From Actinospica robiniae DSM 44927 (lineage in GTDB: Bacteria; Actinomycetota; Actinomycetes; Streptomycetales; Catenulisporaceae), in the NCBI RefSeq assembly GCF_000504285.1, contig NZ_KI632511.1:4399372-4463371 (forward strand): a stretch of DNA of 64,000 bases, in the 5' to 3' direction. The position numbers and the translations under genes are program-made. Of this stretch, positions 1 through 64,000 are shown piece after piece. The notes under the pieces were generated by a model, which was given only the letters and a program-made list of their open reading frames with translations, did not search any database and had not been told where the DNA came from. The stretch's first letter is position 1, and the number at the start of each line of letters is the position of its first letter.

Positions 1-500
1 CGCGAACCGCACCGAGCGCGCGGCAGAGGGCAGCTCCTCGGCCGCGTCGCCGCTCGCGTCCAGACGCCGGGCCTCCTGCGCGGCCTCGGCCAGACGCGCG
101 CGCTTGTCCTGCTGGGACGCCGGATGATCGACCTCCCACACATCCGTGCGCTCGAGCCCGGCCAGCCGCCAGGCCCGCGTGTCCAGTCCGGCGCCCAGGA
201 TCACCAGCTGGCCGGTCGCGCGGGCGCGCAGGGCCTCGTCGATCGCGATCGTGCGCGGCACGACGATCTCGGCGCAGGCGCGCACGCTCTCGTACGAGGC
301 CCGCGCCTGCCAGCCCTTCGGCGCCGCACCGGCCCGCACCTCCTCGACCGCCGTACGCTCGGCGACCCGCAGCAGCCGGGCCGCCACCGGGTCCGAGAAC
401 CGGCCCGCGCCGCCGTCGTTCCGTCCGCGGCCGCCCGCCCCTGGCAGACCAGCACCGCCGTCCGACTCGCCGCACGTTCCCCGTTCGCCATGGTGTTCAT
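1..500 (-). pseudogene. SAM-dependent methyltransferase (LCM-like family), frameshifted and cut by window edge
   Basis: The reverse strand opens at ATG 500 (or 491) with a typical start of the actinobacterial class I methyltransferase family related to leucine carboxyl methyltransferases: SRTAVLVCQGRAAADG. The family sequence then continues in another frame: RFSDPVAARLL, EEVRAGAAPKGW, a block with VVPRTIAIDEALRA and the SAM-binding stretch LVILGAGLDTRAWRL. The change falls near 421-435 and equals a net loss of one base. Downstream the frame stays open to the left edge, so the C-terminus is outside the window. An IS982 element lies 65 bp upstream of the start. This is either a genuine pseudogene or a base error in the assembly. 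The family is sure; the broken state rests on one site. Confidence 0.7.
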
Positions 501-564
501 TGAACACGGCCGTGCGGACCGAGCGCAAAAGATCTTCGGAACCTCGGATCCGAGGTGTGCGTGT

Positions 565-602
565 CTAGATGACTGATCGGGTTTCATTGCGTGGGGGTGG
601 CG
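565..602 (+). repeat. Left terminal inverted repeat of the IS982 element
   Basis: 38 bp, matching the reverse complement of 1611-1648 with one T/C difference. An ATG inside each repeat creates false upstream starts for the flanking genes. Confidence 0.9.
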
Positions 603-682
603 AACCCGTCGATCTGCTGTGAACGATCACGAAGGGTGTCCAGGCTGGATAGCGAATAACCAATCTCACCTGGGAGTTCGCT

Positions 683-1582
683 ATGCACATCGACCTGGAC
701 ACCCTTCTGACTGCACTCTACGTGGCGCTGACCGACTGCATCATGCCTTCGCTGGAATCCGCCCCCGACCGCCCCGGTCGACCGCCGGAGGTTACCGACG
801 CCGAGGTCGTGTGTATCGCCGTAGCCCAAGCCCATCTGCGCTTCAACGACGAGCGCCACTGGATCCGCTCGGCCCCGAAGCTGATCGGGCACCTGTTTCC
901 CAGGCTCTTGTCTCAATCGCAGTACAACGTGAGACTGCGCGCCGTGGGCCCGCTGATGCAGCACACGGTGTTCTACCTCGCGACCGCGTGCCCCTCCAGT
1001 CAGGACGTGGTCCGTCTGATCGACGGGACCAAGGTGATCTGCGGAACCTCGCGCACGACGGTGCGCTGCTCGAACCTGTTCGGATACGCCGGCTACGGCT
1101 ACGACAAGTCCCACAGTGTGTACTTCTGGGGCTGCAAACTCCTCCTCGAGGTCACCGCTGACGGCCTGGTCACCGGGTTCGTCCTGGTCAACCCGAAACT
1201 CATCGACGAGCGCCGGGCCGTGCTCCTGATGCAGGAACAGCCATACACGACGATGCCCCACGCCACCACGGCCGTGGGCGACAAGGGGTTTCGCAGCAAA
1301 CCCTTCGAAGCGGAACTCCTCGATCAAGGCGTCGTCCTGGTGCGCCCGGCGATGCGCAACGAGACAGATCCGGGGGTGTTTCCCAAGTGGTTTCGCAACC
1401 GGGTCGAATCCGTCATCGACACCCTCAAGGGTCAACTCGGCATCGAGCATCCAGGAGCACATGAACCGTCCGGACTGTTCGCCCGCGTAGTCCAGCGCAT
1501 CCTGGCCCTGAACGCCGCCGTCTGGCACAACTGGAGCACCGGCGCGCACGTCAAGCGCTCCCTGATCGCCTACGACCACTAA
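683..1582 (+). CDS. IS982-family transposase
   Basis: A 299-residue DDE transposase. It has the family's N-terminal helical part (LDTLLTALYVALTDCI), the block VVRLIDGTKVICG with the first catalytic Asp, a central GYGYDKSHSVYFWGCKL segment, AVGDKGFRSKPFE around the second Asp, and the conserved C-terminus NRVESVIDTLKGQLGIEH followed by RSLIAYDH. The catalytic Glu is probably in the RVESVIDTLKGQ block. Full length for the family (about 300 residues) with no frameshift, so the element may still be active. It is the only gene within the inverted repeats. Confidence 0.95.
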   Translation: MHIDLDTLLTALYVALTDCIMPSLESAPDRPGRPPEVTDAEVVCIAVAQAHLRFNDERHWIRSAPKLIGHLFPRLLSQSQYNVRLRAVGPLMQHTVFYLATACPSSQDVVRLIDGTKVICGTSRTTVRCSNLFGYAGYGYDKSHSVYFWGCKLLLEVTADGLVTGFVLVNPKLIDERRAVLLMQEQPYTTMPHATTAVGDKGFRSKPFEAELLDQGVVLVRPAMRNETDPGVFPKWFRNRVESVIDTLKGQLGIEHPGAHEPSGLFARVVQRILALNAAVWHNWSTGAHVKRSLIAYDH

Positions 1583-1610
1583 CCAACGACCCGACCAGCC
1601 AAAACGCTCG

Positions 1611-1648
1611 CGCCACCCCCGCGCAATGAAACCCGATCAGTCATCTAG
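1611..1648 (-). repeat. Right terminal inverted repeat of the IS982 element
   Basis: 38 bp, the inverted partner of 565-602. It ends 49 bp before the chosen start of the ECF sigma factor gene. Confidence 0.9.
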
Positions 1649-1697
1649 TCGATGTGGGGCGCAGCGGGCAGCTCCAGGATCGACGGAGGGGGTGAAC

Positions 1698-2228
1698 GTG
1701 CGCGACAGCGTCCTGTTCGATGAGTTCTACACGGCGTCGGTGCGGCGCATCTCAGGCTACGTCTATGCCATGACCGGCGACGCGGCCGAGACCGAGGACG
1801 TGGTTCAGGAGGCTTACGGACGGGCTTGGCAGCACTGGGAGCAGGTGAGCGGGTACGCGAATCCGGAGGCGTGGCTGCGCACGGTCGCCTACCGGATCCG
1901 GATCAGCCGGTGGCGCCGGGCCGCAGCCGGGTTCAAGGCGCATCGCCGGCACGGGGCGGCTCAGGACCTGCCGGAACTCAGCGTCGACTACGTCGCGCTC
2001 ATCGCGGCTCTGCGGGCGATACCCGCGAACCAGTGCCGCGCCATCGTCCTGTACTACCTGGTGGGTCTGAGCATCGAAGAGATCGCGCAGGAGACGGGCG
2101 TGGCCGCCGGCACGGTCAAGTCGCAGCTCTCGCGCGCCCGAACCCGGTTGGCGGTCCTGCTCACCGATTCCGACGGCCGGCCGGGCCAACCGCAGTTCTT
2201 CGCAAAGGAGGCGTCGAGCCGTGCCTGA
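1698..2228 (+). CDS. ECF-type RNA polymerase sigma factor
   Basis: A sigma-70 family factor of the extracytoplasmic-function type, about 176 residues. Region 2 is visible (FDEFYTASVRRISGYVYAMTGD, then AETEDVVQEAYGRAWQHW) and region 4 carries the helix-turn-helix LSIEEIAQETGVAAGTVKSQLSRAR. I chose GTG 1698 because GGAGGGG lies 7-13 bases upstream; longer frames start inside the IS repeat at 1626 and are artefacts of that insertion. The stop overlaps the start of the next gene by 8 bp, so the two are translationally coupled, the usual layout of a sigma factor with its membrane regulator. The IS982 end lies 49 bp upstream and has probably replaced the native promoter. Confidence 0.92.
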   Translation: MRDSVLFDEFYTASVRRISGYVYAMTGDAAETEDVVQEAYGRAWQHWEQVSGYANPEAWLRTVAYRIRISRWRRAAAGFKAHRRHGAAQDLPELSVDYVALIAALRAIPANQCRAIVLYYLVGLSIEEIAQETGVAAGTVKSQLSRARTRLAVLLTDSDGRPGQPQFFAKEASSRA

Positions 2229-3327
2229 GTACTTCGCCATCCAACTGCGCGACGGCACCGGACAGGTAGCCGAGTCCTTCGCTTTTCCGACGGCCTCCGA
2301 GGTGCGCGGCCACGGCGATCGGCAAGCTCGGCGGCGCCGGATCGCGACCGTGTCGGCGACCATGTCCGCCGTGCTCCTGATCAGCGGCGTCGCCTTCGGC
2401 GTCACCCGCCGGGCTCCCGCACCCGCGAGCCTGCCGAATGCCGCGGCTGCGTCGAGCGGGCCGCAGAGCACCGGGACGACGCCGGCGGCGACCGGAGAAT
2501 CGGTCGGCGTTCGCTTGATCCCGCCGGCGCAATACGCCGCGGGGACCGCAAACAAGATCGAGCTGACGATCGACAACCCGGGCACGGCCCGACCGGTCAT
2601 CGTCGAGTTCAAGTCCCCCCAGACGAAGTCGGTGTACTGGGTCGAACCCTGCGACAACAGTTCGAACTTCAGTTGCGACGCCGCCGCGTACGCCGACAAT
2701 CCGCTGAAGAAGCCCAAGAATTTCCTGTCCTCGACGCCGGGCGTCACCGCGTTCAACCTCGCTCTGCCGGCCGGGATCAGCACCTACACCGCGTGGGTGG
2801 ACCCTCCTGCCGGGGTGAGCTCGTACACGGTGCTCGTGCTCGAGGGCTCCACGGTGCTCGGCCAAACCTCGTCCGGCCCGATCAGCCGCGGGTTCCCGAC
2901 CTTGAGCGTCGTCGGCCGCAGCACGATGACGGTCGTGCGGGGTGGATCCGCCGTCGAGTTCGACACGAAGCTCACCGACGATACTTCGGGCTCTTATATC
3001 CTCCTACCCTCCTTCACCAGCCTGTCCTGCATGGCCGGCCAGAGCCCGGTGACACTACCGCAGGGCTCCTACACGCTCCAGTGGTACACGGGCGCGAGCT
3101 GGGCAGCGGTCGGAGAGCCTCGGATGAACGGACAGTTCTCCTATGAGATCAAGCCGAGAGAGGCGACTACCGACCGCTTCCGGCTGGCGCTCGAGAACTC
3201 GCTGCCGGCCGACGTGACGAGCTGCCGGGTGACCCAGGTGGTCAGCTCCACCAGCACCCCCACCCCGCCTTTCTACGTGGCCTCCGACTCGACGGCGCAG
3301 ACCGCCGTGAACTTCGACGTCAAGTGA
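2221..3327 (+). CDS. Single-pass membrane protein coupled to the ECF sigma factor (possible regulator)
   Basis: 368 residues starting at GTG 2221 inside the end of the sigma gene. Residues 1-40 are cytoplasmic and basic toward the membrane (DRQARRRRIA). One transmembrane helix spans about 42-61 (VSATMSAVLLISGVAFGV). A Pro/Ala/Ser/Thr linker then leads to a large exported beta-rich region of about 280 residues with cysteine pairs (EPCDNSSNFSCD, later LSCM and SCRV). The cytoplasmic part lacks a recognisable zinc anti-sigma motif (HxxxCxxC). The role as anti-sigma factor or sensor is inferred from coupling and topology. It could equally be a target secreted sensor domain of unknown ligand. Confidence 0.8.
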   Translation: MPEYFAIQLRDGTGQVAESFAFPTASEVRGHGDRQARRRRIATVSATMSAVLLISGVAFGVTRRAPAPASLPNAAAASSGPQSTGTTPAATGESVGVRLIPPAQYAAGTANKIELTIDNPGTARPVIVEFKSPQTKSVYWVEPCDNSSNFSCDAAAYADNPLKKPKNFLSSTPGVTAFNLALPAGISTYTAWVDPPAGVSSYTVLVLEGSTVLGQTSSGPISRGFPTLSVVGRSTMTVVRGGSAVEFDTKLTDDTSGSYILLPSFTSLSCMAGQSPVTLPQGSYTLQWYTGASWAAVGEPRMNGQFSYEIKPREATTDRFRLALENSLPADVTSCRVTQVVSSTSTPTPPFYVASDSTAQTAVNFDVK

Positions 3328-3350
3328 GCGACCGGAGCCGATGAGGGCTC

Positions 3351-3391
3351 AGGCCGACGTGCGGGGGCCGCCATGCTCCGCACGTCGGCCT
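3351..3391. terminator. Bidirectional hairpin between convergent genes
   Basis: A perfect 14-bp stem (AGGCCGACGTGCGG at 3351-3364 with 3378-3391) and a 13-base loop, placed between the converging stops at 3327 and 3401. No T-run, as is common in actinobacteria. Confidence 0.75.
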
Positions 3392-3400
3392 TCGGAGCTC

Positions 3401-3796
3401 TCACTCCGACCGGCCGGGCCCGTGCACCTGCCGATAGCTGTAGGCCAACAGGGCGAACAGGATGACCCCGGAGGCGAGCAGCGACCCTCCCACCGACCAG
3501 CCTCGGAAGGGCACCTCGGCGACGACTCCCCAGACGACGCCGGCGGCGATGAGTCCGGCGCCCACCACGATCGAGCCGGCCAGCCGCCACGGCGAGCGCA
3601 CGCTGTCCTCGGCCACCTGGGCGGCACGCGCCCGCAACGGTGCGAGGAACCGCTCCAGCCGGGGAAACGCCTTCGCCAGGATGGCCAGGCCGGCCACCAC
3701 CAGGATCAGCCCGGGGCCGGGCAGCACCAGCAGGGCGACTCCGATCAGCAGCAGCGCGCCGCCGAGCACCGTATACGCGACACGCTTGACGCCCAT
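3401..3796 (-). CDS. PGPGW-family small membrane protein
   Basis: 131 residues from ATG 3796. The N-terminal half has one hydrophobic segment ending in the family signature VLPGPGLILVVAGLAIL (about residues 20-38), followed by an amphipathic FPRLERFLAPLRARAAQV stretch and two more hydrophobic helices (AGSIVVGAGLIAAGVVWG and GGSLLASGVILFALLAY). Proteins of this type (TIGR02611-like) are widespread in actinobacteria and of unknown function. The frame stays open upstream of 3796, but that part is basic and low-complexity and is not credible as protein. Convergent with the sigma-linked membrane protein. Confidence 0.85.
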   Translation of the reverse strand: MGVKRVAYTVLGGALLLIGVALLVLPGPGLILVVAGLAILAKAFPRLERFLAPLRARAAQVAEDSVRSPWRLAGSIVVGAGLIAAGVVWGVVAEVPFRGWSVGGSLLASGVILFALLAYSYRQVHGPGRSE

Positions 3797-3939
3797 GCGG
3801 ATCACCTGCCCGTAAGGTGCTGAAAATCTACCTCGCACCAATTTGCCACATTTCTGATCCCTTTCGCGGCCGGGCCGGGCGCGGACACGCCGCTGCGGCC
3901 GAGGTCGCGGCCGGCTCCGGCTTCTGCTTGGCTGGTGCC

Positions 3940-4863
3940 ATGTCCGATGATCGGGTTCTGATGAAGCGGCTGCGCGCGGCCGGGTTCGCCGCCTCCTCCG
4001 TGCGGACGGCGAGCGGCGGAGCGGTCGCCCTCGCCGGTCTGGCCACGCTGGAGGACGGTAGCAGGGTCTTCGCGAAGACGTTGCGCGATCTCGACCCGGA
4101 GGCGTTCGAGCTCTTCGAGGTCGAGGCCGCCGGTCTGACGCAGCTGCGTGAGGCGGGCGGGGTGAGCACACCGCCGATCCGGCTGGCCTCGGCGGAACTG
4201 TTGGTGCTGGAGGAGATGCAGCCGCGCCCGGACGGCGAAGCGTTCTGGGAGCGGCTCGGACACATGCTCGCGGCGCTGCACACGACGACGGTCTCCGACC
4301 GGTTCGGTTGGCACCGCGAGGGCTGGCTTGGCCGGATGCGCCAGGAGAACGCGTGGACGGACGACGGTCACGAGTTCTTCGCACATCGCAGAATCCTGCG
4401 GTGGCTGCCGGAGCCGCTGGCCGAGTCGGCGTTCGATGCAGACGACCGGCACGCTATCGAGGCGCTGTGCGCCGCACTGCCGGATCTGATACCGGCGCGG
4501 CCGCCGTCGCTCACCCACGGGGATCTGTGGAGTGAGAACATCCTCGCCACTCCCGACGGCGCACCGGTCCTCATCGATCCGGCGACGTCCTACACCTGGC
4601 CCGAGGTCGATCTCAGCATGCTGTGGTGCTCGCCCAGGCCGCCGGCATCCGAGCGGTTCTTCGCCGCCTACCGCGAGGCCGCGCCGCTCGACGACGGCTG
4701 GGAGGCCCGGATGCCGGTGCTGTACCTGCGCGAACTGCTCAGCGCGATCGCGCACGGCGACGACAGCTGGGGCGCCGTCGGGTACGTGCGCGAGGTCATC
4801 GCGCCGTTCCGACGTCGCCCCGCGCCCGCACGGTCGAACCCGCGGAAAGCTTCCGGGCGTTAG
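3940..4863 (+). CDS. Fructosamine/ketosamine kinase family protein
   Basis: 307 residues, near the family length of about 290. Fructosamine-3-kinases phosphorylate ketosamine adducts on glycated amines and proteins, which then break down, repairing sugar damage in the cytosol. Visible hallmarks are an N-lobe with FAKTLRDLDPEAFELFEVEAAGL (Lys and Glu), the hinge ELLVLEEM, the catalytic loop HGDLWSENIL (His193, Asp195) and the metal-binding LIDPATSY segment. I chose ATG 3940 because family homology begins there; an upstream in-frame ATG at 3817 would add 41 residues of unlikely sequence. The stop overlaps the stop of the opposing DUF4190 gene by 4 bp. Confidence 0.88.
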   Translation: MSDDRVLMKRLRAAGFAASSVRTASGGAVALAGLATLEDGSRVFAKTLRDLDPEAFELFEVEAAGLTQLREAGGVSTPPIRLASAELLVLEEMQPRPDGEAFWERLGHMLAALHTTTVSDRFGWHREGWLGRMRQENAWTDDGHEFFAHRRILRWLPEPLAESAFDADDRHAIEALCAALPDLIPARPPSLTHGDLWSENILATPDGAPVLIDPATSYTWPEVDLSMLWCSPRPPASERFFAAYREAAPLDDGWEARMPVLYLRELLSAIAHGDDSWGAVGYVREVIAPFRRRPAPARSNPRKASGR

Positions 4864-5351
4864 GCCGGCAGCCCCAGCAGTCCCGGCAGCCAGCTCCCGG
4901 CGATCCAGCTCGAGGGCGTCGTCACGACATCGGGCATGTCGTTCGAAACCGAGGCGACGACGACCACCACGAGAACGATGTAGAGCACGATGAGCACGGT
5001 GAACACCGCGCCCACCACGAGGCCGGCGATCGCCAGGCCCCGGCCCTCCTGCGGCATCCGCTTGAGCTGCTTGAGCGCGATGATGCCGAAGATGAAGCCC
5101 AGCGGCGCGAACACGAACGCGAAGACGAGGGACAGGATCGACATCGTGTTCGTGCCCTGCGGCGGGTAGCCGGGGTAGCCGTAAGGCGGGGCGTACGGGC
5201 CGTAGCCGGGGCCGTAGCCTCCCGGCGGCGGGGGCGGCGGCGCGTAGTAGCCGCCCTGTGGGCCCGGGCCCGGCTGGCCGAACTGCCCGCCTTGGCCCTG
5301 ACTCTGACCCGTTTGCGCCCCTTGTAGCGGGTCCGATGGTGGAACGGTCAT
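4860..5351 (-). CDS. DUF4190-type proline/glycine-rich membrane protein
   Basis: 163 residues from ATG 5351, preceded by a G-run (GGGGGG) about 10 bases upstream. The first 70 residues are a Gln/Gly/Pro/Tyr-rich cytoplasmic tail (QGQGGQFGQPGPGP, then GYGPGYGPYAPPYGYPGYP). Two hydrophobic segments follow: MSILSLVFAFVFAPLGFIFG and LAIAGLVVGAVFTVLIVLYI, with the short polar loop IALKQLKRMPQEGRG typical of DUF4190. A 30-residue extracytoplasmic end follows. Function unknown. Such Pro-rich tails are common on actinobacterial membrane proteins, often near Ser/Thr kinases; a kinase gene lies just upstream on the same strand. Confidence 0.82.
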   Translation of the reverse strand: MTVPPSDPLQGAQTGQSQGQGGQFGQPGPGPQGGYYAPPPPPPGGYGPGYGPYAPPYGYPGYPPQGTNTMSILSLVFAFVFAPLGFIFGIIALKQLKRMPQEGRGLAIAGLVVGAVFTVLIVLYIVLVVVVVASVSNDMPDVVTTPSSWIAGSWLPGLLGLPA

Positions 5352-5477
5352 GAATGAAACCCCCCTGACAGCTGTCCGAATGACGCCCTCATCGTACATA
5401 TCCAGGCGCCCGACGCAAGCCGCGCGCGTCCGCGACCGTCATCGCAGGTGCGCAGGTCTGAAATGCCGGCACTGACG

Positions 5478-7388
5478 TCAGCTGCAGTGGCTCCAGCCGC
5501 TCGTCCAGGACGAGGTCTTGTACGTGCCACCCCACTCTACGCAGGAGCTCGGGGCATGTTCCGTCACCGGGCCCGCGTAGTAGGTCCAGTTGCCCGCATC
5601 GCTCGCCGAGTTGCCGTTCTTGACGCTGAGCGTGGCGTTCATGAACACCGTTCCGCTCACCCGCGTCGCCAGCGTCACGACGCAGTTGTAGCCGGTCGAT
5701 TCGTTGTAGAGCAGGTAGATCGTCGCGCCGCTGAGAGCGTGGTGATCGATCGTGGTGAAGCCGCTGCCGCAGGCTTCGGTCGGCGTGTACTTGTTCGGCG
5801 TGCTCGCGGGCGTCGTCGCGACGATCGTGGGCTTGGCGCTCGTCTGCTGGGCCGGTGGGGCACCGGTGGTCGCGGCAGCGCCGCTGGAGGTAGCGGCGAC
5901 GCCACCGGCGGCCGAGGTCGTGCCGCCGCTCGGGCTCTTGCCCGCTTTGGCGGTGGCCGAGCCGGAGGCGGCCGGGGATGACGCGAGGAGCGACGCATGG
6001 GGCACGGCAGTCGAAGTCGCTTCGGTCGATGTGGCTCGGGACACACCGAGGACCCCGCCCTCGTTCGAAGTCTGTGCGGCGTCGCCCGAGTTGCCCGAGC
6101 TGTTGCCCAACAGTTCGAACGCTGTCAGACCCAGCGCCAGCACCGCCACGACGGAGGCCGTCGCGGCGAGTACTCCGCGCTTGCGCTTCTCACGTGCCTC
6201 AACGGGCCTGCCGGCGGCGGCCGACGGCGTGTAGACGGTCGGTATACCGTCAGCGGCGGGGATCGGCGGGAGGGAATACGGGGCCTGCTGCTGACCGGCA
6301 TGCTCGGGCGGCATCGGACTCGCCATGGAAACGGCGGCGGGCGTGGCATCCAGCCCGAAGGTGGGTGTGAGCGCGGGAGTCGCGGCGGCGGCGTGGTCGA
6401 ACGGCAGGTTGTCCGGCAGGGTGCGACCGGCGGCCTGGGCCCGCTCCCAGATCCCGGCGGACAAGGCCTCCGGCCAGACCGAGTCGGGCGCGGGGCTCCA
6501 CGCGCCCGCGTTCGCCGCGTTCTCGGCGAGGGCGACCACCCCGGCGGCGTTCGGGCGTTGCAGCGGATCCTTGGACAGGCAGCGCAGGATCAGCTCCCGC
6601 AAGGCGGGGTCGAGGACGTCGAGCGGCGCCGTTTCCGGCTCCTCGTAGACGATCCGGAACAGCACCTCGGCCGTGCCGCCCACGCCGTACGGCAGGCTAG
6701 CGGTGGCGGCGAGGTAGAGCAGGGCGCCGAGAGAGAAGACATCGGAGGCCGGGGAGACCACGCCGGACTTCGCCTGTTCGGGCGCCATGTAGCCGGGCGT
6801 CCCGAGGCTCATTCCGGTGGCAGTGAGCTGACTCAGGTCCGCGGCGTGAGCGACGCCGAAGTCGATGATCTTCGCGCCGGTGGTGGCGAGGATGACGTTG
6901 GCGGGCTTGACATCGCGGTGCACGAGGCCGGTCTGGTGCACGGCGGTCAGCGCGTGGCCGAGGTCGTGGGCCAGTCGCCAGACCGCTGGCTGCGGCAGCG
7001 GATGATCGGCGGCCACCGCGCCGGCGAGGGCGATACCGGGCACGAACTCCGTCGCCATCCACGGTTGCTGCGCGTCCGGCTCGCCGTGCAGGAGAGCGGC
7101 GGCGTACGGGGTGCGGACCCGGCCGACCGCCTCGAGCTCGCGCGCGAAGCGTCGCCGGAACTCCAGGTCGTCCGCCAGATCCGGCCGGATGACCTTGACC
7201 GCGGCCCAGGCGTTCGCGTCCGCGGACCCGTGCGCGGAACCCAGGTAGACCCGGCCCATGCCGCCGTTGCCGAGCAGCGCGTGGATCCGATAGCGGCCGA
7301 CCATCATAGGATCCTGCGGTCCTAGCGGCCGCCCGCCCAGCACCGCGAGATCGCCGTTCGCATCCCATGCCCCCGCTGCCTGCGCCAT
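5478..7388 (-). CDS. Hanks-type (PknB-like) transmembrane Ser/Thr protein kinase
   Basis: 636 residues. The kinase domain occupies about residues 31-290: glycine loop LLGNGGMGRVYLG (39-51), ATP-anchoring Lys65 in AAVKVI, catalytic loop HRDVKPAN (157-164), DFG 176-178, activation/P+1 segment GTPGYMAPEQ (196-205) and the APE motif. An Ala/Pro juxtamembrane linker leads to a transmembrane helix at about 404-427 preceded by REKRKRG. The outer part is a Ser/Thr/Ala linker of roughly 100 residues and a compact C-terminal domain (about 540-636) with four cysteines, probably a ligand-sensing or disulfide-stabilised domain. It lacks PASTA repeats. Start ATG 7388 has GGAGG upstream. All catalytic residues are present. 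Confidence 0.95.
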   Translation of the reverse strand: MAQAAGAWDANGDLAVLGGRPLGPQDPMMVGRYRIHALLGNGGMGRVYLGSAHGSADANAWAAVKVIRPDLADDLEFRRRFARELEAVGRVRTPYAAALLHGEPDAQQPWMATEFVPGIALAGAVAADHPLPQPAVWRLAHDLGHALTAVHQTGLVHRDVKPANVILATTGAKIIDFGVAHAADLSQLTATGMSLGTPGYMAPEQAKSGVVSPASDVFSLGALLYLAATASLPYGVGGTAEVLFRIVYEEPETAPLDVLDPALRELILRCLSKDPLQRPNAAGVVALAENAANAGAWSPAPDSVWPEALSAGIWERAQAAGRTLPDNLPFDHAAAATPALTPTFGLDATPAAVSMASPMPPEHAGQQQAPYSLPPIPAADGIPTVYTPSAAAGRPVEAREKRKRGVLAATASVVAVLALGLTAFELLGNSSGNSGDAAQTSNEGGVLGVSRATSTEATSTAVPHASLLASSPAASGSATAKAGKSPSGGTTSAAGGVAATSSGAAATTGAPPAQQTSAKPTIVATTPASTPNKYTPTEACGSGFTTIDHHALSGATIYLLYNESTGYNCVVTLATRVSGTVFMNATLSVKNGNSASDAGNWTYYAGPVTEHAPSSCVEWGGTYKTSSWTSGWSHCS

Positions 7389-7502
7389 CGATCCGCCTCC
7401 GCTCCCGTGACCATCAGCAGGTGCGTGATCCTATCGCACCACATACTGCCGGGTACGGGCTTGTCCACCGGGCTGGGAGAGCCCTGAGACGGGAATCGCC
7501 CC

Positions 7503-7991
7503 TCATGACCCGAGATCGGCCGCGTCGATCTCGCGCAGACCCTGGTGGGCCAGTCGGTGGTTGCGGTAGCGGAGATCCTCGGTGATCTCACGGCCGCACC
7601 AGGCCGGCGGGACGAAAGCCTCTGCGACGCCGATGCCGGGAAACTCAGCCTCGGCGATCACCAGGCCGGCATGCTCGCCCTCGAACACATCCACCTCAAG
7701 GACTTGATCATTCAAGGTGAGCGTGTGGCGGGTCTTGACGATCCGAGCGCCGTCCGTGAGCGGCCACAGCGCCCGGTAGACGTCATCGGAGATCTGCTGC
7801 TCGGCTTCCTGGCGCACGAGCCCGGCACCGGATTTGACGGTCAACCAGTACGTGCCGCCCTTGCTACGGACCCGGATCTCGACGCCTTCCGCGTTAAGCG
7901 GGAGGTATCCCTGGCTGGTGCGCACGGGCTCGCTCAGCTGCTTCGGCCAGTCGCCGGCGACGAGGAAGCGTCGCTCGATTTCGGTACCCAT
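7503..7991 (-). CDS. CYTH-domain protein (triphosphate tunnel metalloenzyme family)
   Basis: 162 residues, the usual length of single-domain bacterial CYTH proteins. The N-terminus MGTEIERRFLV has the ExExR/K signature. Further strands carry the expected charged residues (EIRVRSKGGTYWLTVKSG; RHTLTL; LEVDVFEGEHAGLVIAEAEF). Family members hydrolyse tripolyphosphate or other triphosphates inside a beta tunnel; the substrate here cannot be told. The gene appears monocistronic, downstream of nothing obvious and 114 bp upstream of the kinase start, reading in the same direction. Confidence 0.9.
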   Translation of the reverse strand: MGTEIERRFLVAGDWPKQLSEPVRTSQGYLPLNAEGVEIRVRSKGGTYWLTVKSGAGLVRQEAEQQISDDVYRALWPLTDGARIVKTRHTLTLNDQVLEVDVFEGEHAGLVIAEAEFPGIGVAEAFVPPAWCGREITEDLRYRNHRLAHQGLREIDAADLGS

Positions 7992-8047
7992 GCGTCGAAT
8001 CCTAGCCTCTGGTGCTCATGACCGGATATCGCAGGAATCGATGAAGG

Positions 8048-8080
8048 CGGCGGACCGGCCCGAGGTGGGCCGGTCCGCCG
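8048..8080 (-). terminator. Hairpin terminator downstream of the secreted lectin protein
   Basis: Perfect 14-bp G/C stem (CGGCGGACCGGCCC, 8048-8061, with 8067-8080) and a 5-base loop, starting 10 bases beyond the stop at 8091. It also follows within 60 bp of the CYTH gene start on the same strand, so it insulates that gene. Confidence 0.75.
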
Positions 8081-8090
8081 TGGCATCCGG

Positions 8091-10985
8091 TCAGCTCCCG
8101 TAGACCGAGAAGGTGTAGAGGGAGTAGCCGTATCCGGTGGCGCGGCTGGTGCCGTACATCCGGATGTAGCGGCCGGAGCCGGACAGGCCGGTCAGGTCCT
8201 GCGTGCCGCCGGCGCCGCTGGTGGTGGTGTAGATCGTGGTCCAGGTCGAGCCGTCGTTCGAGACCTGGATCTGGAACGCCGTGCCGTAAGCGGCCTCCCA
8301 CGCCAGCTTGACCTCGTTGACCGTGTGCGGGGCGCCGAGGTCGACCTCCAGCCACTGCGGATCCGCGTACGCGCTGGACCAGCGGGTGCTCGGGTTGCCG
8401 TCGGTGGCGAGGTTGCCGGTGAAACTCGTGCCGGACTCGACCGAGGACGCCGTCGTGGTCTTGTTCAGGGCCAGGTCCAGCGGTGAGACGGTCCACGAGA
8501 ACGCGGTGGTCCCGGAGGCTCCGGTGCCGTCCGTGGCGGTCACGGTCACGTTCGAGCTGCCCGCGGCCGTCGGCGTGCCGGTGATCTGGCCGGTCGAGGC
8601 GTTGAGCGCCAGGCCCGCCGGGAGCCCGCTCGCGCGGTAGGCCAGGCTTTGGCTGAGGGCTGAGTCGGTGGCGTTGATCTGAAGGGGGCTGATCGCGGTG
8701 CCGGCCATCGAGCTCTGCGACCCCGGGTTCGTCACCGCGACCGTGTTCGAAGCGGTGCCGGACGCGGCGGTGAACGTCAGCGTCTGGGCCGCCGTCGGCC
8801 GGACGTCGCCGGAGGAGCCGGTGTTGTCCCAGGCGCGCTGAGGCGCGGTCGCCGCCGAGGACGTGCCCGAGGTGAGGCTGAGCGCGAGCCCGCTGTACCG
8901 GTTGACCAGCCGGTAGGTGCCGGTCGGGGTCGAGGAGCCGCTGCTCGCCAGCGAGCTGACCATCTGCTGGATCTCCCACTCCTGGCCCACGGTCGGGCTG
9001 GAGCCGAGAGCGCCGGGCGTGACCGGCGCGTCGAAAGCGCGGCCGGCGTTGCTGGTCGAGTCCACCCCGAGCGCCTGGCCGGTTGAGGCGTTGGTGATGG
9101 TGAAGAAGCCGTCGCCGGTAGGGGTGAAGTTCCACTGCTGCGCGGCGGTGCTCGCGCTGCCGCTGGCGGTGGTCAGGCTGCTGCCGTTCTGCTCGACGAA
9201 CAGTCCGTTCCCGGCGGCGATCCGATAAGAGACGCCGCTGGCCACCGGCTCGGCGGGAAGCTGCGCGGAGGAGGTGGGGGCGATGGTGACGTTGACGTAC
9301 TCACCGTTGTAGGTCGAGCAGTAGTACGCGCAGTACGAGCGGAAGGTGCGGCCAAGCAGGCTGGAGCTGGTCATGTTCGCCGAGTCGAGGAACCAGCGAT
9401 ACCAGGCGGCGTTGTCCTCGCTGGAGACCAGGCCCATGTCAGCCCACTGCTCGGTGGCGAGATCCTTCGTGGCGTAGAAGTGCAGCGGGGTGAGGGTTCC
9501 GGCGTCCTGAGCGACCGTGTTCTGCGGCGTGCCGATGTACTCGCCGAGGTACGCGTCGTACGCGACGTTCATGACGGCCAGCTGCGAGTTGTCCGGCATG
9601 GTGCCGGCCGCGACCTGGCTTTCCACGGTGCCGGTCGTGCTCGGCGAATAGTCGCTGGAGGGTGAGAGGTAGCCCTGGCCACCGCCGTCGGACGGGATGA
9701 TGTCGCTCTCGGCGCCGCCCACACCGGCCTGGCTCCACGAGCCGTCGTACCACTTCTCCCAGGAACCGGTCGCCATCTTGTCGGCGATCGGGGCGCGTGC
9801 GACGTGCTGGAGCCACACCGCGGTGCCACCCGACTTGTCCAGCGTCCGGGAGGCGTAGAAGACGTAGAAGTAGCCGGAGGCGTAGTCGACGAAGAGGCGC
9901 GGGTCGCCGTCGCCGTAGTAGTACGAGGAGTTCGGGAAGGCCGTCGTGTTCTCGCGCGCCGTGCTGAACGGCGAGGTGACCGCGTGGCCGGTGATGGTCC
10001 AGGTGTGGCCCTGGTCGGTGGAGACGGCGTAGTCGATGGCATCGAAGTGCAGGCCGTCGCCGAAGGGCTGCGGGGTGAACTCGTTGTGCACCAGGCCGTA
10101 CCAGTTTCCGGTGTCCGGATCGACCCAGATCCCGGTCAGGTCGCAGTAGTTCGCTTCGGCGTAGCTGGAACCGGCCGGAGCGTCGGTCGCGGTCAGGCCG
10201 GTCGGGCTGTTGTCGCAACGCGCGGTGGTGTTGGCGTTGCTGTCGCTGGAGTCGTTCGGATCGACGGCGTTGTCGAGAGTGCTGTCGGCGGTCGCCGTGT
10301 CGAAGCCGGAACCGGTGTAGAAGTCCCAGGCACGGCTGTCGGTGGCGCCGTAGAGCGAGTGCGAGGACTGATAGTAGAACTGGCCGTTCTGGGCTATGAA
10401 CGGGCTCGACGGGGTGTCGTCGATGTTCGAGAACTGCACCGCGTTGCCGGCGCTGAGGGTGTACTGCGCGGCCGGCGCCGCCGCTGCGGCCCAATCCTCG
10501 TCCGCCTGGGACGGATCGCAGGCGGCCAGGCCGATCCGCGCGTTGTTCGTGATGGAGCTGCCTTGCACGGCCAGGCACTTGCCGGATTTCGCGGCGTAGA
10601 TCGTGCCGTCGGGCAGGTGGTCGAACTGCAGCTCCGGGGCGCCGGAGCAGGTGTAGAGCTCGATCAGCGCGCCGGTGGCGTTCGAGCCCGAGGTCACGTC
10701 GAGGCACATGCCGAAGACGGTGACTTCGCCGTCGGACTGCCAGGTCCACTGCTGCGCGGTCGAGCCGTTGCAGGTGAATACCTGGATCGTATTGCCGTTC
10801 TGGGTGCCGAAATCGGCGTCGTCCAGGCAGAGCCCGCCGATGGTGACGGTGCCGGGCCCGGTCGCGGCGGTCGCCGGCGGCGACGAGAGCGCGGTGATGG
10901 ATGCGGCGAGCGTGGCGGTGAGAGCGGTGGTGAGGGCGAGACGACGGAGGGGCCTCGTCGCCCTGGTCGTCCGAGTGGAATGCAT
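8091..10985 (-). CDS. Secreted multidomain ricin-lectin / Asp-box propeller / F5-8C protein
   Basis: 964 residues from ATG 10985 (AAAGGA upstream). Signal peptide about 1-41 (twin Arg in RPLRRLAL, cleavage near ATA-ATG). A ricin-type lectin domain (about 45-165) has repeats ending AQQW. The central 170-560 region looks like a glycosidase-type beta-propeller, with a sialidase-like Asp-box STDQGHTW (322-329) and DPRLFVDYASGYFYVFYASR. A second ricin-like repeat set (AAQQWNFTP, GQEWEIQQ) follows, then a putative Ig domain (SYRASGLPAGLALNASTGQITGTP type). It ends in an F5/8C carbohydrate-binding domain (about 830-964). Probably an extracellular polysaccharide-binding enzyme. It lies downstream of the hexosaminidase and may share the GlcNAc regulon. 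The catalytic specificity is unassigned. Confidence 0.88.
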   Translation of the reverse strand: MHSTRTTRATRPLRRLALTTALTATLAASITALSSPPATAATGPGTVTIGGLCLDDADFGTQNGNTIQVFTCNGSTAQQWTWQSDGEVTVFGMCLDVTSGSNATGALIELYTCSGAPELQFDHLPDGTIYAAKSGKCLAVQGSSITNNARIGLAACDPSQADEDWAAAAAPAAQYTLSAGNAVQFSNIDDTPSSPFIAQNGQFYYQSSHSLYGATDSRAWDFYTGSGFDTATADSTLDNAVDPNDSSDSNANTTARCDNSPTGLTATDAPAGSSYAEANYCDLTGIWVDPDTGNWYGLVHNEFTPQPFGDGLHFDAIDYAVSTDQGHTWTITGHAVTSPFSTARENTTAFPNSSYYYGDGDPRLFVDYASGYFYVFYASRTLDKSGGTAVWLQHVARAPIADKMATGSWEKWYDGSWSQAGVGGAESDIIPSDGGGQGYLSPSSDYSPSTTGTVESQVAAGTMPDNSQLAVMNVAYDAYLGEYIGTPQNTVAQDAGTLTPLHFYATKDLATEQWADMGLVSSEDNAAWYRWFLDSANMTSSSLLGRTFRSYCAYYCSTYNGEYVNVTIAPTSSAQLPAEPVASGVSYRIAAGNGLFVEQNGSSLTTASGSASTAAQQWNFTPTGDGFFTITNASTGQALGVDSTSNAGRAFDAPVTPGALGSSPTVGQEWEIQQMVSSLASSGSSTPTGTYRLVNRYSGLALSLTSGTSSAATAPQRAWDNTGSSGDVRPTAAQTLTFTAASGTASNTVAVTNPGSQSSMAGTAISPLQINATDSALSQSLAYRASGLPAGLALNASTGQITGTPTAAGSSNVTVTATDGTGASGTTAFSWTVSPLDLALNKTTTASSVESGTSFTGNLATDGNPSTRWSSAYADPQWLEVDLGAPHTVNEVKLAWEAAYGTAFQIQVSNDGSTWTTIYTTTSGAGGTQDLTGLSGSGRYIRMYGTSRATGYGYSLYTFSVYGS

Positions 10986-11056
10986 CGCGATCCTTTCGGT
11001 GTGCGAACGGGTTGGCGCGGGGTGGAGCGCAGTGCCGGGCCTTGCGGCCCCTCGGT

Positions 11057-12682
11057 TCAGCTCTTGATGCCGGCTACGAGCGAGTCGATGAACTCGGCCC
11101 ACTCGGCCCGGGTCGCGGGCTGGCCCGCGATGCCGGGTCGCCGCTGCCAGGGCCGCGGTCCCTGAGCCCGCCGGTACTCGACGCCGAGCGCGTCGAGCCG
11201 GGGCAGGTGCTGCGCGAGCCGCCGGGAGAACTCTGCGAAGTCGCGTCCGCCCTCGCTCCACAGCGCCTCGGCCAGCGCGCACAGCCGCGGGTAGGCGAAG
11301 TAGTCGACGGTGCGCGGCGAGTCCATGTGCTCGGTCCAGATGTTGGCCTGACCGCCCAGGATTCGCGCGGCCTCGGCGCCGGTCAGCTCCTCCGGCACCG
11401 GGTCGAAGGCATAAACGTCCTCGACGGTGACTGGGACACCCACCGGTATCGGCTCCTCGGCGAGCTCGGACTGCCGGTAGTCGAGGTAGACCTGGTCGTC
11501 CGGGCAGGCGACCACGTCATAGCCGCGCCGCGCGGCCGTGCGGGCCCCGGTCATCCCGCGCCACGACGCGATGACGGTCCCGCCGGGCACTTCGCCTTCG
11601 AGCAGTTCGTCCCAGCCGAAGACGCGGCGGCCACGACTCGTCACGTGACGTCCGAGTTCGCCGAGGATCCAGCCCTGCAGGCCCTCTTCGCCGTCGAGGC
11701 CGCGCTCCCGGATGAGCTGCTGCGTACGCGGATCCGCGCGCCAGCCGTCCTTGGGGCACTCGTCGCCGCCCAGGCCTATATAAGGGGACGGAAACAGCTC
11801 CATGACTTCGTCGAGCACATCCCGGAAGAAGTCGATCGTCGATTCCTCGGCGTTGATCAGATGCGTGCTGATCCCCCAGCGGGTGCGCACGCGCGAGTCG
11901 CGTCCGATGTCGGTGCCGAGCTCCGGATACGCGGCGATGGCAGCCTCGCTGTGGCCGGGCAGGTCGATCTCGGGTACCACGACGATGTGGCGTTCGGCCG
12001 CGTACGCAACGATTTCGCGGATGTCCTGCCGGGTGTAGCAACCGCCGTGCGGACGGCCGTCGCCCGGCGAGTCCGGCGCGGCGCCGAGCTGGGATTCCCT
12101 GCGCCAGGAACCGATCTCGGCCAGCTTCGGGTAGCGCTGGATCTCGATGCGCCAGCCCTGGTCGTCGGTCAGGTGCAGATGCAGGGTATTGAGACGGTGC
12201 ACGGCCATCAGGTCGATGAACCGCAGCACATCCCGGGTGGGCATGAAGTGCCGGGCCACATCCAGCATCACGCCGCGCCAGCGGAACCGCGGCGCGTCCT
12301 CGATCAGCACGGCGGGCACGCGCCAGTCGGCGTCGCTGACCAGGGCGCGCCGGTAGATCGCGGGCGGCAGGAGTTGGCGCACCGCCTGGCAGCCGTAGAA
12401 CGCGCCCGCCGCGTCGCCCCCGGTGACGGTGATCCGCTCCGGCTCCACCTCGAGCCGGTAGGCCTCCGCGCCGAGCACGGGGTCCACCTGCAGCCGGATC
12501 GAACCGCCGCCGGCCGTGATCGGCAGCGGCAGCCCCGTCGCGGGCCGCAGCGCGCCCTGGAGCCAGTGCGCGAGGCCGGCGAGCGGCGGCTGCGCGGTGA
12601 GCGAGGTGGACGGGTCGAAGGTGAATGCGCCGGTGCCCGTCCGGGATCGGGCGGGACGGGGAAGCAGCATGTGAGCGTTCAT
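11057..12682 (-). CDS. Beta-N-acetylhexosaminidase (GH20)
   Basis: 541 residues. GH20 enzymes remove terminal GlcNAc/GalNAc by substrate-assisted catalysis. An N-terminal GH20b-like domain (about 20-125) precedes the TIM barrel, which begins FRWRGVMLDVARHFMPTRDV and includes LHLHLTDDQGWRIEI. The catalytic Asp-Glu pair is D307-E308 in YIGLGGDECP. The conserved WDE of FGWDELLEG and later VIASWRG also fit. No signal peptide, so it probably acts in the cytosol on imported chitobiose-type sugars. Its ATG overlaps the stop of the upstream permease gene by 4 bp (ATGA), making it part of the transporter operon. Confidence 0.94.
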   Translation of the reverse strand: MNAHMLLPRPARSRTGTGAFTFDPSTSLTAQPPLAGLAHWLQGALRPATGLPLPITAGGGSIRLQVDPVLGAEAYRLEVEPERITVTGGDAAGAFYGCQAVRQLLPPAIYRRALVSDADWRVPAVLIEDAPRFRWRGVMLDVARHFMPTRDVLRFIDLMAVHRLNTLHLHLTDDQGWRIEIQRYPKLAEIGSWRRESQLGAAPDSPGDGRPHGGCYTRQDIREIVAYAAERHIVVVPEIDLPGHSEAAIAAYPELGTDIGRDSRVRTRWGISTHLINAEESTIDFFRDVLDEVMELFPSPYIGLGGDECPKDGWRADPRTQQLIRERGLDGEEGLQGWILGELGRHVTSRGRRVFGWDELLEGEVPGGTVIASWRGMTGARTAARRGYDVVACPDDQVYLDYRQSELAEEPIPVGVPVTVEDVYAFDPVPEELTGAEAARILGGQANIWTEHMDSPRTVDYFAYPRLCALAEALWSEGGRDFAEFSRRLAQHLPRLDALGVEYRRAQGPRPWQRRPGIAGQPATRAEWAEFIDSLVAGIKS

Positions 12683-13560
12683 CCCTTCACGGCCCCGGCG
12701 GAGACGCCGGAGACGAGCTTGCGTTGGACGAGGAGGAAGAAGACCACCACCGGCAGCGAGAAGACGACCGAGCCGGCCATCTGGCCACCGAAGTCGGTGC
12801 CGGTGTTCGGGGTGCTGAAGGTGGCCAGCCAGACCGGGAGGGTGTACTGGTTCTGCTCCTTCATGAAGGTGTAGGCGATCAGGTAGTCGTTCCAGGCGGT
12901 GATGAACGCGAACACGCTCGAAGCGATCACGCCCGGCGCGACCAGCGGGAACAGGATGCGGGTGAGCACCTGCCAGGTCGACGCGCCGTCGATGCGCCCG
13001 GCCTCCTCCATCTCGACCGGGACGGCCAGGAAGAACCCGCGCATCACCCAGATGGTGAACGGCAGCACCAGGGCGACGTAGGCGAGGATCAGCCCGAGGT
13101 AGCTGCCGATCAGGCCGAGCCGGTCGAACACCAGGAAGGTGGGGATCAGCAGGGCGGCCGGCGGCAGCATCTGGACGACGAGGACGCCGACCATCACGGC
13201 GCGCCGCCCGCGGAAGCGGAAGCGGGTGAGCGCCGCCGCGGCGAAGACGGAAAGCAACACCGCCGCCAGCACGGTCACCCCGACGACGATCACGCTGTTG
13301 CGAAGGTCGTCGCCGAACGAGGTCTGCGTCACCGCGACCCGGAAGTTGCCGAGGGTCGGGCTGCGCGGCAGGAACAGCGGCGTCGAGGTCATCACCTGCG
13401 ACCTCGGCTTGAACGCCGTGTTGAGCATCCAGTAGATCGGAAACGCCCACACCAGGCAGAACAGGATCGCGGCGACGCGGGCGAGGTTGCCCCCGCGCGA
13501 GCGGCCGGATCCGCCGGGGCCGCCGCGGCGCGCGCGGCGCAGGGGTTGTGCGGTGCTCAC
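12679..13560 (-). CDS. Carbohydrate ABC transporter permease (MalG/DasC-like)
   Basis: 293 residues from GTG 13560, which overlaps the stop of the preceding permease by 4 bp. About six transmembrane helices. The EAA loop contacting the ATPase reads EEAGRIDGASTWQVLTRILFPLVAPG, and the MalG-type C-terminus includes FITAWNDYLIAYTF. Together with the next two genes it forms a CUT1 importer. No ATPase is encoded here; in actinomycetes such importers normally use a shared MsiK-type ATPase encoded elsewhere. Linkage to GH20 suggests N-acetylglucosamine or chitobiose as substrate (inferred). Confidence 0.92.
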   Translation of the reverse strand: MSTAQPLRRARRGGPGGSGRSRGGNLARVAAILFCLVWAFPIYWMLNTAFKPRSQVMTSTPLFLPRSPTLGNFRVAVTQTSFGDDLRNSVIVVGVTVLAAVLLSVFAAAALTRFRFRGRRAVMVGVLVVQMLPPAALLIPTFLVFDRLGLIGSYLGLILAYVALVLPFTIWVMRGFFLAVPVEMEEAGRIDGASTWQVLTRILFPLVAPGVIASSVFAFITAWNDYLIAYTFMKEQNQYTLPVWLATFSTPNTGTDFGGQMAGSVVFSLPVVVFFLLVQRKLVSGVSAGAVKG

Positions 13561-14528
13561 AGGTCCTCCCCGGAACGCAGCAGGCTGCGGATGTAGGTGG
13601 CGGTCAGCCCGAGCAGGATCACGGTGGTGACCACGGCGAGGGCCGCGCCCTGCCCGACCCGGAAGGTGACGAAGGCGGTCTGGAAGGCATAGACGCCCAG
13701 GGTGGTGGTGGCGCCGTTCGGCCCGCCGCCGGAGACCAGCCAGATCTGGTTGAACACGTTGAAGTCCCAGATCACCGACATCAGGGTGATCAGCTTCAGG
13801 CTGGGCCGCAGGTAGGGCAGCGTGATCGACCACCACGCGCGCAGCTCTCCGGCGCCGTCGATGCGCGCGGCCTCGAGCGGCTCGGTGGGCATCTGGCTCA
13901 GCGCGGCGTAGAGGGTGAGCGCGATGAAGGGCACCGCCTGCCAGACGATCAGCAGCCAGATCTCCAGGTAGGCGAGCGTCGGGTCGTTCGCCCAGTCGGT
14001 CTGGGTGAGATCGCCGAACAGGTGCGTCTGCGTCAGCAGCCAGTTCACCACGCCGTATCCGGGCTGGAAGAGCCAGCTCCACACCAGCGAGGAGGCCACC
14101 GTCGGCATCGCCCAGGCCAGCACCAGCACGACCGTCGTGGTGGTGCGCAGCACCCGGCCGAGCCGGGTGAGCAGCTGGGCCACGCCGATGCCGACGAGCA
14201 TGCTGCCGGCCACCATGGCGGCCGTGAACAGCACGCTGCGGATCAGGGCGTGCCAGAAGCCGGGGTCGGCGAGCAGATCGCTGTACTGGCGTGCGCCGGC
14301 CATCCGGTAGAAGCCGGTGAACAGCGAACGCTGGTCGTAGTCGGTGAACGAGGTGAACAGGAGGTAGCCGATGGGCGCGACGGTGAAGACCAGCATCACC
14401 AGGCCGGCCGGGCTCAGCAGCCACCAGGCGGTGCGGGCCTCGCGCCCGCGGCGGCGTCGGGAGGGGGCCGCCGGGAGCACGGACCCGGGGGAGTCCGTGC
14501 TCACCGGCTTCGCCAGCGTGTCCGTCAT
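13557..14528 (-). CDS. Carbohydrate ABC transporter permease (MalF/DasB-like)
   Basis: 323 residues. The N-terminal 34 residues are cytoplasmic and Arg-rich (SRRRRGREARTAW), followed by six predicted membrane helices. The EAA motif is EAARIDGAGELRAWWSITLPYLRP, and WLVSGGGPNGATTTLGVYAF is typical of MalF-type sugar permeases. Start ATG 14528 overlaps the stop of the substrate-binding protein gene (TGATG). It pairs with the downstream MalG-like permease as the membrane channel of the importer. Confidence 0.92.
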   Translation of the reverse strand: MTDTLAKPVSTDSPGSVLPAAPSRRRRGREARTAWWLLSPAGLVMLVFTVAPIGYLLFTSFTDYDQRSLFTGFYRMAGARQYSDLLADPGFWHALIRSVLFTAAMVAGSMLVGIGVAQLLTRLGRVLRTTTTVVLVLAWAMPTVASSLVWSWLFQPGYGVVNWLLTQTHLFGDLTQTDWANDPTLAYLEIWLLIVWQAVPFIALTLYAALSQMPTEPLEAARIDGAGELRAWWSITLPYLRPSLKLITLMSVIWDFNVFNQIWLVSGGGPNGATTTLGVYAFQTAFVTFRVGQGAALAVVTTVILLGLTATYIRSLLRSGEDL

Positions 14529-15853
14529 CAGTTCGCGGTGTTGAGGATCGGGTCGGCGGCCGAGTCGAAGGTGCCGGCCGCGCCCTGCGCGGTGGCGGTG
14601 CCGGAGGCGATCGAGGAGAACAGGTTATTGATGTTCTTGGCACCCTCGATCTGGGCCCAGTTCGGGCTGGCCGGGGTCGCCTGGGAGCTCAGGGCGGCGG
14701 TGAAGAAGGCCTGGTCGAGCGAAGGCACCGTGCCGGCGGCGGCCTGGATGGACTGGGCGCTGTTGGGGATCCAGCCGTCGTGCCCGACCACCCACTGCTG
14801 CTCGATCTGCGGCGAGGCGGCGATCTTCGCCCACTCCACCGCGAGTTCGGCGTCGGCGCTCTTGGCCGCGATGCCCCAGTCGGAGCCGCCGAGCATCACC
14901 GGCTGGTTGTGGCCGGACTGGCCCGGGAACGGGAAGGTGCCCAGATCCGCGTCGGTGAGCTTCGGGTTGTCCTTCTCGATGATGGCGAGCGAGCTGCTGG
15001 TGGACAGGATCGCCCCGGCATGCCCGTCGGCGAAGACCTGGTTCTGGTCCGGGGTGGTGGTGTCCAGGGTGCGCGAGCCGGCCGTGGAGTAGGCGTTCTC
15101 GAAGGTCTTGAAGGCGGCGAGTCCGGCCTGGGCCTTGGCGGAGGCGAAGCCGGAGGTCCAGGTGCCGTTCGCCTGCGTGGCGATCTGCCCGCCGGCGTCC
15201 CAGACGAACTGCATGCCGCCGTACCAGTCCTGGCCGGGCAGGTAGAAGGCGGAGAAGCTCGGCGAGTGGTTCGCCGCCTTGACCTTGTCCAGGTCCGCGG
15301 TCAGCTGCGCGTAGGTGGTGGGCGCGGCAGTGATCCCGGCCTTGGCCCACAGGGTCTTGTCGTAGATCACCGCGCGGGCGCCGGCGAATCCGGGCACCGC
15401 GTAGAGCGAGCCGTCGACGGTGGCCGGATCGACCAGACCGCCGAGCCAGGTCTGACCCTGCTTCAGGTCGGTGGCGTACGAGGAGAGGTCCAGCAGGCCG
15501 CCGTTGGTGGCGAAGCTGGCCACCTGGGTGTTGCCCAGGTCGAGCACGTCCGGCGGATTGCTGGTGGCGAGCGCGGTCGTGATCTTCGTGGTGATGTTGG
15601 TCCACTCCTGCACCTGCAGGTCGACCTTCGCGCCGGTGGCCTTGGTGAACGCGGAGTCGATCGCGGCGAGCGTCGCGGTGGAGTAGTCGCCGTCCATCAC
15701 CCAGACCGTCAGGGTCTTGCCGGTGCCGTCGACCGCGGCGACCGAGCTCTGCGGCGCGTCCGCTCCGCCGCCGGCCGAGCCGGTCGAGCAGGCACTGAGA
15801 ACCATGGCCGCGGCGCCGAGGACGGCGGCCGCGCCGATGCGTGTGCGTATCAC
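14528..15853 (-). CDS. Sugar ABC transporter substrate-binding lipoprotein (CUT1)
   Basis: 441 residues. A lipoprotein signal peptide ends in the lipobox LSAC (Cys22), anchoring the mature protein outside the membrane. The rest is a family-1 solute-binding fold: TLTVWVMDGDYSTATLAAIDSAF, VDLQVQEWTNITTKI, NPPDVLDLGNTQ, and later QPVMLGGSDWGIAAKSAD. First gene of the importer-hexosaminidase operon. A 156-bp gap to the ROK gene contains an AT-rich imperfect palindrome. It is probably the GlcNAc/chitobiose receptor, analogous to DasA or NgcE, but sequence alone does not fix the ligand. Confidence 0.93.
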   Translation of the reverse strand: MIRTRIGAAAVLGAAAMVLSACSTGSAGGGADAPQSSVAAVDGTGKTLTVWVMDGDYSTATLAAIDSAFTKATGAKVDLQVQEWTNITTKITTALATSNPPDVLDLGNTQVASFATNGGLLDLSSYATDLKQGQTWLGGLVDPATVDGSLYAVPGFAGARAVIYDKTLWAKAGITAAPTTYAQLTADLDKVKAANHSPSFSAFYLPGQDWYGGMQFVWDAGGQIATQANGTWTSGFASAKAQAGLAAFKTFENAYSTAGSRTLDTTTPDQNQVFADGHAGAILSTSSSLAIIEKDNPKLTDADLGTFPFPGQSGHNQPVMLGGSDWGIAAKSADAELAVEWAKIAASPQIEQQWVVGHDGWIPNSAQSIQAAAGTVPSLDQAFFTAALSSQATPASPNWAQIEGAKNINNLFSSIASGTATAQGAAGTFDSAADPILNTAN

Positions 15854-15910
15854 GGGTGCACTCCTGGTTTCCGGGCGCGCCGAATCGACGCGCCTTACGA
15901 TAGCGTCAGG

Positions 15911-15930
15911 TTTATCAATATATTTACTAA
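15911..15930. promoter_or_regulatory. Candidate ROK-repressor operator upstream of the sugar transport operon
   Basis: TTTATCAATATATTTACTAA is a 20-bp imperfect palindrome (7 of 10 positions pair) and an island of A/T in very GC-rich DNA. It lies 58 bp upstream of the binding-protein start. ROK repressors commonly bind AT-rich palindromes of this kind. Assignment is by position and composition only. Confidence 0.45.
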
Positions 15931-16009
15931 CTGTGCGCCCGGAGCGGACGGCTCCGGGGTGGTACGTCTCAGGGCCGGCGGGCGGTGCGCTCCGGCGTCC
16001 GGTCCGGTC

Positions 16010-17203
16010 TCAGAACACGCCGAGTTCGCCGGCCAGCACCAGGCTGGCCGCGCCGATCAGGACCAGGTCGCGGTCGCCCGCCAGCGAGCGCAGCCGCAGC
16101 GCCGCGCTGAACGGCGCAAGCGTGCGTTCGCGCAGCGTGGCGCCGACGGAGTCGAGGAACGCGCCGTCCACCAGCTCCGGCGGTCCGGTCACGATGACCT
16201 CGTTGAGGTTGAGGGCGCACACGATCGGCGCGAGCACGACGCCGAGCGCCTGGCCCGCCGCGGCCAGCTCGGCCGCGCGCGCGGCCTCGGCCAGGCCCGC
16301 GACGCGGCGGCTCAGGTTCGCCGCGTCGATCAGCGGATCCAGGCACCCGCGCCGTCCGCACACGCACGGCTCGCCGGAGGAGTCGACCGTGACGTGTCCG
16401 ATCTCGCCGGCGGCGAACTGCTCGCCCTCGACCAGCTCGCCGGCCACGACCAGCCCGGCGCCGACGCCGTGCTCGGTCGTGACGATCATCAGGTTGCGCG
16501 CCCGGGTGCCGCGGAAGTGCAGCACCGCCAAGGCCGCGGCGTTCACGTCGTTGCCGACGTACGCGGGCGCGCCGAGCAGCGCGGTCAGGTCCTCGGCCAT
16601 CGGCCGGTCGAACCATTCCAGGTGCGCGGCGTGCCGCACCACCCCGCGGTCGTCCACGATGCCGGGCGAGCCGACGCCGATCCCCAGCACCCGCCGCGGC
16701 GCGGCATCGGCCAGGCGGCGGGCGAGTTCGAGCACGAGTTCGTACGCCTCCCCGCCCAGCGCGTCGCCGATCGGCAGCGAATCGCGGCGCACGACGGTGC
16801 CACGCAGATCGAGCAGCGCGCCGTGGAAGCTCTCCGCGCCGGACAGGTCCAGCGCCACCACGTAAGCGCCGGCGTCGTCGAGCTCGAGCAGGTTCGAGGG
16901 CTTGCCCACCCGCGCCCCGGCCCGCGGCCCGGTCTCCGCAACAAGACCCTCGGCGACCAGGTCGGCCACCAGCGCCGAGACGGTCGGCGCCGTCAGACCG
17001 GTGACCTTCCCGAGCTCCGGCCGGGTCTGCGCACCGTCGTGGTAGAGCGTGGCCAGCACCAGCGAGCGGTTGTGCACCCGGTTGTCCTGGGTGTTCGCCT
17101 TCACCCGCTGCGGCGCCTCCCGCGTCTGCGGAACCAGGTCGATCAGCCCACGTGCGCCGCCGCCCGCTCCCGCGGACGCCGAACCCCGCCGCTCCTCGCC
17201 CAT
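16010..17203 (-). CDS. ROK-family transcriptional regulator (NagC/XylR type)
   Basis: 397 residues. An N-terminal winged helix-turn-helix (about 38-95: RSLVLATLYHDGAQTRPELG, then VTGLTAPTVSALVADLVAEG) is followed by a ROK sugar-kinase-like domain with an ATP-site-like VVALDLSGAESFHGALLDLRG, GIGVGSPGIVDDRGVV and the zinc/ROK signature CVCGRRGCLD. Such proteins sense free or phosphorylated amino sugars and release operator DNA. It stands directly upstream of the importer operon on the same strand with its own candidate operator at 17237-17251, suggesting autoregulation and control of the GlcNAc/chitosaccharide genes. ATG 17203 is the annotated start; the first 30 residues are low-complexity, and a shorter start is possible. 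Confidence 0.92.
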   Translation of the reverse strand: MGEERRGSASAGAGGGARGLIDLVPQTREAPQRVKANTQDNRVHNRSLVLATLYHDGAQTRPELGKVTGLTAPTVSALVADLVAEGLVAETGPRAGARVGKPSNLLELDDAGAYVVALDLSGAESFHGALLDLRGTVVRRDSLPIGDALGGEAYELVLELARRLADAAPRRVLGIGVGSPGIVDDRGVVRHAAHLEWFDRPMAEDLTALLGAPAYVGNDVNAAALAVLHFRGTRARNLMIVTTEHGVGAGLVVAGELVEGEQFAAGEIGHVTVDSSGEPCVCGRRGCLDPLIDAANLSRRVAGLAEAARAAELAAAGQALGVVLAPIVCALNLNEVIVTGPPELVDGAFLDSVGATLRERTLAPFSAALRLRSLAGDRDLVLIGAASLVLAGELGVF

Positions 17204-17236
17204 GCTCCACCCACTCCGCTCCGTCGAGCTGCTTTT

Positions 17237-17251
17237 CTAAAGCCGCTTTAG
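17237..17251. promoter_or_regulatory. Perfect palindrome, candidate autoregulatory ROK operator
   Basis: CTAAAG-CCG-CTTTAG: two 6-bp arms with a 3-bp spacer, 34 bp upstream of the ROK gene start. The TTTAG element also resembles TTTACTAA in the site at 15911-15930. Fits a dimeric repressor site; no experimental support. Confidence 0.5.
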
Positions 17252-17419
17252 TTATTGCGTGTGGTCGATGATGGCGGCTCCGCGGACGGGTGTCAAGGGT
17301 CCTGCCCCCGTCATTCGGGTGGACCCGGAGCCGTCCGCGATTGGCTTCGAAGAAGCCGGGTATCGGCCCGATAACACAAGCGACGGCCGTCCGGGCGTCA
17401 CGCCCCGTTTGGAGCAGAC

Positions 17420-17656
17420 ATGTCAGAAGGCTTCCTCGCTAAGGCTCGAGAGCAGGCCCAGCACGGTCTGGCGCAAGGGAAGCAGAAGGTCGACGAGATG
17501 CAGCAGCAGCGGGCGGGCAACGACCTGCTGCGGAAGCTCGGCGCGGCCTACTACTCGGAGAAGAAGGGCCTCGGCACCGAGCAGGCGACCGAGAGCGCCC
17601 TCAGCGCCCTGGAAGCCCACATCACTGCGCACGGAGACGGCTTCCTGCAGGGCTAG
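17420..17656 (+). CDS. Small helical hypothetical protein
   Basis: 78 residues, start ATG 17420. Predicted almost entirely helical and charged: FLAKAREQAQHGLAQGKQKVDEMQQQ resembles a coiled coil, then LLRKLGAAYYSEKKGLG and a helical TESALSALEAHIT. No signal peptide or membrane segment. Similar short proteins occur singly in actinomycetes; I know of no assigned function. It is 82 bp upstream of the suppressor-of-fused gene on the same strand and might share its transcript. Confidence 0.65.
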   Translation: MSEGFLAKAREQAQHGLAQGKQKVDEMQQQRAGNDLLRKLGAAYYSEKKGLGTEQATESALSALEAHITAHGDGFLQG

Positions 17657-17738
17657 CCACACCACAGCGTCACCGAAGGCGCGTCACAGCGAACGTCCGG
17701 ACCTTGTCGGCGCCGGACGCCGCTGGCATGATCGCCGA

Positions 17739-18380
17739 ATGACGAGCGACGAGGCCGCGCACGCGCCCGCACCGGGTTGGGACGCGATCACGAAGGTGTT
17801 CGACACCCTCTACCCGGCGGTCGAACCGAAGCACGTCGGCTACACGCCCGGGCTCGCATTCGGCAGTGGACTGCAGGGCTGCTCCGCCTACCGGGCGGCG
17901 GGCCACTGGCACTACGTTACCTACGGCCTCACCGAGCTCTGGGACAAGGAAGCCGACTCCGAGCCGTCCATCAGCGGCTGGGGCTACGAATTCACCATGC
18001 GCGTCCCCGTCCCCGCCCTCGATGACGAAACACCGCCGCGCTGGCCCTTCGCCCTGCTCGAGCAGCTGGCGAAGACGAGCAACCAGCACGGCACGTACTA
18101 CGAAGCCGGCCATCGCATCGACGTCCGCCAGCCCGTCACCGGCCGGCCCGACACGGCGCTGACCGCCCTGGCCATCACGAACGACCCGCAGCTGCTCGAG
18201 CCGGTCGACAGCCCCAACGGGTCCTTCACCCTGCTTCAGGTCGTCGGAATCACCGCGCAAGAACTGGCCCGCATGAAGGCCACCAGCACCTCCGCAGTAC
18301 TCGACGAACTCGCAGAGGCCAACCCGCTGCTCGTCACCGATCCGTCGCGCGCACCAGCCGACACGGGCCTGCAGAGTTAG
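17739..18380 (+). CDS. Suppressor-of-fused (SUFU) domain protein
   Basis: 213 residues from ATG 17739. The sequence matches the bacterial SUFU-domain pattern: HVGYTPGLAFGSGLQGCSAY, WHYVTYGLTELWDKE, a WGYEFTMRVP strand, PRWPFALLEQLAKTSNQHGTYYEAG in register with the family core, and a C-terminal LLQVVGITAQELARMKA. Bacterial SUFU proteins are widely associated with polymorphic-toxin immunity, but no toxin gene is next to this one, so that role is only a possibility. The frame is open far upstream, but homology begins at the chosen start. A palindromic repeat element begins 14 bp after its stop. Confidence 0.82.
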   Translation: MTSDEAAHAPAPGWDAITKVFDTLYPAVEPKHVGYTPGLAFGSGLQGCSAYRAAGHWHYVTYGLTELWDKEADSEPSISGWGYEFTMRVPVPALDDETPPRWPFALLEQLAKTSNQHGTYYEAGHRIDVRQPVTGRPDTALTALAITNDPQLLEPVDSPNGSFTLLQVVGITAQELARMKATSTSAVLDELAEANPLLVTDPSRAPADTGLQS

Positions 18381-18394
18381 CCGGGGCGGGCTGC

Positions 18395-18756
18395 GGTTTC
18401 AAGATCTCGCCTCCGGCGCGGGCCCTTCCTCGGAGAGTGCCGGGTTCGCGTGGGTGCCGGCGTGGCCGGGCGGGCTGGGGTTCGGGGCGGTCGGGTGCCG
18501 GGCGTGTGCCGGGCGTGTGCTCTCTCCTCGGCCGGTCCCCGGAGGCAATCAGGAACCTGCCGGGAGGTCAAGCGGCGGAGGCTTCCGCTCATGCTCGATC
18601 TTGCATCGCGCCGCTTGACCTCCCGGCAGAACCCTGATCGGGCTTCGCCTGCCCGACCGAGGAGAGAGCCCACCCCCTGAGGGGTGGTGCGAGCTGCGCT
18701 CGGGCCCGGTCCCGTAGCTCGGCCGCGCTCGATCCGGAAGAATCCTGCATCGCCGT
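18395..18756 (+). repeat. Palindromic repeat element, copy A (~360 bp)
   Basis: About 362 bp homologous to the reverse complement of 19597-19956. The core is a giant hairpin: outer arms GCTCTCTCCTCGG (18519-18531 with 18657-18669) and a perfect 21-bp inner stem (18557-18577 with 18609-18629) around a 31-base loop. The loop sequence differs between the two copies whereas the stems are conserved, which argues for selection on structure or for mobility by the ends. It encodes no credible protein. Possible MITE or structured RNA. Confidence 0.75.
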
Positions 18757-18757
18757 T

Positions 18758-19054
18758 CTAGGAGGTGGGGCCGCGCTTGGTCCGGTTTCTGACAGTGAGC
18801 GAACGAACCGAGAACGCCACTGCGCACAAAACCGCCGCCGCGGACACCGCATCCACGGCATCGAGCCCGGCGCCCTTCCAGCCACGGAGCTCGGCGGCAT
18901 TGCCGGTCAGATACGCCGCTCCGATGCTGCACAGCATCAGATCGCCTGCCAGGCCGCTACGGCGACCGGTACGGCGCCGCCGATACAGGAACGCCGACCC
19001 CTCAAGCAGCATGGCAACGCCAAGAGCCAACATTATCCATCGCATGCCGTACAT
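18758..19054 (-). CDS. Small membrane protein between the two repeat copies
   Basis: 98 residues from ATG 19054. Hydrophobic segments IMLALGVAMLLEGSAFLY, GDLMLCSIGAAYLTGNAA and AVSAAAVLCAVAFSVRSL suggest three membrane passes separated by Arg-rich loops (RRRRTGRRSG). The stop codon lies two bases beyond repeat copy A. No family recognised. Codon bias fits the strand only moderately, so it is a probable rather than certain gene. Flanked by inverted repeats, it could be cargo of a composite element. Confidence 0.5.
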   Translation of the reverse strand: MYGMRWIMLALGVAMLLEGSAFLYRRRRTGRRSGLAGDLMLCSIGAAYLTGNAAELRGWKGAGLDAVDAVSAAAVLCAVAFSVRSLTVRNRTKRGPTS

Positions 19055-19596
19055 GATCCGGGCCTGATAACCCGGACCGCAAGGCCCGTCCGTCGACGCG
19101 GCACCGCAGCTGTGCCGGGTTGGACGCGGTCAGTCGATTTCCCTGTTCTCCCCGTGCCTGCCGGCACCTTCGCACGCCGGGGAACACGCGCGAGTTCCCC
19201 GGAAACAGCCGGAATTTTCTTTATCTGGTAAACGCCGGATACGCGGTTTTTGTCGGTGATGGCATCTAGCATGGAAGCGTACGGGGATCGGGACTTGCGA
19301 CGGGAGGGGCCGTGGACGCGATGGCTGGGCAGATGGCGTCAGGGGTATGGCCGAAAACGGTGCAGGAATTCCCCTCGGAATGCGATCGAGCCACGCGATC
19401 CCGCGGGCGGAATGAGCACCGGGTCGATCGCACCAGGGCGGTGCAGAATCCTTCCGCATCGAATGCGGCTGGCCGCGGGATTCTGCCGCGAGATCTGGGA
19501 TCGGGATGCTCGGATCAGGGTGACGCAAGATCCAACATGAGGTGCGACCGGATCACCGACGCCTTCACACGGATCGAGAATCGGGATGGCCGGATC
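19055..19596. other. Intergenic stretch with diverged short repeats, no credible gene
   Basis: 540 bp without a convincing coding frame. It holds imperfect repeats related to the outer edge of the 360-bp elements: CAGAATCCTTCCGCATCGA near 19444 resembles CAGGATCCTTCCGCACCGA near 19606. The stretch from TCGGGATGCTCGGATCAGGG (about 19500) is echoed by TCGGGATGGCCGGATCACGG (about 19581). This looks like accumulated debris of the same repeat family. Confidence 0.5.
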
Positions 19597-19956
19597 ACGG
19601 CGATGCAGGATCCTTCCGCACCGAGCGCGACCGGACCACGGGCCGGGACCGGGCCCGAGCGCAGCTCGCACCACTCCCCAGGGGGTGTGCTCTCTCCTCG
19701 GTCGGGCAGGCGAAGCCCGATCAGGGTTCTGCCGGGAGGTCAGGCGGCGCCATACACAATCCACCACCATCGCGGGCCACCGCCGCTTGACCTCCCGGCA
19801 GGTCCCTGATTGCCTCCGGGGACCGACCGAGGAGAGAGCACACACCCGCAACCCCACCACCCCGAACCCCAGCCCGCCCCACCAACAACAGCACCCACCC
19901 AAACCCGGCAATCTCTCCGAGAGAAGGGCCCCAGCCGGAGGCGAAAGCTTGAAACC
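19597..19956 (-). repeat. Palindromic repeat element, copy B (~360 bp, inverted)
   Basis: Inverted relative to copy A, homologous end to end from TCCTGCATCGCCG to GGTTTCAAG (reading the reverse strand). Inner stem 19729-19749 with 19781-19801 (20 of 21 pairs). The outer arms GCTCTCTCCTCGG recur. The loop is unrelated to that of copy A. Edges were judged by eye and may be off by some bases. Confidence 0.75.
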
Positions 19957-20174
19957 CCAGCTCACCCCGCCAACGCAACGGGTGGGCGGGTGGACAGAAG
20001 AACCAGGCGACGCGAAGCGCCCGCCCACGCCATGTCGACAAATCGTGCCACGCCCTTCGCCGGCCGGGGCGAGCTTGAGATGAGCACGTGAAACGACCTT
20101 TCCCCCCGTGCGTCAGGGCTGTACCATTCGGTGTCTGATTGTGGAGTCTCGGCTAATTCGGGTTGGGGAGCGGC

Positions 20175-21215
20175 GTGCGCACGCGAACTGCACTATTGAC
20201 AGCACTGGGTCTCGGGATCGTCTTGGCATCGGGGCCTTCGGCCTCTGCGGCCACCGGGTCTACCGTCTCCACGTCTTCCGCGTCTGCATCTGCGTCCGCT
20301 TCCGCGTCAGCGAGCCCCAAGGCTTCCGCTACGCCGACGGTGTACTGCGGCACGAGCGACCTGCGGTGGTCGGTACCGTCCTCAGGCGCAACCGTTTCGG
20401 TCCCTTCCACCGGTGTGCGTGCCACCGTTGCGACGACGTTGCATAACTCCAGTTCGGCCGACTGCGGGGACAGCGGATTCATCATGCTGCTCATGGCGGA
20501 GGACGGCAGCAAGCCGAAGCCGACTCTTCAGTGGCGCATGGACGGCGGAGCGTGGCACAGCTTGGCCCTGACGTGGAACCCGGGCATCGTCAACGGCAAC
20601 GCCTCCTGCGCCAGCCCTTGCTGGAAGACCGGGATGATCTCGTTCGATGTGCCGGCGCACGCGACCTACACGATCGATTTCGCCGTCATCTTCAATCCCG
20701 GCTCAGAGAGCTTCTTCTCCAGCGGCGTGTACTACACAGCCAACGCGATGGTCCCCGACGGCGTGGCCGGGCCGGAGGACGCTTTTTCTTACATGGACCC
20801 GAATGCCCCACTGAACGGCAGCTCCGGCAGCAGCTCGTCTTCGCACGGTTCCAGTGGCAGCTCGTCTTCGCACGGTTCGAGTAGTGGCTCGTCTTCGGGC
20901 AGTTCCGGCAGCAAGTCGTCTTCGAGCGGCTCGCGGACGGCGGTTCCGTCTCAGTCCGCCGTGGCGAGTCCCCATCCGAGCGTCAGCGCGACGCCCAGCC
21001 CGGCGGCCGACACTGCGACGGTCTCCGTCAGCTCTCCCCCGGCCAGCCTCGCGGCGTCGCCGAGTCTCGCTCCGGTCGCCGACGCGAAGGCTGGCGGTTC
21101 CGGCATGTCGGGCGACGTCCTATGGATTGCCATCATGGTGGTCGTACTCGCGGCCGGCGCCGGGTACGTACTGACGAGGCGTAGGCGCGGCAATCCGCCG
21201 CGGTCGGGCGCCTGA
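20175..21215 (+). CDS. Secreted Ser-rich protein with C-terminal membrane anchor
   Basis: 346 residues from GTG 20175 (GGGGAG just upstream; an alternative TTG lies at 20163). Signal peptide about 1-26 (LLTALGLGIVLASGPSASA), then an SASASA repeat linker. A globular region of about 170 residues has paired cysteines (VYCGTSDLRW, SADCGD, NASCASPCW), resembling an extracellular beta-sandwich. A Ser/Gly linker with SSHGSSGSS repeats follows, then an Ala/Pro/Ser stretch and a C-terminal transmembrane helix (VLWIAIMVVVLAAGAGYVL) ending TRRRRG. There is no LPxTG motif, so it is membrane- rather than sortase-anchored. Function unknown. Confidence 0.8.
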   Translation: MRTRTALLTALGLGIVLASGPSASAATGSTVSTSSASASASASASASPKASATPTVYCGTSDLRWSVPSSGATVSVPSTGVRATVATTLHNSSSADCGDSGFIMLLMAEDGSKPKPTLQWRMDGGAWHSLALTWNPGIVNGNASCASPCWKTGMISFDVPAHATYTIDFAVIFNPGSESFFSSGVYYTANAMVPDGVAGPEDAFSYMDPNAPLNGSSGSSSSSHGSSGSSSSHGSSSGSSSGSSGSKSSSSGSRTAVPSQSAVASPHPSVSATPSPAADTATVSVSSPPASLAASPSLAPVADAKAGGSGMSGDVLWIAIMVVVLAAGAGYVLTRRRRGNPPRSGA

Positions 21216-21239
21216 CCTCGGCTGAGCCACGAGGCCGGT

Positions 21240-21271
21240 GGGGCCCCGGAGTCCGCACTCCCCGGGGCCCC
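21240..21271. terminator. Bidirectional G/C hairpin between convergent genes
   Basis: GGGGCCCCGG (21240-21249) pairs with 21262-21271 across a 12-base loop, between stops at 21215 (+) and 21277 (-). Confidence 0.7.
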
Positions 21272-21276
21272 GGATC

Positions 21277-22668
21277 TTAGGAGACCTTCGCGCCGGTGGC
21301 GAAGTCTCGGATGGAGCGGGCCATGTAGTCGACCATCTCGGTGGTCAGGCGCGGGTGCACGCCGATCCACAGGCTTCGCTCCGTGATGATGTCGCTCGTC
21401 GTCAGCTCGCCGGAGACGCGGTAGTGCGCGTCCTGGTACGCCGGGTGCCGGGTGAGGTTGCCCGCGAAGATCTGGCGGGTGCCGATCTTGCGGTCCTCGA
21501 GGAACGCGACGAGTTCGCGGCGGGTGAAGCGCGCGTCGTCGGACACCGTGAGCGGGAAGCCGAACCAGCTCGGATCGGCCCCTTCGGTCGCCCGCGGCAG
21601 GATCAGGCCGGGCACGTCGGCGAGCCCTTCCCGCAGCAGCCGCCAGTTGCGCCGGCGGGCCTCGCCGAAGCGGTCGAGCTTGGGCAGCTGGGTCAGGCCG
21701 AGGGCGGCCTGCAGGTCGGTGCTCTTGAGGTTGTAGCCGATGTGAGTGTACGTGTACTTATGGTCGTATCCGGCGGGGAGCGTACCCAGCTGCCAGTCGA
21801 AGCGCCGATGGCAGGTGTTGTCCACTCCCGGCTCGCACCAGCAGGCGCGGCCCCAGTCCCGGACCGACTCGGCGATCTTCGCGAGCATCAGGCTCTTGCT
21901 GGCGACGCAGCCGCCCTCGCCGGTAGTGATGTGGTGGGCCGGGTAGAAGCTCGAGGTGGACAGGTCGCCGAAGGTGCCGGTCAGCGAGCCGCGCAGCCGG
22001 GAGCCCAGCGCGTCGCAGTTGTCTTCGATCAGCCAGAGTCCGTGCTCGCGGGCGATCTCGGAGATCCGGTGGGCGTCGAAGGGGTTGCCCAGGGTGTGGG
22101 CGAGCGCGATCGCCTTGGTGCGCGGGCCGATCGCCGCCTCGACCGCCTCCGGGGTCGCGTTGTAGGTGCCGAGCTCGACGTCGACGAAGACGGGCACCAG
22201 GCCGTTCTGCAGGATCGGGTTCACCGTGGTGGGGAACCCCGCGGCCGCGGTGATCACCTCGTCGCCCGGCTGCAGTCTGCGCTCGCGCAGCCGAGGCGAG
22301 GTGAGCGAGGTCATCGCGACGAGGTTGGCCGAGGAGCCCGAATTGACCAGGAGGGACTTGCGCACGCCGAGCATCCGGGCGTAGGCGCGCTCGAAGTCCT
22401 TGGCGATCGGCCCGGAGACGATCCGCAGGTCCAGCGCCGCGGCCACCAGGGCGACCCGGTCCTCCTCCGCCAGCACGGCGCCGGCGGGGAGCAACGGGGT
22501 CTGCCCGGGCACGAACTGCTTCGGGAACTCGAGCAGCCGGTGCAGTTCGCGCGTGGCCCGCTCGACCCGCCGGCGCGCCTCGGTGACCTCGTCGTCGAGC
22601 GTGGGCAGCGGAGCGAGAGCCGCGTCGAACTCCGCGGAGTCCCGCAACTCCGTCGTGGTCAAGGTCAT
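21277..22668 (-). CDS. NDP-4-keto-6-deoxyhexose 3-dehydratase (SpnQ/RfbH/DdhC-like, PLP and Fe-S)
   Basis: 463 residues of the DegT/DnrJ aminotransferase fold. In the PLP-lysine position it has His (FYPAHHITTGEGG, His245), the diagnostic change of the E1/SpnQ/ColD 3-dehydratases, which remove the C3 hydroxyl of NDP-4-keto-6-deoxyglucose instead of transaminating. LVNSGSSANL, DEVITAAAGFPTTVNP and EDNCDALGS are the cofactor-binding segments. Cysteines near residues 276, 278 and 286 (RACWCEPG, NTC) could hold the [2Fe-2S] cluster of this subgroup. Followed with a 4-bp overlap by a glycosyltransferase. Other deoxysugar genes are absent from the window, so the pathway must be completed elsewhere. 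Confidence 0.92.
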   Translation of the reverse strand: MTLTTTELRDSAEFDAALAPLPTLDDEVTEARRRVERATRELHRLLEFPKQFVPGQTPLLPAGAVLAEEDRVALVAAALDLRIVSGPIAKDFERAYARMLGVRKSLLVNSGSSANLVAMTSLTSPRLRERRLQPGDEVITAAAGFPTTVNPILQNGLVPVFVDVELGTYNATPEAVEAAIGPRTKAIALAHTLGNPFDAHRISEIAREHGLWLIEDNCDALGSRLRGSLTGTFGDLSTSSFYPAHHITTGEGGCVASKSLMLAKIAESVRDWGRACWCEPGVDNTCHRRFDWQLGTLPAGYDHKYTYTHIGYNLKSTDLQAALGLTQLPKLDRFGEARRRNWRLLREGLADVPGLILPRATEGADPSWFGFPLTVSDDARFTRRELVAFLEDRKIGTRQIFAGNLTRHPAYQDAHYRVSGELTTSDIITERSLWIGVHPRLTTEMVDYMARSIRDFATGAKVS

Positions 22669-23828
22669 CGGGCCACCCCCGCGAGAACGGAGCGGTCGGT
22701 GGCGACCGCGTCTTCGATGAAACGCACCGTCTGGTCCGTCGAGGGCGCCAGCAGCATCTGCCTGCGCAGCCCGGTCACCGCCGTGTGGAACCGCTCCTCC
22801 TTGCGCAGCGCCGCGGCCGCCTGAGCCACGGACTGCGCGGTCAGCTGCTCCGAGTGGAGGCTGATCCCCGCGCCCACCTCGGCGACCCGGTCAGCCTGCT
22901 GATACTGGACGCACATCAGCGGAACCACCAGGGCGGGGATGCCGTGCGCCAGCGAGGCGAGGACGCTGCCCGCCCCTCCGTGGTGCACGACCAGCTCGCA
23001 GTGCGGCAGGACCCAGTTGAGCGGCACGTCGCGCACGAGCCGGACGTCCCCGGGCAGATCCTGCGCCTCGAGCCGGGCGCCCGCGGCGACGACGATCTCG
23101 AGATCGAGGCCGCGCAGCCCCTCGATCACCGAGGCGAGCACCGAGCCGTGGTCGCCCTTGATCGGGACGTTGCCGAGGGTCACGCACACCCTCGGCCGCT
23201 TCGGCTCGGCCAGCAGCCAGTCGGGCACGATTCCCGTGCCGTGGTAGGGCGCCCAGCCGAAGTGGCGGATCGGGCGCTCGTAGTCGCGCTTCTGCAGGCC
23301 CGGCGGGCAGATGTCGATCTCCATGATCGGCCCCGGCACGCCGTCGGGCAGACCCCAGGACTGGTGCAGCGGTTCGAGCGCGCGAGCCGCCGGCGCGTCG
23401 ATCCCGCCCGGAGTGGCGAGCCCCCAGCCGTGCACGACGGTCGGTATGCCGAGCCGGGCCGCGGCGATCGGGCCCGCGTACTCCCACTCGGAGGTGATCA
23501 CGAGGTCGGGGCGCCAGCGTTCGGCGAGGGCCACGACCCCGGGAGTGTGCCGCTCGCTGGTCGGCACGTAGAAATCGACGACGTGCTGGGCGAGGGCGTC
23601 CACCCCGGCCTGCTGCGTGCTCGCGGCGGCGTCGACCCGGGTGATCTCGCCCAGGCCGGGGCCGTCCCCGACGGACGCCGCGGACAGTCCGCTGGACGCG
23701 GCGACCGCGCGGAAGGGGCCGCCGGCCGCGATCAGCACCTCGTGCCCCGCGTTGCGAAGGCTCCAGAGCAACGGGACCATCGGATACAGGTGCCCGTGAT
23801 TCGGCGCCGTAGTGACCAGAACTCTCAT
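22665..23828 (-). CDS. GT1-family macrolide/aromatic-type glycosyltransferase
   Basis: 387 residues from ATG 23828. N-terminal MRVLVTTAPNHGHLYPMVPLLWSL is the usual start of antibiotic glycosyltransferases, with the conserved His13. The C-terminal sugar-nucleotide site includes RVCVTLGNVP, VRLVRDVPLNWVLPHCELVVHHGGAGS and HGIPALVVPLMCVQYQQADRV. Such enzymes attach deoxysugars from dTDP donors to natural-product aglycones. Its stop and the start of the 3-dehydratase gene overlap by 4 bp (ATGA). The aglycone is unknown; the PKS at 52 kb and the oxidative genes next door are candidates for the same pathway. Confidence 0.92.
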   Translation of the reverse strand: MRVLVTTAPNHGHLYPMVPLLWSLRNAGHEVLIAAGGPFRAVAASSGLSAASVGDGPGLGEITRVDAAASTQQAGVDALAQHVVDFYVPTSERHTPGVVALAERWRPDLVITSEWEYAGPIAAARLGIPTVVHGWGLATPGGIDAPAARALEPLHQSWGLPDGVPGPIMEIDICPPGLQKRDYERPIRHFGWAPYHGTGIVPDWLLAEPKRPRVCVTLGNVPIKGDHGSVLASVIEGLRGLDLEIVVAAGARLEAQDLPGDVRLVRDVPLNWVLPHCELVVHHGGAGSVLASLAHGIPALVVPLMCVQYQQADRVAEVGAGISLHSEQLTAQSVAQAAAALRKEERFHTAVTGLRRQMLLAPSTDQTVRFIEDAVATDRSVLAGVAR

Positions 23829-24157
23829 GCGTCCCCCAACTCGCGAAACGGTGTCGATAACCCCGCCTGCCCACACAGGCGAATCGGCTTTCGCCCAGGA
23901 TGGCTTCGACAGGGCCCTGAGTCGACTGGAGGGGAGCGAGTGACGCGGACTGCTCGGAGTCGGCGGGTGAAGTCCGTTAAGTCCGGCCTCTGAAATCAGG
24001 TTCCCGTCTCCGGTGATCGGCGACTTGACGTTCAGCGACGCCGTATCCGCCGCTTTCGGGGCGCCCTGCGCCCGCCTTGTTGACCAGGTGAGGCCGCGCT
24101 GCGGATGGTGTTGGTCGAGGTATTCGCGCCTGAGAGGAAACGAGGTCCGGCGCTGAC
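23829..24157. promoter_or_regulatory. Divergent promoter region between the glycosyltransferase and Nif11-like operons
   Basis: 329 bp with no gene. It must hold promoters for both directions. GAGAGGAAACGAGG precedes ATG 24158 as the likely ribosome-binding region. I saw no operator that I can name. Confidence 0.5.
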
Positions 24158-24493
24158 ATGTCCGAGATCCAAGCACTGAGATTCCTGATCGCGGCATCCG
24201 GAGACCGGGTCCTGATGGACCGGTACAACCGGCGTGATCTGACCCAGCTGGTCTTCCATGCCAAGCACGACGGCTTCGACTTCACCGCCGAGGAACTCGC
24301 GGCGGTCGTCGGCCCGCTGGAGATCGGCGTCATCCTGGAAAAGGACGGTGAGAGCGTGGACGAGGCCAGTTCGCTGTGGCGGCGGATGTGGGGCCGCCCG
24401 CATCTGGAGTACGTGGCCGAGGCGGTGATCAGCCGTTTCACCCGGGCCGAGCTCGAGTCCTCGCAGGCGGTCGTGGCCGAGGAGGCGCGATGA
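24158..24493 (+). CDS. Nif11-like small protein A
   Basis: 111 residues. The N-terminal 50 residues fit the Nif11 fold: EIQALRFLIAASGDRVLMDRY, then LTQLVFHAKHDGFDFTAEELAAVV, including the GFxFTxEEL signature. Unlike classical Nif11 RiPP leaders there is no GG cleavage site and no Cys/Ser/Thr-rich core. The C-terminal half contains LWRRMWGRPHLEY (73-85) and a charged helix. The next gene repeats that motif. Overlap with gene B is 4 bp. Likely a small binding or scaffold protein for the adjacent oxidoreductases, or a repurposed leader; this is inference. Confidence 0.72.
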   Translation: MSEIQALRFLIAASGDRVLMDRYNRRDLTQLVFHAKHDGFDFTAEELAAVVGPLEIGVILEKDGESVDEASSLWRRMWGRPHLEYVAEAVISRFTRAELESSQAVVAEEAR

Positions 24494-24822
24494 GCGGGAA
24501 CGCGACGACGGGCACGGCCGGCGGCGCGGACAACGTCATCGCCTTCATCCGGCTGCTGAGCACCCGCCCCGATCTCCTCGAGCGGCTGAGCCCGCTGCCC
24601 AAGTCCGAGGTGCTCGAGCAGGCCGCGGCGCTGGGCCTGCCCTTCGCCGAGGCCGACTTCGACCCGCTGGTCTGGGGTCTGGAGATCAAGCTCGCCGAGT
24701 GGCGCGAAGAGGCCTTCGACGGCAACTTCCCGCTGTGGCGCACGATGTGGGGCCGCACCTACCTGGAGTACCTGGTGGCCGACCTCCTGCCCGCCTTCGA
24801 GGAGACCGGGCTGGTCCGGTAG
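24490..24822 (+). CDS. Nif11-like small protein B
   Basis: 110 residues from ATG 24490 (ATGA overlap with gene A). A degenerate Nif11-like N-terminus (NVIAFIRLLSTRPDLLERLS, then VLEQAAALGLPFAEADFDPL) is followed by LWRTMWGRTYLEY (82-94), closely matching LWRRMWGRPHLEY in protein A. The two are therefore diverged paralogues that share a C-terminal Trp-rich motif not found in typical Nif11 leaders. No cysteine in the protein, no export signal. A GMC oxidoreductase gene starts 22 bp downstream. The coupling suggests that the pair acts with it. Confidence 0.68.
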   Translation: MSGNATTGTAGGADNVIAFIRLLSTRPDLLERLSPLPKSEVLEQAAALGLPFAEADFDPLVWGLEIKLAEWREEAFDGNFPLWRTMWGRTYLEYLVADLLPAFEETGLVR

Positions 24823-24844
24823 TGAAGAGGGAGGGGAGAGCGAG

Positions 24845-26467
24845 ATGACGGTGAGCACGGAGGAATTCGACTACGTGGTCGTCGGCGGCGGGACGGCCGG
24901 GTGCGTCCTGGCCGCCCGGCTGTCCGAGGACCCGGACGTCACGGTGCTGCTGCTGGAGGACGGCCCCGCGGACACGCTGCCCACGCTCCGGGACGCGCGT
25001 CTGGGGTCGGTGCTCTCCCTGTGGGGCGACCCGGCGGTCTCCCGGGTGCACCGGAGCGTGCCCCAGCCCGGGCTGCTCGGCCGGGAGATCGACATCCCCC
25101 AGGGCCGGGTGCTGGGCGGCGGCAGTTCCATCAATGCCCTGCTCCACGTGTGGGGCCACCCGCTCGACTACGCGGACTGGGACCCGCAGGGCAAGGAGGG
25201 CTGGTCGTACCCGGATCTGCTGCCCTACTTCCAGCGCGCCGAGACCTACCGGCCCGGGGCCGTACCGGTTCGGGCCGGAGCCGGACCCGCCGGGGACGCG
25301 CGCGGCCTGAAGGGCCCGTTGGGCGTGGTCGGACTCCAAGCCCCGGCGGAGGTCTCCACCGCCTTCATCCGCGCGGTCGCCGGGTGGCCCTCGGCCGGCG
25401 GCGTGGTCGCGGATCACAACACGAAGCCGGATCCCGGATCCGGCTTCTACTACCAGTCCGCGCGGGAGCCGGGCGGGGTGCAGCGTTCGAGCGCCGCGTC
25501 CGGCTACCTCGCCCCGGCCTCCGGCCGGCCGAATCTGAGCGTGCGCACGGCGGCGCGGGCCACCCGGCTGCTCTTCGAGGCGGACCGCGCAGCCGAGGTC
25601 GAGTACGCGCACGAGCCGGGCCGGGCGGAGTCGCGGATACTGCGCCGGACCAGAGCGCGGCGAGAGATCCTGGTGTGCTGCGGCGCCCTCGCCACGCCGG
25701 GGCTGCTCGCCCGTTCCGGAGTCGGGCCGGCCGAGCAACTGCGAGAGTTGGGCTTGCCCGTGCTCGCCGACCTGCCCGGCGTGGGCCAAGGCCTGCAGGA
25801 CCACCTTTTGTTCGGAGTCGGCTACGGCAGCACGCGTGCCCTGCCCGATTCCGAGCTGCTGGCGGAGGCAGGGCTCTTCCTGCGCAGCGGGATCGGCGAC
25901 GCGGGCGGCCCGCCGGATCTGCAGTTCTTCTTCGGTCCGGTCCAGTTCGTGCCGGACGCGTACCGGGCGGACGGTCCGGGCTTCACCCTGGCTCCGGTGC
26001 TGCTGCACCCGGCCAGCCGCGGCGAGGTGCGGATCGCGAGCGCCGACCCCTTCGCCGACCCGATCGTCGATCCGCGGTATCTCTCGGCCGAGCAGGATCT
26101 CGCCGTGCTGGTGCGCGGCCTGGAGCTGGCCCGGGAGCTGATCGCCCGGCCCGAGCTCGACGGCTTCCGTGGCCCGGAGCTCGCGCCCGGGACCGGCGTC
26201 GTCGCCAGGGCCGGGCTCGAGGACTACGTCCGCCGCTACGCGTCCACGGTGTGGCACCCGGTGGGCACCGCCCGGATGGGGGCCGACCCGGACGCCGCGG
26301 ACGAGCCGGCCGTGGTCGGGTTCGACCTCGCCGTCCACGGTGTGCGCGGGTTGCGGGTGGTCGACGCCTCGGTCATGCCGTCGCTGCCGAGCGGCAACAC
26401 CAACGCGGCCACCGTCGCGATCGCGGAGAGGGCCGCCGCGCTCATCCGCGGCACGCACGGCGCCTAG
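24845..26467 (+). CDS. GMC-family FAD-dependent oxidoreductase 1
   Basis: 540 residues. GMC enzymes oxidise alcohols or related groups with FAD. Seen: dinucleotide-binding FDYVVVGGGTAGCVLAARLSE (9-29), GMC signature GRVLGGGSSINALLHVWGHP, second signature GALATPGLLARSGVG, and C-terminal active-site motifs HPVGTARMG (His471) and SGNTNAATV (Asn518), the usual His-Asn pair. Size and motifs resemble choline dehydrogenase-like enzymes. GGAGGGG near 24830 serves as the ribosome-binding site. It follows the two Nif11-like genes and precedes a second GMC enzyme with a different catalytic pair. Confidence 0.93.
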   Translation: MTVSTEEFDYVVVGGGTAGCVLAARLSEDPDVTVLLLEDGPADTLPTLRDARLGSVLSLWGDPAVSRVHRSVPQPGLLGREIDIPQGRVLGGGSSINALLHVWGHPLDYADWDPQGKEGWSYPDLLPYFQRAETYRPGAVPVRAGAGPAGDARGLKGPLGVVGLQAPAEVSTAFIRAVAGWPSAGGVVADHNTKPDPGSGFYYQSAREPGGVQRSSAASGYLAPASGRPNLSVRTAARATRLLFEADRAAEVEYAHEPGRAESRILRRTRARREILVCCGALATPGLLARSGVGPAEQLRELGLPVLADLPGVGQGLQDHLLFGVGYGSTRALPDSELLAEAGLFLRSGIGDAGGPPDLQFFFGPVQFVPDAYRADGPGFTLAPVLLHPASRGEVRIASADPFADPIVDPRYLSAEQDLAVLVRGLELARELIARPELDGFRGPELAPGTGVVARAGLEDYVRRYASTVWHPVGTARMGADPDAADEPAVVGFDLAVHGVRGLRVVDASVMPSLPSGNTNAATVAIAERAAALIRGTHGA

Positions 26468-26498
26468 TGCTCCCACCGACGTCCAGAAGGGTACACAC

Positions 26499-28061
26499 AT
26501 GAGCGACCACTACGATTTCGTGATCGTGGGCGGCGGCGCGGCCGGGCTGGTGCTGGCCAACCGCCTGTCCGCGGACGATCAGGCCCGCGTGCTGGTGCTC
26601 GAGGCCGGCCCGGACGAGTACACCGACGTCCACCGCGATCCCGAGCGCTGGGCCCAGGTTTCGCTGAGCTCGGGCGACTGGGCCTACCTCTCCGTGCCGC
26701 AGGCCGAGACCTACCAGGACCGGGTCTACCTCGCCGCCGGCAAGGTGCTCGGCGGCTCCTCCACCATCAACCACCTGATCCACATGCAGGCCTGGGACGC
26801 CGACTTCGACGCCTGGGCGTACCAGGGCGCGGCCGGCTGGTCGGCGCAGGACGTGCGGCCCTACTTCGAGGGCATCGTGGAGTCCGGCGGGGGCCCGCTG
26901 CCCAGCCTGGACGCCGGCCAGGCCGGAAACCCGCTCTCCCAGGCCTTCATCGACGCCTGCGTCGAGCTCGGCTACCCGCGCTTCTCCGACTACAACACCG
27001 GGGAGAGCGGCGTCGGCTGGCACCGGCAGAACATCAAGAACGGCATGCGGCACACGGTGCGGGCCGGCTACTTCGATCCGGTGCGCTCGCGGCCGAATCT
27101 CACCGTGCTCGACCGGGCGACGGCATCCCGGCTGCTGTTCGAGGGCAAGCGCTGCGTCGGCGTCGAATACCTGCGCGACGGGGCGGTGCACCAGGTCGCC
27201 GCGGACACCGAGGTGATCCTGAGCGCCGGTGCGATCGAGTCGCCGAAGCTGCTGGAGCTCTCCGGAGTGGGCGCCGCGGACCAGCTGGCGCGGCTCGGCG
27301 TGCCCACGGTGCTCGACCTGCCCGGCGTGGGCGAGGCCTTCCAGACCCAGCCCTTGGTGATCGGTCCGAGCGGCTACATGGACCGGCCCGGGCCGAACGT
27401 CGGAACGGCGAACGAGCCGGTGCTGTTCTGGAATTCCGCACCGGGTCTGCCCGCGCCCGACATGGAGCTGTGGTTCCTGCCCCGGGCCCCGTGGGGGGAC
27501 ACGCTGCTCAAGACCCTGATCGAGTGGAAGAACACCGGTGGCGGCGCCATCAACGTGACCGAGCCCGCGTACATCGACCCGCACGTAGTGCTGCTGCTCG
27601 GTGCCGTCGTGCGCCCGCTCTCGCGCGGTTCGGTGCACGCGGTGTCCACCGACGCGACGGCCGCGCCGGCCGTGGACCCGGCCTACTACCGCGAGCCGGG
27701 AGATCTGGACCTGGCCGTGCGGATCGCCGAACTCGGCCGCGAGGTGCTCGCGCAGGCGCCGCTGGCGAAGGGCTGGGGCCTGGTCGAGGCCAGCCCCGGA
27801 CCGGGTCTCGTGGGCAGCGGCGGGCTGCGCGAGTGGGTGCGCCGCAACACAGGGTCCTTCCACCACTACAGCAGCACCTGCCGGATGGGGGTGGACGGCG
27901 ACGCGGTGGTGGACCTGCGGCTGCGGGTGCGCGGCGCCGAAGGGCTGCGCGTGGTCGACGCCTCGGTGATGCCGAGCATGCCCTCCGGCCACACGCACGC
28001 CACGACGGTGATGATCGCCGAGCGCGCGGCCGAGTTCATCGCCGAGGACCACGCGCGCTGA
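26499..28061 (+). CDS. GMC-family FAD-dependent oxidoreductase 2
   Basis: 520 residues from ATG 26499 (AGAAGG 9 bases upstream). FAD site YDFVIVGGGAAGLVLANRLS, GMC signature GKVLGGSSTINHLIHMQAWD, AIESPKLLELSGVG, and active-site segments FHHYSSTCRMG (His455/456) and SGHTHATTV (His498), i.e. a His-His rather than His-Asn pair. Only distantly similar to GMC 1, so the two probably act on different substrates or successive steps. The reading frame extends far upstream inside GMC 1, but the homology begins at the chosen start. Confidence 0.93.
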   Translation: MSDHYDFVIVGGGAAGLVLANRLSADDQARVLVLEAGPDEYTDVHRDPERWAQVSLSSGDWAYLSVPQAETYQDRVYLAAGKVLGGSSTINHLIHMQAWDADFDAWAYQGAAGWSAQDVRPYFEGIVESGGGPLPSLDAGQAGNPLSQAFIDACVELGYPRFSDYNTGESGVGWHRQNIKNGMRHTVRAGYFDPVRSRPNLTVLDRATASRLLFEGKRCVGVEYLRDGAVHQVAADTEVILSAGAIESPKLLELSGVGAADQLARLGVPTVLDLPGVGEAFQTQPLVIGPSGYMDRPGPNVGTANEPVLFWNSAPGLPAPDMELWFLPRAPWGDTLLKTLIEWKNTGGGAINVTEPAYIDPHVVLLLGAVVRPLSRGSVHAVSTDATAAPAVDPAYYREPGDLDLAVRIAELGREVLAQAPLAKGWGLVEASPGPGLVGSGGLREWVRRNTGSFHHYSSTCRMGVDGDAVVDLRLRVRGAEGLRVVDASVMPSMPSGHTHATTVMIAERAAEFIAEDHAR

Positions 28062-28160
28062 ATAAGGGCTCTACAGGGTCCGGATCCGGATCCGCCCCTT
28101 CCGCCGCGGGCCGCCGCCCGCGGCGGGTTCCCCTTGCCGGGAACAGATTCGTTCCAGAGC

Positions 28161-28205
28161 CGAACAGACCGAACAGACCGAGCAGACCGAACAGACCGAG
28201 CAGTC
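28161..28205. repeat. Five 9-bp tandem repeats in the EthD-gene leader
   Basis: CGAACAGAC, CGAACAGAC, CGAGCAGAC, CGAACAGAC, CGAGCAGTC in direct tandem, ending 22 bp before the ATG of the EthD gene. They are not within any credible coding frame. Copy number may vary between strains. Confidence 0.75.
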
Positions 28206-28227
28206 TCGACGAGAGAAGGAGAACCCC

Positions 28228-28926
28228 ATGATCCATCAGTTCATTCTGGCCGCGCCGAAGCCCGGGCTGAGCGCCGAGGCGTTCCAGGAGTACTGGCGCA
28301 CGGTGCACGCCGTGCAGTACGCCTCCCGCATTCCGCAGATCCGCAAGTACCTGATCGACACCCGGGTGGCGAACCCGGTGGAGCTCGGCGAACCGCAGCT
28401 GCCGCACCAGGGCATCGCCGAGATCTGGCTCGCGAACGGGGAGGAGCAGCTGGCGTCGCTGCAGACCGAGGAGTTCCTGCAGGGCGCGCGGCTGGACGAG
28501 CCGAAGTGGGCCGCGTTCTGGCTCACCCTGGTGCTCGACACCACCGCCCACGAGATCCTGCCGGCCGCCGCCGCGCGCACCGACCAGGTCGTGTGGACCG
28601 TGCTGCACAAGCGCAAGCCCGGGCTGGCGCTGGCCGAGTACCGGGAGCGCTCCCTGCAGGAGTACGCCCCGGCCGTGGCCAAGCTGCCCGGTCTGCGGCG
28701 CTACCAGCACAACCACGTGAACGACGGCGCCTACGTCTTCGGCGAGTCCTCGTTCGACAGCGTCGAGCAGCTCTGGTTCGACGATGTGGAGCAGCTGGTC
28801 GCGGCCGTGCGCTCGCCGGAGTACTCGGAGTCGGTGGAAGCCGCCCGCGCGGCGCTGCTCGACCCGCGCTACACCTTCTCGCTGACCGGGCGTCAGCACT
28901 GGATCATCGGCCCCGAGGCCCGCTGA
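28228..28926 (+). CDS. Tandem EthD-domain protein
   Basis: 232 residues. Two ferredoxin-like dimeric alpha/beta-barrel halves: residues 1-100 (MIHQFILAAPKPGLSAEAFQEYWRTVHA...) and 118-220 (VVWTVLHKRKPGLALAEYRERSL...), the first with the EthD pattern KPGLSxEAFxxYWRxxHA. Family members are cofactor-free monooxygenases, cyclases or helper proteins in natural-product and ether-degradation pathways. Start ATG 28228 with AGAAGGAG upstream. The 166-bp gap after GMC 2 contains a 9-bp tandem repeat and is followed by no obvious new promoter. Probably the last gene of the Nif11-GMC operon, ended by the hairpin at 28961. Confidence 0.85.
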   Translation: MIHQFILAAPKPGLSAEAFQEYWRTVHAVQYASRIPQIRKYLIDTRVANPVELGEPQLPHQGIAEIWLANGEEQLASLQTEEFLQGARLDEPKWAAFWLTLVLDTTAHEILPAAAARTDQVVWTVLHKRKPGLALAEYRERSLQEYAPAVAKLPGLRRYQHNHVNDGAYVFGESSFDSVEQLWFDDVEQLVAAVRSPEYSESVEAARAALLDPRYTFSLTGRQHWIIGPEAR

Positions 28927-28960
28927 CCCGGCGGCGCCGCCCGCGCTCGACGACCCGAAG

Positions 28961-29006
28961 AAAGAGCCTGTCCCCACTGCCGGAAGGCAGTGGGGACAGG
29001 CTCTTT
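28961..29006. terminator. Strong bidirectional terminator
   Basis: Perfect 21-bp stem starting AAAGAGCCTGTCCCCACTGC, with a GGAA tetraloop (28982-28985). A-rich on one side and T-rich on the other, so it works as an intrinsic terminator in both directions, between stops at 28926 (+) and 29032 (-). Confidence 0.92.
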
Positions 29007-29031
29007 CACACAGCGGGCGGGCGAACGCCGC

Positions 29032-30522
29032 TCACGTCCCGGCCACCGGAGCCGGCTCCGCGGCCGACGCGTCGGCCTCTGCTCCGACCGTCGCCTGCGT
29101 CGCCCGCGGGCGACGCTCGAGCACGGCCACCGTCAGCGCGATCAGCAGGCCGACGAGGGCGATACCGAGGTCGACGGCCAGGCCCGGGCGGTAGCCGCGC
29201 AACTGCGCGGACGCGCTCGAGCCGGCGCCGCTCTCCGCGGAGACCACCGCCGAGACCGCCGCCAGCAGCACCGCGCCGCCGATCTGGAACGAGGCGTTGA
29301 CCAGTCCCGAGGCCATGCCCTGCTCCTGCGCCGCCACGCCGTTGGTGGCCTGCACGGTCAGCGACGGGAACACGAGCGCGAAGCTCAGACCGACCAGGGC
29401 CACCGAGGGCAGCACCAAGCCCGCATAGCTGTCGTGCTCACCCATCCGCAGCAGGTTCGCGTAGCAGCCCGCGAGCAGCACGAAGCCGAGGACGGAGAGC
29501 TTCGCCGGGCCGAACCGGCCCATCAGCCGGCCGATCCGGGTGGAGCAGAGCGCGACCAGGACGCCCGCGGGGAGGAAGGCGAAGGCCATCTCCAGCGCCG
29601 ACCAGCCCAGCACGGACTGCAGGTAGAGCGTCGCGATGAACTGATATCCGGTGTAGGTGCCCATGAAGATGAAGCCCGCGATGTTGCCCGCGGCCAACGC
29701 CGGCGAGCGCAGCAGTCCCAGGCGCAGCAACGGATTCGCGACCTTCAGCTCGATCACGATGAAGGCGGCCAGCAGCGCAGCGGCGGCGACCAGCGAGCCG
29801 ATCGTCCGGGTCGAGGCCCAGCCCGCGTTCGGGGCGTCGCTGACCGCGTAGACCACCAGCAGCAGCCCGGCCGTGACGGTGATCGCGCCGGCCGCGTCGA
29901 AGCCGCGCCGCGCGGGACGCGCGTCCGAGGCGTCCCGCGGCACCAGCATGTAGCCGGCCACGAGCGCGATCAGCGCGATCGGCGCGGGGAACAGGAAGGT
30001 CCAGCGCCAGCTCAACTCGGTCAGCAGGCCGCTGAGCACCAGCCCGAGCGAGAAGCCCGCGGCGGCGCAGGTGGTGTAGATGCTGAAGGCGCGGTTGCGC
30101 TGCGGCCCCTCGGCGAAGGAGGTGGTGATGATGGAGAGCCCGGCCGGGGCGGTGAATCCGGCCGTCACGCCCTTGACCACCCGGCTGACCACGAGCAGCG
30201 AGCCGGCCGTGGCCACGGCGCCGACCAGGGAGGCGACGGCGAAGACGCCGAGCGCGACCAGGAACACGCGGCGCCGGCCGAGCAGGTCGGCGCAGCGGCC
30301 GCCGAGCATGAGGAATCCGCCGTATCCGAGCACGTATCCGCTCACCACCCACTGCAGCGTGGAGGTGTTCAGGTGCAGTTCGGTACGGATCGAGGGGAGC
30401 GCGACGCCGACCATGGAGACGTCCATCGCGTCGAGGAACATGGCCGCGCAGAGCACAGCGAGCATTCCCCACAGGCGCGGGCTCCAGCGGGCCGCGTAGG
30501 GGGGAGCGGAGAGATTGGACAT
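29032..30522 (-). CDS. MFS drug exporter (DHA2/EmrB-QacA type)
   Basis: 496 residues, length and hydrophobicity fitting 14 membrane helices. Motif A reads GGRCADLLGRRRVFL, followed by motif B-like SLLVVSRVVKGVTAGFTAPAG. The N-terminal MFLDAMDVSMVGVALPSI has the Asp-containing TM1 of the DHA2 group. Last gene of the reverse-strand operon (hydrolase, MBL, BBE, LLM, MFS), ended by the hairpin at 28961-29006. In this setting it is likely an export or self-resistance pump for the product of the cluster. Confidence 0.93.
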   Translation of the reverse strand: MSNLSAPPYAARWSPRLWGMLAVLCAAMFLDAMDVSMVGVALPSIRTELHLNTSTLQWVVSGYVLGYGGFLMLGGRCADLLGRRRVFLVALGVFAVASLVGAVATAGSLLVVSRVVKGVTAGFTAPAGLSIITTSFAEGPQRNRAFSIYTTCAAAGFSLGLVLSGLLTELSWRWTFLFPAPIALIALVAGYMLVPRDASDARPARRGFDAAGAITVTAGLLLVVYAVSDAPNAGWASTRTIGSLVAAAALLAAFIVIELKVANPLLRLGLLRSPALAAGNIAGFIFMGTYTGYQFIATLYLQSVLGWSALEMAFAFLPAGVLVALCSTRIGRLMGRFGPAKLSVLGFVLLAGCYANLLRMGEHDSYAGLVLPSVALVGLSFALVFPSLTVQATNGVAAQEQGMASGLVNASFQIGGAVLLAAVSAVVSAESGAGSSASAQLRGYRPGLAVDLGIALVGLLIALTVAVLERRPRATQATVGAEADASAAEPAPVAGT

Positions 30523-30636
30523 GACGGTTCTCTCTTGTCTAGTCGGTACGCGGGAGGCGCGGGTGGGGTCCCGGCCCGCGGGGACGGGTGGGCCGCGGCT
30601 CGTGGAGCTGAGCCGCGGCCCGGGGTACGGCAGGGG

Positions 30637-31521
30637 TCAGCGAAGCCCGACACCCGCTTCGCGCAGGGCCTCGGCGGCCAGGTCGATCTGCGCCGGGTCG
30701 GCGCTGGTGGGGAACAGCACGAGCTGTCCGCAACCGGCGTCCGCGAAGTCCGCCGCGCGCTTGCGCAGCGTCTCCTCGTCCGTGATGGCCAGGGAGACGG
30801 CGTAGTCGACGTAGTCGGCCGGGAAGTGCCGGTAGTGCGCGCGCAGGTAGTCCTCGGCCTGCCGCGCGGCGTCCGGGCCGAGCGCGAAGTACTGCGCGAA
30901 CTTGAACACCGGCGCGCCCTCCCGCCCGGCCGCGGCCCAGGCCGAGCGCACCTGCTCGGCCGACGCGGTGAAGCCCTCGGGCAGCGCGTCGCCGCCGACC
31001 CAGCCGGCGCCGAGCCGTGCCGCCCGGGCGAAGGCGGCCGGGGTGTGGCCGCCGATGAGGATCTCGGGGGCGCCGACGGGCAGCCGGCCCGAGACGGTGC
31101 GGCCCTTCTCGTCCGCCTCCCCGGCCCACACGCCGCGCATGGTGCCGAGGACGGTGTCGAGCCGGCGGCCGCGCCCGGCGGCGCTCAGGCCGACCAGCTC
31201 GTAGTCGCCGGGGTTGCCGCCGAGTCCGACGCCGAGCGAGAGCCGGCCGCCGGAGATCTTCTGCACGGTGGCCGCCTGCCGGGCCAGCTGCCGTCCGTCG
31301 CCGCGCAGCGCGGGCAGCAGCACGTAGGTCAGCAGGCCGATCCGCGAGGTGACGGCCGAGGCCGCGGCGAGGGTGGCGAGCGGTTCGAAGCTCTCCGCGC
31401 TGAGCCGGTCGAGCGCGGCGAGCGCGGCGAAGCCGCGCAGCTCGGCGCGGCGGGCGTAGGCCAGCAGGTCCGGGCCGCCGACCTGGGCCACGGTGGTGGG
31501 CAGGCCGATCGCGATGTCCAT
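30637..31521 (-). CDS. LLM-class (luciferase-like, probably F420-dependent) oxidoreductase
   Basis: 294 residues from ATG 31521 (AAAGGAG upstream). TIM-barrel flavoprotein: MDIAIGLPTTVAQ, AELRGFAALAALDRL, TSRIGLLTYVLLPALRGDGRQLARQAATVQKIS and GRLSLGVGLGGNPGDYELVG, the classical luciferase-like nucleotide-binding loop. Members use F420 or FMN for hydride transfer or monooxygenation. About 105 bp separate it from both neighbours in the operon. The substrate is unknown. Confidence 0.9.
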   Translation of the reverse strand: MDIAIGLPTTVAQVGGPDLLAYARRAELRGFAALAALDRLSAESFEPLATLAAASAVTSRIGLLTYVLLPALRGDGRQLARQAATVQKISGGRLSLGVGLGGNPGDYELVGLSAAGRGRRLDTVLGTMRGVWAGEADEKGRTVSGRLPVGAPEILIGGHTPAAFARAARLGAGWVGGDALPEGFTASAEQVRSAWAAAGREGAPVFKFAQYFALGPDAARQAEDYLRAHYRHFPADYVDYAVSLAITDEETLRKRAADFADAGCGQLVLFPTSADPAQIDLAAEALREAGVGLR

Positions 31522-31625
31522 GTCGGGTTCTCCTTTCGCGTGGATGCGTACGGGCCGTTCCGGCCGGACAGCCCGCGCGGCGCTTTGGCCGGCGGGCTGC
31601 CTCGGTCGCGGTCCGGCGCCTGAGA

Positions 31626-33236
31626 TCAGGGCGCTGTGACCGACTGCGAGTGGCGGAAGACGTTCAGCGGGTCCCAGCGGGCCTTGACCCGCTGGAGCCT
31701 CGGGTAGTTGTCCTTGAAGTAGAAGGTGTGCCAGGGCACGCCGGACCGGTTGTATTCCGGGTCGACGATGTCCATGTCGGGCGTGTTCACGTAGCAGCCG
31801 TCGTACTGCTCGCCGGGAACCGGGTAGCCGCCGGTCTCCGCGAACAGCTCGCCGTAGAGCCCGCGCGTCCAGGCCAGGTTCGCCGCGTCGCCGTCCTTGC
31901 CGGGCCACAGCACCTGGAACAGGTTCAGGAAGATGTGCTCCCGGTGGGCGTTGGCCGTGGCGTCCGGGGCGGGCGCCGCGATCTGACCGCCGCCGAAACC
32001 GACCATGGCGAACACCGCGGTCGGGTTCTCCAGCTCCGGCGAGGTCAGGTAGCGGTGGATGATCCCGATCTGCTCGGCCGTGTAGCCGGACTTGAGGTAG
32101 GCCGACTTCAGGCAGTTGCGCTGGGTCGGGTTGTTCAGCGGCGGCTGACTGGTCGCCAGGATCTTCACGGCGCGCAGCCAGGGCAGCTCGCGCGCGGTGA
32201 ACAGCTCCGGCAGCGGCGGGTACTCGAAGCTTGGGTTGTCCGCGGGGACGGTGTCCGCACGCACGCCCTCGAGCATCGCGGCCATGTACTGCGCGTAGAG
32301 CTCCCGGGCGCCATCGACCGCGGCGTCCACCTGCGTGATCAGGTTGATCACGCCCGCGGACACGTGGTTGAGCAGCAGGAAGCCGCACAGCGCCGTCTTC
32401 GGGTCCTGCGGCGAACGGTGCTGCTCGTGCCAGCGCTGGTAGTTCGACACGAGGCGGCCGAACTGCTCGCGGTCGAGCTGGGCCCAGGGGATGGCGCACG
32501 CGTTGAGCAGGACGTTCTTCGGCGGGTTGATCAGCTGCTCGCCCGGCTCGTGCCCGGTCGCGCCGGGGGCGCGGAACCAGAACCGGGTGACCACGCCGAA
32601 GTTGCCGCCGCCGGCGCCGGTGTGGGCCCACCACAGGTCGTGGTTCGGGTCCTGCGGATCCCGGCCGGCGACCACCGCGCGGGCGGTGCCGTCCGGGTCC
32701 ACCACGACCACTTCGACGGCCTCGATGTAGTCGGCGACCACACCGTGCTGCCGGGAGAGGAAGCCGTATCCGCCGCCGAGGGCGTGTCCGCCGATGCCGA
32801 CCGAGTAGCACAGGCCGGCGGGCAGCGCGACGCCCCAGTTGCGGAAGAGCGTCTCGTACATGTTGAGCATGCGGGCGCCCGAGCCCACCGAGAAGGCGCG
32901 GCGGGCCGGGTCGTACTCGATCTGATCGAGCCCTGAGACGTCGATGATGGTGCGCACTTCGGAGTTGAAGACGAAGTCGGCGAAGCAGTGTCCGCCGGAG
33001 ACGACGGACAGGCGCTTGCCGGCGCGCACCGCCTCCTGCACCGCCTCGACCACCTGCGCGGTGGAGCGCACGAGGCGGATCTCGTCCGGGTTGGCGGTGA
33101 AGCGCGCGTTGTGCCCGACGGTGAGTTCGGCGTAGCGCTCGTCGCCGGGGCGGACGGTGAGCGCCTCGAGAGCTGTCCGGGTGTCGGCGTCGGACCCCGC
33201 GAGGCGCGGGGCGATGCCGTCGGCTATGTCGACCAC
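31626..33236 (-). CDS. BBE-type FAD-linked oxidase, predicted bicovalent flavin
   Basis: 536 residues. A PCMH-type FAD domain has SGGHCFADFVF (His83 as the 8-alpha-histidyl site) and GLCYSVGIGGHALGGGYGFL with Cys143 in the position used for 6-S-cysteinyl linkage. Both covalent attachments are therefore possible, as in aclacinomycin oxidoreductase and glucooligosaccharide oxidase. The C-terminal berberine-bridge region includes YVNTPDMD and RWDPLNVFRHSQSV. No signal peptide, so intracellular. These enzymes oxidise alcohols or close rings in tailoring pathways; it sits in the operon between the MBL and LLM genes. Confidence 0.93.
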   Translation of the reverse strand: MVDIADGIAPRLAGSDADTRTALEALTVRPGDERYAELTVGHNARFTANPDEIRLVRSTAQVVEAVQEAVRAGKRLSVVSGGHCFADFVFNSEVRTIIDVSGLDQIEYDPARRAFSVGSGARMLNMYETLFRNWGVALPAGLCYSVGIGGHALGGGYGFLSRQHGVVADYIEAVEVVVVDPDGTARAVVAGRDPQDPNHDLWWAHTGAGGGNFGVVTRFWFRAPGATGHEPGEQLINPPKNVLLNACAIPWAQLDREQFGRLVSNYQRWHEQHRSPQDPKTALCGFLLLNHVSAGVINLITQVDAAVDGARELYAQYMAAMLEGVRADTVPADNPSFEYPPLPELFTARELPWLRAVKILATSQPPLNNPTQRNCLKSAYLKSGYTAEQIGIIHRYLTSPELENPTAVFAMVGFGGGQIAAPAPDATANAHREHIFLNLFQVLWPGKDGDAANLAWTRGLYGELFAETGGYPVPGEQYDGCYVNTPDMDIVDPEYNRSGVPWHTFYFKDNYPRLQRVKARWDPLNVFRHSQSVTAP

Positions 33237-33290
33237 TGGCGTGGTCCTCTCTGTCCTTTCCGGCGCGGGGCCGGGACTGCGGAACCGGAG

Positions 33291-34097
33291 TCAGGCCCTT
33301 GCGGGGAACTGGACGCTCGCGCTGTACTGCAGCATCCCGAGCAGCGCGAGGTCCGGGTACTTCGCCTCGATGGCCGCGATCACGTCCTGCGGGCCGGAGG
33401 CGGTGGACAGCGCCGCGTCGAAGTCCTCGAGGTAGGCGCGGTTGAACGCGATCAGCGCGGCCGCGTCTTCGATCGCGTTCGGGCCCTGGTGTCCGGCCAC
33501 GATCCGCTCGGGGGCGAGGGCGGAGACGGCGTCGAGCGAGTCGAGCCACAGCTTGCGCGCCTTGACGTCGGTCTCCACCAGTCCCAGGTGGGCGCCGTTG
33601 TACAGCAGGTCGCCGGCGATCACCGTGCGCAGCGCGGGGATGTGCACCAGCGTGGTGTCGGCGGTGTCCCCCTGCGCGAGGGTGACCAGGGCGATGCGGT
33701 GGCCTTCGAGCTCCAGGTCCTCGGCCTGCTCCACCGGGAGCGTCGGGATCGTCGGCACGTCGTTGCCGAACGGCTCGGTCCAGCCGTCGAAGTTGCCCTG
33801 CGAGGAGGCTATGCCCCGGGCCACCACCGGCGCCGCGACCACGCGCGCCTCCGGGAAGGCCTCGAGCAGGGCCGGGGCGCCGTAGTAGTGGTCGGGGTGC
33901 TTGTGGGTGACCACGATCGCGGTCAGCGTTCGCCCGGAGTCGAGGATCCGGGCGGCCAGCCGGCGGCCGGCGGACAGCGTCAGCTGCGCGTCCACGACGA
34001 TCGCTTCGCGCCGGCCCAGGATCAGCGCGGAGGTGACGTGGAAGTTGTCCTCGCCGGCGACGAAGACGTCGACCGACAGGTCTGAGGTGTCAACCAT
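33291..34097 (-). CDS. MBL-fold metallo-hydrolase
   Basis: 268 residues. Metal ligands in THKHPDHYYG (His65, His67, Asp69, His70), a later VIAGDLLYNGAHLG block supplying Asp, and AGHQGP supplying the last His. Sequence type is close to the small-molecule hydrolases and lactonase-like members. Start ATG 34097 is 49 bp after the stop of the alpha/beta hydrolase. Two hydrolases in one oxidative operon would fit opening or cyclising an ester or thioester intermediate (inference). Confidence 0.9.
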   Translation of the reverse strand: MVDTSDLSVDVFVAGEDNFHVTSALILGRREAIVVDAQLTLSAGRRLAARILDSGRTLTAIVVTHKHPDHYYGAPALLEAFPEARVVAAPVVARGIASSQGNFDGWTEPFGNDVPTIPTLPVEQAEDLELEGHRIALVTLAQGDTADTTLVHIPALRTVIAGDLLYNGAHLGLVETDVKARKLWLDSLDAVSALAPERIVAGHQGPNAIEDAAALIAFNRAYLEDFDAALSTASGPQDVIAAIEAKYPDLALLGMLQYSASVQFPARA

Positions 34098-34146
34098 GGA
34101 TAGCCCTTCGGGATTCGATGATGCGTCGGTTTCGGTGCCGCGGCGG

Positions 34147-35043
34147 TCAGGCCATCGGGTGCTTGGCGAAGAAGTCCCCGAGGATCTCGCCGACCGCCTT
34201 CGGGTTCTGCAGCTGCAGGCCGTGGCCCGCGCCGAGCACGCCGGCCCGCTCGGCCTGCGGGAAGAAGTCGAGCAGGAAGCTGTGGACCTCGCGGAAGCCG
34301 GGCATGTGCGTCTCGCTGTGCTGGCCCAGCACGCTGAGGATCGGCATGGCCGGCTTGTCCGGGATCAGCTCCGCGGCCTTCGCCATGGTGAAGTCCCAGC
34401 CGCCGAGCGAGGAGAAGTCGACGCCGAAGGTGATGTCGGCGACCTCCTCGACCCGCTGCCACACGTCCAGCGGGCAGGTCAGCTCGACCGCGGAGAGGTA
34501 GTCCGGGCCGCACACCGCGGTCATGTACGAGGTCTGCGCGGTCAGCCGCTCGCCGGCCTGGTAGCGGCCGAAGGCGGCGATGGCGGCGTCGTTGTTCACC
34601 TTGACCGCGGCCTCCTCCTCGCGGGGCAGGTACGGCTCGAGCAGCGCCGCGGAGTGCACCCGGTCGGCGTGCGCCCGCAGGAACTGGAAGCCGATCACGC
34701 CGCCGAAGGAGTAGGCGACCAGGTGGACCTTGGCGATGCCGAGGTGGTCGAGCAGTTCGGCCGCGTGGTCCGCCATCTCCTCGATGGTCAGGCCGTCCTT
34801 CTCCAGGGTGCTGCCGTTGTAGCCGGCCCGGTAGTAGCTGATGAACTGGTACTTCTCCAGCAGTTCCGGGGAGAAGCGGACCAGCGGGGTGACCAGTCCG
34901 TCGGCGATGGAGGTGCAGTGGATGAGCAGGACCGGCTCGCCCTGCCCGACGACGGTGTACTTGAGTTCCGCGTCCTTGACCCTGGCCGTCTTGTCGTGCT
35001 CGAGCTTCCAGTCCCGGCCGAGATACAGCGCCGTGCTGCTCAT
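34147..35043 (-). CDS. Alpha/beta-hydrolase fold protein
   Basis: 298 residues. Oxyanion/turn segment VLLIHCTSIADG, nucleophile elbow VAYSFGGVIG (Ser112) and C-terminal GAGHGLQLQNP with the catalytic His. Asp is probably within the preceding strand (MPILSVLGQHSE). First gene of the five-gene reverse operon ending in the MFS exporter. Could be an esterase, C-C hydrolase or cyclase; motifs do not decide. Confidence 0.9.
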   Translation of the reverse strand: MSSTALYLGRDWKLEHDKTARVKDAELKYTVVGQGEPVLLIHCTSIADGLVTPLVRFSPELLEKYQFISYYRAGYNGSTLEKDGLTIEEMADHAAELLDHLGIAKVHLVAYSFGGVIGFQFLRAHADRVHSAALLEPYLPREEEAAVKVNNDAAIAAFGRYQAGERLTAQTSYMTAVCGPDYLSAVELTCPLDVWQRVEEVADITFGVDFSSLGGWDFTMAKAAELIPDKPAMPILSVLGQHSETHMPGFREVHSFLLDFFPQAERAGVLGAGHGLQLQNPKAVGEILGDFFAKHPMA

Positions 35044-35344
35044 GGAAAACCCTTTCCTTCCGCATCGTCTCCGTTCGAGACCGCGGAGTGTCTATTCGGC
35101 GAAAGTGCCTCGGAACTCAGCGTGGCAGCCGGTCAATGCGGCGCCAATGCGAGGAGGCTGATTGATCCGGAAAGCGTCAGGTCGGGCCGGTGGTTTCGTC
35201 AATACACCGCGATCCGGGTCCCGGAGCCGGAAATCCAATCATCAGGGTTCGAAGTCATCAGAATACTTCAATCGCGCAGACGCCGCCCCGGCGGTCGTCC
35301 GTCAGGACGAAATCCGTCGGGGCGGCTGCGCGCGGTGCGGTGAA
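35044..35344. promoter_or_regulatory. Intergenic region: promoter of the hydrolase-to-MFS operon, and SDR terminator
   Basis: 300 bp without a gene, less GC-rich than its surroundings. The reverse-strand operon promoter should lie in about 35060-35270; the SDR terminator hairpin occupies the far side. No recognisable operator. Confidence 0.45.
35282..35326 (-). terminator. Compound hairpin downstream of the SDR gene
   Basis: GCCGCCCCG (35282-35290) pairs with 35318-35326, with a nested TCGTCC/GGACGA stem-loop inside. Located 19 bases after the SDR stop on the reverse strand. Confidence 0.65.
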
Positions 35345-36310
35345 TCAGCCGACGAGTTCCGCGGACAGCTTCCACAGCCGCTCGGCCCGCTCCGGGTCGA
35401 TCGCGTAGGGCATCACGTAGCCGTTGGGCACCGTGCCGGGCTCGGTCCACGGCTGCGCGACGGCGCAGTCGTCGAGGTAGCTGCCGCCGCGGCCGGCCAG
35501 TTCCGGCGCGAGCGCCGCCCAGACGCTGGTGGCCGCGCCCTGCTCGATGCTCTTCCAGCCGGGCGGGGTGAGCCGGTTTCCCTGCTGGTCCGCCCAACCC
35601 CAGTCGCGCAGCTGGTCGGCGGGCATGTGCCGCTGCAGGCCGGACATGATCGCGCCGGGCATGACCGAGAACGCGGTGATGCCGTCGTCGCCGTAGTGCG
35701 CGCTCAGCCCGACCGCGTGCAGGGCGTTCGCCGTCTTGGACTGGCCGTAGGACTCCCACGGCTCGTACTCGCGGTGCTGGTAGTTCGGGTCGTCGAAGTC
35801 GATGTCGCCGCGGCGGTGCGCCCGCGAGGAGAGCACCACCACACGCGCCTCGTCGGCCGCGCGCAGCAGCGGGAGCAGCTGCTCGGTCAGCGCGAAGTGG
35901 CCCAGGTGGTTGACTCCGAACTGCATCTCGAAGCCGTCCTCGGTGCGGGTGAGCGGCGTGGCCATCACTCCCGCGTTCGCGATCAGTGTGCTGATGGGGA
36001 CGCCGGCGGCCTTGCGGCGCTCGGCGAACTCGCGGACCGAGCGCAGGCTGGAGAGGTCGAGATGGTCGTACTCGATCTCGCCCGCGTCCGGACCGGCCGA
36101 CACGCGCAGCGCCGCGAGCAGCCGCGGCCCGGCCTCCGGGGAGCGGCCGGTGACGAGCACCCTGGCGCCGGCCGAGGCCAGGGCCCGGGCGGTCTCCTCG
36201 CCGAGCCCCGAGGTGGCTCCCGTCACGACCACGGACAGACGGCTCAGATCCCGGCCGCGCACGACGTCCCGCGCGGTGCTGTCGCTGCCGAACCCGGCTT
36301 CGCCACTCAT
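35345..36310 (-). CDS. Short-chain dehydrogenase/reductase (retinol-dehydrogenase-like)
   Basis: 321 residues from ATG 36310. Rossmann motif VVVTGATSGLGEETARALA (28-46), the NAG motif IANAGVM, catalytic Ser in VVVLSSRAH and YxxxK in YGQSKTANALH. The sequence resembles the WW-oxidoreductase/retinol dehydrogenase branch common in actinobacteria. Reverse strand, separated from the hydrolase operon by a hairpin, and divergent from the DJ-1/ThDP operon. It may be independent of both. Confidence 0.92.
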   Translation of the reverse strand: MSGEAGFGSDSTARDVVRGRDLSRLSVVVTGATSGLGEETARALASAGARVLVTGRSPEAGPRLLAALRVSAGPDAGEIEYDHLDLSSLRSVREFAERRKAAGVPISTLIANAGVMATPLTRTEDGFEMQFGVNHLGHFALTEQLLPLLRAADEARVVVLSSRAHRRGDIDFDDPNYQHREYEPWESYGQSKTANALHAVGLSAHYGDDGITAFSVMPGAIMSGLQRHMPADQLRDWGWADQQGNRLTPPGWKSIEQGAATSVWAALAPELAGRGGSYLDDCAVAQPWTEPGTVPNGYVMPYAIDPERAERLWKLSAELVG

Positions 36311-36608
36311 TTCTCTACCGCCTTGTCGTAGAACAGTTCTGACGTGAAGCCTAGAGTCGGCGCGGCCGACTTCCGGCGATCGAGGCGGCTTCGGCGGTAC
36401 TACGTCAAGTTCGCGGCCGTGCTTTCCAAAGTACGGCAGAGTACGTGCCACCAGCACGAAATCGAACGATGTTATCAAGTTTCATCGAGCATGTGACGTT
36501 CTCCCCCGTTCCTGGCCCCGGCGTCTCGACGCTCCGCGCGTGATCGGCGAGAGTTCGAACGAGCGGTTCGCCCGCTCTCGTGAACTCGACGCCTTAAGGA
36601 GCAACCTG
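36311..36608. promoter_or_regulatory. Divergent promoter region of the SDR gene and the icfG-like operon
   Basis: 298 bp, no gene. It contains AAGGAG at 36597-36602 for the DJ-1 gene and a relatively AT-rich stretch (ATGTTATCAAGTTTCATCGA, about 36472-36491). AGTACG appears twice (about 36430-36445). No operator assigned. Confidence 0.45.
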
Positions 36609-37445
36609 ATGCCCCGCAAGAACGCCGTCCGCGTACTGGTGGTCCTGTCCGAATACGGATACTGGGGGGAGGAGCTGGTCGGCCCGCTCGCGGCCTTCGA
36701 CGCCCGCGGCTACGAGTCCGTGTTCGTCACCCCGACCGGCAAGCAGCCGCGCGCCCTGCCGCCGAGCATGGACCCCGGCTACATCGACCCGCCGCTCGGC
36801 CGCAGCGTCACCACCCAGGAGGTGGCCGAGCGCACCCGCGTGCTGGACGAGTCCGACCGGCTGACCAACCCGCTGAACCTGCAGGCCTGGATGCCCGAGC
36901 GGCCCTACACCTCGGATCCCGACTACCTGCGCCGGCTCGAGCGCTACCACCGGGCCGTGGCGACGGTGGCCGAGGAGCTCGAGCAGTACGACGCGCTGCT
37001 GATCGTCGGCGGCAGCGGCCCGCTGGTGGACCTGGCCAACAACGAGCGGCTGCACGAGCTGATCCTCGCCTTCGTCCGGGCCGAGAAGCCGGTGGCCGCC
37101 GAGTGCTACGGCGTCGCCGCGCTCGCCTTCGCCCGGGACTGGGAGGACCGTCGCAGCATCCTGTGGGGCAAGCGGGTGACCGGCCACTGCAAGGAGTACG
37201 ACTACAAGGACGGCACCGGCTTCCTCGGCACCGACTTCGTGATGGGCCCGCCGCCGTACCCGCTGGAGTACATCCTGCGCGACGCCGCCGGCCCGGACGG
37301 GGCCTTCGTCGGCAACTTCGGCAAGGAGACCTCAGTGATCGTCGACTTCCCGTTCATCACCGGGCGCTCGACCCCCGACTCGTTCCTCACCGGCGAGAAG
37401 ATCGTCGAGGTCCTCGAGGACGGCCTGCGCCGCTTCGGCTGGTAG
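36609..37445 (+). CDS. DJ-1/PfpI superfamily protein (large, Hsp31-like form)
   Basis: 278 residues from ATG 36609 (AAGGAG 7 bases upstream). VRVLVVLSEYGYWGEELVGPL begins the fold with the conserved Glu, and the nucleophile elbow is AAECYGVAAL (Cys166). Larger than the simple 190-residue members. Family roles include glyoxalase/deglycase, chaperone, amidotransferase-like and hydratase activities, so the reaction is open. It opens the ten-gene operon; a second DJ-1 domain is fused to an epimerase-like domain two genes later. In the cyanobacterial icfG cluster a DJ-1-type gene occupies the same relative place (from memory). Confidence 0.88.
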   Translation: MPRKNAVRVLVVLSEYGYWGEELVGPLAAFDARGYESVFVTPTGKQPRALPPSMDPGYIDPPLGRSVTTQEVAERTRVLDESDRLTNPLNLQAWMPERPYTSDPDYLRRLERYHRAVATVAEELEQYDALLIVGGSGPLVDLANNERLHELILAFVRAEKPVAAECYGVAALAFARDWEDRRSILWGKRVTGHCKEYDYKDGTGFLGTDFVMGPPPYPLEYILRDAAGPDGAFVGNFGKETSVIVDFPFITGRSTPDSFLTGEKIVEVLEDGLRRFGW

Positions 37446-37482
37446 GGCGCCGTCACCACCGCGGATTGGTAGGAGAGTAGCA

Positions 37483-39144
37483 ATGGCCGTCTCAGGGAAC
37501 CGCGCCGTGGTCGAGCAGTTGCTCGCCGACGGCTTCACTCACATGTTCGGCAACCCGGGCACGGTCGAGCAGGGCCTGCTCGACGTGCTCGGCGACTATC
37601 CGGATCTGCACTACGTCCTCGGTCTGCAGGAGACCGTGTGCGTCGCCATGGCCGACGGCTACGCCCGGGCCACGGGCGGCCCGGCCCTGGTCCAACTGCA
37701 CACCGGGGTGGGGCTCGGCAACGGCGTCGGGATGCTCTACCAGGCGCTGCGCGGGCACAGCCCGCTCGTGGTGGTGGCCGGCGACGCCGGCGTGCGCTAC
37801 GAGGCGCTGGACGCGCAGATGGCGGTGGATCTGGTGGCCATGGCCGAGCCGGTGACCAAGTACGCCGTGCGGGTCACCGACCCCGGCTCGGTTCTCAGAG
37901 TCCTGCGCCGCGCGGTGCGGATCGCGATGACCCCGCCGCGCGGACCGGTCTTCGTCGCGCTTCCGGCCGACGTGCTGGACGCCGACAACACCGAGGCGGT
38001 CGTGCCCACGGTGTTCCCGCACACCGAGTCCGTCCCCGCGCCGCACCTGCTCGCGGAGGCGACAAGGCTGCTGTCCGCGGCCCGGCGGCCGGTGATCCTG
38101 ATCGGCGACGGCGTGGCCGCGGCCGAAGCGCAGCAGCAGGTGGCCCGGGTCGCCGAGCTGTGGGGCGCCCCGGTGTGGGGGGTGGACTCCGGCGAGCTGA
38201 ACATGCCGGGCCGCCACCCGCTCTACCGCGGGCAGCTCGGCCACATGTTCGGCGAGGCGGGCGCGCAGAAGCTGGCCGGCGCGGACGCGGTGCTCGTCGT
38301 CGGCACCTACCTGTTCCCCGACGTCTTCCCGTTGCTGGAGTCCCCGTTCGCCCCCGGCACGCCGATCGTGCACCTGGACGCCGACGCGCTGCAGATCGCG
38401 AAGAACCACCCGGTCTCGCTCGGACTGGTCGGGGACCCGGCGGCGGGCCTGGACGCGCTCGCCGCGGAGCTGGAGCGCAAGCTCGGGCCGTCCGAGCGGT
38501 ACCTGGCCGCGGAGCGCCTCGAGGCGGCCCGCGAGCAGGCCGCCGCGCAGGCCGCGACGCGGGTGCCGGACACCCTGGCCGACCGGTTCTTCGCCGCCGT
38601 CGCCCAGGCCGCGCCGCCCGATCTGATGCTCTTCGACGAGGCGTTGACCGCCTCGGACTCGCTGGGCCGGCACCTGCCGCCGCCGAACCTGGCGCGGCAC
38701 TGGTTCCAGACCCGCGGCGGCTCGCTCGGCGTCGGCGTGCCCGGCGCCCTGGGGATCAAGCTGGCCCATCCCGGCAAGACCGTCCTCGGGGTGACCGGGG
38801 ACGGCGGCGTGATGTACACGATCCAGGCGCTGTCCGCGGCCGCGCGCTACCGCATCGGCGCCAAGTTCGTGGTCTGCAACAACAGCAGGTACCGGCTGCT
38901 CGACTACAACCTCGAGCAGTACCGGGCCGGGCTTGACCTCGGCCCGCGGCCCGCCCCGGAGGCCTTCGACCTGTCCGCGCCGCCGATCGACTTCCTCGGC
39001 CTGGCCGAGGCGCAGGGCGTGTCCGCGGCGGTGGTGCGCCGGCGCGAGGACATCGCGCCCGCGGTCGAGCGGATGTTCGCGGACGACCGGCCGTTCCTGG
39101 TCGACCTGCTGACCGAACCCGTCGGGGAGGGCGGTGCGCGATGA
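37483..39144 (+). CDS. Thiamine-diphosphate enzyme (benzoylformate decarboxylase / acetolactate synthase-like)
   Basis: 553 residues with the three-domain ThDP layout. Pyrimidine domain: THMFGNPGTVEQGLLDVL and catalytic Glu50 in GLQETVCVAMADGYARATG. Middle domain about 185-330. PP domain ends with the ThDP/Mg motif GDGGVMYTIQAL...CNN (GDG and NN about 25 residues apart). FGNPGT and the active-site neighbourhood resemble benzoylformate decarboxylase, but the substrate cannot be inferred safely; decarboxylation or ligation of a 2-oxo acid is expected. Overlaps the next gene by 4 bp (ATGA). Confidence 0.9.
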   Translation: MAVSGNRAVVEQLLADGFTHMFGNPGTVEQGLLDVLGDYPDLHYVLGLQETVCVAMADGYARATGGPALVQLHTGVGLGNGVGMLYQALRGHSPLVVVAGDAGVRYEALDAQMAVDLVAMAEPVTKYAVRVTDPGSVLRVLRRAVRIAMTPPRGPVFVALPADVLDADNTEAVVPTVFPHTESVPAPHLLAEATRLLSAARRPVILIGDGVAAAEAQQQVARVAELWGAPVWGVDSGELNMPGRHPLYRGQLGHMFGEAGAQKLAGADAVLVVGTYLFPDVFPLLESPFAPGTPIVHLDADALQIAKNHPVSLGLVGDPAAGLDALAAELERKLGPSERYLAAERLEAAREQAAAQAATRVPDTLADRFFAAVAQAAPPDLMLFDEALTASDSLGRHLPPPNLARHWFQTRGGSLGVGVPGALGIKLAHPGKTVLGVTGDGGVMYTIQALSAAARYRIGAKFVVCNNSRYRLLDYNLEQYRAGLDLGPRPAPEAFDLSAPPIDFLGLAEAQGVSAAVVRRREDIAPAVERMFADDRPFLVDLLTEPVGEGGAR

Positions 39145-41666
39145 GCGCGAGGCTGTCCGGGGCGCGTATCGGCGTCCTGATGGAAAGCGACTTCTACGAG
39201 CCGGAGATCTTCTACTACCAGCGCAGGTTCGCCGAGGAGGGCGCCGAAGTGCGCTTCCTCTCCCGGCTGTGGGGGCAGCGCAGCCTGACCTTCCACGGCC
39301 ACGAGTTCCAGGCGCCGTTCACGGTGACCGGCTCGGTGGAGCAGATCTCCGACGCGGAGCTCGACGGCTACCACGCCCTGATCGTGCCGGCCGGCATGGT
39401 GGCCGACCGCCTGCGCTACACCGAGGACGTCGACGAGCTCTCCCCCGCCGCGGACCTGCTGCGCCGCGCCTTCGCCCGCCCCGGCCTCGTCAAGGGCGTG
39501 ATCTGCCACGGCCTGTGGCTGCTCTCCTCCGCGCCCTACCTGGTGCGGGGCCGGAAGGTGGTCTGCCACAACAACCTGATCGGCGACGTGCGCAACATGG
39601 GCGCGAACTACGTCGACCAGGACGTCGTGGTCGACGGCGATCTGGTGACGGCGCGGACCGGGGACGACTGCGCCGCCTTCGCGCACACGGTGATCACCAT
39701 GGTGGAGGATCGCCTCTTCCGACCGGAGCCGGCCGCTCCGGCGGCGGCCGTCGTCGCTCCGTCCGTCACCGCCGCGCCCGCTGCGCTCCCCGCGCGGCCG
39801 CTCGACCCGACCCCGGTCGACCGGGGCGGCGTCACCCCGTACTCCGATCTGATCACCGGGTCGGTGGGCCGCTACGACCGCGACGCGGAGACCTTCACCC
39901 TCACCACCTCGGAGGGCCGCGAGTACGCCGTGCGGCTCGACTCGGAGCCGCGGGCCAGACTGCTGCGCAATCTGGACGAGCCGGAGCGCGACCTGACCAC
40001 CCCGCTCGACCGGTTGCTCCGACCCGGGCGGCCGGCGCTCGTGCACGGCCTGTTCTACCCGGAAGACGAGGGAACGCGCTTCGACGCCAAGGACATCCTG
40101 CTGCCGGGCACGGAGGCCGAGGAGTACCGGTTCGAAGAGCCCGACTGGTGGGTGCGGCAGCTCGAGGCCATCGCACGGTTCTACCGCCGGGCGCAGTTCG
40201 GCGACGGGCCGATCGACTTCCGCGACTACCGCACCGCCATCCGGCTCGGCGGCGACAAGGGCGCCAGCCACGTCCAGGAGACCGACACCATCTCACGGCT
40301 CGTCTACGGCATGGCCACCGCCTATCTGCTGACAGGCAAGGACGAATACCTTGAGGTGGCCGAGAAGGGCACCGCGTACCTGCGCGACCACATGCGCTTC
40401 GTGGACACCGACGAGGACGTCGTCTACTGGTTCCACGGCATCCGGGTCGACGGGGCCGCCGAACGGCAGCTGCTGACCTCGGAGTTCGCCGACGACTACC
40501 GCGCCGTGCCGATGTACGAGCAGATATACGCCCTGGCCGGCCCGGTGCAGACCTACCGGATCACCGGCGACCGGCGCATCCGCTCCGACGTCGAGGCCAC
40601 GCTGCGCCTGTTCGAGCGCTTCTTCGCCGACCCGGTGCACGGCGGCTACTTCTCGCACGTCGATCCGATCCTGCTGCGCCCCGACCACTCCTCGCTGGGC
40701 GAGAACGCGTCGCGCAAGAACTGGAACTCGGTCGGAGACCACGCCCCCGCCTACCTGATCAACTATTACCTGGCCACCGGCGATCCGCGGCTGGCCGCGA
40801 TGCTGGAGGACACCCAGGACACCGTCGCCGCCCGCTTCCCCGACGCCGGCAGCGCCTTCGTCCAGGAACGCTTCCACGCCGACTGGACGCCGGACGCCGG
40901 ACAGTCCTGGCAGCGCGACCGGGCGGTGGTCGGGCACAACCTGAAGATCGCCTGGAACCTCACCCGGGTCGGCGCGCTCCGGCCGAAGCGGGACTACGCG
41001 GAACTGGCCGAGCGCATCGGCCACACCATGCCCGAGCTCGGATCGGACCGGCAGCGCGGCGGCTGGTACGACGTCGTCGAGCGGCAGCGGCGGCCCGGGG
41101 AGCGCCGGCACCGCTTCGCCTGGCACGACCGCAAGGCCTGGTGGCAGCAGGAGCAGGCGATCCTGGCCTACCTGATCATGCACGGCACGACCGGCGAACC
41201 CCGGTTCCTGGCCGAGGCGCGCCGCGCGCAGAGCTTCTACAACGCCTTCTTCCTCGACCACGACGAGGGCGGGGTCTACTTCAACGTGGCCGCGGCCGGA
41301 CTGCCCTATCTGCTCGGCACCGAGCGGCTCAAGGGCAGCCACTCGATGAGCATGTACCACTCGGCCGAGCTGTGTTACCTGGCCGCGGTCTACAACAACC
41401 TGCTCATCGCCGGCAAACCCATGACCCTGCACTTCAAGCCGGAGGCCGCCGCCCTGCCCGGGCGCGTGCTGCGGGTCTCCCCCGACCTGCTGCCGGCCGG
41501 CCGGGTGCGGATAGGCCACGTCACCGTGGACGGGCGCGAGCACACGGACTTCGACGCGCAGGCGTTGACGGTGCACCTGCCCGACGTGCCCGGCCGGGTC
41601 AAGGTCAAGGTCCGCATCGACCCGGTGGGCACCGCGGCCGGCGAGCGGCGGAGCGGCGAGCGATGA
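39141..41666 (+). CDS. Fusion of DJ-1/PfpI domain with AGE-like (alpha/alpha)6-barrel domain
   Basis: 841 residues. Residues 1-195 are a second DJ-1/PfpI domain (RIGVLMESDFYEPEIFYY with the conserved Glu; GVICHGLWLL with Cys122). An Ala/Pro/Val linker (about 197-225) leads to a beta-rich insert (230-330). The region about 335-770 resembles N-acylglucosamine 2-epimerase / cellobiose-epimerase barrels (TDTISRLVYGMATAYLLTG, LFERFFADPVHGGYFSHVD, WSAlike KIAWNLTRV, HDRKAWWQQEQAILAYLI, DHDEGGVYFN). A small C-terminal beta domain follows. A sugar epimerase or isomerase is suggested. The fusion is unusual; in Synechocystis the equivalent genes are, as I recall, separate neighbours. Confidence 0.85.
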   Translation: MSARLSGARIGVLMESDFYEPEIFYYQRRFAEEGAEVRFLSRLWGQRSLTFHGHEFQAPFTVTGSVEQISDAELDGYHALIVPAGMVADRLRYTEDVDELSPAADLLRRAFARPGLVKGVICHGLWLLSSAPYLVRGRKVVCHNNLIGDVRNMGANYVDQDVVVDGDLVTARTGDDCAAFAHTVITMVEDRLFRPEPAAPAAAVVAPSVTAAPAALPARPLDPTPVDRGGVTPYSDLITGSVGRYDRDAETFTLTTSEGREYAVRLDSEPRARLLRNLDEPERDLTTPLDRLLRPGRPALVHGLFYPEDEGTRFDAKDILLPGTEAEEYRFEEPDWWVRQLEAIARFYRRAQFGDGPIDFRDYRTAIRLGGDKGASHVQETDTISRLVYGMATAYLLTGKDEYLEVAEKGTAYLRDHMRFVDTDEDVVYWFHGIRVDGAAERQLLTSEFADDYRAVPMYEQIYALAGPVQTYRITGDRRIRSDVEATLRLFERFFADPVHGGYFSHVDPILLRPDHSSLGENASRKNWNSVGDHAPAYLINYYLATGDPRLAAMLEDTQDTVAARFPDAGSAFVQERFHADWTPDAGQSWQRDRAVVGHNLKIAWNLTRVGALRPKRDYAELAERIGHTMPELGSDRQRGGWYDVVERQRRPGERRHRFAWHDRKAWWQQEQAILAYLIMHGTTGEPRFLAEARRAQSFYNAFFLDHDEGGVYFNVAAAGLPYLLGTERLKGSHSMSMYHSAELCYLAAVYNNLLIAGKPMTLHFKPEAAALPGRVLRVSPDLLPAGRVRIGHVTVDGREHTDFDAQALTVHLPDVPGRVKVKVRIDPVGTAAGERRSGER

Positions 41667-41985
41667 AGGCCGGACTCGGTTCTGTCGCCGTCGAGGAGCG
41701 GGACGGCGCCGCCGTCGCGTACCTCGACGGCGAGATCACCAGCGCCAACGCGCGCGAGATCGGAGAGTGGGTGCTCGCCCAGGTGGACGGCCACCACACG
41801 CTGACCGTCGAGGTCTCCGGAGTCTCCTACCTCTCCAGCGCGGGCCTTCGGGTGCTGGTGCTGCTGCACCGGCGCGCGGAGGCGGCCGGGGTGAAGGTGC
41901 TGCTGGCCGGCCTCAGCCCGCGGCTGCGCTTCATGATGCGGGCCGTGGGCTTTCTCGAGCTGTTCACCGAGGCCGAGGAGACCCC

Positions 41986-41989
<4 letters not shown>
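41663..41989 (+). CDS. STAS-domain anti-sigma-factor antagonist 1
   Basis: 108 residues. SpoIIAA/RsbV-like: VAYLDGEITSANAREIGEWV, LTVEVSGVSYLSSAGLRVLVLLHRRAE, and VKVLLAGLSPRLRFMMRAVGFLELF. The phosphorylatable Ser is in SYLSSAGLR. In partner switching the unphosphorylated form releases a sigma factor or other target from an RsbW-type kinase; the SpoIIE-like phosphatase downstream would activate it. Overlaps both neighbours by 4 bp. It lies between the epimerase fusion and glgX, as slr1856 does in the icfG cluster (from memory). Confidence 0.92.
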
Positions 41990-44142
<2,153 letters not shown>

Positions 44143-44149
44143 GGCAACC

Positions 44150-44470
44150 ATGTCCTTCGCCTCCGCCCTCACCGTCACCGGCGACGTCGCGACCCTCCGC
44201 CTGACCGGCGAGCTCGACGCGCTGACCGCCCCCGAGTTCCAGCGCAGCATCGAGCAGGCGGCCGCGGTCGCCGTGCGCCGGCTGGTGATCTCCCTGCACG
44301 AGCTCGAATACATCTCGAGCGCCGGGCTGCGCTGTCTGATCTTCGCCCGGCAGACCATCCACGAAGGGGTGACCCTGGCGCTGGCCGGGGCCCGGCCCGC
44401 CGTGGCGCGCACCATCAGGATGGCCGGCGTGGACCGCGGCATCGACGTGACGGAGCTGGCCGATGTCTAG
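44150..44470 (+). CDS. STAS-domain anti-sigma-factor antagonist 2
   Basis: 106 residues, AAGGAG about 12 bases upstream. LRLTGELDALTAPEFQRSIEQA, LVISLHELEYISSAGLRCLIFARQ and VTLALAGARPAVARTIRMAGVDRGI show the full STAS fold, with the phospho-acceptor Ser in EYISSAGLR. A second antagonist in the same operon suggests two parallel switches or two targets of one kinase/phosphatase pair. Overlaps the ATPase gene by 8 bp. Confidence 0.92.
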   Translation: MSFASALTVTGDVATLRLTGELDALTAPEFQRSIEQAAAVAVRRLVISLHELEYISSAGLRCLIFARQTIHEGVTLALAGARPAVARTIRMAGVDRGIDVTELADV

Positions 44471-44972
44471 TGCGACGGTCTTCCAGCCGCTCACCGCCGA
44501 GGACGAGTTCGAGCCCCGCGCCGAGACGGCACCGGACGGCCCGTGGCAGCTCGGTGTCCTGCACGTGCGCGCCTCGCTCGACACGCTCGACGCCGTCGCC
44601 GACTACGTGCGCAGCGTCGCGTACCGGGCCGGCCTCGGCAACTGCGCGCGGCTGCGGCTGCGGCTCGCGGTGGAGGAGCTGGCCGCGAACTCGATCCTGC
44701 ACGGATACGGCAACAACTGCGGTTGGCTGGTGCTCGCCGGCGGCGGCGACGGACGCGGCAACGCCTGCATCCTGCTGCGCGACTCGGCTCTCGCCTTCGA
44801 TCCGTCCCAGGCCCCGTCCCCGGCCGACCTGCACCTGCCGGTGGAGCAGCGGGCCATCGGCGGACTCGGCATCCATCTGGCGCTGGCCAGTGTGGACGAG
44901 TACCGCTACGAACGCCGGAACGGGGAGAACCACAGCACCCTGACCGTGCGGTGGCGCCCCGGGGAGGACTGA
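44463..44972 (+). CDS. RsbW-like serine kinase / anti-sigma ATPase (HATPase_c)
   Basis: 169 residues. GHKL ATPase fold: RLRLAVEELAANSILHGYG (N-box with Glu and Asn), DSALAFDP in the D-box position (usual DxGxxFDP; the Gly is not apparent), and GGLGIHLALASVDEYRYER as the G2 box. Such proteins phosphorylate STAS antagonists and sequester sigma factors. The N-terminal 30 residues are a divergent extension. It is flanked by its probable substrate (STAS 2) and its opposing phosphatase. No sigma factor gene lies in this operon, so the output target is unknown. Confidence 0.88.
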   Translation: MSSATVFQPLTAEDEFEPRAETAPDGPWQLGVLHVRASLDTLDAVADYVRSVAYRAGLGNCARLRLRLAVEELAANSILHGYGNNCGWLVLAGGGDGRGNACILLRDSALAFDPSQAPSPADLHLPVEQRAIGGLGIHLALASVDEYRYERRNGENHSTLTVRWRPGED

Positions 44973-44978
44973 CCATCC

Positions 44979-45872
44979 ATGAGTGACATCGGCGCCTTTC
45001 AGGGCCGGACGGCCGAGGACCTCGACCGGTTCGCGGACGTGGGACGGGAACTGCTGATCGGCCGCCAGATCCAGGCCGGGTTCCTGCCGGAGCAGCTGCC
45101 GGTCCTTCCCGGCTGGGAGATCGAAGTCGAGTTCCGACCCGCGCGGGAGGTGGCGGGGGACTTCTACGACGTCTTCGAACTGCCGGGCAGCCGGCGCACG
45201 GCGCTGATCGTCGCGGACGTGTGCGACAAGGGCGTGGGCGCGGCGCTGTTCATGGCGCTGATCCGCACCATGCTCCGGCACACCGCGCAGAACAGCGGGC
45301 TGCGCCCGCTGGGCACCCTCGGCTGGGACCCGCACAGCGGGCGGCTGCCCACGGTGGGCGAGACCCCGCTGCTGCACGCCGTCACCAGCACCAACCGCTA
45401 CCTCACCCAGGTGCACCACCGGCAGGGCTACTTCGCCACCCTCTTCTTCGGCATCCTCGACCCCGAGACCGGAGTGCTCAGCTACATCAACGGCGGACAC
45501 AATCCGCCGCTGCTGTTCGCCGAGGACGGCGCCCTGCGGGCCGAGCTCGAACCCACCGGCCCGGCCGTCGGGGTGCTGCCCGACCCGGGCTTCGAGGTGG
45601 GCCGGATCCGGATCGAGCCGGGCGAGTTCCTGCTGGCCTTCACCGACGGGGTCACCGAGAGCCGGGCGAGCAGCGGCGAGTTCTTCGGCGACGAGCGCCT
45701 GACCGGCCTCGCCACCGTGCCCTGCGAACGCGCCCAGGAGCTGACCGGCCGCATCATGGCCGCCATCGAGCACCACTCCGCGGCCGGCGAGCAGTACGAC
45801 GACATCACCATGCTGGTGCTCCGCCGCGACCGGGAAAATCAGCCTACTGATAGGAATGGTCGGCAGACATGA
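44979..45872 (+). CDS. SpoIIE/RsbU-type PP2C phosphatase (IcfG-like)
   Basis: 297 residues. A short N-terminal helix (LDRFADVGRELLIGRQIQAGFLPEQLP, the RsbU-type linker) precedes the PP2C domain: EVAGDFYDVFEL with metal Asp, LIVADVCDKGVGAALFMALIRTMLR, GYFATLFFGILDPETGVLSYINGGHNPPLL, LLAFTDGVTESR and YDDITMLVLRR with further metal-binding Asp residues. It should dephosphorylate one or both STAS proteins. No extra sensor domain such as GAF or PAS is present, so its input may come from partner proteins. ATGA overlap with the next gene. Confidence 0.93.
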   Translation: MSDIGAFQGRTAEDLDRFADVGRELLIGRQIQAGFLPEQLPVLPGWEIEVEFRPAREVAGDFYDVFELPGSRRTALIVADVCDKGVGAALFMALIRTMLRHTAQNSGLRPLGTLGWDPHSGRLPTVGETPLLHAVTSTNRYLTQVHHRQGYFATLFFGILDPETGVLSYINGGHNPPLLFAEDGALRAELEPTGPAVGVLPDPGFEVGRIRIEPGEFLLAFTDGVTESRASSGEFFGDERLTGLATVPCERAQELTGRIMAAIEHHSAAGEQYDDITMLVLRRDRENQPTDRNGRQT

Positions 45873-46633
45873 CACACATCGTGAGCCTCTTCTCGTACCG
45901 CGGCGGCACCGGCCGGTCCACCACGGCGGTCAACGTGGCCCGGCTGCTGGCGGCGGACGGCGCGCGCGTCGCCGTCGTGGACACCGCGCTGCAGTACCCC
46001 GCGCTGCACACGCTCTTCGGCATCAACGACCTGCCCGACTGGATCTCGTTCACCGACTACCTGCTCGGCCGCTGCACCCTCGGCGACGTGGTCCAGGCGG
46101 TCCCGCTGCGGGAGGCCGAGCCGACGGCCGGCGAGGGCACCCTGTTCGCGCTGCCCGCCTGCAACCGGCCCGACAAGATCGAGGGCATCCAGTCGCAGGG
46201 CTATGACGTCGGGCTGCTCGGCGAGGCCTTCAAGGAGCTCTCCGAGAGCCTGGCGCTCGACTGGCTGTTCCTGGACACCAGCGCCGGCATGACCAACGAG
46301 ACCGCCGTCGCCCTCGCCGCGAGCGAGACGGTGCTCACCCTCGCCCGGGCCGACCAGGTGGACCTGGTCAGCGCCCCCACGGCGGCGGGCATGGTGCGCC
46401 GGCTCAGCCGGGCCAGGACGCTGCTCGCGCTCTCCGCGGCCGGCCCGGACGACCGGGTGCCGACCGAGGAGTTCGCCCGGGCCTACGAGATGCCGGTGGT
46501 CGCCGTGCTGCCCGCCGCGCCCGCGGTGGCCGAGGTCTCCGGCCGCTCGCTGTTCGTCGAGGCCTACCCGGAGCACCGGCTCACCGCGCGCTACCGGGAC
46601 CTCGCCGACGCCCTCGCGGGGGCCGATCGATGA
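45869..46633 (+). CDS. ParA/MinD-like P-loop protein with altered Walker A
   Basis: 254 residues. IVSLFSYRGGTGRSTTAVNVARLLAADG corresponds to the deviant Walker A of ParA/MinD (normally KGGxGK[S/T]), but both lysines are Arg here (Arg11, Arg16). The switch I equivalent VVDTALQYPALHTLFG lacks the usual second Asp (cyanobacterial relatives read VDTDIQSP, from memory). Walker B-like LDWLFLDTSAGM is retained. It may bind nucleotide weakly or act as a scaffold. Coupled by 4-bp overlaps to the phosphatase and nucleotidyltransferase genes, which places it in the signalling-sugar operon rather than with chromosome partition genes. Confidence 0.82.
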   Translation: MTHIVSLFSYRGGTGRSTTAVNVARLLAADGARVAVVDTALQYPALHTLFGINDLPDWISFTDYLLGRCTLGDVVQAVPLREAEPTAGEGTLFALPACNRPDKIEGIQSQGYDVGLLGEAFKELSESLALDWLFLDTSAGMTNETAVALAASETVLTLARADQVDLVSAPTAAGMVRRLSRARTLLALSAAGPDDRVPTEEFARAYEMPVVAVLPAAPAVAEVSGRSLFVEAYPEHRLTARYRDLADALAGADR

Positions 46634-47958
46634 CCGCCCGGCTCTCCGCGCCCGTCCACGCGATCGCGCTGGCCGGCGGCCGCGGCATCCGCGCGCTCCC
46701 GCTGACCCTGATCTCCGCCGACTACATGCGCAGCAAAGCGGCCATCAGCCTGCTGGGCAAGCCGCTGGTGGAGTGGGTGGTGCGGTTCCTGCGCAACCAG
46801 GGCGTCACCGACTACTACGTGCTGGCCAACGGCCGGGAGAACCGCACCCAGATCCAGGAGATCCTGCGCGACGGGCGCCGCCTCGGCATCGAGGTGCGCT
46901 ACTCCCGCGCCCGCTTCGACCGCTACAACACCGGGTCCGGCGAGGCCACGCTGCGGTGCCTCGAGCACTGGAGCCTCGAGGGCACCGCGGTGGTCTTCCC
47001 GACCGACTCGGTCTTCGACTTCGATCTCGCCCCGATGCTCGCGCGGCACCTGGAGTCCGGCGCCACCGTCACCGTGGGCACCGTGCCGCGCAGCGCGGCC
47101 GAGGCCGCGGGCAAGTACGGGGTGCTGGTGCCGGACGGGGACGGACGCATCGAGAGCTTCGCCGAGAAGCCCCCGCTGGACGAGGCCCGGCGCCTCGCCC
47201 AGGGCGGCCCGCTGCACACCAGCGCGGGCATCTACATGATCGACTGCGTCCGGCTGCGGGCGGCGGCGCGGGAGCCGGAACTGCGCGCACTGGCGGCCGA
47301 GGAGCTCGACTGGGGCGGCCAGCTGGTGCCCTACCTCGTCGCCCACGGCCACCGCGTGCAGGCGTTCTCCATCGGCAGCTTCGGCGACCTCGGCAACTCC
47401 CGCGACTATCTCGCCACCATGCGCACCCTGCTCGCCGGCGGGTACCCGACCCTCGACGAGCTGATCGAACCGCCGGTGAACACGCCGGGCGGCTCCCGGG
47501 TGCATCCCAGTACCCTGAAGAAGATCGACCCGGCCACCGGGCTGACCCTGGAGGCCATGGTGGAGGAGGGGCTGGTGCGCATCGGCCCCCGCGTGCGGAT
47601 CGGGCGGGACGTGGAGATCGGCCTCGGCGTCGACCTCGAGGACTGCGACGTCGGCGACAACGTGGACCTCGGCGAAGGGGTCTGGATGCGCGGCGTGGCC
47701 TGCGGGGACCACGCGATCGTCGGCCCCTGGGCGCAGGTGGTCGACACGGTCCTCGGCACCAGCGCCTCGGTGGGCTCGGAACGCGGCGCGCGGACCGTGC
47801 TGGACGGCCACTGCGTGCTCGGCGACGAGGCGCGGGTGGAGGCGGGCGTCCGGCTCACCGGCGTGGAGGTCTTCCCCCGGCTCACCGTGCACGCCGGCCG
47901 CGGGGTGCCCGCGGGCGCCCGGCTGACCGCGACCGGGTTCCAGCTCCGCACCGCCTGA
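46630..47958 (+). CDS. Sugar-phosphate nucleotidyltransferase-like protein with left-handed beta-helix
   Basis: 442 residues. The N-terminal half has the nucleotidyltransferase fold: AIALAGGRGIRALPLT (16-25), where the usual GGxGTR is GGRGIR (Thr to Ile20); then TDYYVLANGRENRTQIQEIL, VVFPTDSVFDFDL and the sugar-site segment YGVLVPDGDGRIESFAEKP. The C-terminal third holds hexapeptide repeats (RIGPRVRIGRDVEIGLGVDL onward), as in GlgC or GmhB-type enzymes. The family resemblance is clear, but loss of the signature Thr leaves activity and substrate uncertain. Last gene of the operon, followed at once by a strong hairpin. Confidence 0.82.
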   Translation: MTARLSAPVHAIALAGGRGIRALPLTLISADYMRSKAAISLLGKPLVEWVVRFLRNQGVTDYYVLANGRENRTQIQEILRDGRRLGIEVRYSRARFDRYNTGSGEATLRCLEHWSLEGTAVVFPTDSVFDFDLAPMLARHLESGATVTVGTVPRSAAEAAGKYGVLVPDGDGRIESFAEKPPLDEARRLAQGGPLHTSAGIYMIDCVRLRAAAREPELRALAAEELDWGGQLVPYLVAHGHRVQAFSIGSFGDLGNSRDYLATMRTLLAGGYPTLDELIEPPVNTPGGSRVHPSTLKKIDPATGLTLEAMVEEGLVRIGPRVRIGRDVEIGLGVDLEDCDVGDNVDLGEGVWMRGVACGDHAIVGPWAQVVDTVLGTSASVGSERGARTVLDGHCVLGDEARVEAGVRLTGVEVFPRLTVHAGRGVPAGARLTATGFQLRTA

Positions 47959-48021
47959 CCCTGTACCTCTCCGCGGCACGCGCCACTTCCGGAGCGCGCG
48001 TGCCGCGGAGAGGTACAGGGT
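47958..48021 (+). terminator. Strong hairpin ending the icfG-like operon
   Basis: 26-bp perfect stem (ACCCTGTACCTCTCCGCGGC at its base; arms 47958-47983 and 47996-48021), 12-base loop, starting at the stop codon of the nucleotidyltransferase gene. No T-run. Confidence 0.88.
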
Positions 48022-48138
48022 CTACCGTATGGTGATGAACGATTCCCCGGACCTGACGTAGTACGCACCGCGCATTGAAACCCGGGGGCCGAAGTACTTG
48101 GCTATAGACATGGGAATGCGGGTGGCAGGAGCAAGCAG

Positions 48139-49575
48139 GTGACGACGGCGTCGGATGCCACGCTGCTGATCGGAAGCGCTTGGCGCTCCGCCTCGGACGG
48201 AAGCGCGCAGGAGCTCGTCTCGCCGGTGGACGGCTCGGTGACCGGCGCGTTCGCCCAGGCCAGTGCGTCAGACCTCGATGACGCGGTCGCGGCGGCGGTC
48301 GACGCCGCCCGCAACGGCTCCTGGTCCACCCTCTCCGACTACGAGCGCTCGTTGGTGGTCAACGAGTTCGCCGATCTGGTCGAGGCGGACCTGGAGCAGC
48401 TGGCCCTCCTCCAGGCGCGGGAGATGGGCAAGCCGGTCGGCTTCAGCCTCGAGCGCGACGTGCCCTGCGCGGTGAGCGCGCTGCGCTACTGCGCCGGCCT
48501 CGCCGCGCGCAGCTCGACCTCGCGGCGGCTGCCCGCGGCGCTCACCAGCACGCGGTACGACCTGAGCGCGGCCCGCGGCGTGGTGGCCGCGTTCGGCGCG
48601 GTCCAGCATCCGGTGGCCATGATGATCGACGCGCTCGCCCCGGCGCTGGCGCTCGGCAACACCGTCGTGTTCAAGCCCTCCGCGCACGCGGCGCTCTCCG
48701 CCGTGCGCCTCGCCGAGCTGGCCCGGCAGGCCGGGCTGCCCGCCGGGGTGCTCAACCTCGTCACCGGCTCCGACCCGCGCCTCGGCCTCGCCCTCGCCGC
48801 CCACCCGGCCATCGACATGGTCGCCTACACCGGCAGCCGGGCGGGCGCCCGCGTGGTCGGGGCGGCGTGTATGCGGACGCTGACTCCGGTGCGGCTGAAG
48901 GCCAACGGCACCACCGCGCACGTGGTCTTCGCGGACACCTGCCTGGACAGCGCGACCCGGCTGGCCGTCCGCTCGATGCTGACCGGCCGGCTCGAGGCAC
49001 GCGGGATGGGGGTGCGGATCCTGGTGCACCGCCCGGTCTACCGCAGCTTCCTCGCGCAGCTGCAGGAGCGGCTGGAGGAGCTGCTGCCGGGGGACCCGAC
49101 GCTGGCGGACACGCGGCTCGGCCCGCTCCCGCACCAGCGCTGTCTGACGGACTTCCGCGGCTTCCTCGGCCGGCTCGAGGAGCGGGGGGCCAAGATCGTG
49201 CTCGGCGGCGAGACGGACAGCCTGTACGTCCGGCCCACCCTGATCACCGGAGCCCCGCTGAACTCGGGGCCGGCCTGCGAGCACGAGTCCGCCGCGCCGT
49301 ACGCGCTCGTCGAGCCCTTCGACACCCCCGCCGAGGCGCTGGTCGGCCTGACCGGCCTGGACGGCCTCGTGCGGCTCGCGCTGCACACGCCCAGCCGCGA
49401 GCGCGCGGCCTGGCTGGTCTCACACGCCCGCGCCGAGACCTGCCTGATCAGCACGTGCGAACCGGGAGACCAGGACGAGCACGACGACTCGGAGGACGAG
49501 GTGTCGGACTACGACATCTCCGCCGCGGCGTTCGAGGGCTTCGCCCGCGACACGGCGATCGTGGTGGACTGGTGA
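48139..49575 (+). CDS. Aldehyde dehydrogenase-fold protein lacking catalytic residues (predicted pseudoenzyme)
   Basis: 478 residues from GTG 48139 (CAGGAG upstream). The fold is clear: FKPSAHAALSAVRLAELARQAG, MVAYTGSRAGARVV, and LGPLPHQRCLTDF in the positions of the cofactor-binding segments. Catalytic motifs are gone: PWNFP is AVQHP (Asn to Gln156), ELGGK is KANGT (Glu to Lys254) and the GQxC Cys motif is GRLEARGMGVR (about 283-293, no Cys). The C-terminus carries an acidic insertion EPGDQDEHDDSEDEVSDYD. It cannot work as a normal dehydrogenase and may be a sensor or structural protein. It lies 117 bp after the operon terminator, so it probably has its own promoter. Confidence 0.85.
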   Translation: MTTASDATLLIGSAWRSASDGSAQELVSPVDGSVTGAFAQASASDLDDAVAAAVDAARNGSWSTLSDYERSLVVNEFADLVEADLEQLALLQAREMGKPVGFSLERDVPCAVSALRYCAGLAARSSTSRRLPAALTSTRYDLSAARGVVAAFGAVQHPVAMMIDALAPALALGNTVVFKPSAHAALSAVRLAELARQAGLPAGVLNLVTGSDPRLGLALAAHPAIDMVAYTGSRAGARVVGAACMRTLTPVRLKANGTTAHVVFADTCLDSATRLAVRSMLTGRLEARGMGVRILVHRPVYRSFLAQLQERLEELLPGDPTLADTRLGPLPHQRCLTDFRGFLGRLEERGAKIVLGGETDSLYVRPTLITGAPLNSGPACEHESAAPYALVEPFDTPAEALVGLTGLDGLVRLALHTPSRERAAWLVSHARAETCLISTCEPGDQDEHDDSEDEVSDYDISAAAFEGFARDTAIVVDW

Positions 49576-49627
49576 CGACGGTGCGAACGGCCGACGACGC
49601 CGGCGGCCGCAGGCACCTGAAGGCGGC

Positions 49628-50824
49628 TCAGCGCACGAGCAAGGGCTCGGCGGCCGCGGAATACAGGGTGCGAAAGCCCTGCGCCGCGGAGGCGAGCGTC
49701 ACGTGGTGGTGCCAGCCCCGGTAGGAGCGGCCCTCGAAGTCCGCGAGGCCGCCCTCGGCGCGCATCGCGTTGAGCGTCGACGCGGCCCGGGAACGAGCCC
49801 GCCACAGCGAGATCGGCTCGTTCCAGGAGTTGCACTCCAGGTTCGAGATCCAGTAGCGCACCGGCCGGCTCCGGCCGATCGGCCACTGGCTCAGCAGGAC
49901 CCGGTGGCTCTCGTTGGACGGGCGCGCGAGGCCGGGACCGCCGGACAGCGCGCGCGGCCGCTGGGCCAGCGAGAGGACCATGAACTGGGACTGGCGGCGC
50001 ATCCCGTCCTTGGGATCGGACCAGGAGACGGTGGTGCGGGCGTTGCGCTCGGCCGCGGCGAGCACCATCTGCAGCGCCCTCGGCTCGCGCCGTTGCGGGT
50101 CCCGTCCGGTGCCGTGCACCGGATAGGCCGGCGAGACCTGGCACAGATAGCCGAGCCCGCGCGCCTCCAGGGCCTGCAGCAGCGCCTCCGGGTTCGGGTC
50201 GTGCTGCAAGTCCGCGAGCACCGGGAGGGTCGGCAGACCCCAGTCCTCGCTCACCTCGTCGAGCTGCTCGAGGGTGAGCTGGGAGCGGGAACTCGGCCGC
50301 ACGCTCGACGGCAGGTGCGCCTTGCGCCGCAGCTCCTCGTCCGTGCCCCAGTGCGGCGGCAGCACCAGCCGCCAGTTGATCGGCAGTGAGGAGTCCTCGG
50401 ACACCACGTTCAGGGACAGGGCGATCTGGCAGTTGAGCACCTGGCTGAGGCTGGGGCTGTACTGCGAGGCCACGCCGACCGAGACCTGTCCGTGCTTGGG
50501 GAAGACGACCTCGTCGACCGACCAGGCCAGCAGCTGCTGCGTCTTGCTGAACAGCTGGGCCAGGTACTGCCGGACCGGGACGTGGTCCCACGGGCTCTGG
50601 TTCAGGAACTGCTGGAGCCGCTGGACGGTCGACGCGCCCGCGCAATGCTCCGAAATGGCTACCACGCTCTTGCGGCCGGGAACTTGAAGCAGCCCCCGTA
50701 AATACAGTTCACCCCAGGTCCGCTGATCGGACCTCGAGAAATCGGCGAACAGGGTGCTGCAGAACCGCTTGAGCTCTTCTTCCTGGGTCGGATGGATCGG
50801 GGTCATGATGTCCCGAGCGTTCAC
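49628..50824 (-). CDS. IS701-like transposase homologue, probably domesticated or inactive
   Basis: 398 residues from GTG 50824 (GGAGGGGAG upstream). Related to the IS701/SRSO17 transposases: LLAWSVDEVVFPKHGQVSVGVASQY with Asp104, LPINWRLVLPPHW, TLPVLADLQHDPN with Asp205, and FEGRSYRGWHHHVTLAS near the end. The segment before FEGRS, which in active members reads roughly R-[IV]-E-x-[DE]-Y-x-E-[LM]-K and supplies the third acidic residue, is LWRARSRAASTLNAMRAEGG here. I found no terminal inverted repeats. Similar lone copies sit beside PKS genes in actinomycetes as I recall, so a non-transposition role is possible. Confidence 0.78.
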   Translation of the reverse strand: MNARDIMTPIHPTQEEELKRFCSTLFADFSRSDQRTWGELYLRGLLQVPGRKSVVAISEHCAGASTVQRLQQFLNQSPWDHVPVRQYLAQLFSKTQQLLAWSVDEVVFPKHGQVSVGVASQYSPSLSQVLNCQIALSLNVVSEDSSLPINWRLVLPPHWGTDEELRRKAHLPSSVRPSSRSQLTLEQLDEVSEDWGLPTLPVLADLQHDPNPEALLQALEARGLGYLCQVSPAYPVHGTGRDPQRREPRALQMVLAAAERNARTTVSWSDPKDGMRRQSQFMVLSLAQRPRALSGGPGLARPSNESHRVLLSQWPIGRSRPVRYWISNLECNSWNEPISLWRARSRAASTLNAMRAEGGLADFEGRSYRGWHHHVTLASAAQGFRTLYSAAAEPLLVR

Positions 50825-51128
50825 AACGCGCTCCCCTCCGTGTGGTTCGAAAGAACCGGCGGACATCTCCATCGTGACTCCGCCGTATCGGTCGAACCAG
50901 CCAGCCCTAATGGGAGTACTCGGAGTCCTTGCTTCGCGCGCCGGTGCCCGCTCCGGTGTGCGGTCTGACGAACCCTCCGGTATTAGGGATGTGGTATATA
51001 AGGAAACGACGACGGAATCGCGCGACCGACGGGGCCGGGGCGGCGTCGGCGGGGTTGAGCGGGCTCGGCGGATCCTGACCGGGACCCGGCGCTGCCGCAC
51101 GCGCGCCCGGACCGAGGACGAGGGAGGC
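50825..51128. promoter_or_regulatory. Divergent intergenic region upstream of the MmyB regulator
   Basis: 304 bp with promoters expected for the transposase-like gene (-) and for the uORF/regulator (+). GGGATGTGGTATATAAGG near 50988 is a rare AT-rich island and a candidate promoter element. The remainder is GC-rich with no clear motif. Confidence 0.4.
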
Positions 51129-51185
51129 GTGCCGATGCGCCGAAAATGCCGACCGGCGCAGGTCGGGCTGCGGGTCCGCCGGTGA
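51129..51185 (+). CDS. Upstream ORF of 18 codons coupled to the regulator
   Basis: GTG 51129 (AGGGAGG directly upstream, but only 1-2 bases from the GTG; ATG 51135 in the same frame has ideal spacing) encodes VPMRRKCRPAQVGLRVRR, very basic. Its TGA overlaps the GTG start of the regulator (GTGA, 51182-51185). The regulator has no ribosome-binding site of its own in front of 51182, so translation through the small ORF is the simplest way to start it. Too short to prove by sequence alone. Confidence 0.45.
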   Translation: MPMRRKCRPAQVGLRVRR

Positions 51186-51988
51186 CAGCGAAGAAGCCGC
51201 AACTCGAGGCGCTCGGCGATTTCCTGCGCGCGCGCCGTGCCACGGTCGACCCCGCGTCGAAGGGGATGCCGGTCGGGGAGCGCCGGCGCACCCCCGGGCT
51301 GCGCCGCGAGGAGGTGGCCCTGCTCGCCAACATCAGCCCCTCCTGGTACGCCAACCTGGAGCAGGGGCGCAACATCGAGCCCTCGGTGGCCGTGCTCGGC
51401 TCCATCGCCGCCGCGCTCGACCTCAACGACTTCGAGCACCGCTACCTGCAGCTACTCGCGCTCGGCCGCGCGCCGTACCGCGACCAGCCGCCCTCCGGCG
51501 AGGCGCTGGCGCTGGTCACCGCGCTCGTGGAGCGGCTCGAGCCGGACCCGGCCTACGCCGCGGACCCCTTCGGGGACGTGGTGGTGTGCAACCGCGCCTG
51601 CGCCCAGTGGCTCACCGATTTCACGGCCAGGCCGCCGGACGAGCGCAACGCGATCCTGTGGACCGTCTACGATCCCGAGGCCCGCGAGCGCTTCGCGGAC
51701 TGGCGCGGCGAGGTGCGCGACGTGCTCAGCCGGTACCGCGCGGGGATCGCCACCAGTCCGGACGACCCGCGGGTGGCGGAATTCCTGGCGCGGATGAGCC
51801 GGGCCGAGCCGGACGTACGGGAACTGTGGGATCTGCACGAGGTCTCGGACATCTCCAGCCGGGTACGCCGGCTGAACCACCCCGTGCACGGCGTCGGTGA
51901 TTTCCAGATGATGGTGCTCACCATCGGCGGCGCGGACCGTCTCGGGGTGGTCATTCATATCCAGATGAAACAGGAAGTTCGAATCTGA
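51182..51988 (+). CDS. XRE-type regulator with MmyB-like ligand-binding domain
   Basis: 268 residues from GTG 51182 (an in-frame ATG 51146 is possible). HTH: LGDFLRARRATVDP, RRTPGLRREEVALLANISPSWYANLEQGRNIEPS and VLGSIAAALDLNDFEHRYL. The C-terminal MmyB-like domain (about 100-268) contains DVVVCNRACAQWLTDF, NAILWTVYDPEARERFADWRGEVRDVLSRYRAG and VRRLNHPVHGVGDFQMMVL, which in relatives binds fatty-acid-like ligands. Located 313 bp upstream of the PKS gene in the same direction, it is a good candidate for pathway-specific control. Confidence 0.9.
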   Translation: MTAKKPQLEALGDFLRARRATVDPASKGMPVGERRRTPGLRREEVALLANISPSWYANLEQGRNIEPSVAVLGSIAAALDLNDFEHRYLQLLALGRAPYRDQPPSGEALALVTALVERLEPDPAYAADPFGDVVVCNRACAQWLTDFTARPPDERNAILWTVYDPEARERFADWRGEVRDVLSRYRAGIATSPDDPRVAEFLARMSRAEPDVRELWDLHEVSDISSRVRRLNHPVHGVGDFQMMVLTIGGADRLGVVIHIQMKQEVRI

Positions 51989-52301
51989 TCCGGGCTCGGA
52001 TCCACCGAGATGATATCAGCTTTCTGATTTTTATAGGCGCAGGAGAACGCCGGGAGCGCGGGGGCGCGGATCCCGCTGAAGCCGTGCCGTCGGCCGGAAT
52101 CCGGCTCACCGGACTACGGCCGTCTCGCCGCGCCCGACCGCCGCGCACCCGTCACTAGGTTCACTCCGGACCCGCCACGGTCGACGGGCGCACTACGTTA
52201 GATGTCCGTTGCGGCAAACTCCCGCCCCTGGGAGTATCACACTCGGGCAAGACAACATAATGGCATCTTATCTGTCACCAGGGGCTAATTCAGGGGGAAC
52301 C
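51989..52301. promoter_or_regulatory. Upstream region of the PKS gene
   Basis: 313 bp without a gene. ATCAG-CTTT-CTGAT followed by TTTTTAT (about 52016-52033) is a small hairpin with a T-run that may end the regulator transcript. The rest presumably holds the PKS promoter. AGGGGG at 52292-52297 is the ribosome-binding site for ATG 52302. Confidence 0.45.
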
Positions 52302-55300
52302 ATGACCGTACGGGCACAATACGCACACAGGTACACGGGTGAGAATTCGGTGCGGGGCGACGACGTGGCCGTCGTCGGCATCGGCTGCCGTTTCGGCACG
52401 CTGCGCGGCCCCGACGAGTTATGGGAGGCCCTGCTCGAGGGCCGCGATCTGGTGCGGCCGGCGCCTCAGGACGGCCGGTTCGACGCGGAGAGATACCTCA
52501 AAGCCCGCACCCGGGGAGGCAGGCGACTGCTCAGCAGCGCCGCCGGCAGCTTCATCGAAGGGTACGAACTGTTCGACGCGGAGTACTTCGGCATCTCCCC
52601 GTTCGAAGCCAGCAGGCTCGATCCGCAGCACCGCCTGATGTTGCAGACCGCCGCGGAGGCCGTGGAGGATTCCGGCATCCCCGCCCGCAAGCTCTCGGCC
52701 GGGCGCACCGGCGTCTTCACCGTCCAACTGACCTCGCACTACTGGGACGACCTTTACCGGGCCGGGGTCTGGGACCTGCACACGATGACCGGGGCGATCG
52801 GCCGGGGCAACCTGCCGGCCCGGATCGCGCACACCCGCGACCTGCACGGCCCCGCCGTCGCGGTCGACGCCACCTGTTCCTCCTCCCTGCTGGCCGTCCA
52901 TCTCGCCTGTCAGGCGCTGCGCCTCGGCGACATCGACGCGGCCATCGTCGGGGCCGTCAACCTGATCACCGCCGTCGAGGACGGCGTGGTGATGTCGCAG
53001 GGCAACCTGCTCTCCGCGAGCAGCCGCTGCCGCTTCGGCGACGAGGGCGCGGACGGGTTCGTGCGCAGCGACGGCGTGGCCTGCGTGGTCCTGAAGCCGC
53101 TGACGCAGGCCCAGGCCGACGGAGACCGGATCTACGCGGTGATCCTCGGCGGCGCGGCCACGCACGAGGGTGCGTGGACGAGTTCCTTCGTCTCGCCGAG
53201 CGTGACCGGGCGCTCGTACATGCTGCGCGCCGCCTGCGAGTCGGCCGGCGTGGACCCGCGCGAGTTGGATTACGTGGAGGCGCACGGAGCGGGCACCCCC
53301 ACCGGAGACCAGACCGAGCTGGCGGCGCTGGCCGCCGAGTACGGCGCCGTGCGCGGGACGAGGGACCCGCTGCTGGTCGGTTCGGTGAAGACCAATATCG
53401 GGCACACCGAGGCGACGGCGGGACTCGCGGGGCTGATCAAAGTGGCCCTCTCCCTGCGGCACAAGCGGATCCCGGCCACGCTGCACGTGCGCAGCCCCAC
53501 CTCCGCGGTGGACTGGGAGCACAGCGGCCTGCAGCTCGCGCGGCAGCCCACCGACTGGCCGGCCGACAAGCGGCCGATCGCCGGGGCCAGCGCCTTCGGC
53601 ATCAGCGGTTCGAACGTGCACGTGCTGCTGGGGGCCGCCCCCGACCCGGTGCCGGCCGAGGCCGCGCGCACCCGACGGCCGGCCGATCTCTGCCTGCTCC
53701 CGCTGTCCGCGCACGTCCCGGCCGCGCTCGACGAACTCGCGCAGGGCTACGCCCGGCAGTTGAGCCGCCCGGAGGCGGCCGAGCGTATAGCAGACATCAG
53801 CTATACCGCCGGCGAGCGCCGCGACCACCGCCGTCATCGCGCCGCGGTCGTGGGCGCGAACGAGAGCGAGCTGCTGGAGGGGCTGGCCGGTCTGGCTCCG
53901 ACCGCCGCGTTCCCGAATCCGCGGGTGGTGTTCGTCTTCCCCGGGCACGGCGCGCAGCGCGCGGGCATGGCAGCCGAACTGATGCGCGAATCCCCGCTGT
54001 TCGCGAGCGCCCTGGAGATCTACGACAAGGCGGTGCAGCAGGAGCGCGGCTGGTCGGTCGCGGAGCTCCTGCGCTCGGGCGACCCGTTCACCGACGTGGC
54101 CATGGCGCAGCCCGCGCTCTGGGCGGTCGAATGCGCGCTCGCCTCGATGTGGCAGCAGTGGGGCGTGGAGCCGGACGTCGTCGTCGGCCACAGCATGGGC
54201 GAGGTGGCCGCGGCGACCATCGCCGGCGCGCTGTCGGTGGCGGACGCCGCGGCGGTCATCTGCCGTCGCAGCTCACTGATGATGCGTACGGCGCGGAGCG
54301 GAGGCCTGCTCGCGGTCCGGCTCGGCGCGCAGGAGGCAGAGCGCTTCATCGCCGGCCACGGCCCGGGGCTCACCATCGCCGCAAGCAACAGCCCCGCCTC
54401 GACCGTGCTGGCCGGCAGCATCGCCGCCCTCGCCGAGGCGGAGCACGCGCTCGACGAGGGCGGCATCAGGCACCGGCGGGTGAACGCGGACGTGGCGTCG
54501 CACAGCGCGGCCATGGACCCGGTGCTCGATGACCTGCGCTCCTGCCTTTCCGGGATACGTCCGATGGCCGGCCGCTTCCCCATCGCCTCGACGGTGCGCC
54601 CGGCCGGCCAGCCGCCGGCCACCTTGACCGGCACCGAGATGGACGCCGAGTACTGGGTGCGCAATCTCCGGGAGAGCGTGCAGTTCGCCGAGACGCTCAA
54701 GACGCTGCTGACCGACGGTGTGCCGACGGTGTTCATCGAGCTGTCTCCGACCGGCGCGCTCGTGCCCGCCGTCCAGGAGTGCATCGACGAAGCCGACGCG
54801 CGCGCAGCCGTGGTCGGCGCTCTGCTGAGGTCCGAGCCCGGCCTCCGCGGCGCGCTCAATTCCCTCGGCCGCGCCTACGCGGTCGGCGTGGACCCGGACT
54901 GGGCCGCGGTCAACGGGGAAGGCGACTTCCTCGCCCCGCCGCTCTACCCGTGGCAGGCTTCGAGGTTCACGGTGGCCGACGCCAAGCCGAACCTGCCCGG
55001 CCACCTCATGCCGCGGGACTCGCAGGGGCAGAAGGCGAAGCGCCCGGTGACCCGAGCCCGCCGCAGGGCCTTCGCGGGTGTGGGAGCCGCCAAGCGCGTC
55101 CCCGGTGCCTCGACGATCGAGACGGAGCTGAGGGCGGCCAGGCAGACGCAGCGGCCGGGGCCGAGGCCGGCATCTTCTTCTTCCGGGTCTGGGCCGAGGC
55201 AGGCTCCCGGCCTGCGGCTGGGGCAGGGGGATCATGCCCTCGCGGACAGCTCGAGGCCCCGGCTGACGGCGGCAGAGCTCGAACAGCGCCTCACCGTCAT

Positions 55301-55511
55301 CGCGGCGGACATCCTGGGGCTTCCGGCGGACCGCGTCGAGCGCGACCGCCCGCTCGCCGAGCTGGGCATGGATTCGCTGCTGGCCATGGAGTTGCGCGCC
55401 AGAGCGTCGAGCGCGCTCGGCGTGCGCATCGACCATCTCCAGATCCTGTCCGGCCGGACCCTGCGCGAGCTGGCCACGGGAACAGACGGCAGCCGCGACT
55501 CCACCGGCTGA
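52302..55511 (+). CDS. Type I polyketide synthase, single module KS-AT-ACP
   Basis: 1069 residues from ATG 52302. KS about 20-440, with Cys192 in DATCSSSLLAVH, His328 in EAHGAGTPTGDQTE and His368 in NIGHTEATAG. AT about 540-840, with VFPGHGAQRAGM and active Ser631 in GHSMGEV; the specificity motif is VASH (His734), closer to the methylmalonyl YASH pattern than to malonyl HAFH. A Ser/Arg-rich linker follows, then ACP about 980-1060 with phosphopantetheine Ser1025 in GMDSLLAMEL. No KR, DH, ER or TE. Codon 40 (52419-52421) is TTA, very rare in such genomes. Likely iterative or a one-step extender; release must be by another protein. Confidence 0.94.
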   Translation: MTVRAQYAHRYTGENSVRGDDVAVVGIGCRFGTLRGPDELWEALLEGRDLVRPAPQDGRFDAERYLKARTRGGRRLLSSAAGSFIEGYELFDAEYFGISPFEASRLDPQHRLMLQTAAEAVEDSGIPARKLSAGRTGVFTVQLTSHYWDDLYRAGVWDLHTMTGAIGRGNLPARIAHTRDLHGPAVAVDATCSSSLLAVHLACQALRLGDIDAAIVGAVNLITAVEDGVVMSQGNLLSASSRCRFGDEGADGFVRSDGVACVVLKPLTQAQADGDRIYAVILGGAATHEGAWTSSFVSPSVTGRSYMLRAACESAGVDPRELDYVEAHGAGTPTGDQTELAALAAEYGAVRGTRDPLLVGSVKTNIGHTEATAGLAGLIKVALSLRHKRIPATLHVRSPTSAVDWEHSGLQLARQPTDWPADKRPIAGASAFGISGSNVHVLLGAAPDPVPAEAARTRRPADLCLLPLSAHVPAALDELAQGYARQLSRPEAAERIADISYTAGERRDHRRHRAAVVGANESELLEGLAGLAPTAAFPNPRVVFVFPGHGAQRAGMAAELMRESPLFASALEIYDKAVQQERGWSVAELLRSGDPFTDVAMAQPALWAVECALASMWQQWGVEPDVVVGHSMGEVAAATIAGALSVADAAAVICRRSSLMMRTARSGGLLAVRLGAQEAERFIAGHGPGLTIAASNSPASTVLAGSIAALAEAEHALDEGGIRHRRVNADVASHSAAMDPVLDDLRSCLSGIRPMAGRFPIASTVRPAGQPPATLTGTEMDAEYWVRNLRESVQFAETLKTLLTDGVPTVFIELSPTGALVPAVQECIDEADARAAVVGALLRSEPGLRGALNSLGRAYAVGVDPDWAAVNGEGDFLAPPLYPWQASRFTVADAKPNLPGHLMPRDSQGQKAKRPVTRARRRAFAGVGAAKRVPGASTIETELRAARQTQRPGPRPASSSSGSGPRQAPGLRLGQGDHALADSSRPRLTAAELEQRLTVIAADILGLPADRVERDRPLAELGMDSLLAMELRARASSALGVRIDHLQILSGRTLRELATGTDGSRDSTG

Positions 55512-55542
55512 CCGACCCTGCGCCCGAACTCCCCGTATGACC

Positions 55543-55579
55543 GGATCCGACCCGCGCTGCTGTCACGCGGGTCGGATCC
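55543..55579. terminator. Bidirectional hairpin between PKS and PPDK genes
   Basis: GGATCCGACCCGCG (55543-55556) pairs perfectly with 55566-55579 across a 9-base loop, between convergent stops at 55511 and 55587. Confidence 0.8.
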
Positions 55580-55586
55580 ATTTCGC

Positions 55587-58289
<2,703 letters not shown>

Positions 58290-58367
58290 GGCGAAGCGAC
58301 TCCTGAGGGCGAAACGGAGAGAGGGACGACGAGGGGAGTTCACAGCCGGGTCCGCACAGATTTGGCT

Positions 58368-59053
58368 TCACGCTCGCTCCGTGTCCTCGTCGGGTTCGAT
58401 GACGACGATGTGCAGGGTGCGCGGGCCGTGTACGCCCTCGACCCTGGTGTTCTCGATGTCGCTGGTGGCCGAGGGTCCGGAGATCATCGTCAGCGGCGCG
58501 CGCGGGTCGAGCCGGGCGATCGCGTCGGGGACCGTCGCGACGATGCGCTCGGCCGGGACCAGGCAGAGGTGGTAGTCCGGCAGGAGGGTCAGGCCTCTGC
58601 GACCCTGGCTCGCGCTGCCGTCGAGGACGATGGTCCCGGTCTCGGCGATCGCGAGGGCGCAGGTGGAGAGTACGCCTTGCAGGGCCTGGAGGCTGCGCGC
58701 AGACAGCGCGGGCTCGTCCCAGACCGCCGTGTCCGCAAGGGGATCGGGGAGATACCGCTCCGGAAAGCCCGGCGGCACGCCGACGGCGGAGATCCCTCGC
58801 GCCGTGAGCAGCGCGGTCACCGTCGCGGCCACCTCGTGCGAGGCGACGCGCTGCACCTGGGCGCGGTAGTCGGCCGCGCGGTCAGCGAACAGTTCGATCG
58901 CGTGCGCGCCGGAGCCGTGCTCGGCACGCCGGTACTCGCGCGGAACGGGGACGTCCTCGCGTGGCCGAGCCGTTCGAGCAGGCGCACGACGGCCTTGCCC
59001 GTCTGCGGGTACAGGGTGTCCGCGAGGCAGGTGATGAACAGGGCTATGCGCAT
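58368..59053 (-). pseudogene. Remnant of lactate-utilisation genes: lutA start fused to lutC body
   Basis: From ATG 59053 the reverse strand encodes [20 protein letters not shown] and continues VVRLLERLG, the first about 30 residues of a LutA-type Fe-S subunit. At about 58961 the homology jumps, in another frame, to LutC: EDVPVPREYRR, then ADRAADYRAQVQRV, ALAIAETGTIVLDG, GLTLLPDYHLCLVPAERIVATVP and the family end SGPSATSDIENTRVEGVHGPRTL. The rest of lutA, all of lutB and about 30 residues of lutC are missing, as from one internal deletion. The lutA ATG overlaps the aldo/keto reductase gene by 10 bp. The LutC part remains open for 197 codons and could still be translated from an internal start, but the complex cannot form. 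Confidence 0.82.
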
Positions 59054-60126
59054 CGCGAAGCGCTCCCCCTCGATTCGGGCACCGGTACGGTTTCGGGCAG
59101 CAGTCCAGCGGCCCGCAGCTCATGCCATGCCTGCGGCGGGACCACCGCCGCGGCCTGCTGCACCGCGTCGCGTACTTCGCCGGCGCTGCGCGCGCCGATC
59201 AGGACACTGCTGACGGCGCTATGTCCGGCCGGGAACTGCAGGGCCGCCGCGCGCAGCGTGGACCCGTGCTTCTCGCACACGACCTGCATGCGCAGGGCGC
59301 GGGTCAGCACGTCCTTGGGTACGGCGCCGTAGTCGTAGGTCGCGGCGCGGTGCGGGTCGGCGAGGATCCCGGAGTTGAACGCGCCGCCGACGACGACGGA
59401 CACGCCGCGTTCCAACGCGGCGGGCAGCAATTCGTCGAGGCCGGACTGGTCGAGCAGGGTGTAGCGGCCGGCGAGCAGGACGACGTCGATATCGGTCTCG
59501 CGCACGAACCGGGCCGGGAGCGCGGCCTGGTTCATGCCGATGCCGATCGCGCCGATCACGCCTTCGGCTCGGAGTTTCTCAAGCGCGGGATAGGCCTCGT
59601 CGAGTGCTTGGACGGCGTGCTCGTCGGGGTCGTGCAGGTAGACGACGTCGATGCGGTCGAGTCCGAGCCGGCGCAGCGAGTCGGCCAGGGAGCGGACGAC
59701 GCCGTCGGCCGAGAAGTCCCAACGACGCCGGTGCGTGACCGGGACGGCGAAGCCGTTGGCCAGGTCGTCCCCGTCCGGGTGCTGTACGCGTTCGAGGACG
59801 CGCCCGACCTTGGTGGAGAGCGTGTAGTAGTCCCTCGGGTGGCGGCTCAGCGCCCGGCCGAGCCGCCTCTCCGACAGGCCCAGCCCGTAGTGCGGCGCCG
59901 TGTCGAAGCTGCGGATCCCGGCCTCCCACGCCGCCGCGATCGCGCCCTCGGCGGCCTGGTCGGTGACCGGGGCGAAGAGGTTGCCGATTCCCGCGGCACC
60001 GAAGGAGAGTCCGGTGACGTGGACCGCGCTGCGGCCGAGGCGGCGGGTTCTCATCGGCGGATCCGCGCGGACCCGGGCCGACTCGTCCCCGGCCGCGCCG
60101 GCGCGCAGTCCGGTCGGCTCGCTCAT
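59044..60126 (-). CDS. Aldo/keto reductase (L-fucose / D-threo-aldose 1-dehydrogenase-like)
   Basis: 360 residues from ATG 60126 (ATGA overlap with the dehydratase gene; an internal ATG 60054 at MRTRRLG is an alternative). AKR barrel motifs: [39 protein letters not shown] with Asp/Tyr of the catalytic set, TLSTKVGRV with Lys, and [12 protein letters not shown] with His. The LFAPVTD and HDPDE patterns fit the D-threo-aldose dehydrogenase branch, which oxidises L-fucose to its lactone. It is followed by the lut remnant. Together with L-fuconate dehydratase it outlines a non-phosphorylating L-fucose route. Confidence 0.88.
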
Positions 60127-61487
60127 TCCGTCACGGCCCCGGCGGCTTCGGCTGCTGCCGCTTCGGCGGCTTCGGCCGCCCAGAACGTGCCGTGCGGATA
60201 GACGTACCGCTCCACCGATTCGGCGAGCATCTGCGCTGAGAACCCCGGGATCCGCGGCGCCGCGTAGTGTCCGCGCTCGATGACGACCGGGTCGAGGAAG
60301 TGCTCGTGCAGGTGGTCGACGTACTCGATGGCGCGGTCCTGCACGGTGTGCGAGAGCGCGACGTAGTCGAACATGGACAGGTGCTGCACCAGCTCGCACA
60401 GGCCGACGCCGCCCGCGTGCGGGCAGACCGGGATGCCGTGCTTGGCCGCGAGCAGCAGGATCGCGAGGTTCTCGTTGACGCCGCCGACGCGCGCGGCGTC
60501 GAGCTGCAGGACGTCGATCGCCTCGGCCTGGATCAGCTGCTTGAAGATCACCCGGTTCTGCACGTGCTCGCCGGTGGCCACCTTGACCGGGGCCACTCCG
60601 CGGCGGACGGCCGCGTGGCCGAGGATGTCGTCGGGGCTGGTGGGCTCTTCGATCCAGTAGGGGTCGAACTCCGCCAGCGCCTTGACCCACTCGATCGCCT
60701 CGCCGACGCTCCAGCGCTGGTTCGCGTCGACGGCGATGCGGATCTCCGGCCCGACGGCCGCGCGGGCCACGCGCATGCGCCGGACGTCGTCGTCGAGGTC
60801 TGCGCCGACCTTCAGCTTGATCTGGGTGAACCCGTCGGCCACGGCTTGCTTCGCGAGACGCTCCAGCTTCTCATCGCCGTAGCCGAGCCAGCCGGGCGAG
60901 GTGGTGTACGCCGGATATCCGCGCTCACGCAGCGCCGCGGCACGCTGCGGCGCGCCCTCCTTGCCCCACCGGAGCAGGTTCACCGCTTCGTCGTAGGTGA
61001 GCGCGTCGCTGATGTAGCGGTAGTCGATCTGGGCGGCGAGCCACTCGGGCTCGGCTTCGGCGAGCAGCTGCCACAGCGGGAGCCCCTCGCGCTTGGCCGC
61101 GAGGTCCCAGGCGGCGTTGACGACGGCGCCGATCGCCATGTGCATCACGCCCTTCTCGGGTCCGAGCCAGCGCAGCTGGCTGTCGCCGATCAGGTCGCGG
61201 CTGAGGTCCGCGGGGTTCGCGCAGAGCGCGGCGACCGGACGTCCGACGACGTGCTCGCGCAGCGCCTCGATCGCGGCGACCTGGACGTCGTTGCCCCGGC
61301 CGATGGTGAAGGTGAACCCGTGCCCCTCGAGGCCGTCGCCGGCATCAGTGCGGAGCACGACGTAGGCCGCCGAGTAGTCCGGATCCGGGTTCATCGCGTC
61401 CGAGCCGTCGAGCTCGCGCGAGGTGGGGAACCTGATGTCGTACGTGTCCAGCGCAGTGATCCGCGCCCGTGCCGCGTCGGTGCCCAT
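60123..61487 (-). CDS. L-fuconate dehydratase (enolase superfamily)
   Basis: 454 residues. It removes water from L-fuconate to give 2-keto-3-deoxy-L-fuconate. N-terminal capping domain: [29 protein letters not shown] and [14 protein letters not shown], distinctive of fuconate dehydratase. Barrel: [10 protein letters not shown] (Lys224/226), VDANQRW (Asp254), [10 protein letters not shown] (Glu280), ATGEHVQNR (Glu) and [16 protein letters not shown] (catalytic His), all intact. The C-terminal tail is an Ala/Glu-rich low-complexity stretch. First gene of the reverse operon, divergent from a FadR-type regulator. Confidence 0.94.
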
Positions 61488-62038
61488 GGCTCAGGCCTCC
61501 CGGCGCGTCGAACGCTGTGCGGCAGACCCGTGCAGGCGGCGTGGCCGTCTCATCGTGATTCCTCTTTCCCGTTTTCCGGCCGAAGGGTCCGCATCGAGCT
61601 GCCAGACATCCGATCCACGGCGCCGGTCGACCCTTAGTCTCACGCACCCACGGCCCCGGACTACGCAGGCCACGGACACGCCACCGCCACGGAGCGTGTC
61701 GGCTGTGCGGCGTGAACATTACAATAGGTCCGATGAATTTGGAATGTCAATGGGGATCAGCGGCCGCGATGAGCGAACAAGCACGAGTCATCCCGCGCAT
61801 AGGTCCGATCTCATGCCGAGCGGCTGGGCATTTGAGGGATTCACCGCTCTGGGGTTCCGACAAAGGTCCGCAGATACGCGACTGGAGCCATTCATCCCAT
61901 GTATCATCGGCCTCGTTGACCGCGTGCGGCGGTCCAAGAGGCCGTGTCGAGCGCGCGGGGGTGCGATGCGCGCCCTCCCGGAGCCGATCCGTCGCCCCAG
62001 CTCACCCAGCCCTCGCGACTTAAGAGTGGAGAGCATCC
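61488..62038. promoter_or_regulatory. Divergent control region of the fucose operon and its FadR-type regulator
   Basis: 551 bp without a credible gene, with lower GC in 61715-61755. ATAGGTCCGAT occurs twice as a direct repeat (61724-61734 and 61799-61809), with a partial copy AGGTCCG near 61864, a possible operator set. The reverse-strand promoter for the dehydratase and the forward promoter for the regulator should both be here. Confidence 0.45.
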
Positions 62039-62731
62039 ATGTCAGTGACGGATGACGCCATCGCCCAAATCAAAGCCATGATCGTGGAGGGGCGCTTCCG
62101 GCCCGGCACCCGGCTGCCGAAGGAGGACGACCTCGCCGCCGAACTCGGCCTGTCGCGCAACTCGCTGCGCGAAGCCGTGCGGGCGCTGACGGCCATGAAG
62201 ATCCTCGTCGTCCGGCAGGGCGACGGCACCTACGTCTCCAGCCTCGAGCCCGGACTGCTGATGGAGACCCTGGCCTTCGCCTCCGACGTCTCACACGGCA
62301 TGACCGCGCTCCAGCTCCTGCAGACCCGCAGGCTGCTCGAACCGCAGGCCGTCGGGCTCGCCGCCCGCGTCATCACCGACGACCAGGTCGAGCAGCTGCG
62401 CGACATCCTGGACCGGAGCGAGCGGGCCCACGGCACCCAGGCGTTCGTCGAGCTCGACGCCGAGTTCCACCGCCAGATCCTGGCGCTGGTCGGCAATCCC
62501 GTGCTGTCCGTGCTGGCCCAGGTGCTCTCCACCCCGACCCAGCGGGTGCGGATCCTGCGCGGCGACCGGGTGGGCCGGGCGATCGAGTCCGTCTACGCCG
62601 AACACCGCGCCATCCTCGACGCGTTGGCCGCCCGCGACGTGGAGCTGGCCGTGGCGACGTCGACCGTGCACGTCGCCGCCGTGGAGCAGTGGCTGAGCGC
62701 CAGCCTGGGAGATCCGGCGCTCGATCGGTGA
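62039..62731 (+). CDS. FadR-subfamily GntR transcriptional regulator
   Basis: 230 residues. Winged HTH at about 5-70: AIAQIKAMIVEGRFRPGTRLPKEDDLAAELGLSRNSLREAVRALTAMKILVVRQGDGTYV. The C-terminal FCD domain has the metal/ligand residues in ELDAEFHRQILALVGN (Asp, His) and VYAEHRAILDALAARD (His), with HVAAVEQWL at the end. Such regulators sense sugar acids. Divergent position opposite L-fuconate dehydratase makes it the likely fucose/fuconate-responsive repressor. Confidence 0.93.
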   Translation: MSVTDDAIAQIKAMIVEGRFRPGTRLPKEDDLAAELGLSRNSLREAVRALTAMKILVVRQGDGTYVSSLEPGLLMETLAFASDVSHGMTALQLLQTRRLLEPQAVGLAARVITDDQVEQLRDILDRSERAHGTQAFVELDAEFHRQILALVGNPVLSVLAQVLSTPTQRVRILRGDRVGRAIESVYAEHRAILDALAARDVELAVATSTVHVAAVEQWLSASLGDPALDR

Positions 62732-62758
62732 GCGGAAGAAGCCGGCGCACACGACCTG

Positions 62759-62808
62759 TATGACGAGAGCGGCGGCGGACCTCAGGGTTCGCCGCCGCTC
62801 TCGTCATA
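62759..62808. terminator. Bidirectional hairpin between the regulator and ABC permease genes
   Basis: TATGACGAGAGCGGCGGCG (62759-62777) pairs with 62790-62808; 19-bp perfect stem, 12-base loop, between convergent stops at 62731 and 62820. Confidence 0.88.
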
Positions 62809-62819
62809 CTCGGAACCGC

Positions 62820-63869
62820 CTAGGCTTTTTCGGCTGAGGATTCTCCGCCGACGACGCGGGCGAGGACGAGGGCGAAGAGGATGACGCCGCCGTTGATGGC
62901 CAGCTGCCAGTAGTTCGGGGCGTTGGAGAGGTTGATGATGTTCTGGACCAGCCCCAGCAGGATCACGCCGCTCGCAGCCCCGAGCATCGTGCCCTTGCCG
63001 CCCTGGAGCGAGACCCCGCCGATCACCGCCGCGGCGAAGACCGTGAAGATGATCCCTTCCTGGTAGCCCTGGTCCCCGGTGACCGAGGAGACCCGGCCGG
63101 CCTCGATCAGACCACCGAGCGCCGCGAGCACCGACCCGGCGACATACACGCCGATCTTGATGCGGTCCACCCGGATCCCCGCGGCACGCGCCGCCTCCGC
63201 GTTCCCGCCGATCGCGTAGATCGCCCGGCCGGTACGGTGATACCGCAGGAACAGACCCGCCGCGATGAACACGATCGCCGCGACCACCAGGGAGACCGGG
63301 ACCTTGCCCATGAACTCCGCCCCGATGTAACTGAACGCCGAGGGCAGCTGATACGGGGACTGACCCTGGACACTACCGTTCTGCAGACCGGCGAGCAGCA
63401 CCGTCATCCCGAGCGTCACGATGAACCCGTTCAACCGCGCCTTGACGATCAGCAGGCCGTTGACCAGGCCCACCGCCGCACCGATCGCGAACACGATCAG
63501 GATCCCGATCACCGGGTTGAGCATCAGCCCGGAACCGAACGCCGCCTTGGGCACGATCAACCACGCCGCGATCATCGGGGCCAGGCCGTAGGTGGACTCC
63601 AGGGACAGGTCCATCCCGCCGATCAACAGGATCAGGCTCTCGCCGACCACGGTGATCCCGAGCGCGGAAACCTGCTGGCCCACCCCGGAGATCAGGTTGT
63701 CCGCGGTCAGGAACACCGGACTGATCACCGCCCCGACCACCAGGATCACAACGAGCACCGGCAGCAACGCCGCCTCACGCACGAAACCAAGGGCCACCGG
63801 GCCGCGATCACCCCGGAGGGACGGTCGAAGCCTCGCCGCCGGGGCCGCAGGTTCTTGGGTCTGGGTCAC
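62820..63869 (-). CDS. Ribose-type sugar ABC transporter permease (RbsC-like)
   Basis: 349 residues from GTG 63869 (GGAG 7-10 bases upstream). BPD_transp_2 fold with about ten hydrophobic segments: LITGVG-like ISGVGQQVSALGITVVGESLILLIGGMDLS is the family signature region, plus NGFIVTLGMTVLLAGL, GRAIYAIGGNAEAARAAGIRVD and AAAVIGGVSLQGGKGTMLGA. CUT2 importers take up monosaccharides such as ribose, xylose, rhamnose or fucose. Proximity to the fucose genes suggests L-fucose (inference). Its start overlaps the stop of an upstream gene that runs off the window. Confidence 0.94.
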   Translation of the reverse strand: MTQTQEPAAPAARLRPSLRGDRGPVALGFVREAALLPVLVVILVVGAVISPVFLTADNLISGVGQQVSALGITVVGESLILLIGGMDLSLESTYGLAPMIAAWLIVPKAAFGSGLMLNPVIGILIVFAIGAAVGLVNGLLIVKARLNGFIVTLGMTVLLAGLQNGSVQGQSPYQLPSAFSYIGAEFMGKVPVSLVVAAIVFIAAGLFLRYHRTGRAIYAIGGNAEAARAAGIRVDRIKIGVYVAGSVLAALGGLIEAGRVSSVTGDQGYQEGIIFTVFAAAVIGGVSLQGGKGTMLGAASGVILLGLVQNIINLSNAPNYWQLAINGGVILFALVLARVVGGESSAEKA

Positions 63870-64000
63870 TGGGAATCTCCTGCTTCACTGGTGGCGTGCG
63901 CACTGGGACTCCTGCGCACCCCGTCTTCGGCTCCACTGCCTTCTGCTGCGCCCCGGGCTCGCCGGTGCGTACCGCCCTGCGCGCCCGATCCGGCGCCCAC
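63866..64000 (-). CDS. C-terminal tail of an upstream transporter gene (partial, perhaps RbsA-type ATPase)
   Basis: The reverse strand is open for 44 codons from the right edge to TGA at 63868-63866, which overlaps the GTG of the permease by 4 bp (GTGA). The encoded tail (GAGSGAQGGTHRRARGAAEG, then SPSAHATSEAGDSQ) is low-complexity and carries no domain. Its ATPase identity is guessed only from the usual rbsA-rbsC gene order. Confidence 0.4.
   Translation of the reverse strand: MGAGSGAQGGTHRRARGAAEGSGAEDGVRRSPSAHATSEAGDSQ

What the first reader, a model, noticed from the sequence alone, without database searches (positions are those of the whole stretch)
36609..47958. Ten-gene coupled operon resembling the cyanobacterial icfG carbon-control cluster in an actinomycete
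Order: DJ-1/PfpI, ThDP enzyme, DJ-1-AGE fusion, STAS, glgX, STAS, RsbW-like ATPase, SpoIIE-type PP2C, ParA-like, nucleotidyltransferase. Seen: six 4-bp overlaps (39141, 41663, 41986, 45869, 46630 and neighbours), one 8-bp overlap and gaps below 40 bp, ended by one strong hairpin. From memory, Synechocystis slr1854-slr1861 has DJ-1-like, AGE-like, STAS, glgX, STAS, IcfG phosphatase and RsbW-like kinase in nearly this order, linked to coordination of inorganic carbon and glucose use. The present operon adds a ThDP enzyme, a ParA-like protein and a nucleotidyltransferase. I infer a conserved phospho-switch that controls a sugar/glycogen branch directly, not only a sigma factor. No sigma gene is nearby.
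Basis: partly seen in the sequence, partly recalled or inferred. Interest (0 to 1): 0.88.

Follow-up and report, generated by a model that had tools for sequence, protein, structure and literature searches.

The report
Sugar-enzyme operon with built-in phospho-switch
A set of sugar-polymer enzymes travels between distant bacteria together with its own small phosphorylation switch, and in some lineages a piece of that switch is welded onto one of the enzymes, which suggests that the switch works on the enzyme itself and not only on gene reading.

Summary
The operon is real: ten co-directional genes (36609-47958), five 4-bp overlaps (not six), one 8-bp overlap, gaps of at most 37 bp, a 27-bp terminal hairpin. 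The recalled match to the Synechocystis icfG operon holds. The block AGE-STAS1-GlgX-STAS2-kinase recurs in actinomycetes, cyanobacteria, Deinococcus, Runella and Accumulibacter (84 of 138 stretches; phosphatase just downstream in 78), sometimes on plasmids. The window's kinase, phosphatase and STAS2 match most cyanobacterial cluster copies better than any paralogue found in their own 9.9 Mb genome, so the switch travelled with the enzymes. No sigma-70 gene was found in the 138 stretches. New here: in 17 stretches AGE ends in a STAS domain after 1-3 residues, always just downstream of GlgX, with no kinase or phosphatase seen within 10 kb. The phosphosite serine, kept in 184 of 185 free STAS domains near a kinase, survives in 3 of 17 fused ones and is Glu or Asp in 9. 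I infer that a STAS2-type protein docks on the AGE-like enzyme and that phosphorylation tunes it. No interaction or activity was measured, independent losses are few, and in Synechocystis the kinase binds SigC, so a sigma output is not excluded.

The parts
36609..37445 (+). DJ1a: DJ-1/PfpI (ThiJ-like) protein; Cys and Tyr of its ECYG motif kept in 85 of 85
37483..39144 (+). ThDP-dependent enzyme, benzoylformate-decarboxylase/acetolactate-synthase class; catalytic Glu kept in 80 of 80, GDG in 79 of 80
39141..41666 (+). DJ1b-AGE fusion: N-terminal DJ-1/PfpI (CHG motif) + AGE-like (alpha/alpha)6 enzyme with GHNLK in place of GHxxE
   Evidence: fold by proxy of the relative L145
41663..41989 (+). 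STAS1, position of slr1856; phosphosite motif SSAGL
41986..44142 (+). GlgX, isoamylase-1-like glycogen debranching enzyme, catalytic Asp/Glu/Asp intact
44150..44470 (+). STAS2, position of slr1859; phosphosite motif SSAGL; the type that is fused to AGE elsewhere
44463..44972 (+). RsbW/SpoIIAB-type HATPase kinase, position of slr1861; N-box Glu and Asn kept in 98 of 98
44979..45872 (+). SpoIIE-type PP2C phosphatase, position of icfG/slr1860; Pfam finds no sensor domain in this copy
45869..46633 (+). MinD/ParA-like ATPase, GGTGRST P-loop
46630..47958 (+). NDP-sugar pyrophosphorylase-like nucleotidyltransferase with hexapeptide-repeat C-terminus
47957..48022 (+). 27-bp GC-rich hairpin that closes the operon
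24845..28923 (+). two GMC oxidoreductases and an EthD protein; close before DJ1a in L080, L084 and L089, here 7.7 kb upstream; possible detached part of the set

Best explanation
This is the actinomycete form of a mobile alpha-glucan enzyme cluster, of which the Synechocystis icfG operon is another member, carrying a private partner switch. Shown by sequence: the enzymes (DJ1b, AGE-like, isoamylase-type GlgX) and the switch (STAS1, STAS2, kinase, phosphatase) stay together across phyla, and kinase, phosphatase and STAS2 resemble each other across phyla more than the host's own paralogues. Inferred: GlgX frees linear glucans and the AGE-like enzyme acts on the reducing sugar or glucan end; STAS2 docks on the AGE-like enzyme, close to GlgX, as a regulatory subunit; the HATPase phosphorylates STAS1 and STAS2 and the PP2C resets STAS1, so the balance sets how much STAS2 is bound and in which state. 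Inferred more weakly: the phosphorylated STAS2 is the enzyme-compatible state, because fused STAS domains without the kinase often carry Glu or Asp at the phosphosite. The kinase may hold a sigma factor in trans as a second output.
For: Order AGE-STAS1-GlgX in 96 of 138 stretches, plus STAS2 in 89, plus kinase within 2.5 kb in 84, plus phosphatase downstream in 78. Own-genome paralogues of the window proteins: HATPase none at E<=1e-3; best blastp score among the own paralogues fetched: STAS2 39 bits, PP2C 97, GlgX 438. Cyanobacterial cluster copies L099, L110, L086, L151, blastp: HATPase 87-95, STAS2 85-92, PP2C 228-245, GlgX 800-829 bits. STAS1, STAS2, fused STAS and 11 own STAS paralogues separate with 4 label changes where 3 is the least possible. 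AGE~STAS in one frame in 17 of 138, GlgX directly upstream in 17 of 17, kinase or phosphatase seen within 10 kb in 0 of 17, linker 1-3 residues in 17 of 17; one GlgX~STAS2 frame (L094). Phosphosite Ser 184 of 185 (free, kinase near) against 3 of 17 (fused: E 6, D 3, T 4, A 1, S 3). Model of L145: pLDDT 84, pTM 0.80; AGE part matches D-mannose isomerase (Z 35.6); a 114-column match to 1tid_B, by its title the SpoIIAA partner of SpoIIAB (E 8.9e-7), presumably the STAS part. No sigma-70 match in 138 stretches. GlgE, GlgB, TreS, maltokinase or GlgA within 12 kb in 31 of 138.
Against: No binding or activity was measured. Slr1861, which stands in the kinase's place in Synechocystis, binds SigC and phosphorylates Ssr1600, encoded elsewhere (PMC12329169). 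With relatedness controlled, 8 independent pairs gave on average 3.4 in the predicted direction and 0.0 against (one against in a few of 200 pairings), which cannot reach 0.05; acidic phosphosites need only 2 changes on the tree. Free STAS without a kinase within 10 kb mostly keeps Ser (16 of 21 domains). In SiaC/SiaD, an enzyme-directed switch, phosphorylation prevents binding (PMC8457831), opposite to the polarity guessed here. Fused STAS resembles STAS2 (mean 28% identity), not STAS1 (18%), so STAS1, which lies between AGE and GlgX, is left without a partner. The cluster PP2Cs of L095, L113 and L116 score lower (72, 33, 82 bits) than the best own paralogue (97). Most stretches show no further glucan gene of the five kinds sought (107 of 138). 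The model does not test how STAS and AGE pack.
Confidence: 0.55

Rival explanations
1. The switch is a normal sigma-regulating partner switch whose sigma factor is encoded elsewhere; the sugar enzymes are just passengers or targets of its regulon.
For: Slr1861 binds SigC and its STAS partner Ssr1600 is encoded elsewhere (PMC12329169). The window's genome has ten genes matching Sigma70_r3 that could be targets in trans.
Against: No sigma gene found in 138 stretches although the enzyme neighbours are fixed; STAS fused to AGE or GlgX in 18 stretches; switch genes track enzymes across phyla, not the host's own switches.
Confidence: 0.3
2. The fused STAS domain is a structural add-on or relic; once the kinase is lost the phosphosite drifts, and acids there only stop cross-talk with other kinases. 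The free switch says nothing about enzyme contact.
For: Thr, Ala and Ser also occur at the site; fused STAS are one clade (support 95) and may be one event with later drift; L035, inside a fused clade of the AGE tree, has lost the domain.
Against: The domain is kept in 17 stretches in three AGE-tree groups with a constant 1-3 residue linker, and free STAS stays beside the enzymes with no kinase within 10 kb in 18 stretches, some of them cut by contig ends.
Confidence: 0.3
3. The cluster is not about glycogen but about an oxidative or secondary sugar pathway, with DJ-1, ThDP enzyme, EthD, GMC, VOC and NTF2-like proteins as the core.
For: DJ1a in 88, ThDP in 82, VOC in 50, GMC in 49, NTF2-like in 47, EthD in 35 of 138 stretches; a divergent branch has AGE, DJ1b, DJ1a and ThDP without STAS (L036, L168).
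Against: GlgX in 128 of 138; GlgE/GlgB/maltokinase blocks flank the set in many Streptomyces.
Confidence: 0.35

Closest known systems
icfG operon of Synechocystis sp. PCC 6803 (slr1852-slr1862)
   Same: AGE (slr1855), STAS (slr1856), GlgX/isoamylase (slr1857), STAS (slr1859), PP2C IcfG (slr1860), kinase (slr1861), so by gene number the same order apart from the last two; an operon repressed by salt (PMC8670252, passages); kinase phosphorylates both STAS, IcfG acts on Slr1856 but not Slr1859 (PMC12329169, passages)
   Different: Window has kinase before phosphatase, a DJ-1 fused to AGE, and DJ1a, ThDP, ParA-like and nucleotidyltransferase genes; host is an actinomycete
SiaABCD of Pseudomonas aeruginosa (also HsbA/HsbD, BgrV/BgrR)
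   Same: phosphatase, kinase and a small phospho-protein that acts directly on an enzyme instead of a sigma factor (PMC8457831, passages)
   Different: target is a diguanylate cyclase; that paper speaks of DUF1987 domains for SiaC's kind; phosphorylation prevents binding; no fusion of partner to enzyme in the passages read
RsbV/RsbW/RsbU and SpoIIAA/SpoIIAB/SpoIIE of Bacillus
   Same: STAS with phospho-Ser motif, HATPase kinase with N-box Glu and Asn, SpoIIE-type phosphatase
   Different: no sigma gene found in 138 stretches; two STAS genes around GlgX
AGE / cellobiose 2-epimerase / mannose isomerase family
   Same: (alpha/alpha)6 fold, Z 28-36 to solved members
   Different: extra N-terminal and C-terminal beta parts; GHNLK invariant in 138 of 138 where solved members show GHNSE or GHAIE; product unknown
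GlgX regulated by c-di-GMP in Streptomyces venezuelae
   Same: a debranching enzyme controlled after translation (PMC9530166, abstract and passages)
   Different: best solved relative of the window enzyme is plant isoamylase 1 (576 bits) ahead of bacterial GlgX entries (432-521 bits); c-di-GMP residues were not compared

Membership tests
icfG-type cluster | STAS-GlgX-STAS flanked by AGE and by kinase and phosphatase genes | tested here: met
   Synechocystis gene names from PMC8670252 and PMC12329169; slr1854 as DJ-1 is recalled
icfG-type cluster | switch proteins orthologous to those of the cyanobacterial clusters | tested here: met
   scores to L099, L110, L086, L151 exceed those to own-genome paralogues, (PP2C of L113 is an exception); STAS groups. 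Synechocystis PCC 6803 itself was not compared by sequence
icfG-type cluster | kinase phosphorylates both STAS, phosphatase reverses at least one | not testable with these tools
   reported for Synechocystis (PMC12329169, passages)
RsbV/W/U partner switch | phospho-Ser motif in STAS, N-box Glu/Asn in kinase, metal Asp residues in PP2C | tested here: met
RsbV/W/U partner switch | cognate sigma factor as target | tested here: inconclusive
   no sigma gene nearby but a target in trans cannot be excluded
AGE superfamily | fold | tested here: met
   on the relative L145, not on the window protein itself
AGE superfamily | GHxxE motif of solved epimerases | tested here: not met
   GHNLK in 138 of 138 (Leu is Tyr in 3) against GHNSE/GHAIE in 8h1k/8bry; hence AGE-like, not called an epimerase
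GlgX/isoamylase debranching enzyme | GH13 catalytic Asp, Glu, Asp | tested here: met
   121 of 121 aligned; TIGR02100 over cut-off

The most novel reading that the evidence does not exclude
Bacteria of several phyla share a partner switch whose output is a carbohydrate enzyme: a STAS2 protein is a phospho-regulated subunit of an AGE-like/GlgX enzyme pair, and some lineages turned it into a permanent subunit by fusing it and replacing the phospho-serine with Glu or Asp, natural phosphomimics that reveal the active state.
Probability: 0.4. Interest if true: 0.85.

Novelty: new variant of a known kind. Interest (0 to 1): 0.7.

Why it matters
The icfG operon has been tied to carbon control since the 1990s, and its known molecular output so far is a sigma factor. 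Finding that its enzyme-plus-switch block is a mobile unit far outside cyanobacteria, and that its STAS domain is fused to the enzyme in stretches without the kinase, gives a concrete, cheap test of a second output: does the STAS protein bind and tune the AGE-like enzyme? If yes, partner switching joins the ways in which bacteria control polysaccharide metabolism after translation, beside c-di-GMP control of GlgX in Streptomyces (PMC9530166).

Tried and rejected
Rejected: best hits of the switch trio to the host's own switches. Rejected: ThDP, ParA and nucleotidyltransferase as peculiar to this operon. Set aside: a first idea that STAS1, because it lies between AGE and GlgX, is the fused one; fused STAS is nearer STAS2. 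Weak: the relatedness-controlled test of phosphosite loss is not significant. A first sigma scan mixed in wrong reading frames and was redone with frames set by the strand of the match; its control only recovers its own ten training sequences, and ECF-type sigma factors were not modelled. A first STAS tree held two own-genome paralogues read on the wrong strand; redone. Seeds on the wrong strand were corrected. Own-genome scores come from another program than those; one search repeats them with blastp on the 11 best STAS, 11 best PP2C and the one GlgX paralogue, and the blastp numbers are used.

Literature, all ten searches: icfG with slr numbers, icfG alone, STAS domain + glgX + epimerase (one paper, on M. 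smegmatis sigF, seen as a listing), partner-switching and enzyme terms, slr1853-1857, SiaC/SiaD, Streptomyces + glgX + anti-sigma + glgE, epimerase + glycogen debranching + anti-sigma factor antagonist (none), epimerase/STAS/SpoIIE/isoamylase/debranching (none), icfG + Streptomyces (two papers, listings only). 'New here' is meant only against these searches in the held library. Shi et al. 1999 was not held and Gonzalez et al. 2001 was not read; what they found is taken from PMC12329169.

Sampling limits: one search kept the 80 loci most like the query of at least 545, so counts over 138 stretches lean to Streptomyces. L090 and L181 are the same place. Some stretches without a kinase end within 5 kb of AGE (L043, L076, L149, L156, L166, L175; the last three named are fused ones); L085, L093 and L098, counted as without a kinase within 10 kb, show one further off. 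Trees used 108 AGE rows and 170 STAS rows after thinning Streptomyces.
Full report
What is there. The window lies at 4,399,372-4,463,371 of a single-contig 9.9 Mb genome and has 71% GC. Overlaps are five of 4 bp and one of 8 bp; the longest gap is 37 bp. A 27-bp hairpin ends the run (z -11.7). Catalytic motifs are intact and conserved in relatives: ThDP Glu 80 of 80 and GDG 79 of 80, GlgX Asp/Glu/Asp 121 of 121, kinase N-box Glu and Asn 98 of 98, the first Asp of the PP2C motif DVCDKGVG 90 of 92 (the other two rows are gapped there), the DJ-1 cysteines 85 of 85 and 126 of 126.

Recurrence. The AGE gene is sparse: 6 of 296 genomes of the class, own genome included (E<=1e-30); 26 of 292 in the phylum of the cyanobacterium HT-58-2, 4 of 398 in that of Accumulibacter and 10 of 296 in that of a Chlorobiaceae bacterium, each with its centre genome included (E<=1e-80). 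It sits on plasmids of Streptomyces, Deinococcus, Gemmobacter, Runella, Nostoc, Gloeothece and Gloeocapsopsis. At least 545 relatives exist in the species-genome collection, of which the best 80 were kept. I annotated 138 stretches (the window, 98 loci L020-L117 and 39 loci L143-L181) with home-made profiles. AGE is directly followed by STAS1 in 98, then GlgX in 96, then STAS2 in 89, with the kinase within 2.5 kb in 84 and the phosphatase downstream within 4.5 kb in 78 of these (not in L023, L030, L116, L117, L159, L160, of which L030, L116 and L117 have one elsewhere in the stretch). Cyanobacterial copies such as L099, L151 and L154 end in STAS2-PP2C-kinase, the order of the Synechocystis gene numbers slr1855-slr1861 (PMC8670252, PMC12329169; passages read).

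The switch belongs to the enzymes, not to the host. The window kinase finds no paralogue in its own genome (E<=1e-3), although 40 PP2C-domain matches and twelve further STAS matches are present. By blastp, cyanobacterial cluster copies L099, L110, L086 and L151 score 87-95 bits for the kinase, 228-245 for the phosphatase and 85-92 for STAS2; the best own paralogues fetched score 97 for the phosphatase and 39 for STAS2. Exceptions: the PP2Cs called in L113, L095 and L116 score only 33, 72 and 82. GlgX is likewise a cluster lineage: its own paralogue scores 438 bits, these cyanobacterial copies 800-829. STAS1, STAS2, fused STAS and own paralogues form four groups with four changes. STAS1 was not searched for in the own genome on its own.

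No sigma gene. A profile of the ten own-genome sigma factors with region 3 matches nothing in the 138 stretches, and the nearest such gene in the window's genome is about 113 kb from the cluster. This does not exclude a target in trans: in Synechocystis the kinase Slr1861 binds SigC and phosphorylates Ssr1600 (PMC12329169).

Fusions. In 17 of 138 stretches the AGE frame runs on into a STAS domain after 1-3 residues. All 17 have GlgX directly upstream; none shows kinase or phosphatase within 10 kb, though three of them (L156, L166, L175) are cut short by contig ends or by the stretch taken. HT-58-2 holds both the switch form (L110) and the fused form (L145). L094 has GlgX and STAS2 in one open frame, with an internal ATG. 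The AlphaFold model of L145 (pLDDT 84, pTM 0.80, residues 486-515 under 50) shows an N-terminal beta part, an (alpha/alpha)6 barrel like D-mannose isomerase (Z 35.6, 378 residues, 2.6 A), a C-terminal beta part and a STAS-like end; Foldseek matches the SpoIIAA chain of a SpoIIAB complex (1tid_B). The packing of the two parts was not assessed.

The phosphosite. In the column of the SpoIIAA phospho-serine (column assignment from my knowledge of SpoIIAA/RsbV), free STAS domains with a kinase within 10 kb have Ser in 184 of 185. Free STAS without one have Ser in 16 of 21 (one is cut by a contig end). Fused STAS have Ser in 3, Thr in 4, Ala in 1, Glu in 6 and Asp in 3 of 17. Five of the six Glu are one Chlorobi clade; the acid state needs two changes on the AGE tree and the non-Ser state eight. 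Independent pairs point one way (mean 3.4 for, 0.0 against, of 8) but are too few for significance. The eleven own-genome paralogues, read by eye, show no acid at that column.

Reading. The fixed position, the co-inheritance and the fusions are what is expected if a STAS2-type protein is a subunit or docking partner of the AGE-like enzyme next to GlgX. In Synechocystis both STAS proteins are kinase substrates but IcfG acts only on Slr1856 (STAS1 position), not Slr1859 (STAS2 position) (PMC12329169). That fits a division into a signalling STAS1 and an effector STAS2 whose phosphate is long-lived; it is inference. The acid residues suggest that the phospho-form is the enzyme-compatible one, opposite to SiaC/SiaD (PMC8457831), and could equally be insulation from other kinases.

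Chemistry. GlgX is of the isoamylase-1 kind (576 bits to plant ISA1). The AGE-like enzyme keeps the fold but has an invariant Lys in GHNLK (138 of 138) where solved epimerases have Glu, so its reaction is open. GlgE, GlgB, TreS, maltokinase or GlgA lie within 12 kb in 31 of 138 stretches, supporting an alpha-glucan role; the window itself shows none of them there. Frequent DJ-1, ThDP, GMC, EthD, VOC and NTF2-like neighbours point to a further, unknown sugar-derived step.

Verdict. What is new is the spread, the co-inheritance test, the fusions and the phosphosite pattern. I file it as a new variant of the icfG-type cluster and rate direct enzyme control as somewhat more likely than not, unproven.

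Noticed in passing
window 49628-51439: DDE_5 transposase-like gene just downstream of the operon's aldehyde-dehydrogenase neighbour; fits a mobile history, not analysed.
   Followed up: no
window 52209-55508: Single-module polyketide synthase (KS-AT-ACP) close to the operon.
   Followed up: no
window 17259-18377: SUFU-domain protein, a family I know mainly from animals.
   Followed up: no
L025, L034, L037, L143, L144: Fused-form cyanobacterial clusters are often followed by an FAD oxidoreductase and a cyclic-nucleotide-binding histidine-kinase-like protein, perhaps their own sensor in place of the switch.
   Followed up: partly
L036 17146-17806: Two Nif11-like leader-peptide precursor genes inside a divergent AGE/DJ-1/ThDP/GMC cluster on a Nostoc conjugative plasmid.
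   Followed up: no
L033 13839-16340: In a Streptomyces plasmid copy a nucleotidyltransferase-phosphoglucomutase/phosphomannomutase fusion stands where GlgX is expected, and the STAS lacks the phosphosite Ser.
   Followed up: partly
L177 (distant AGE branch): AGE followed by STAS, and further on a PP2C-HATPase single frame with another STAS and GlgX: phosphatase and kinase fused.
   Followed up: no
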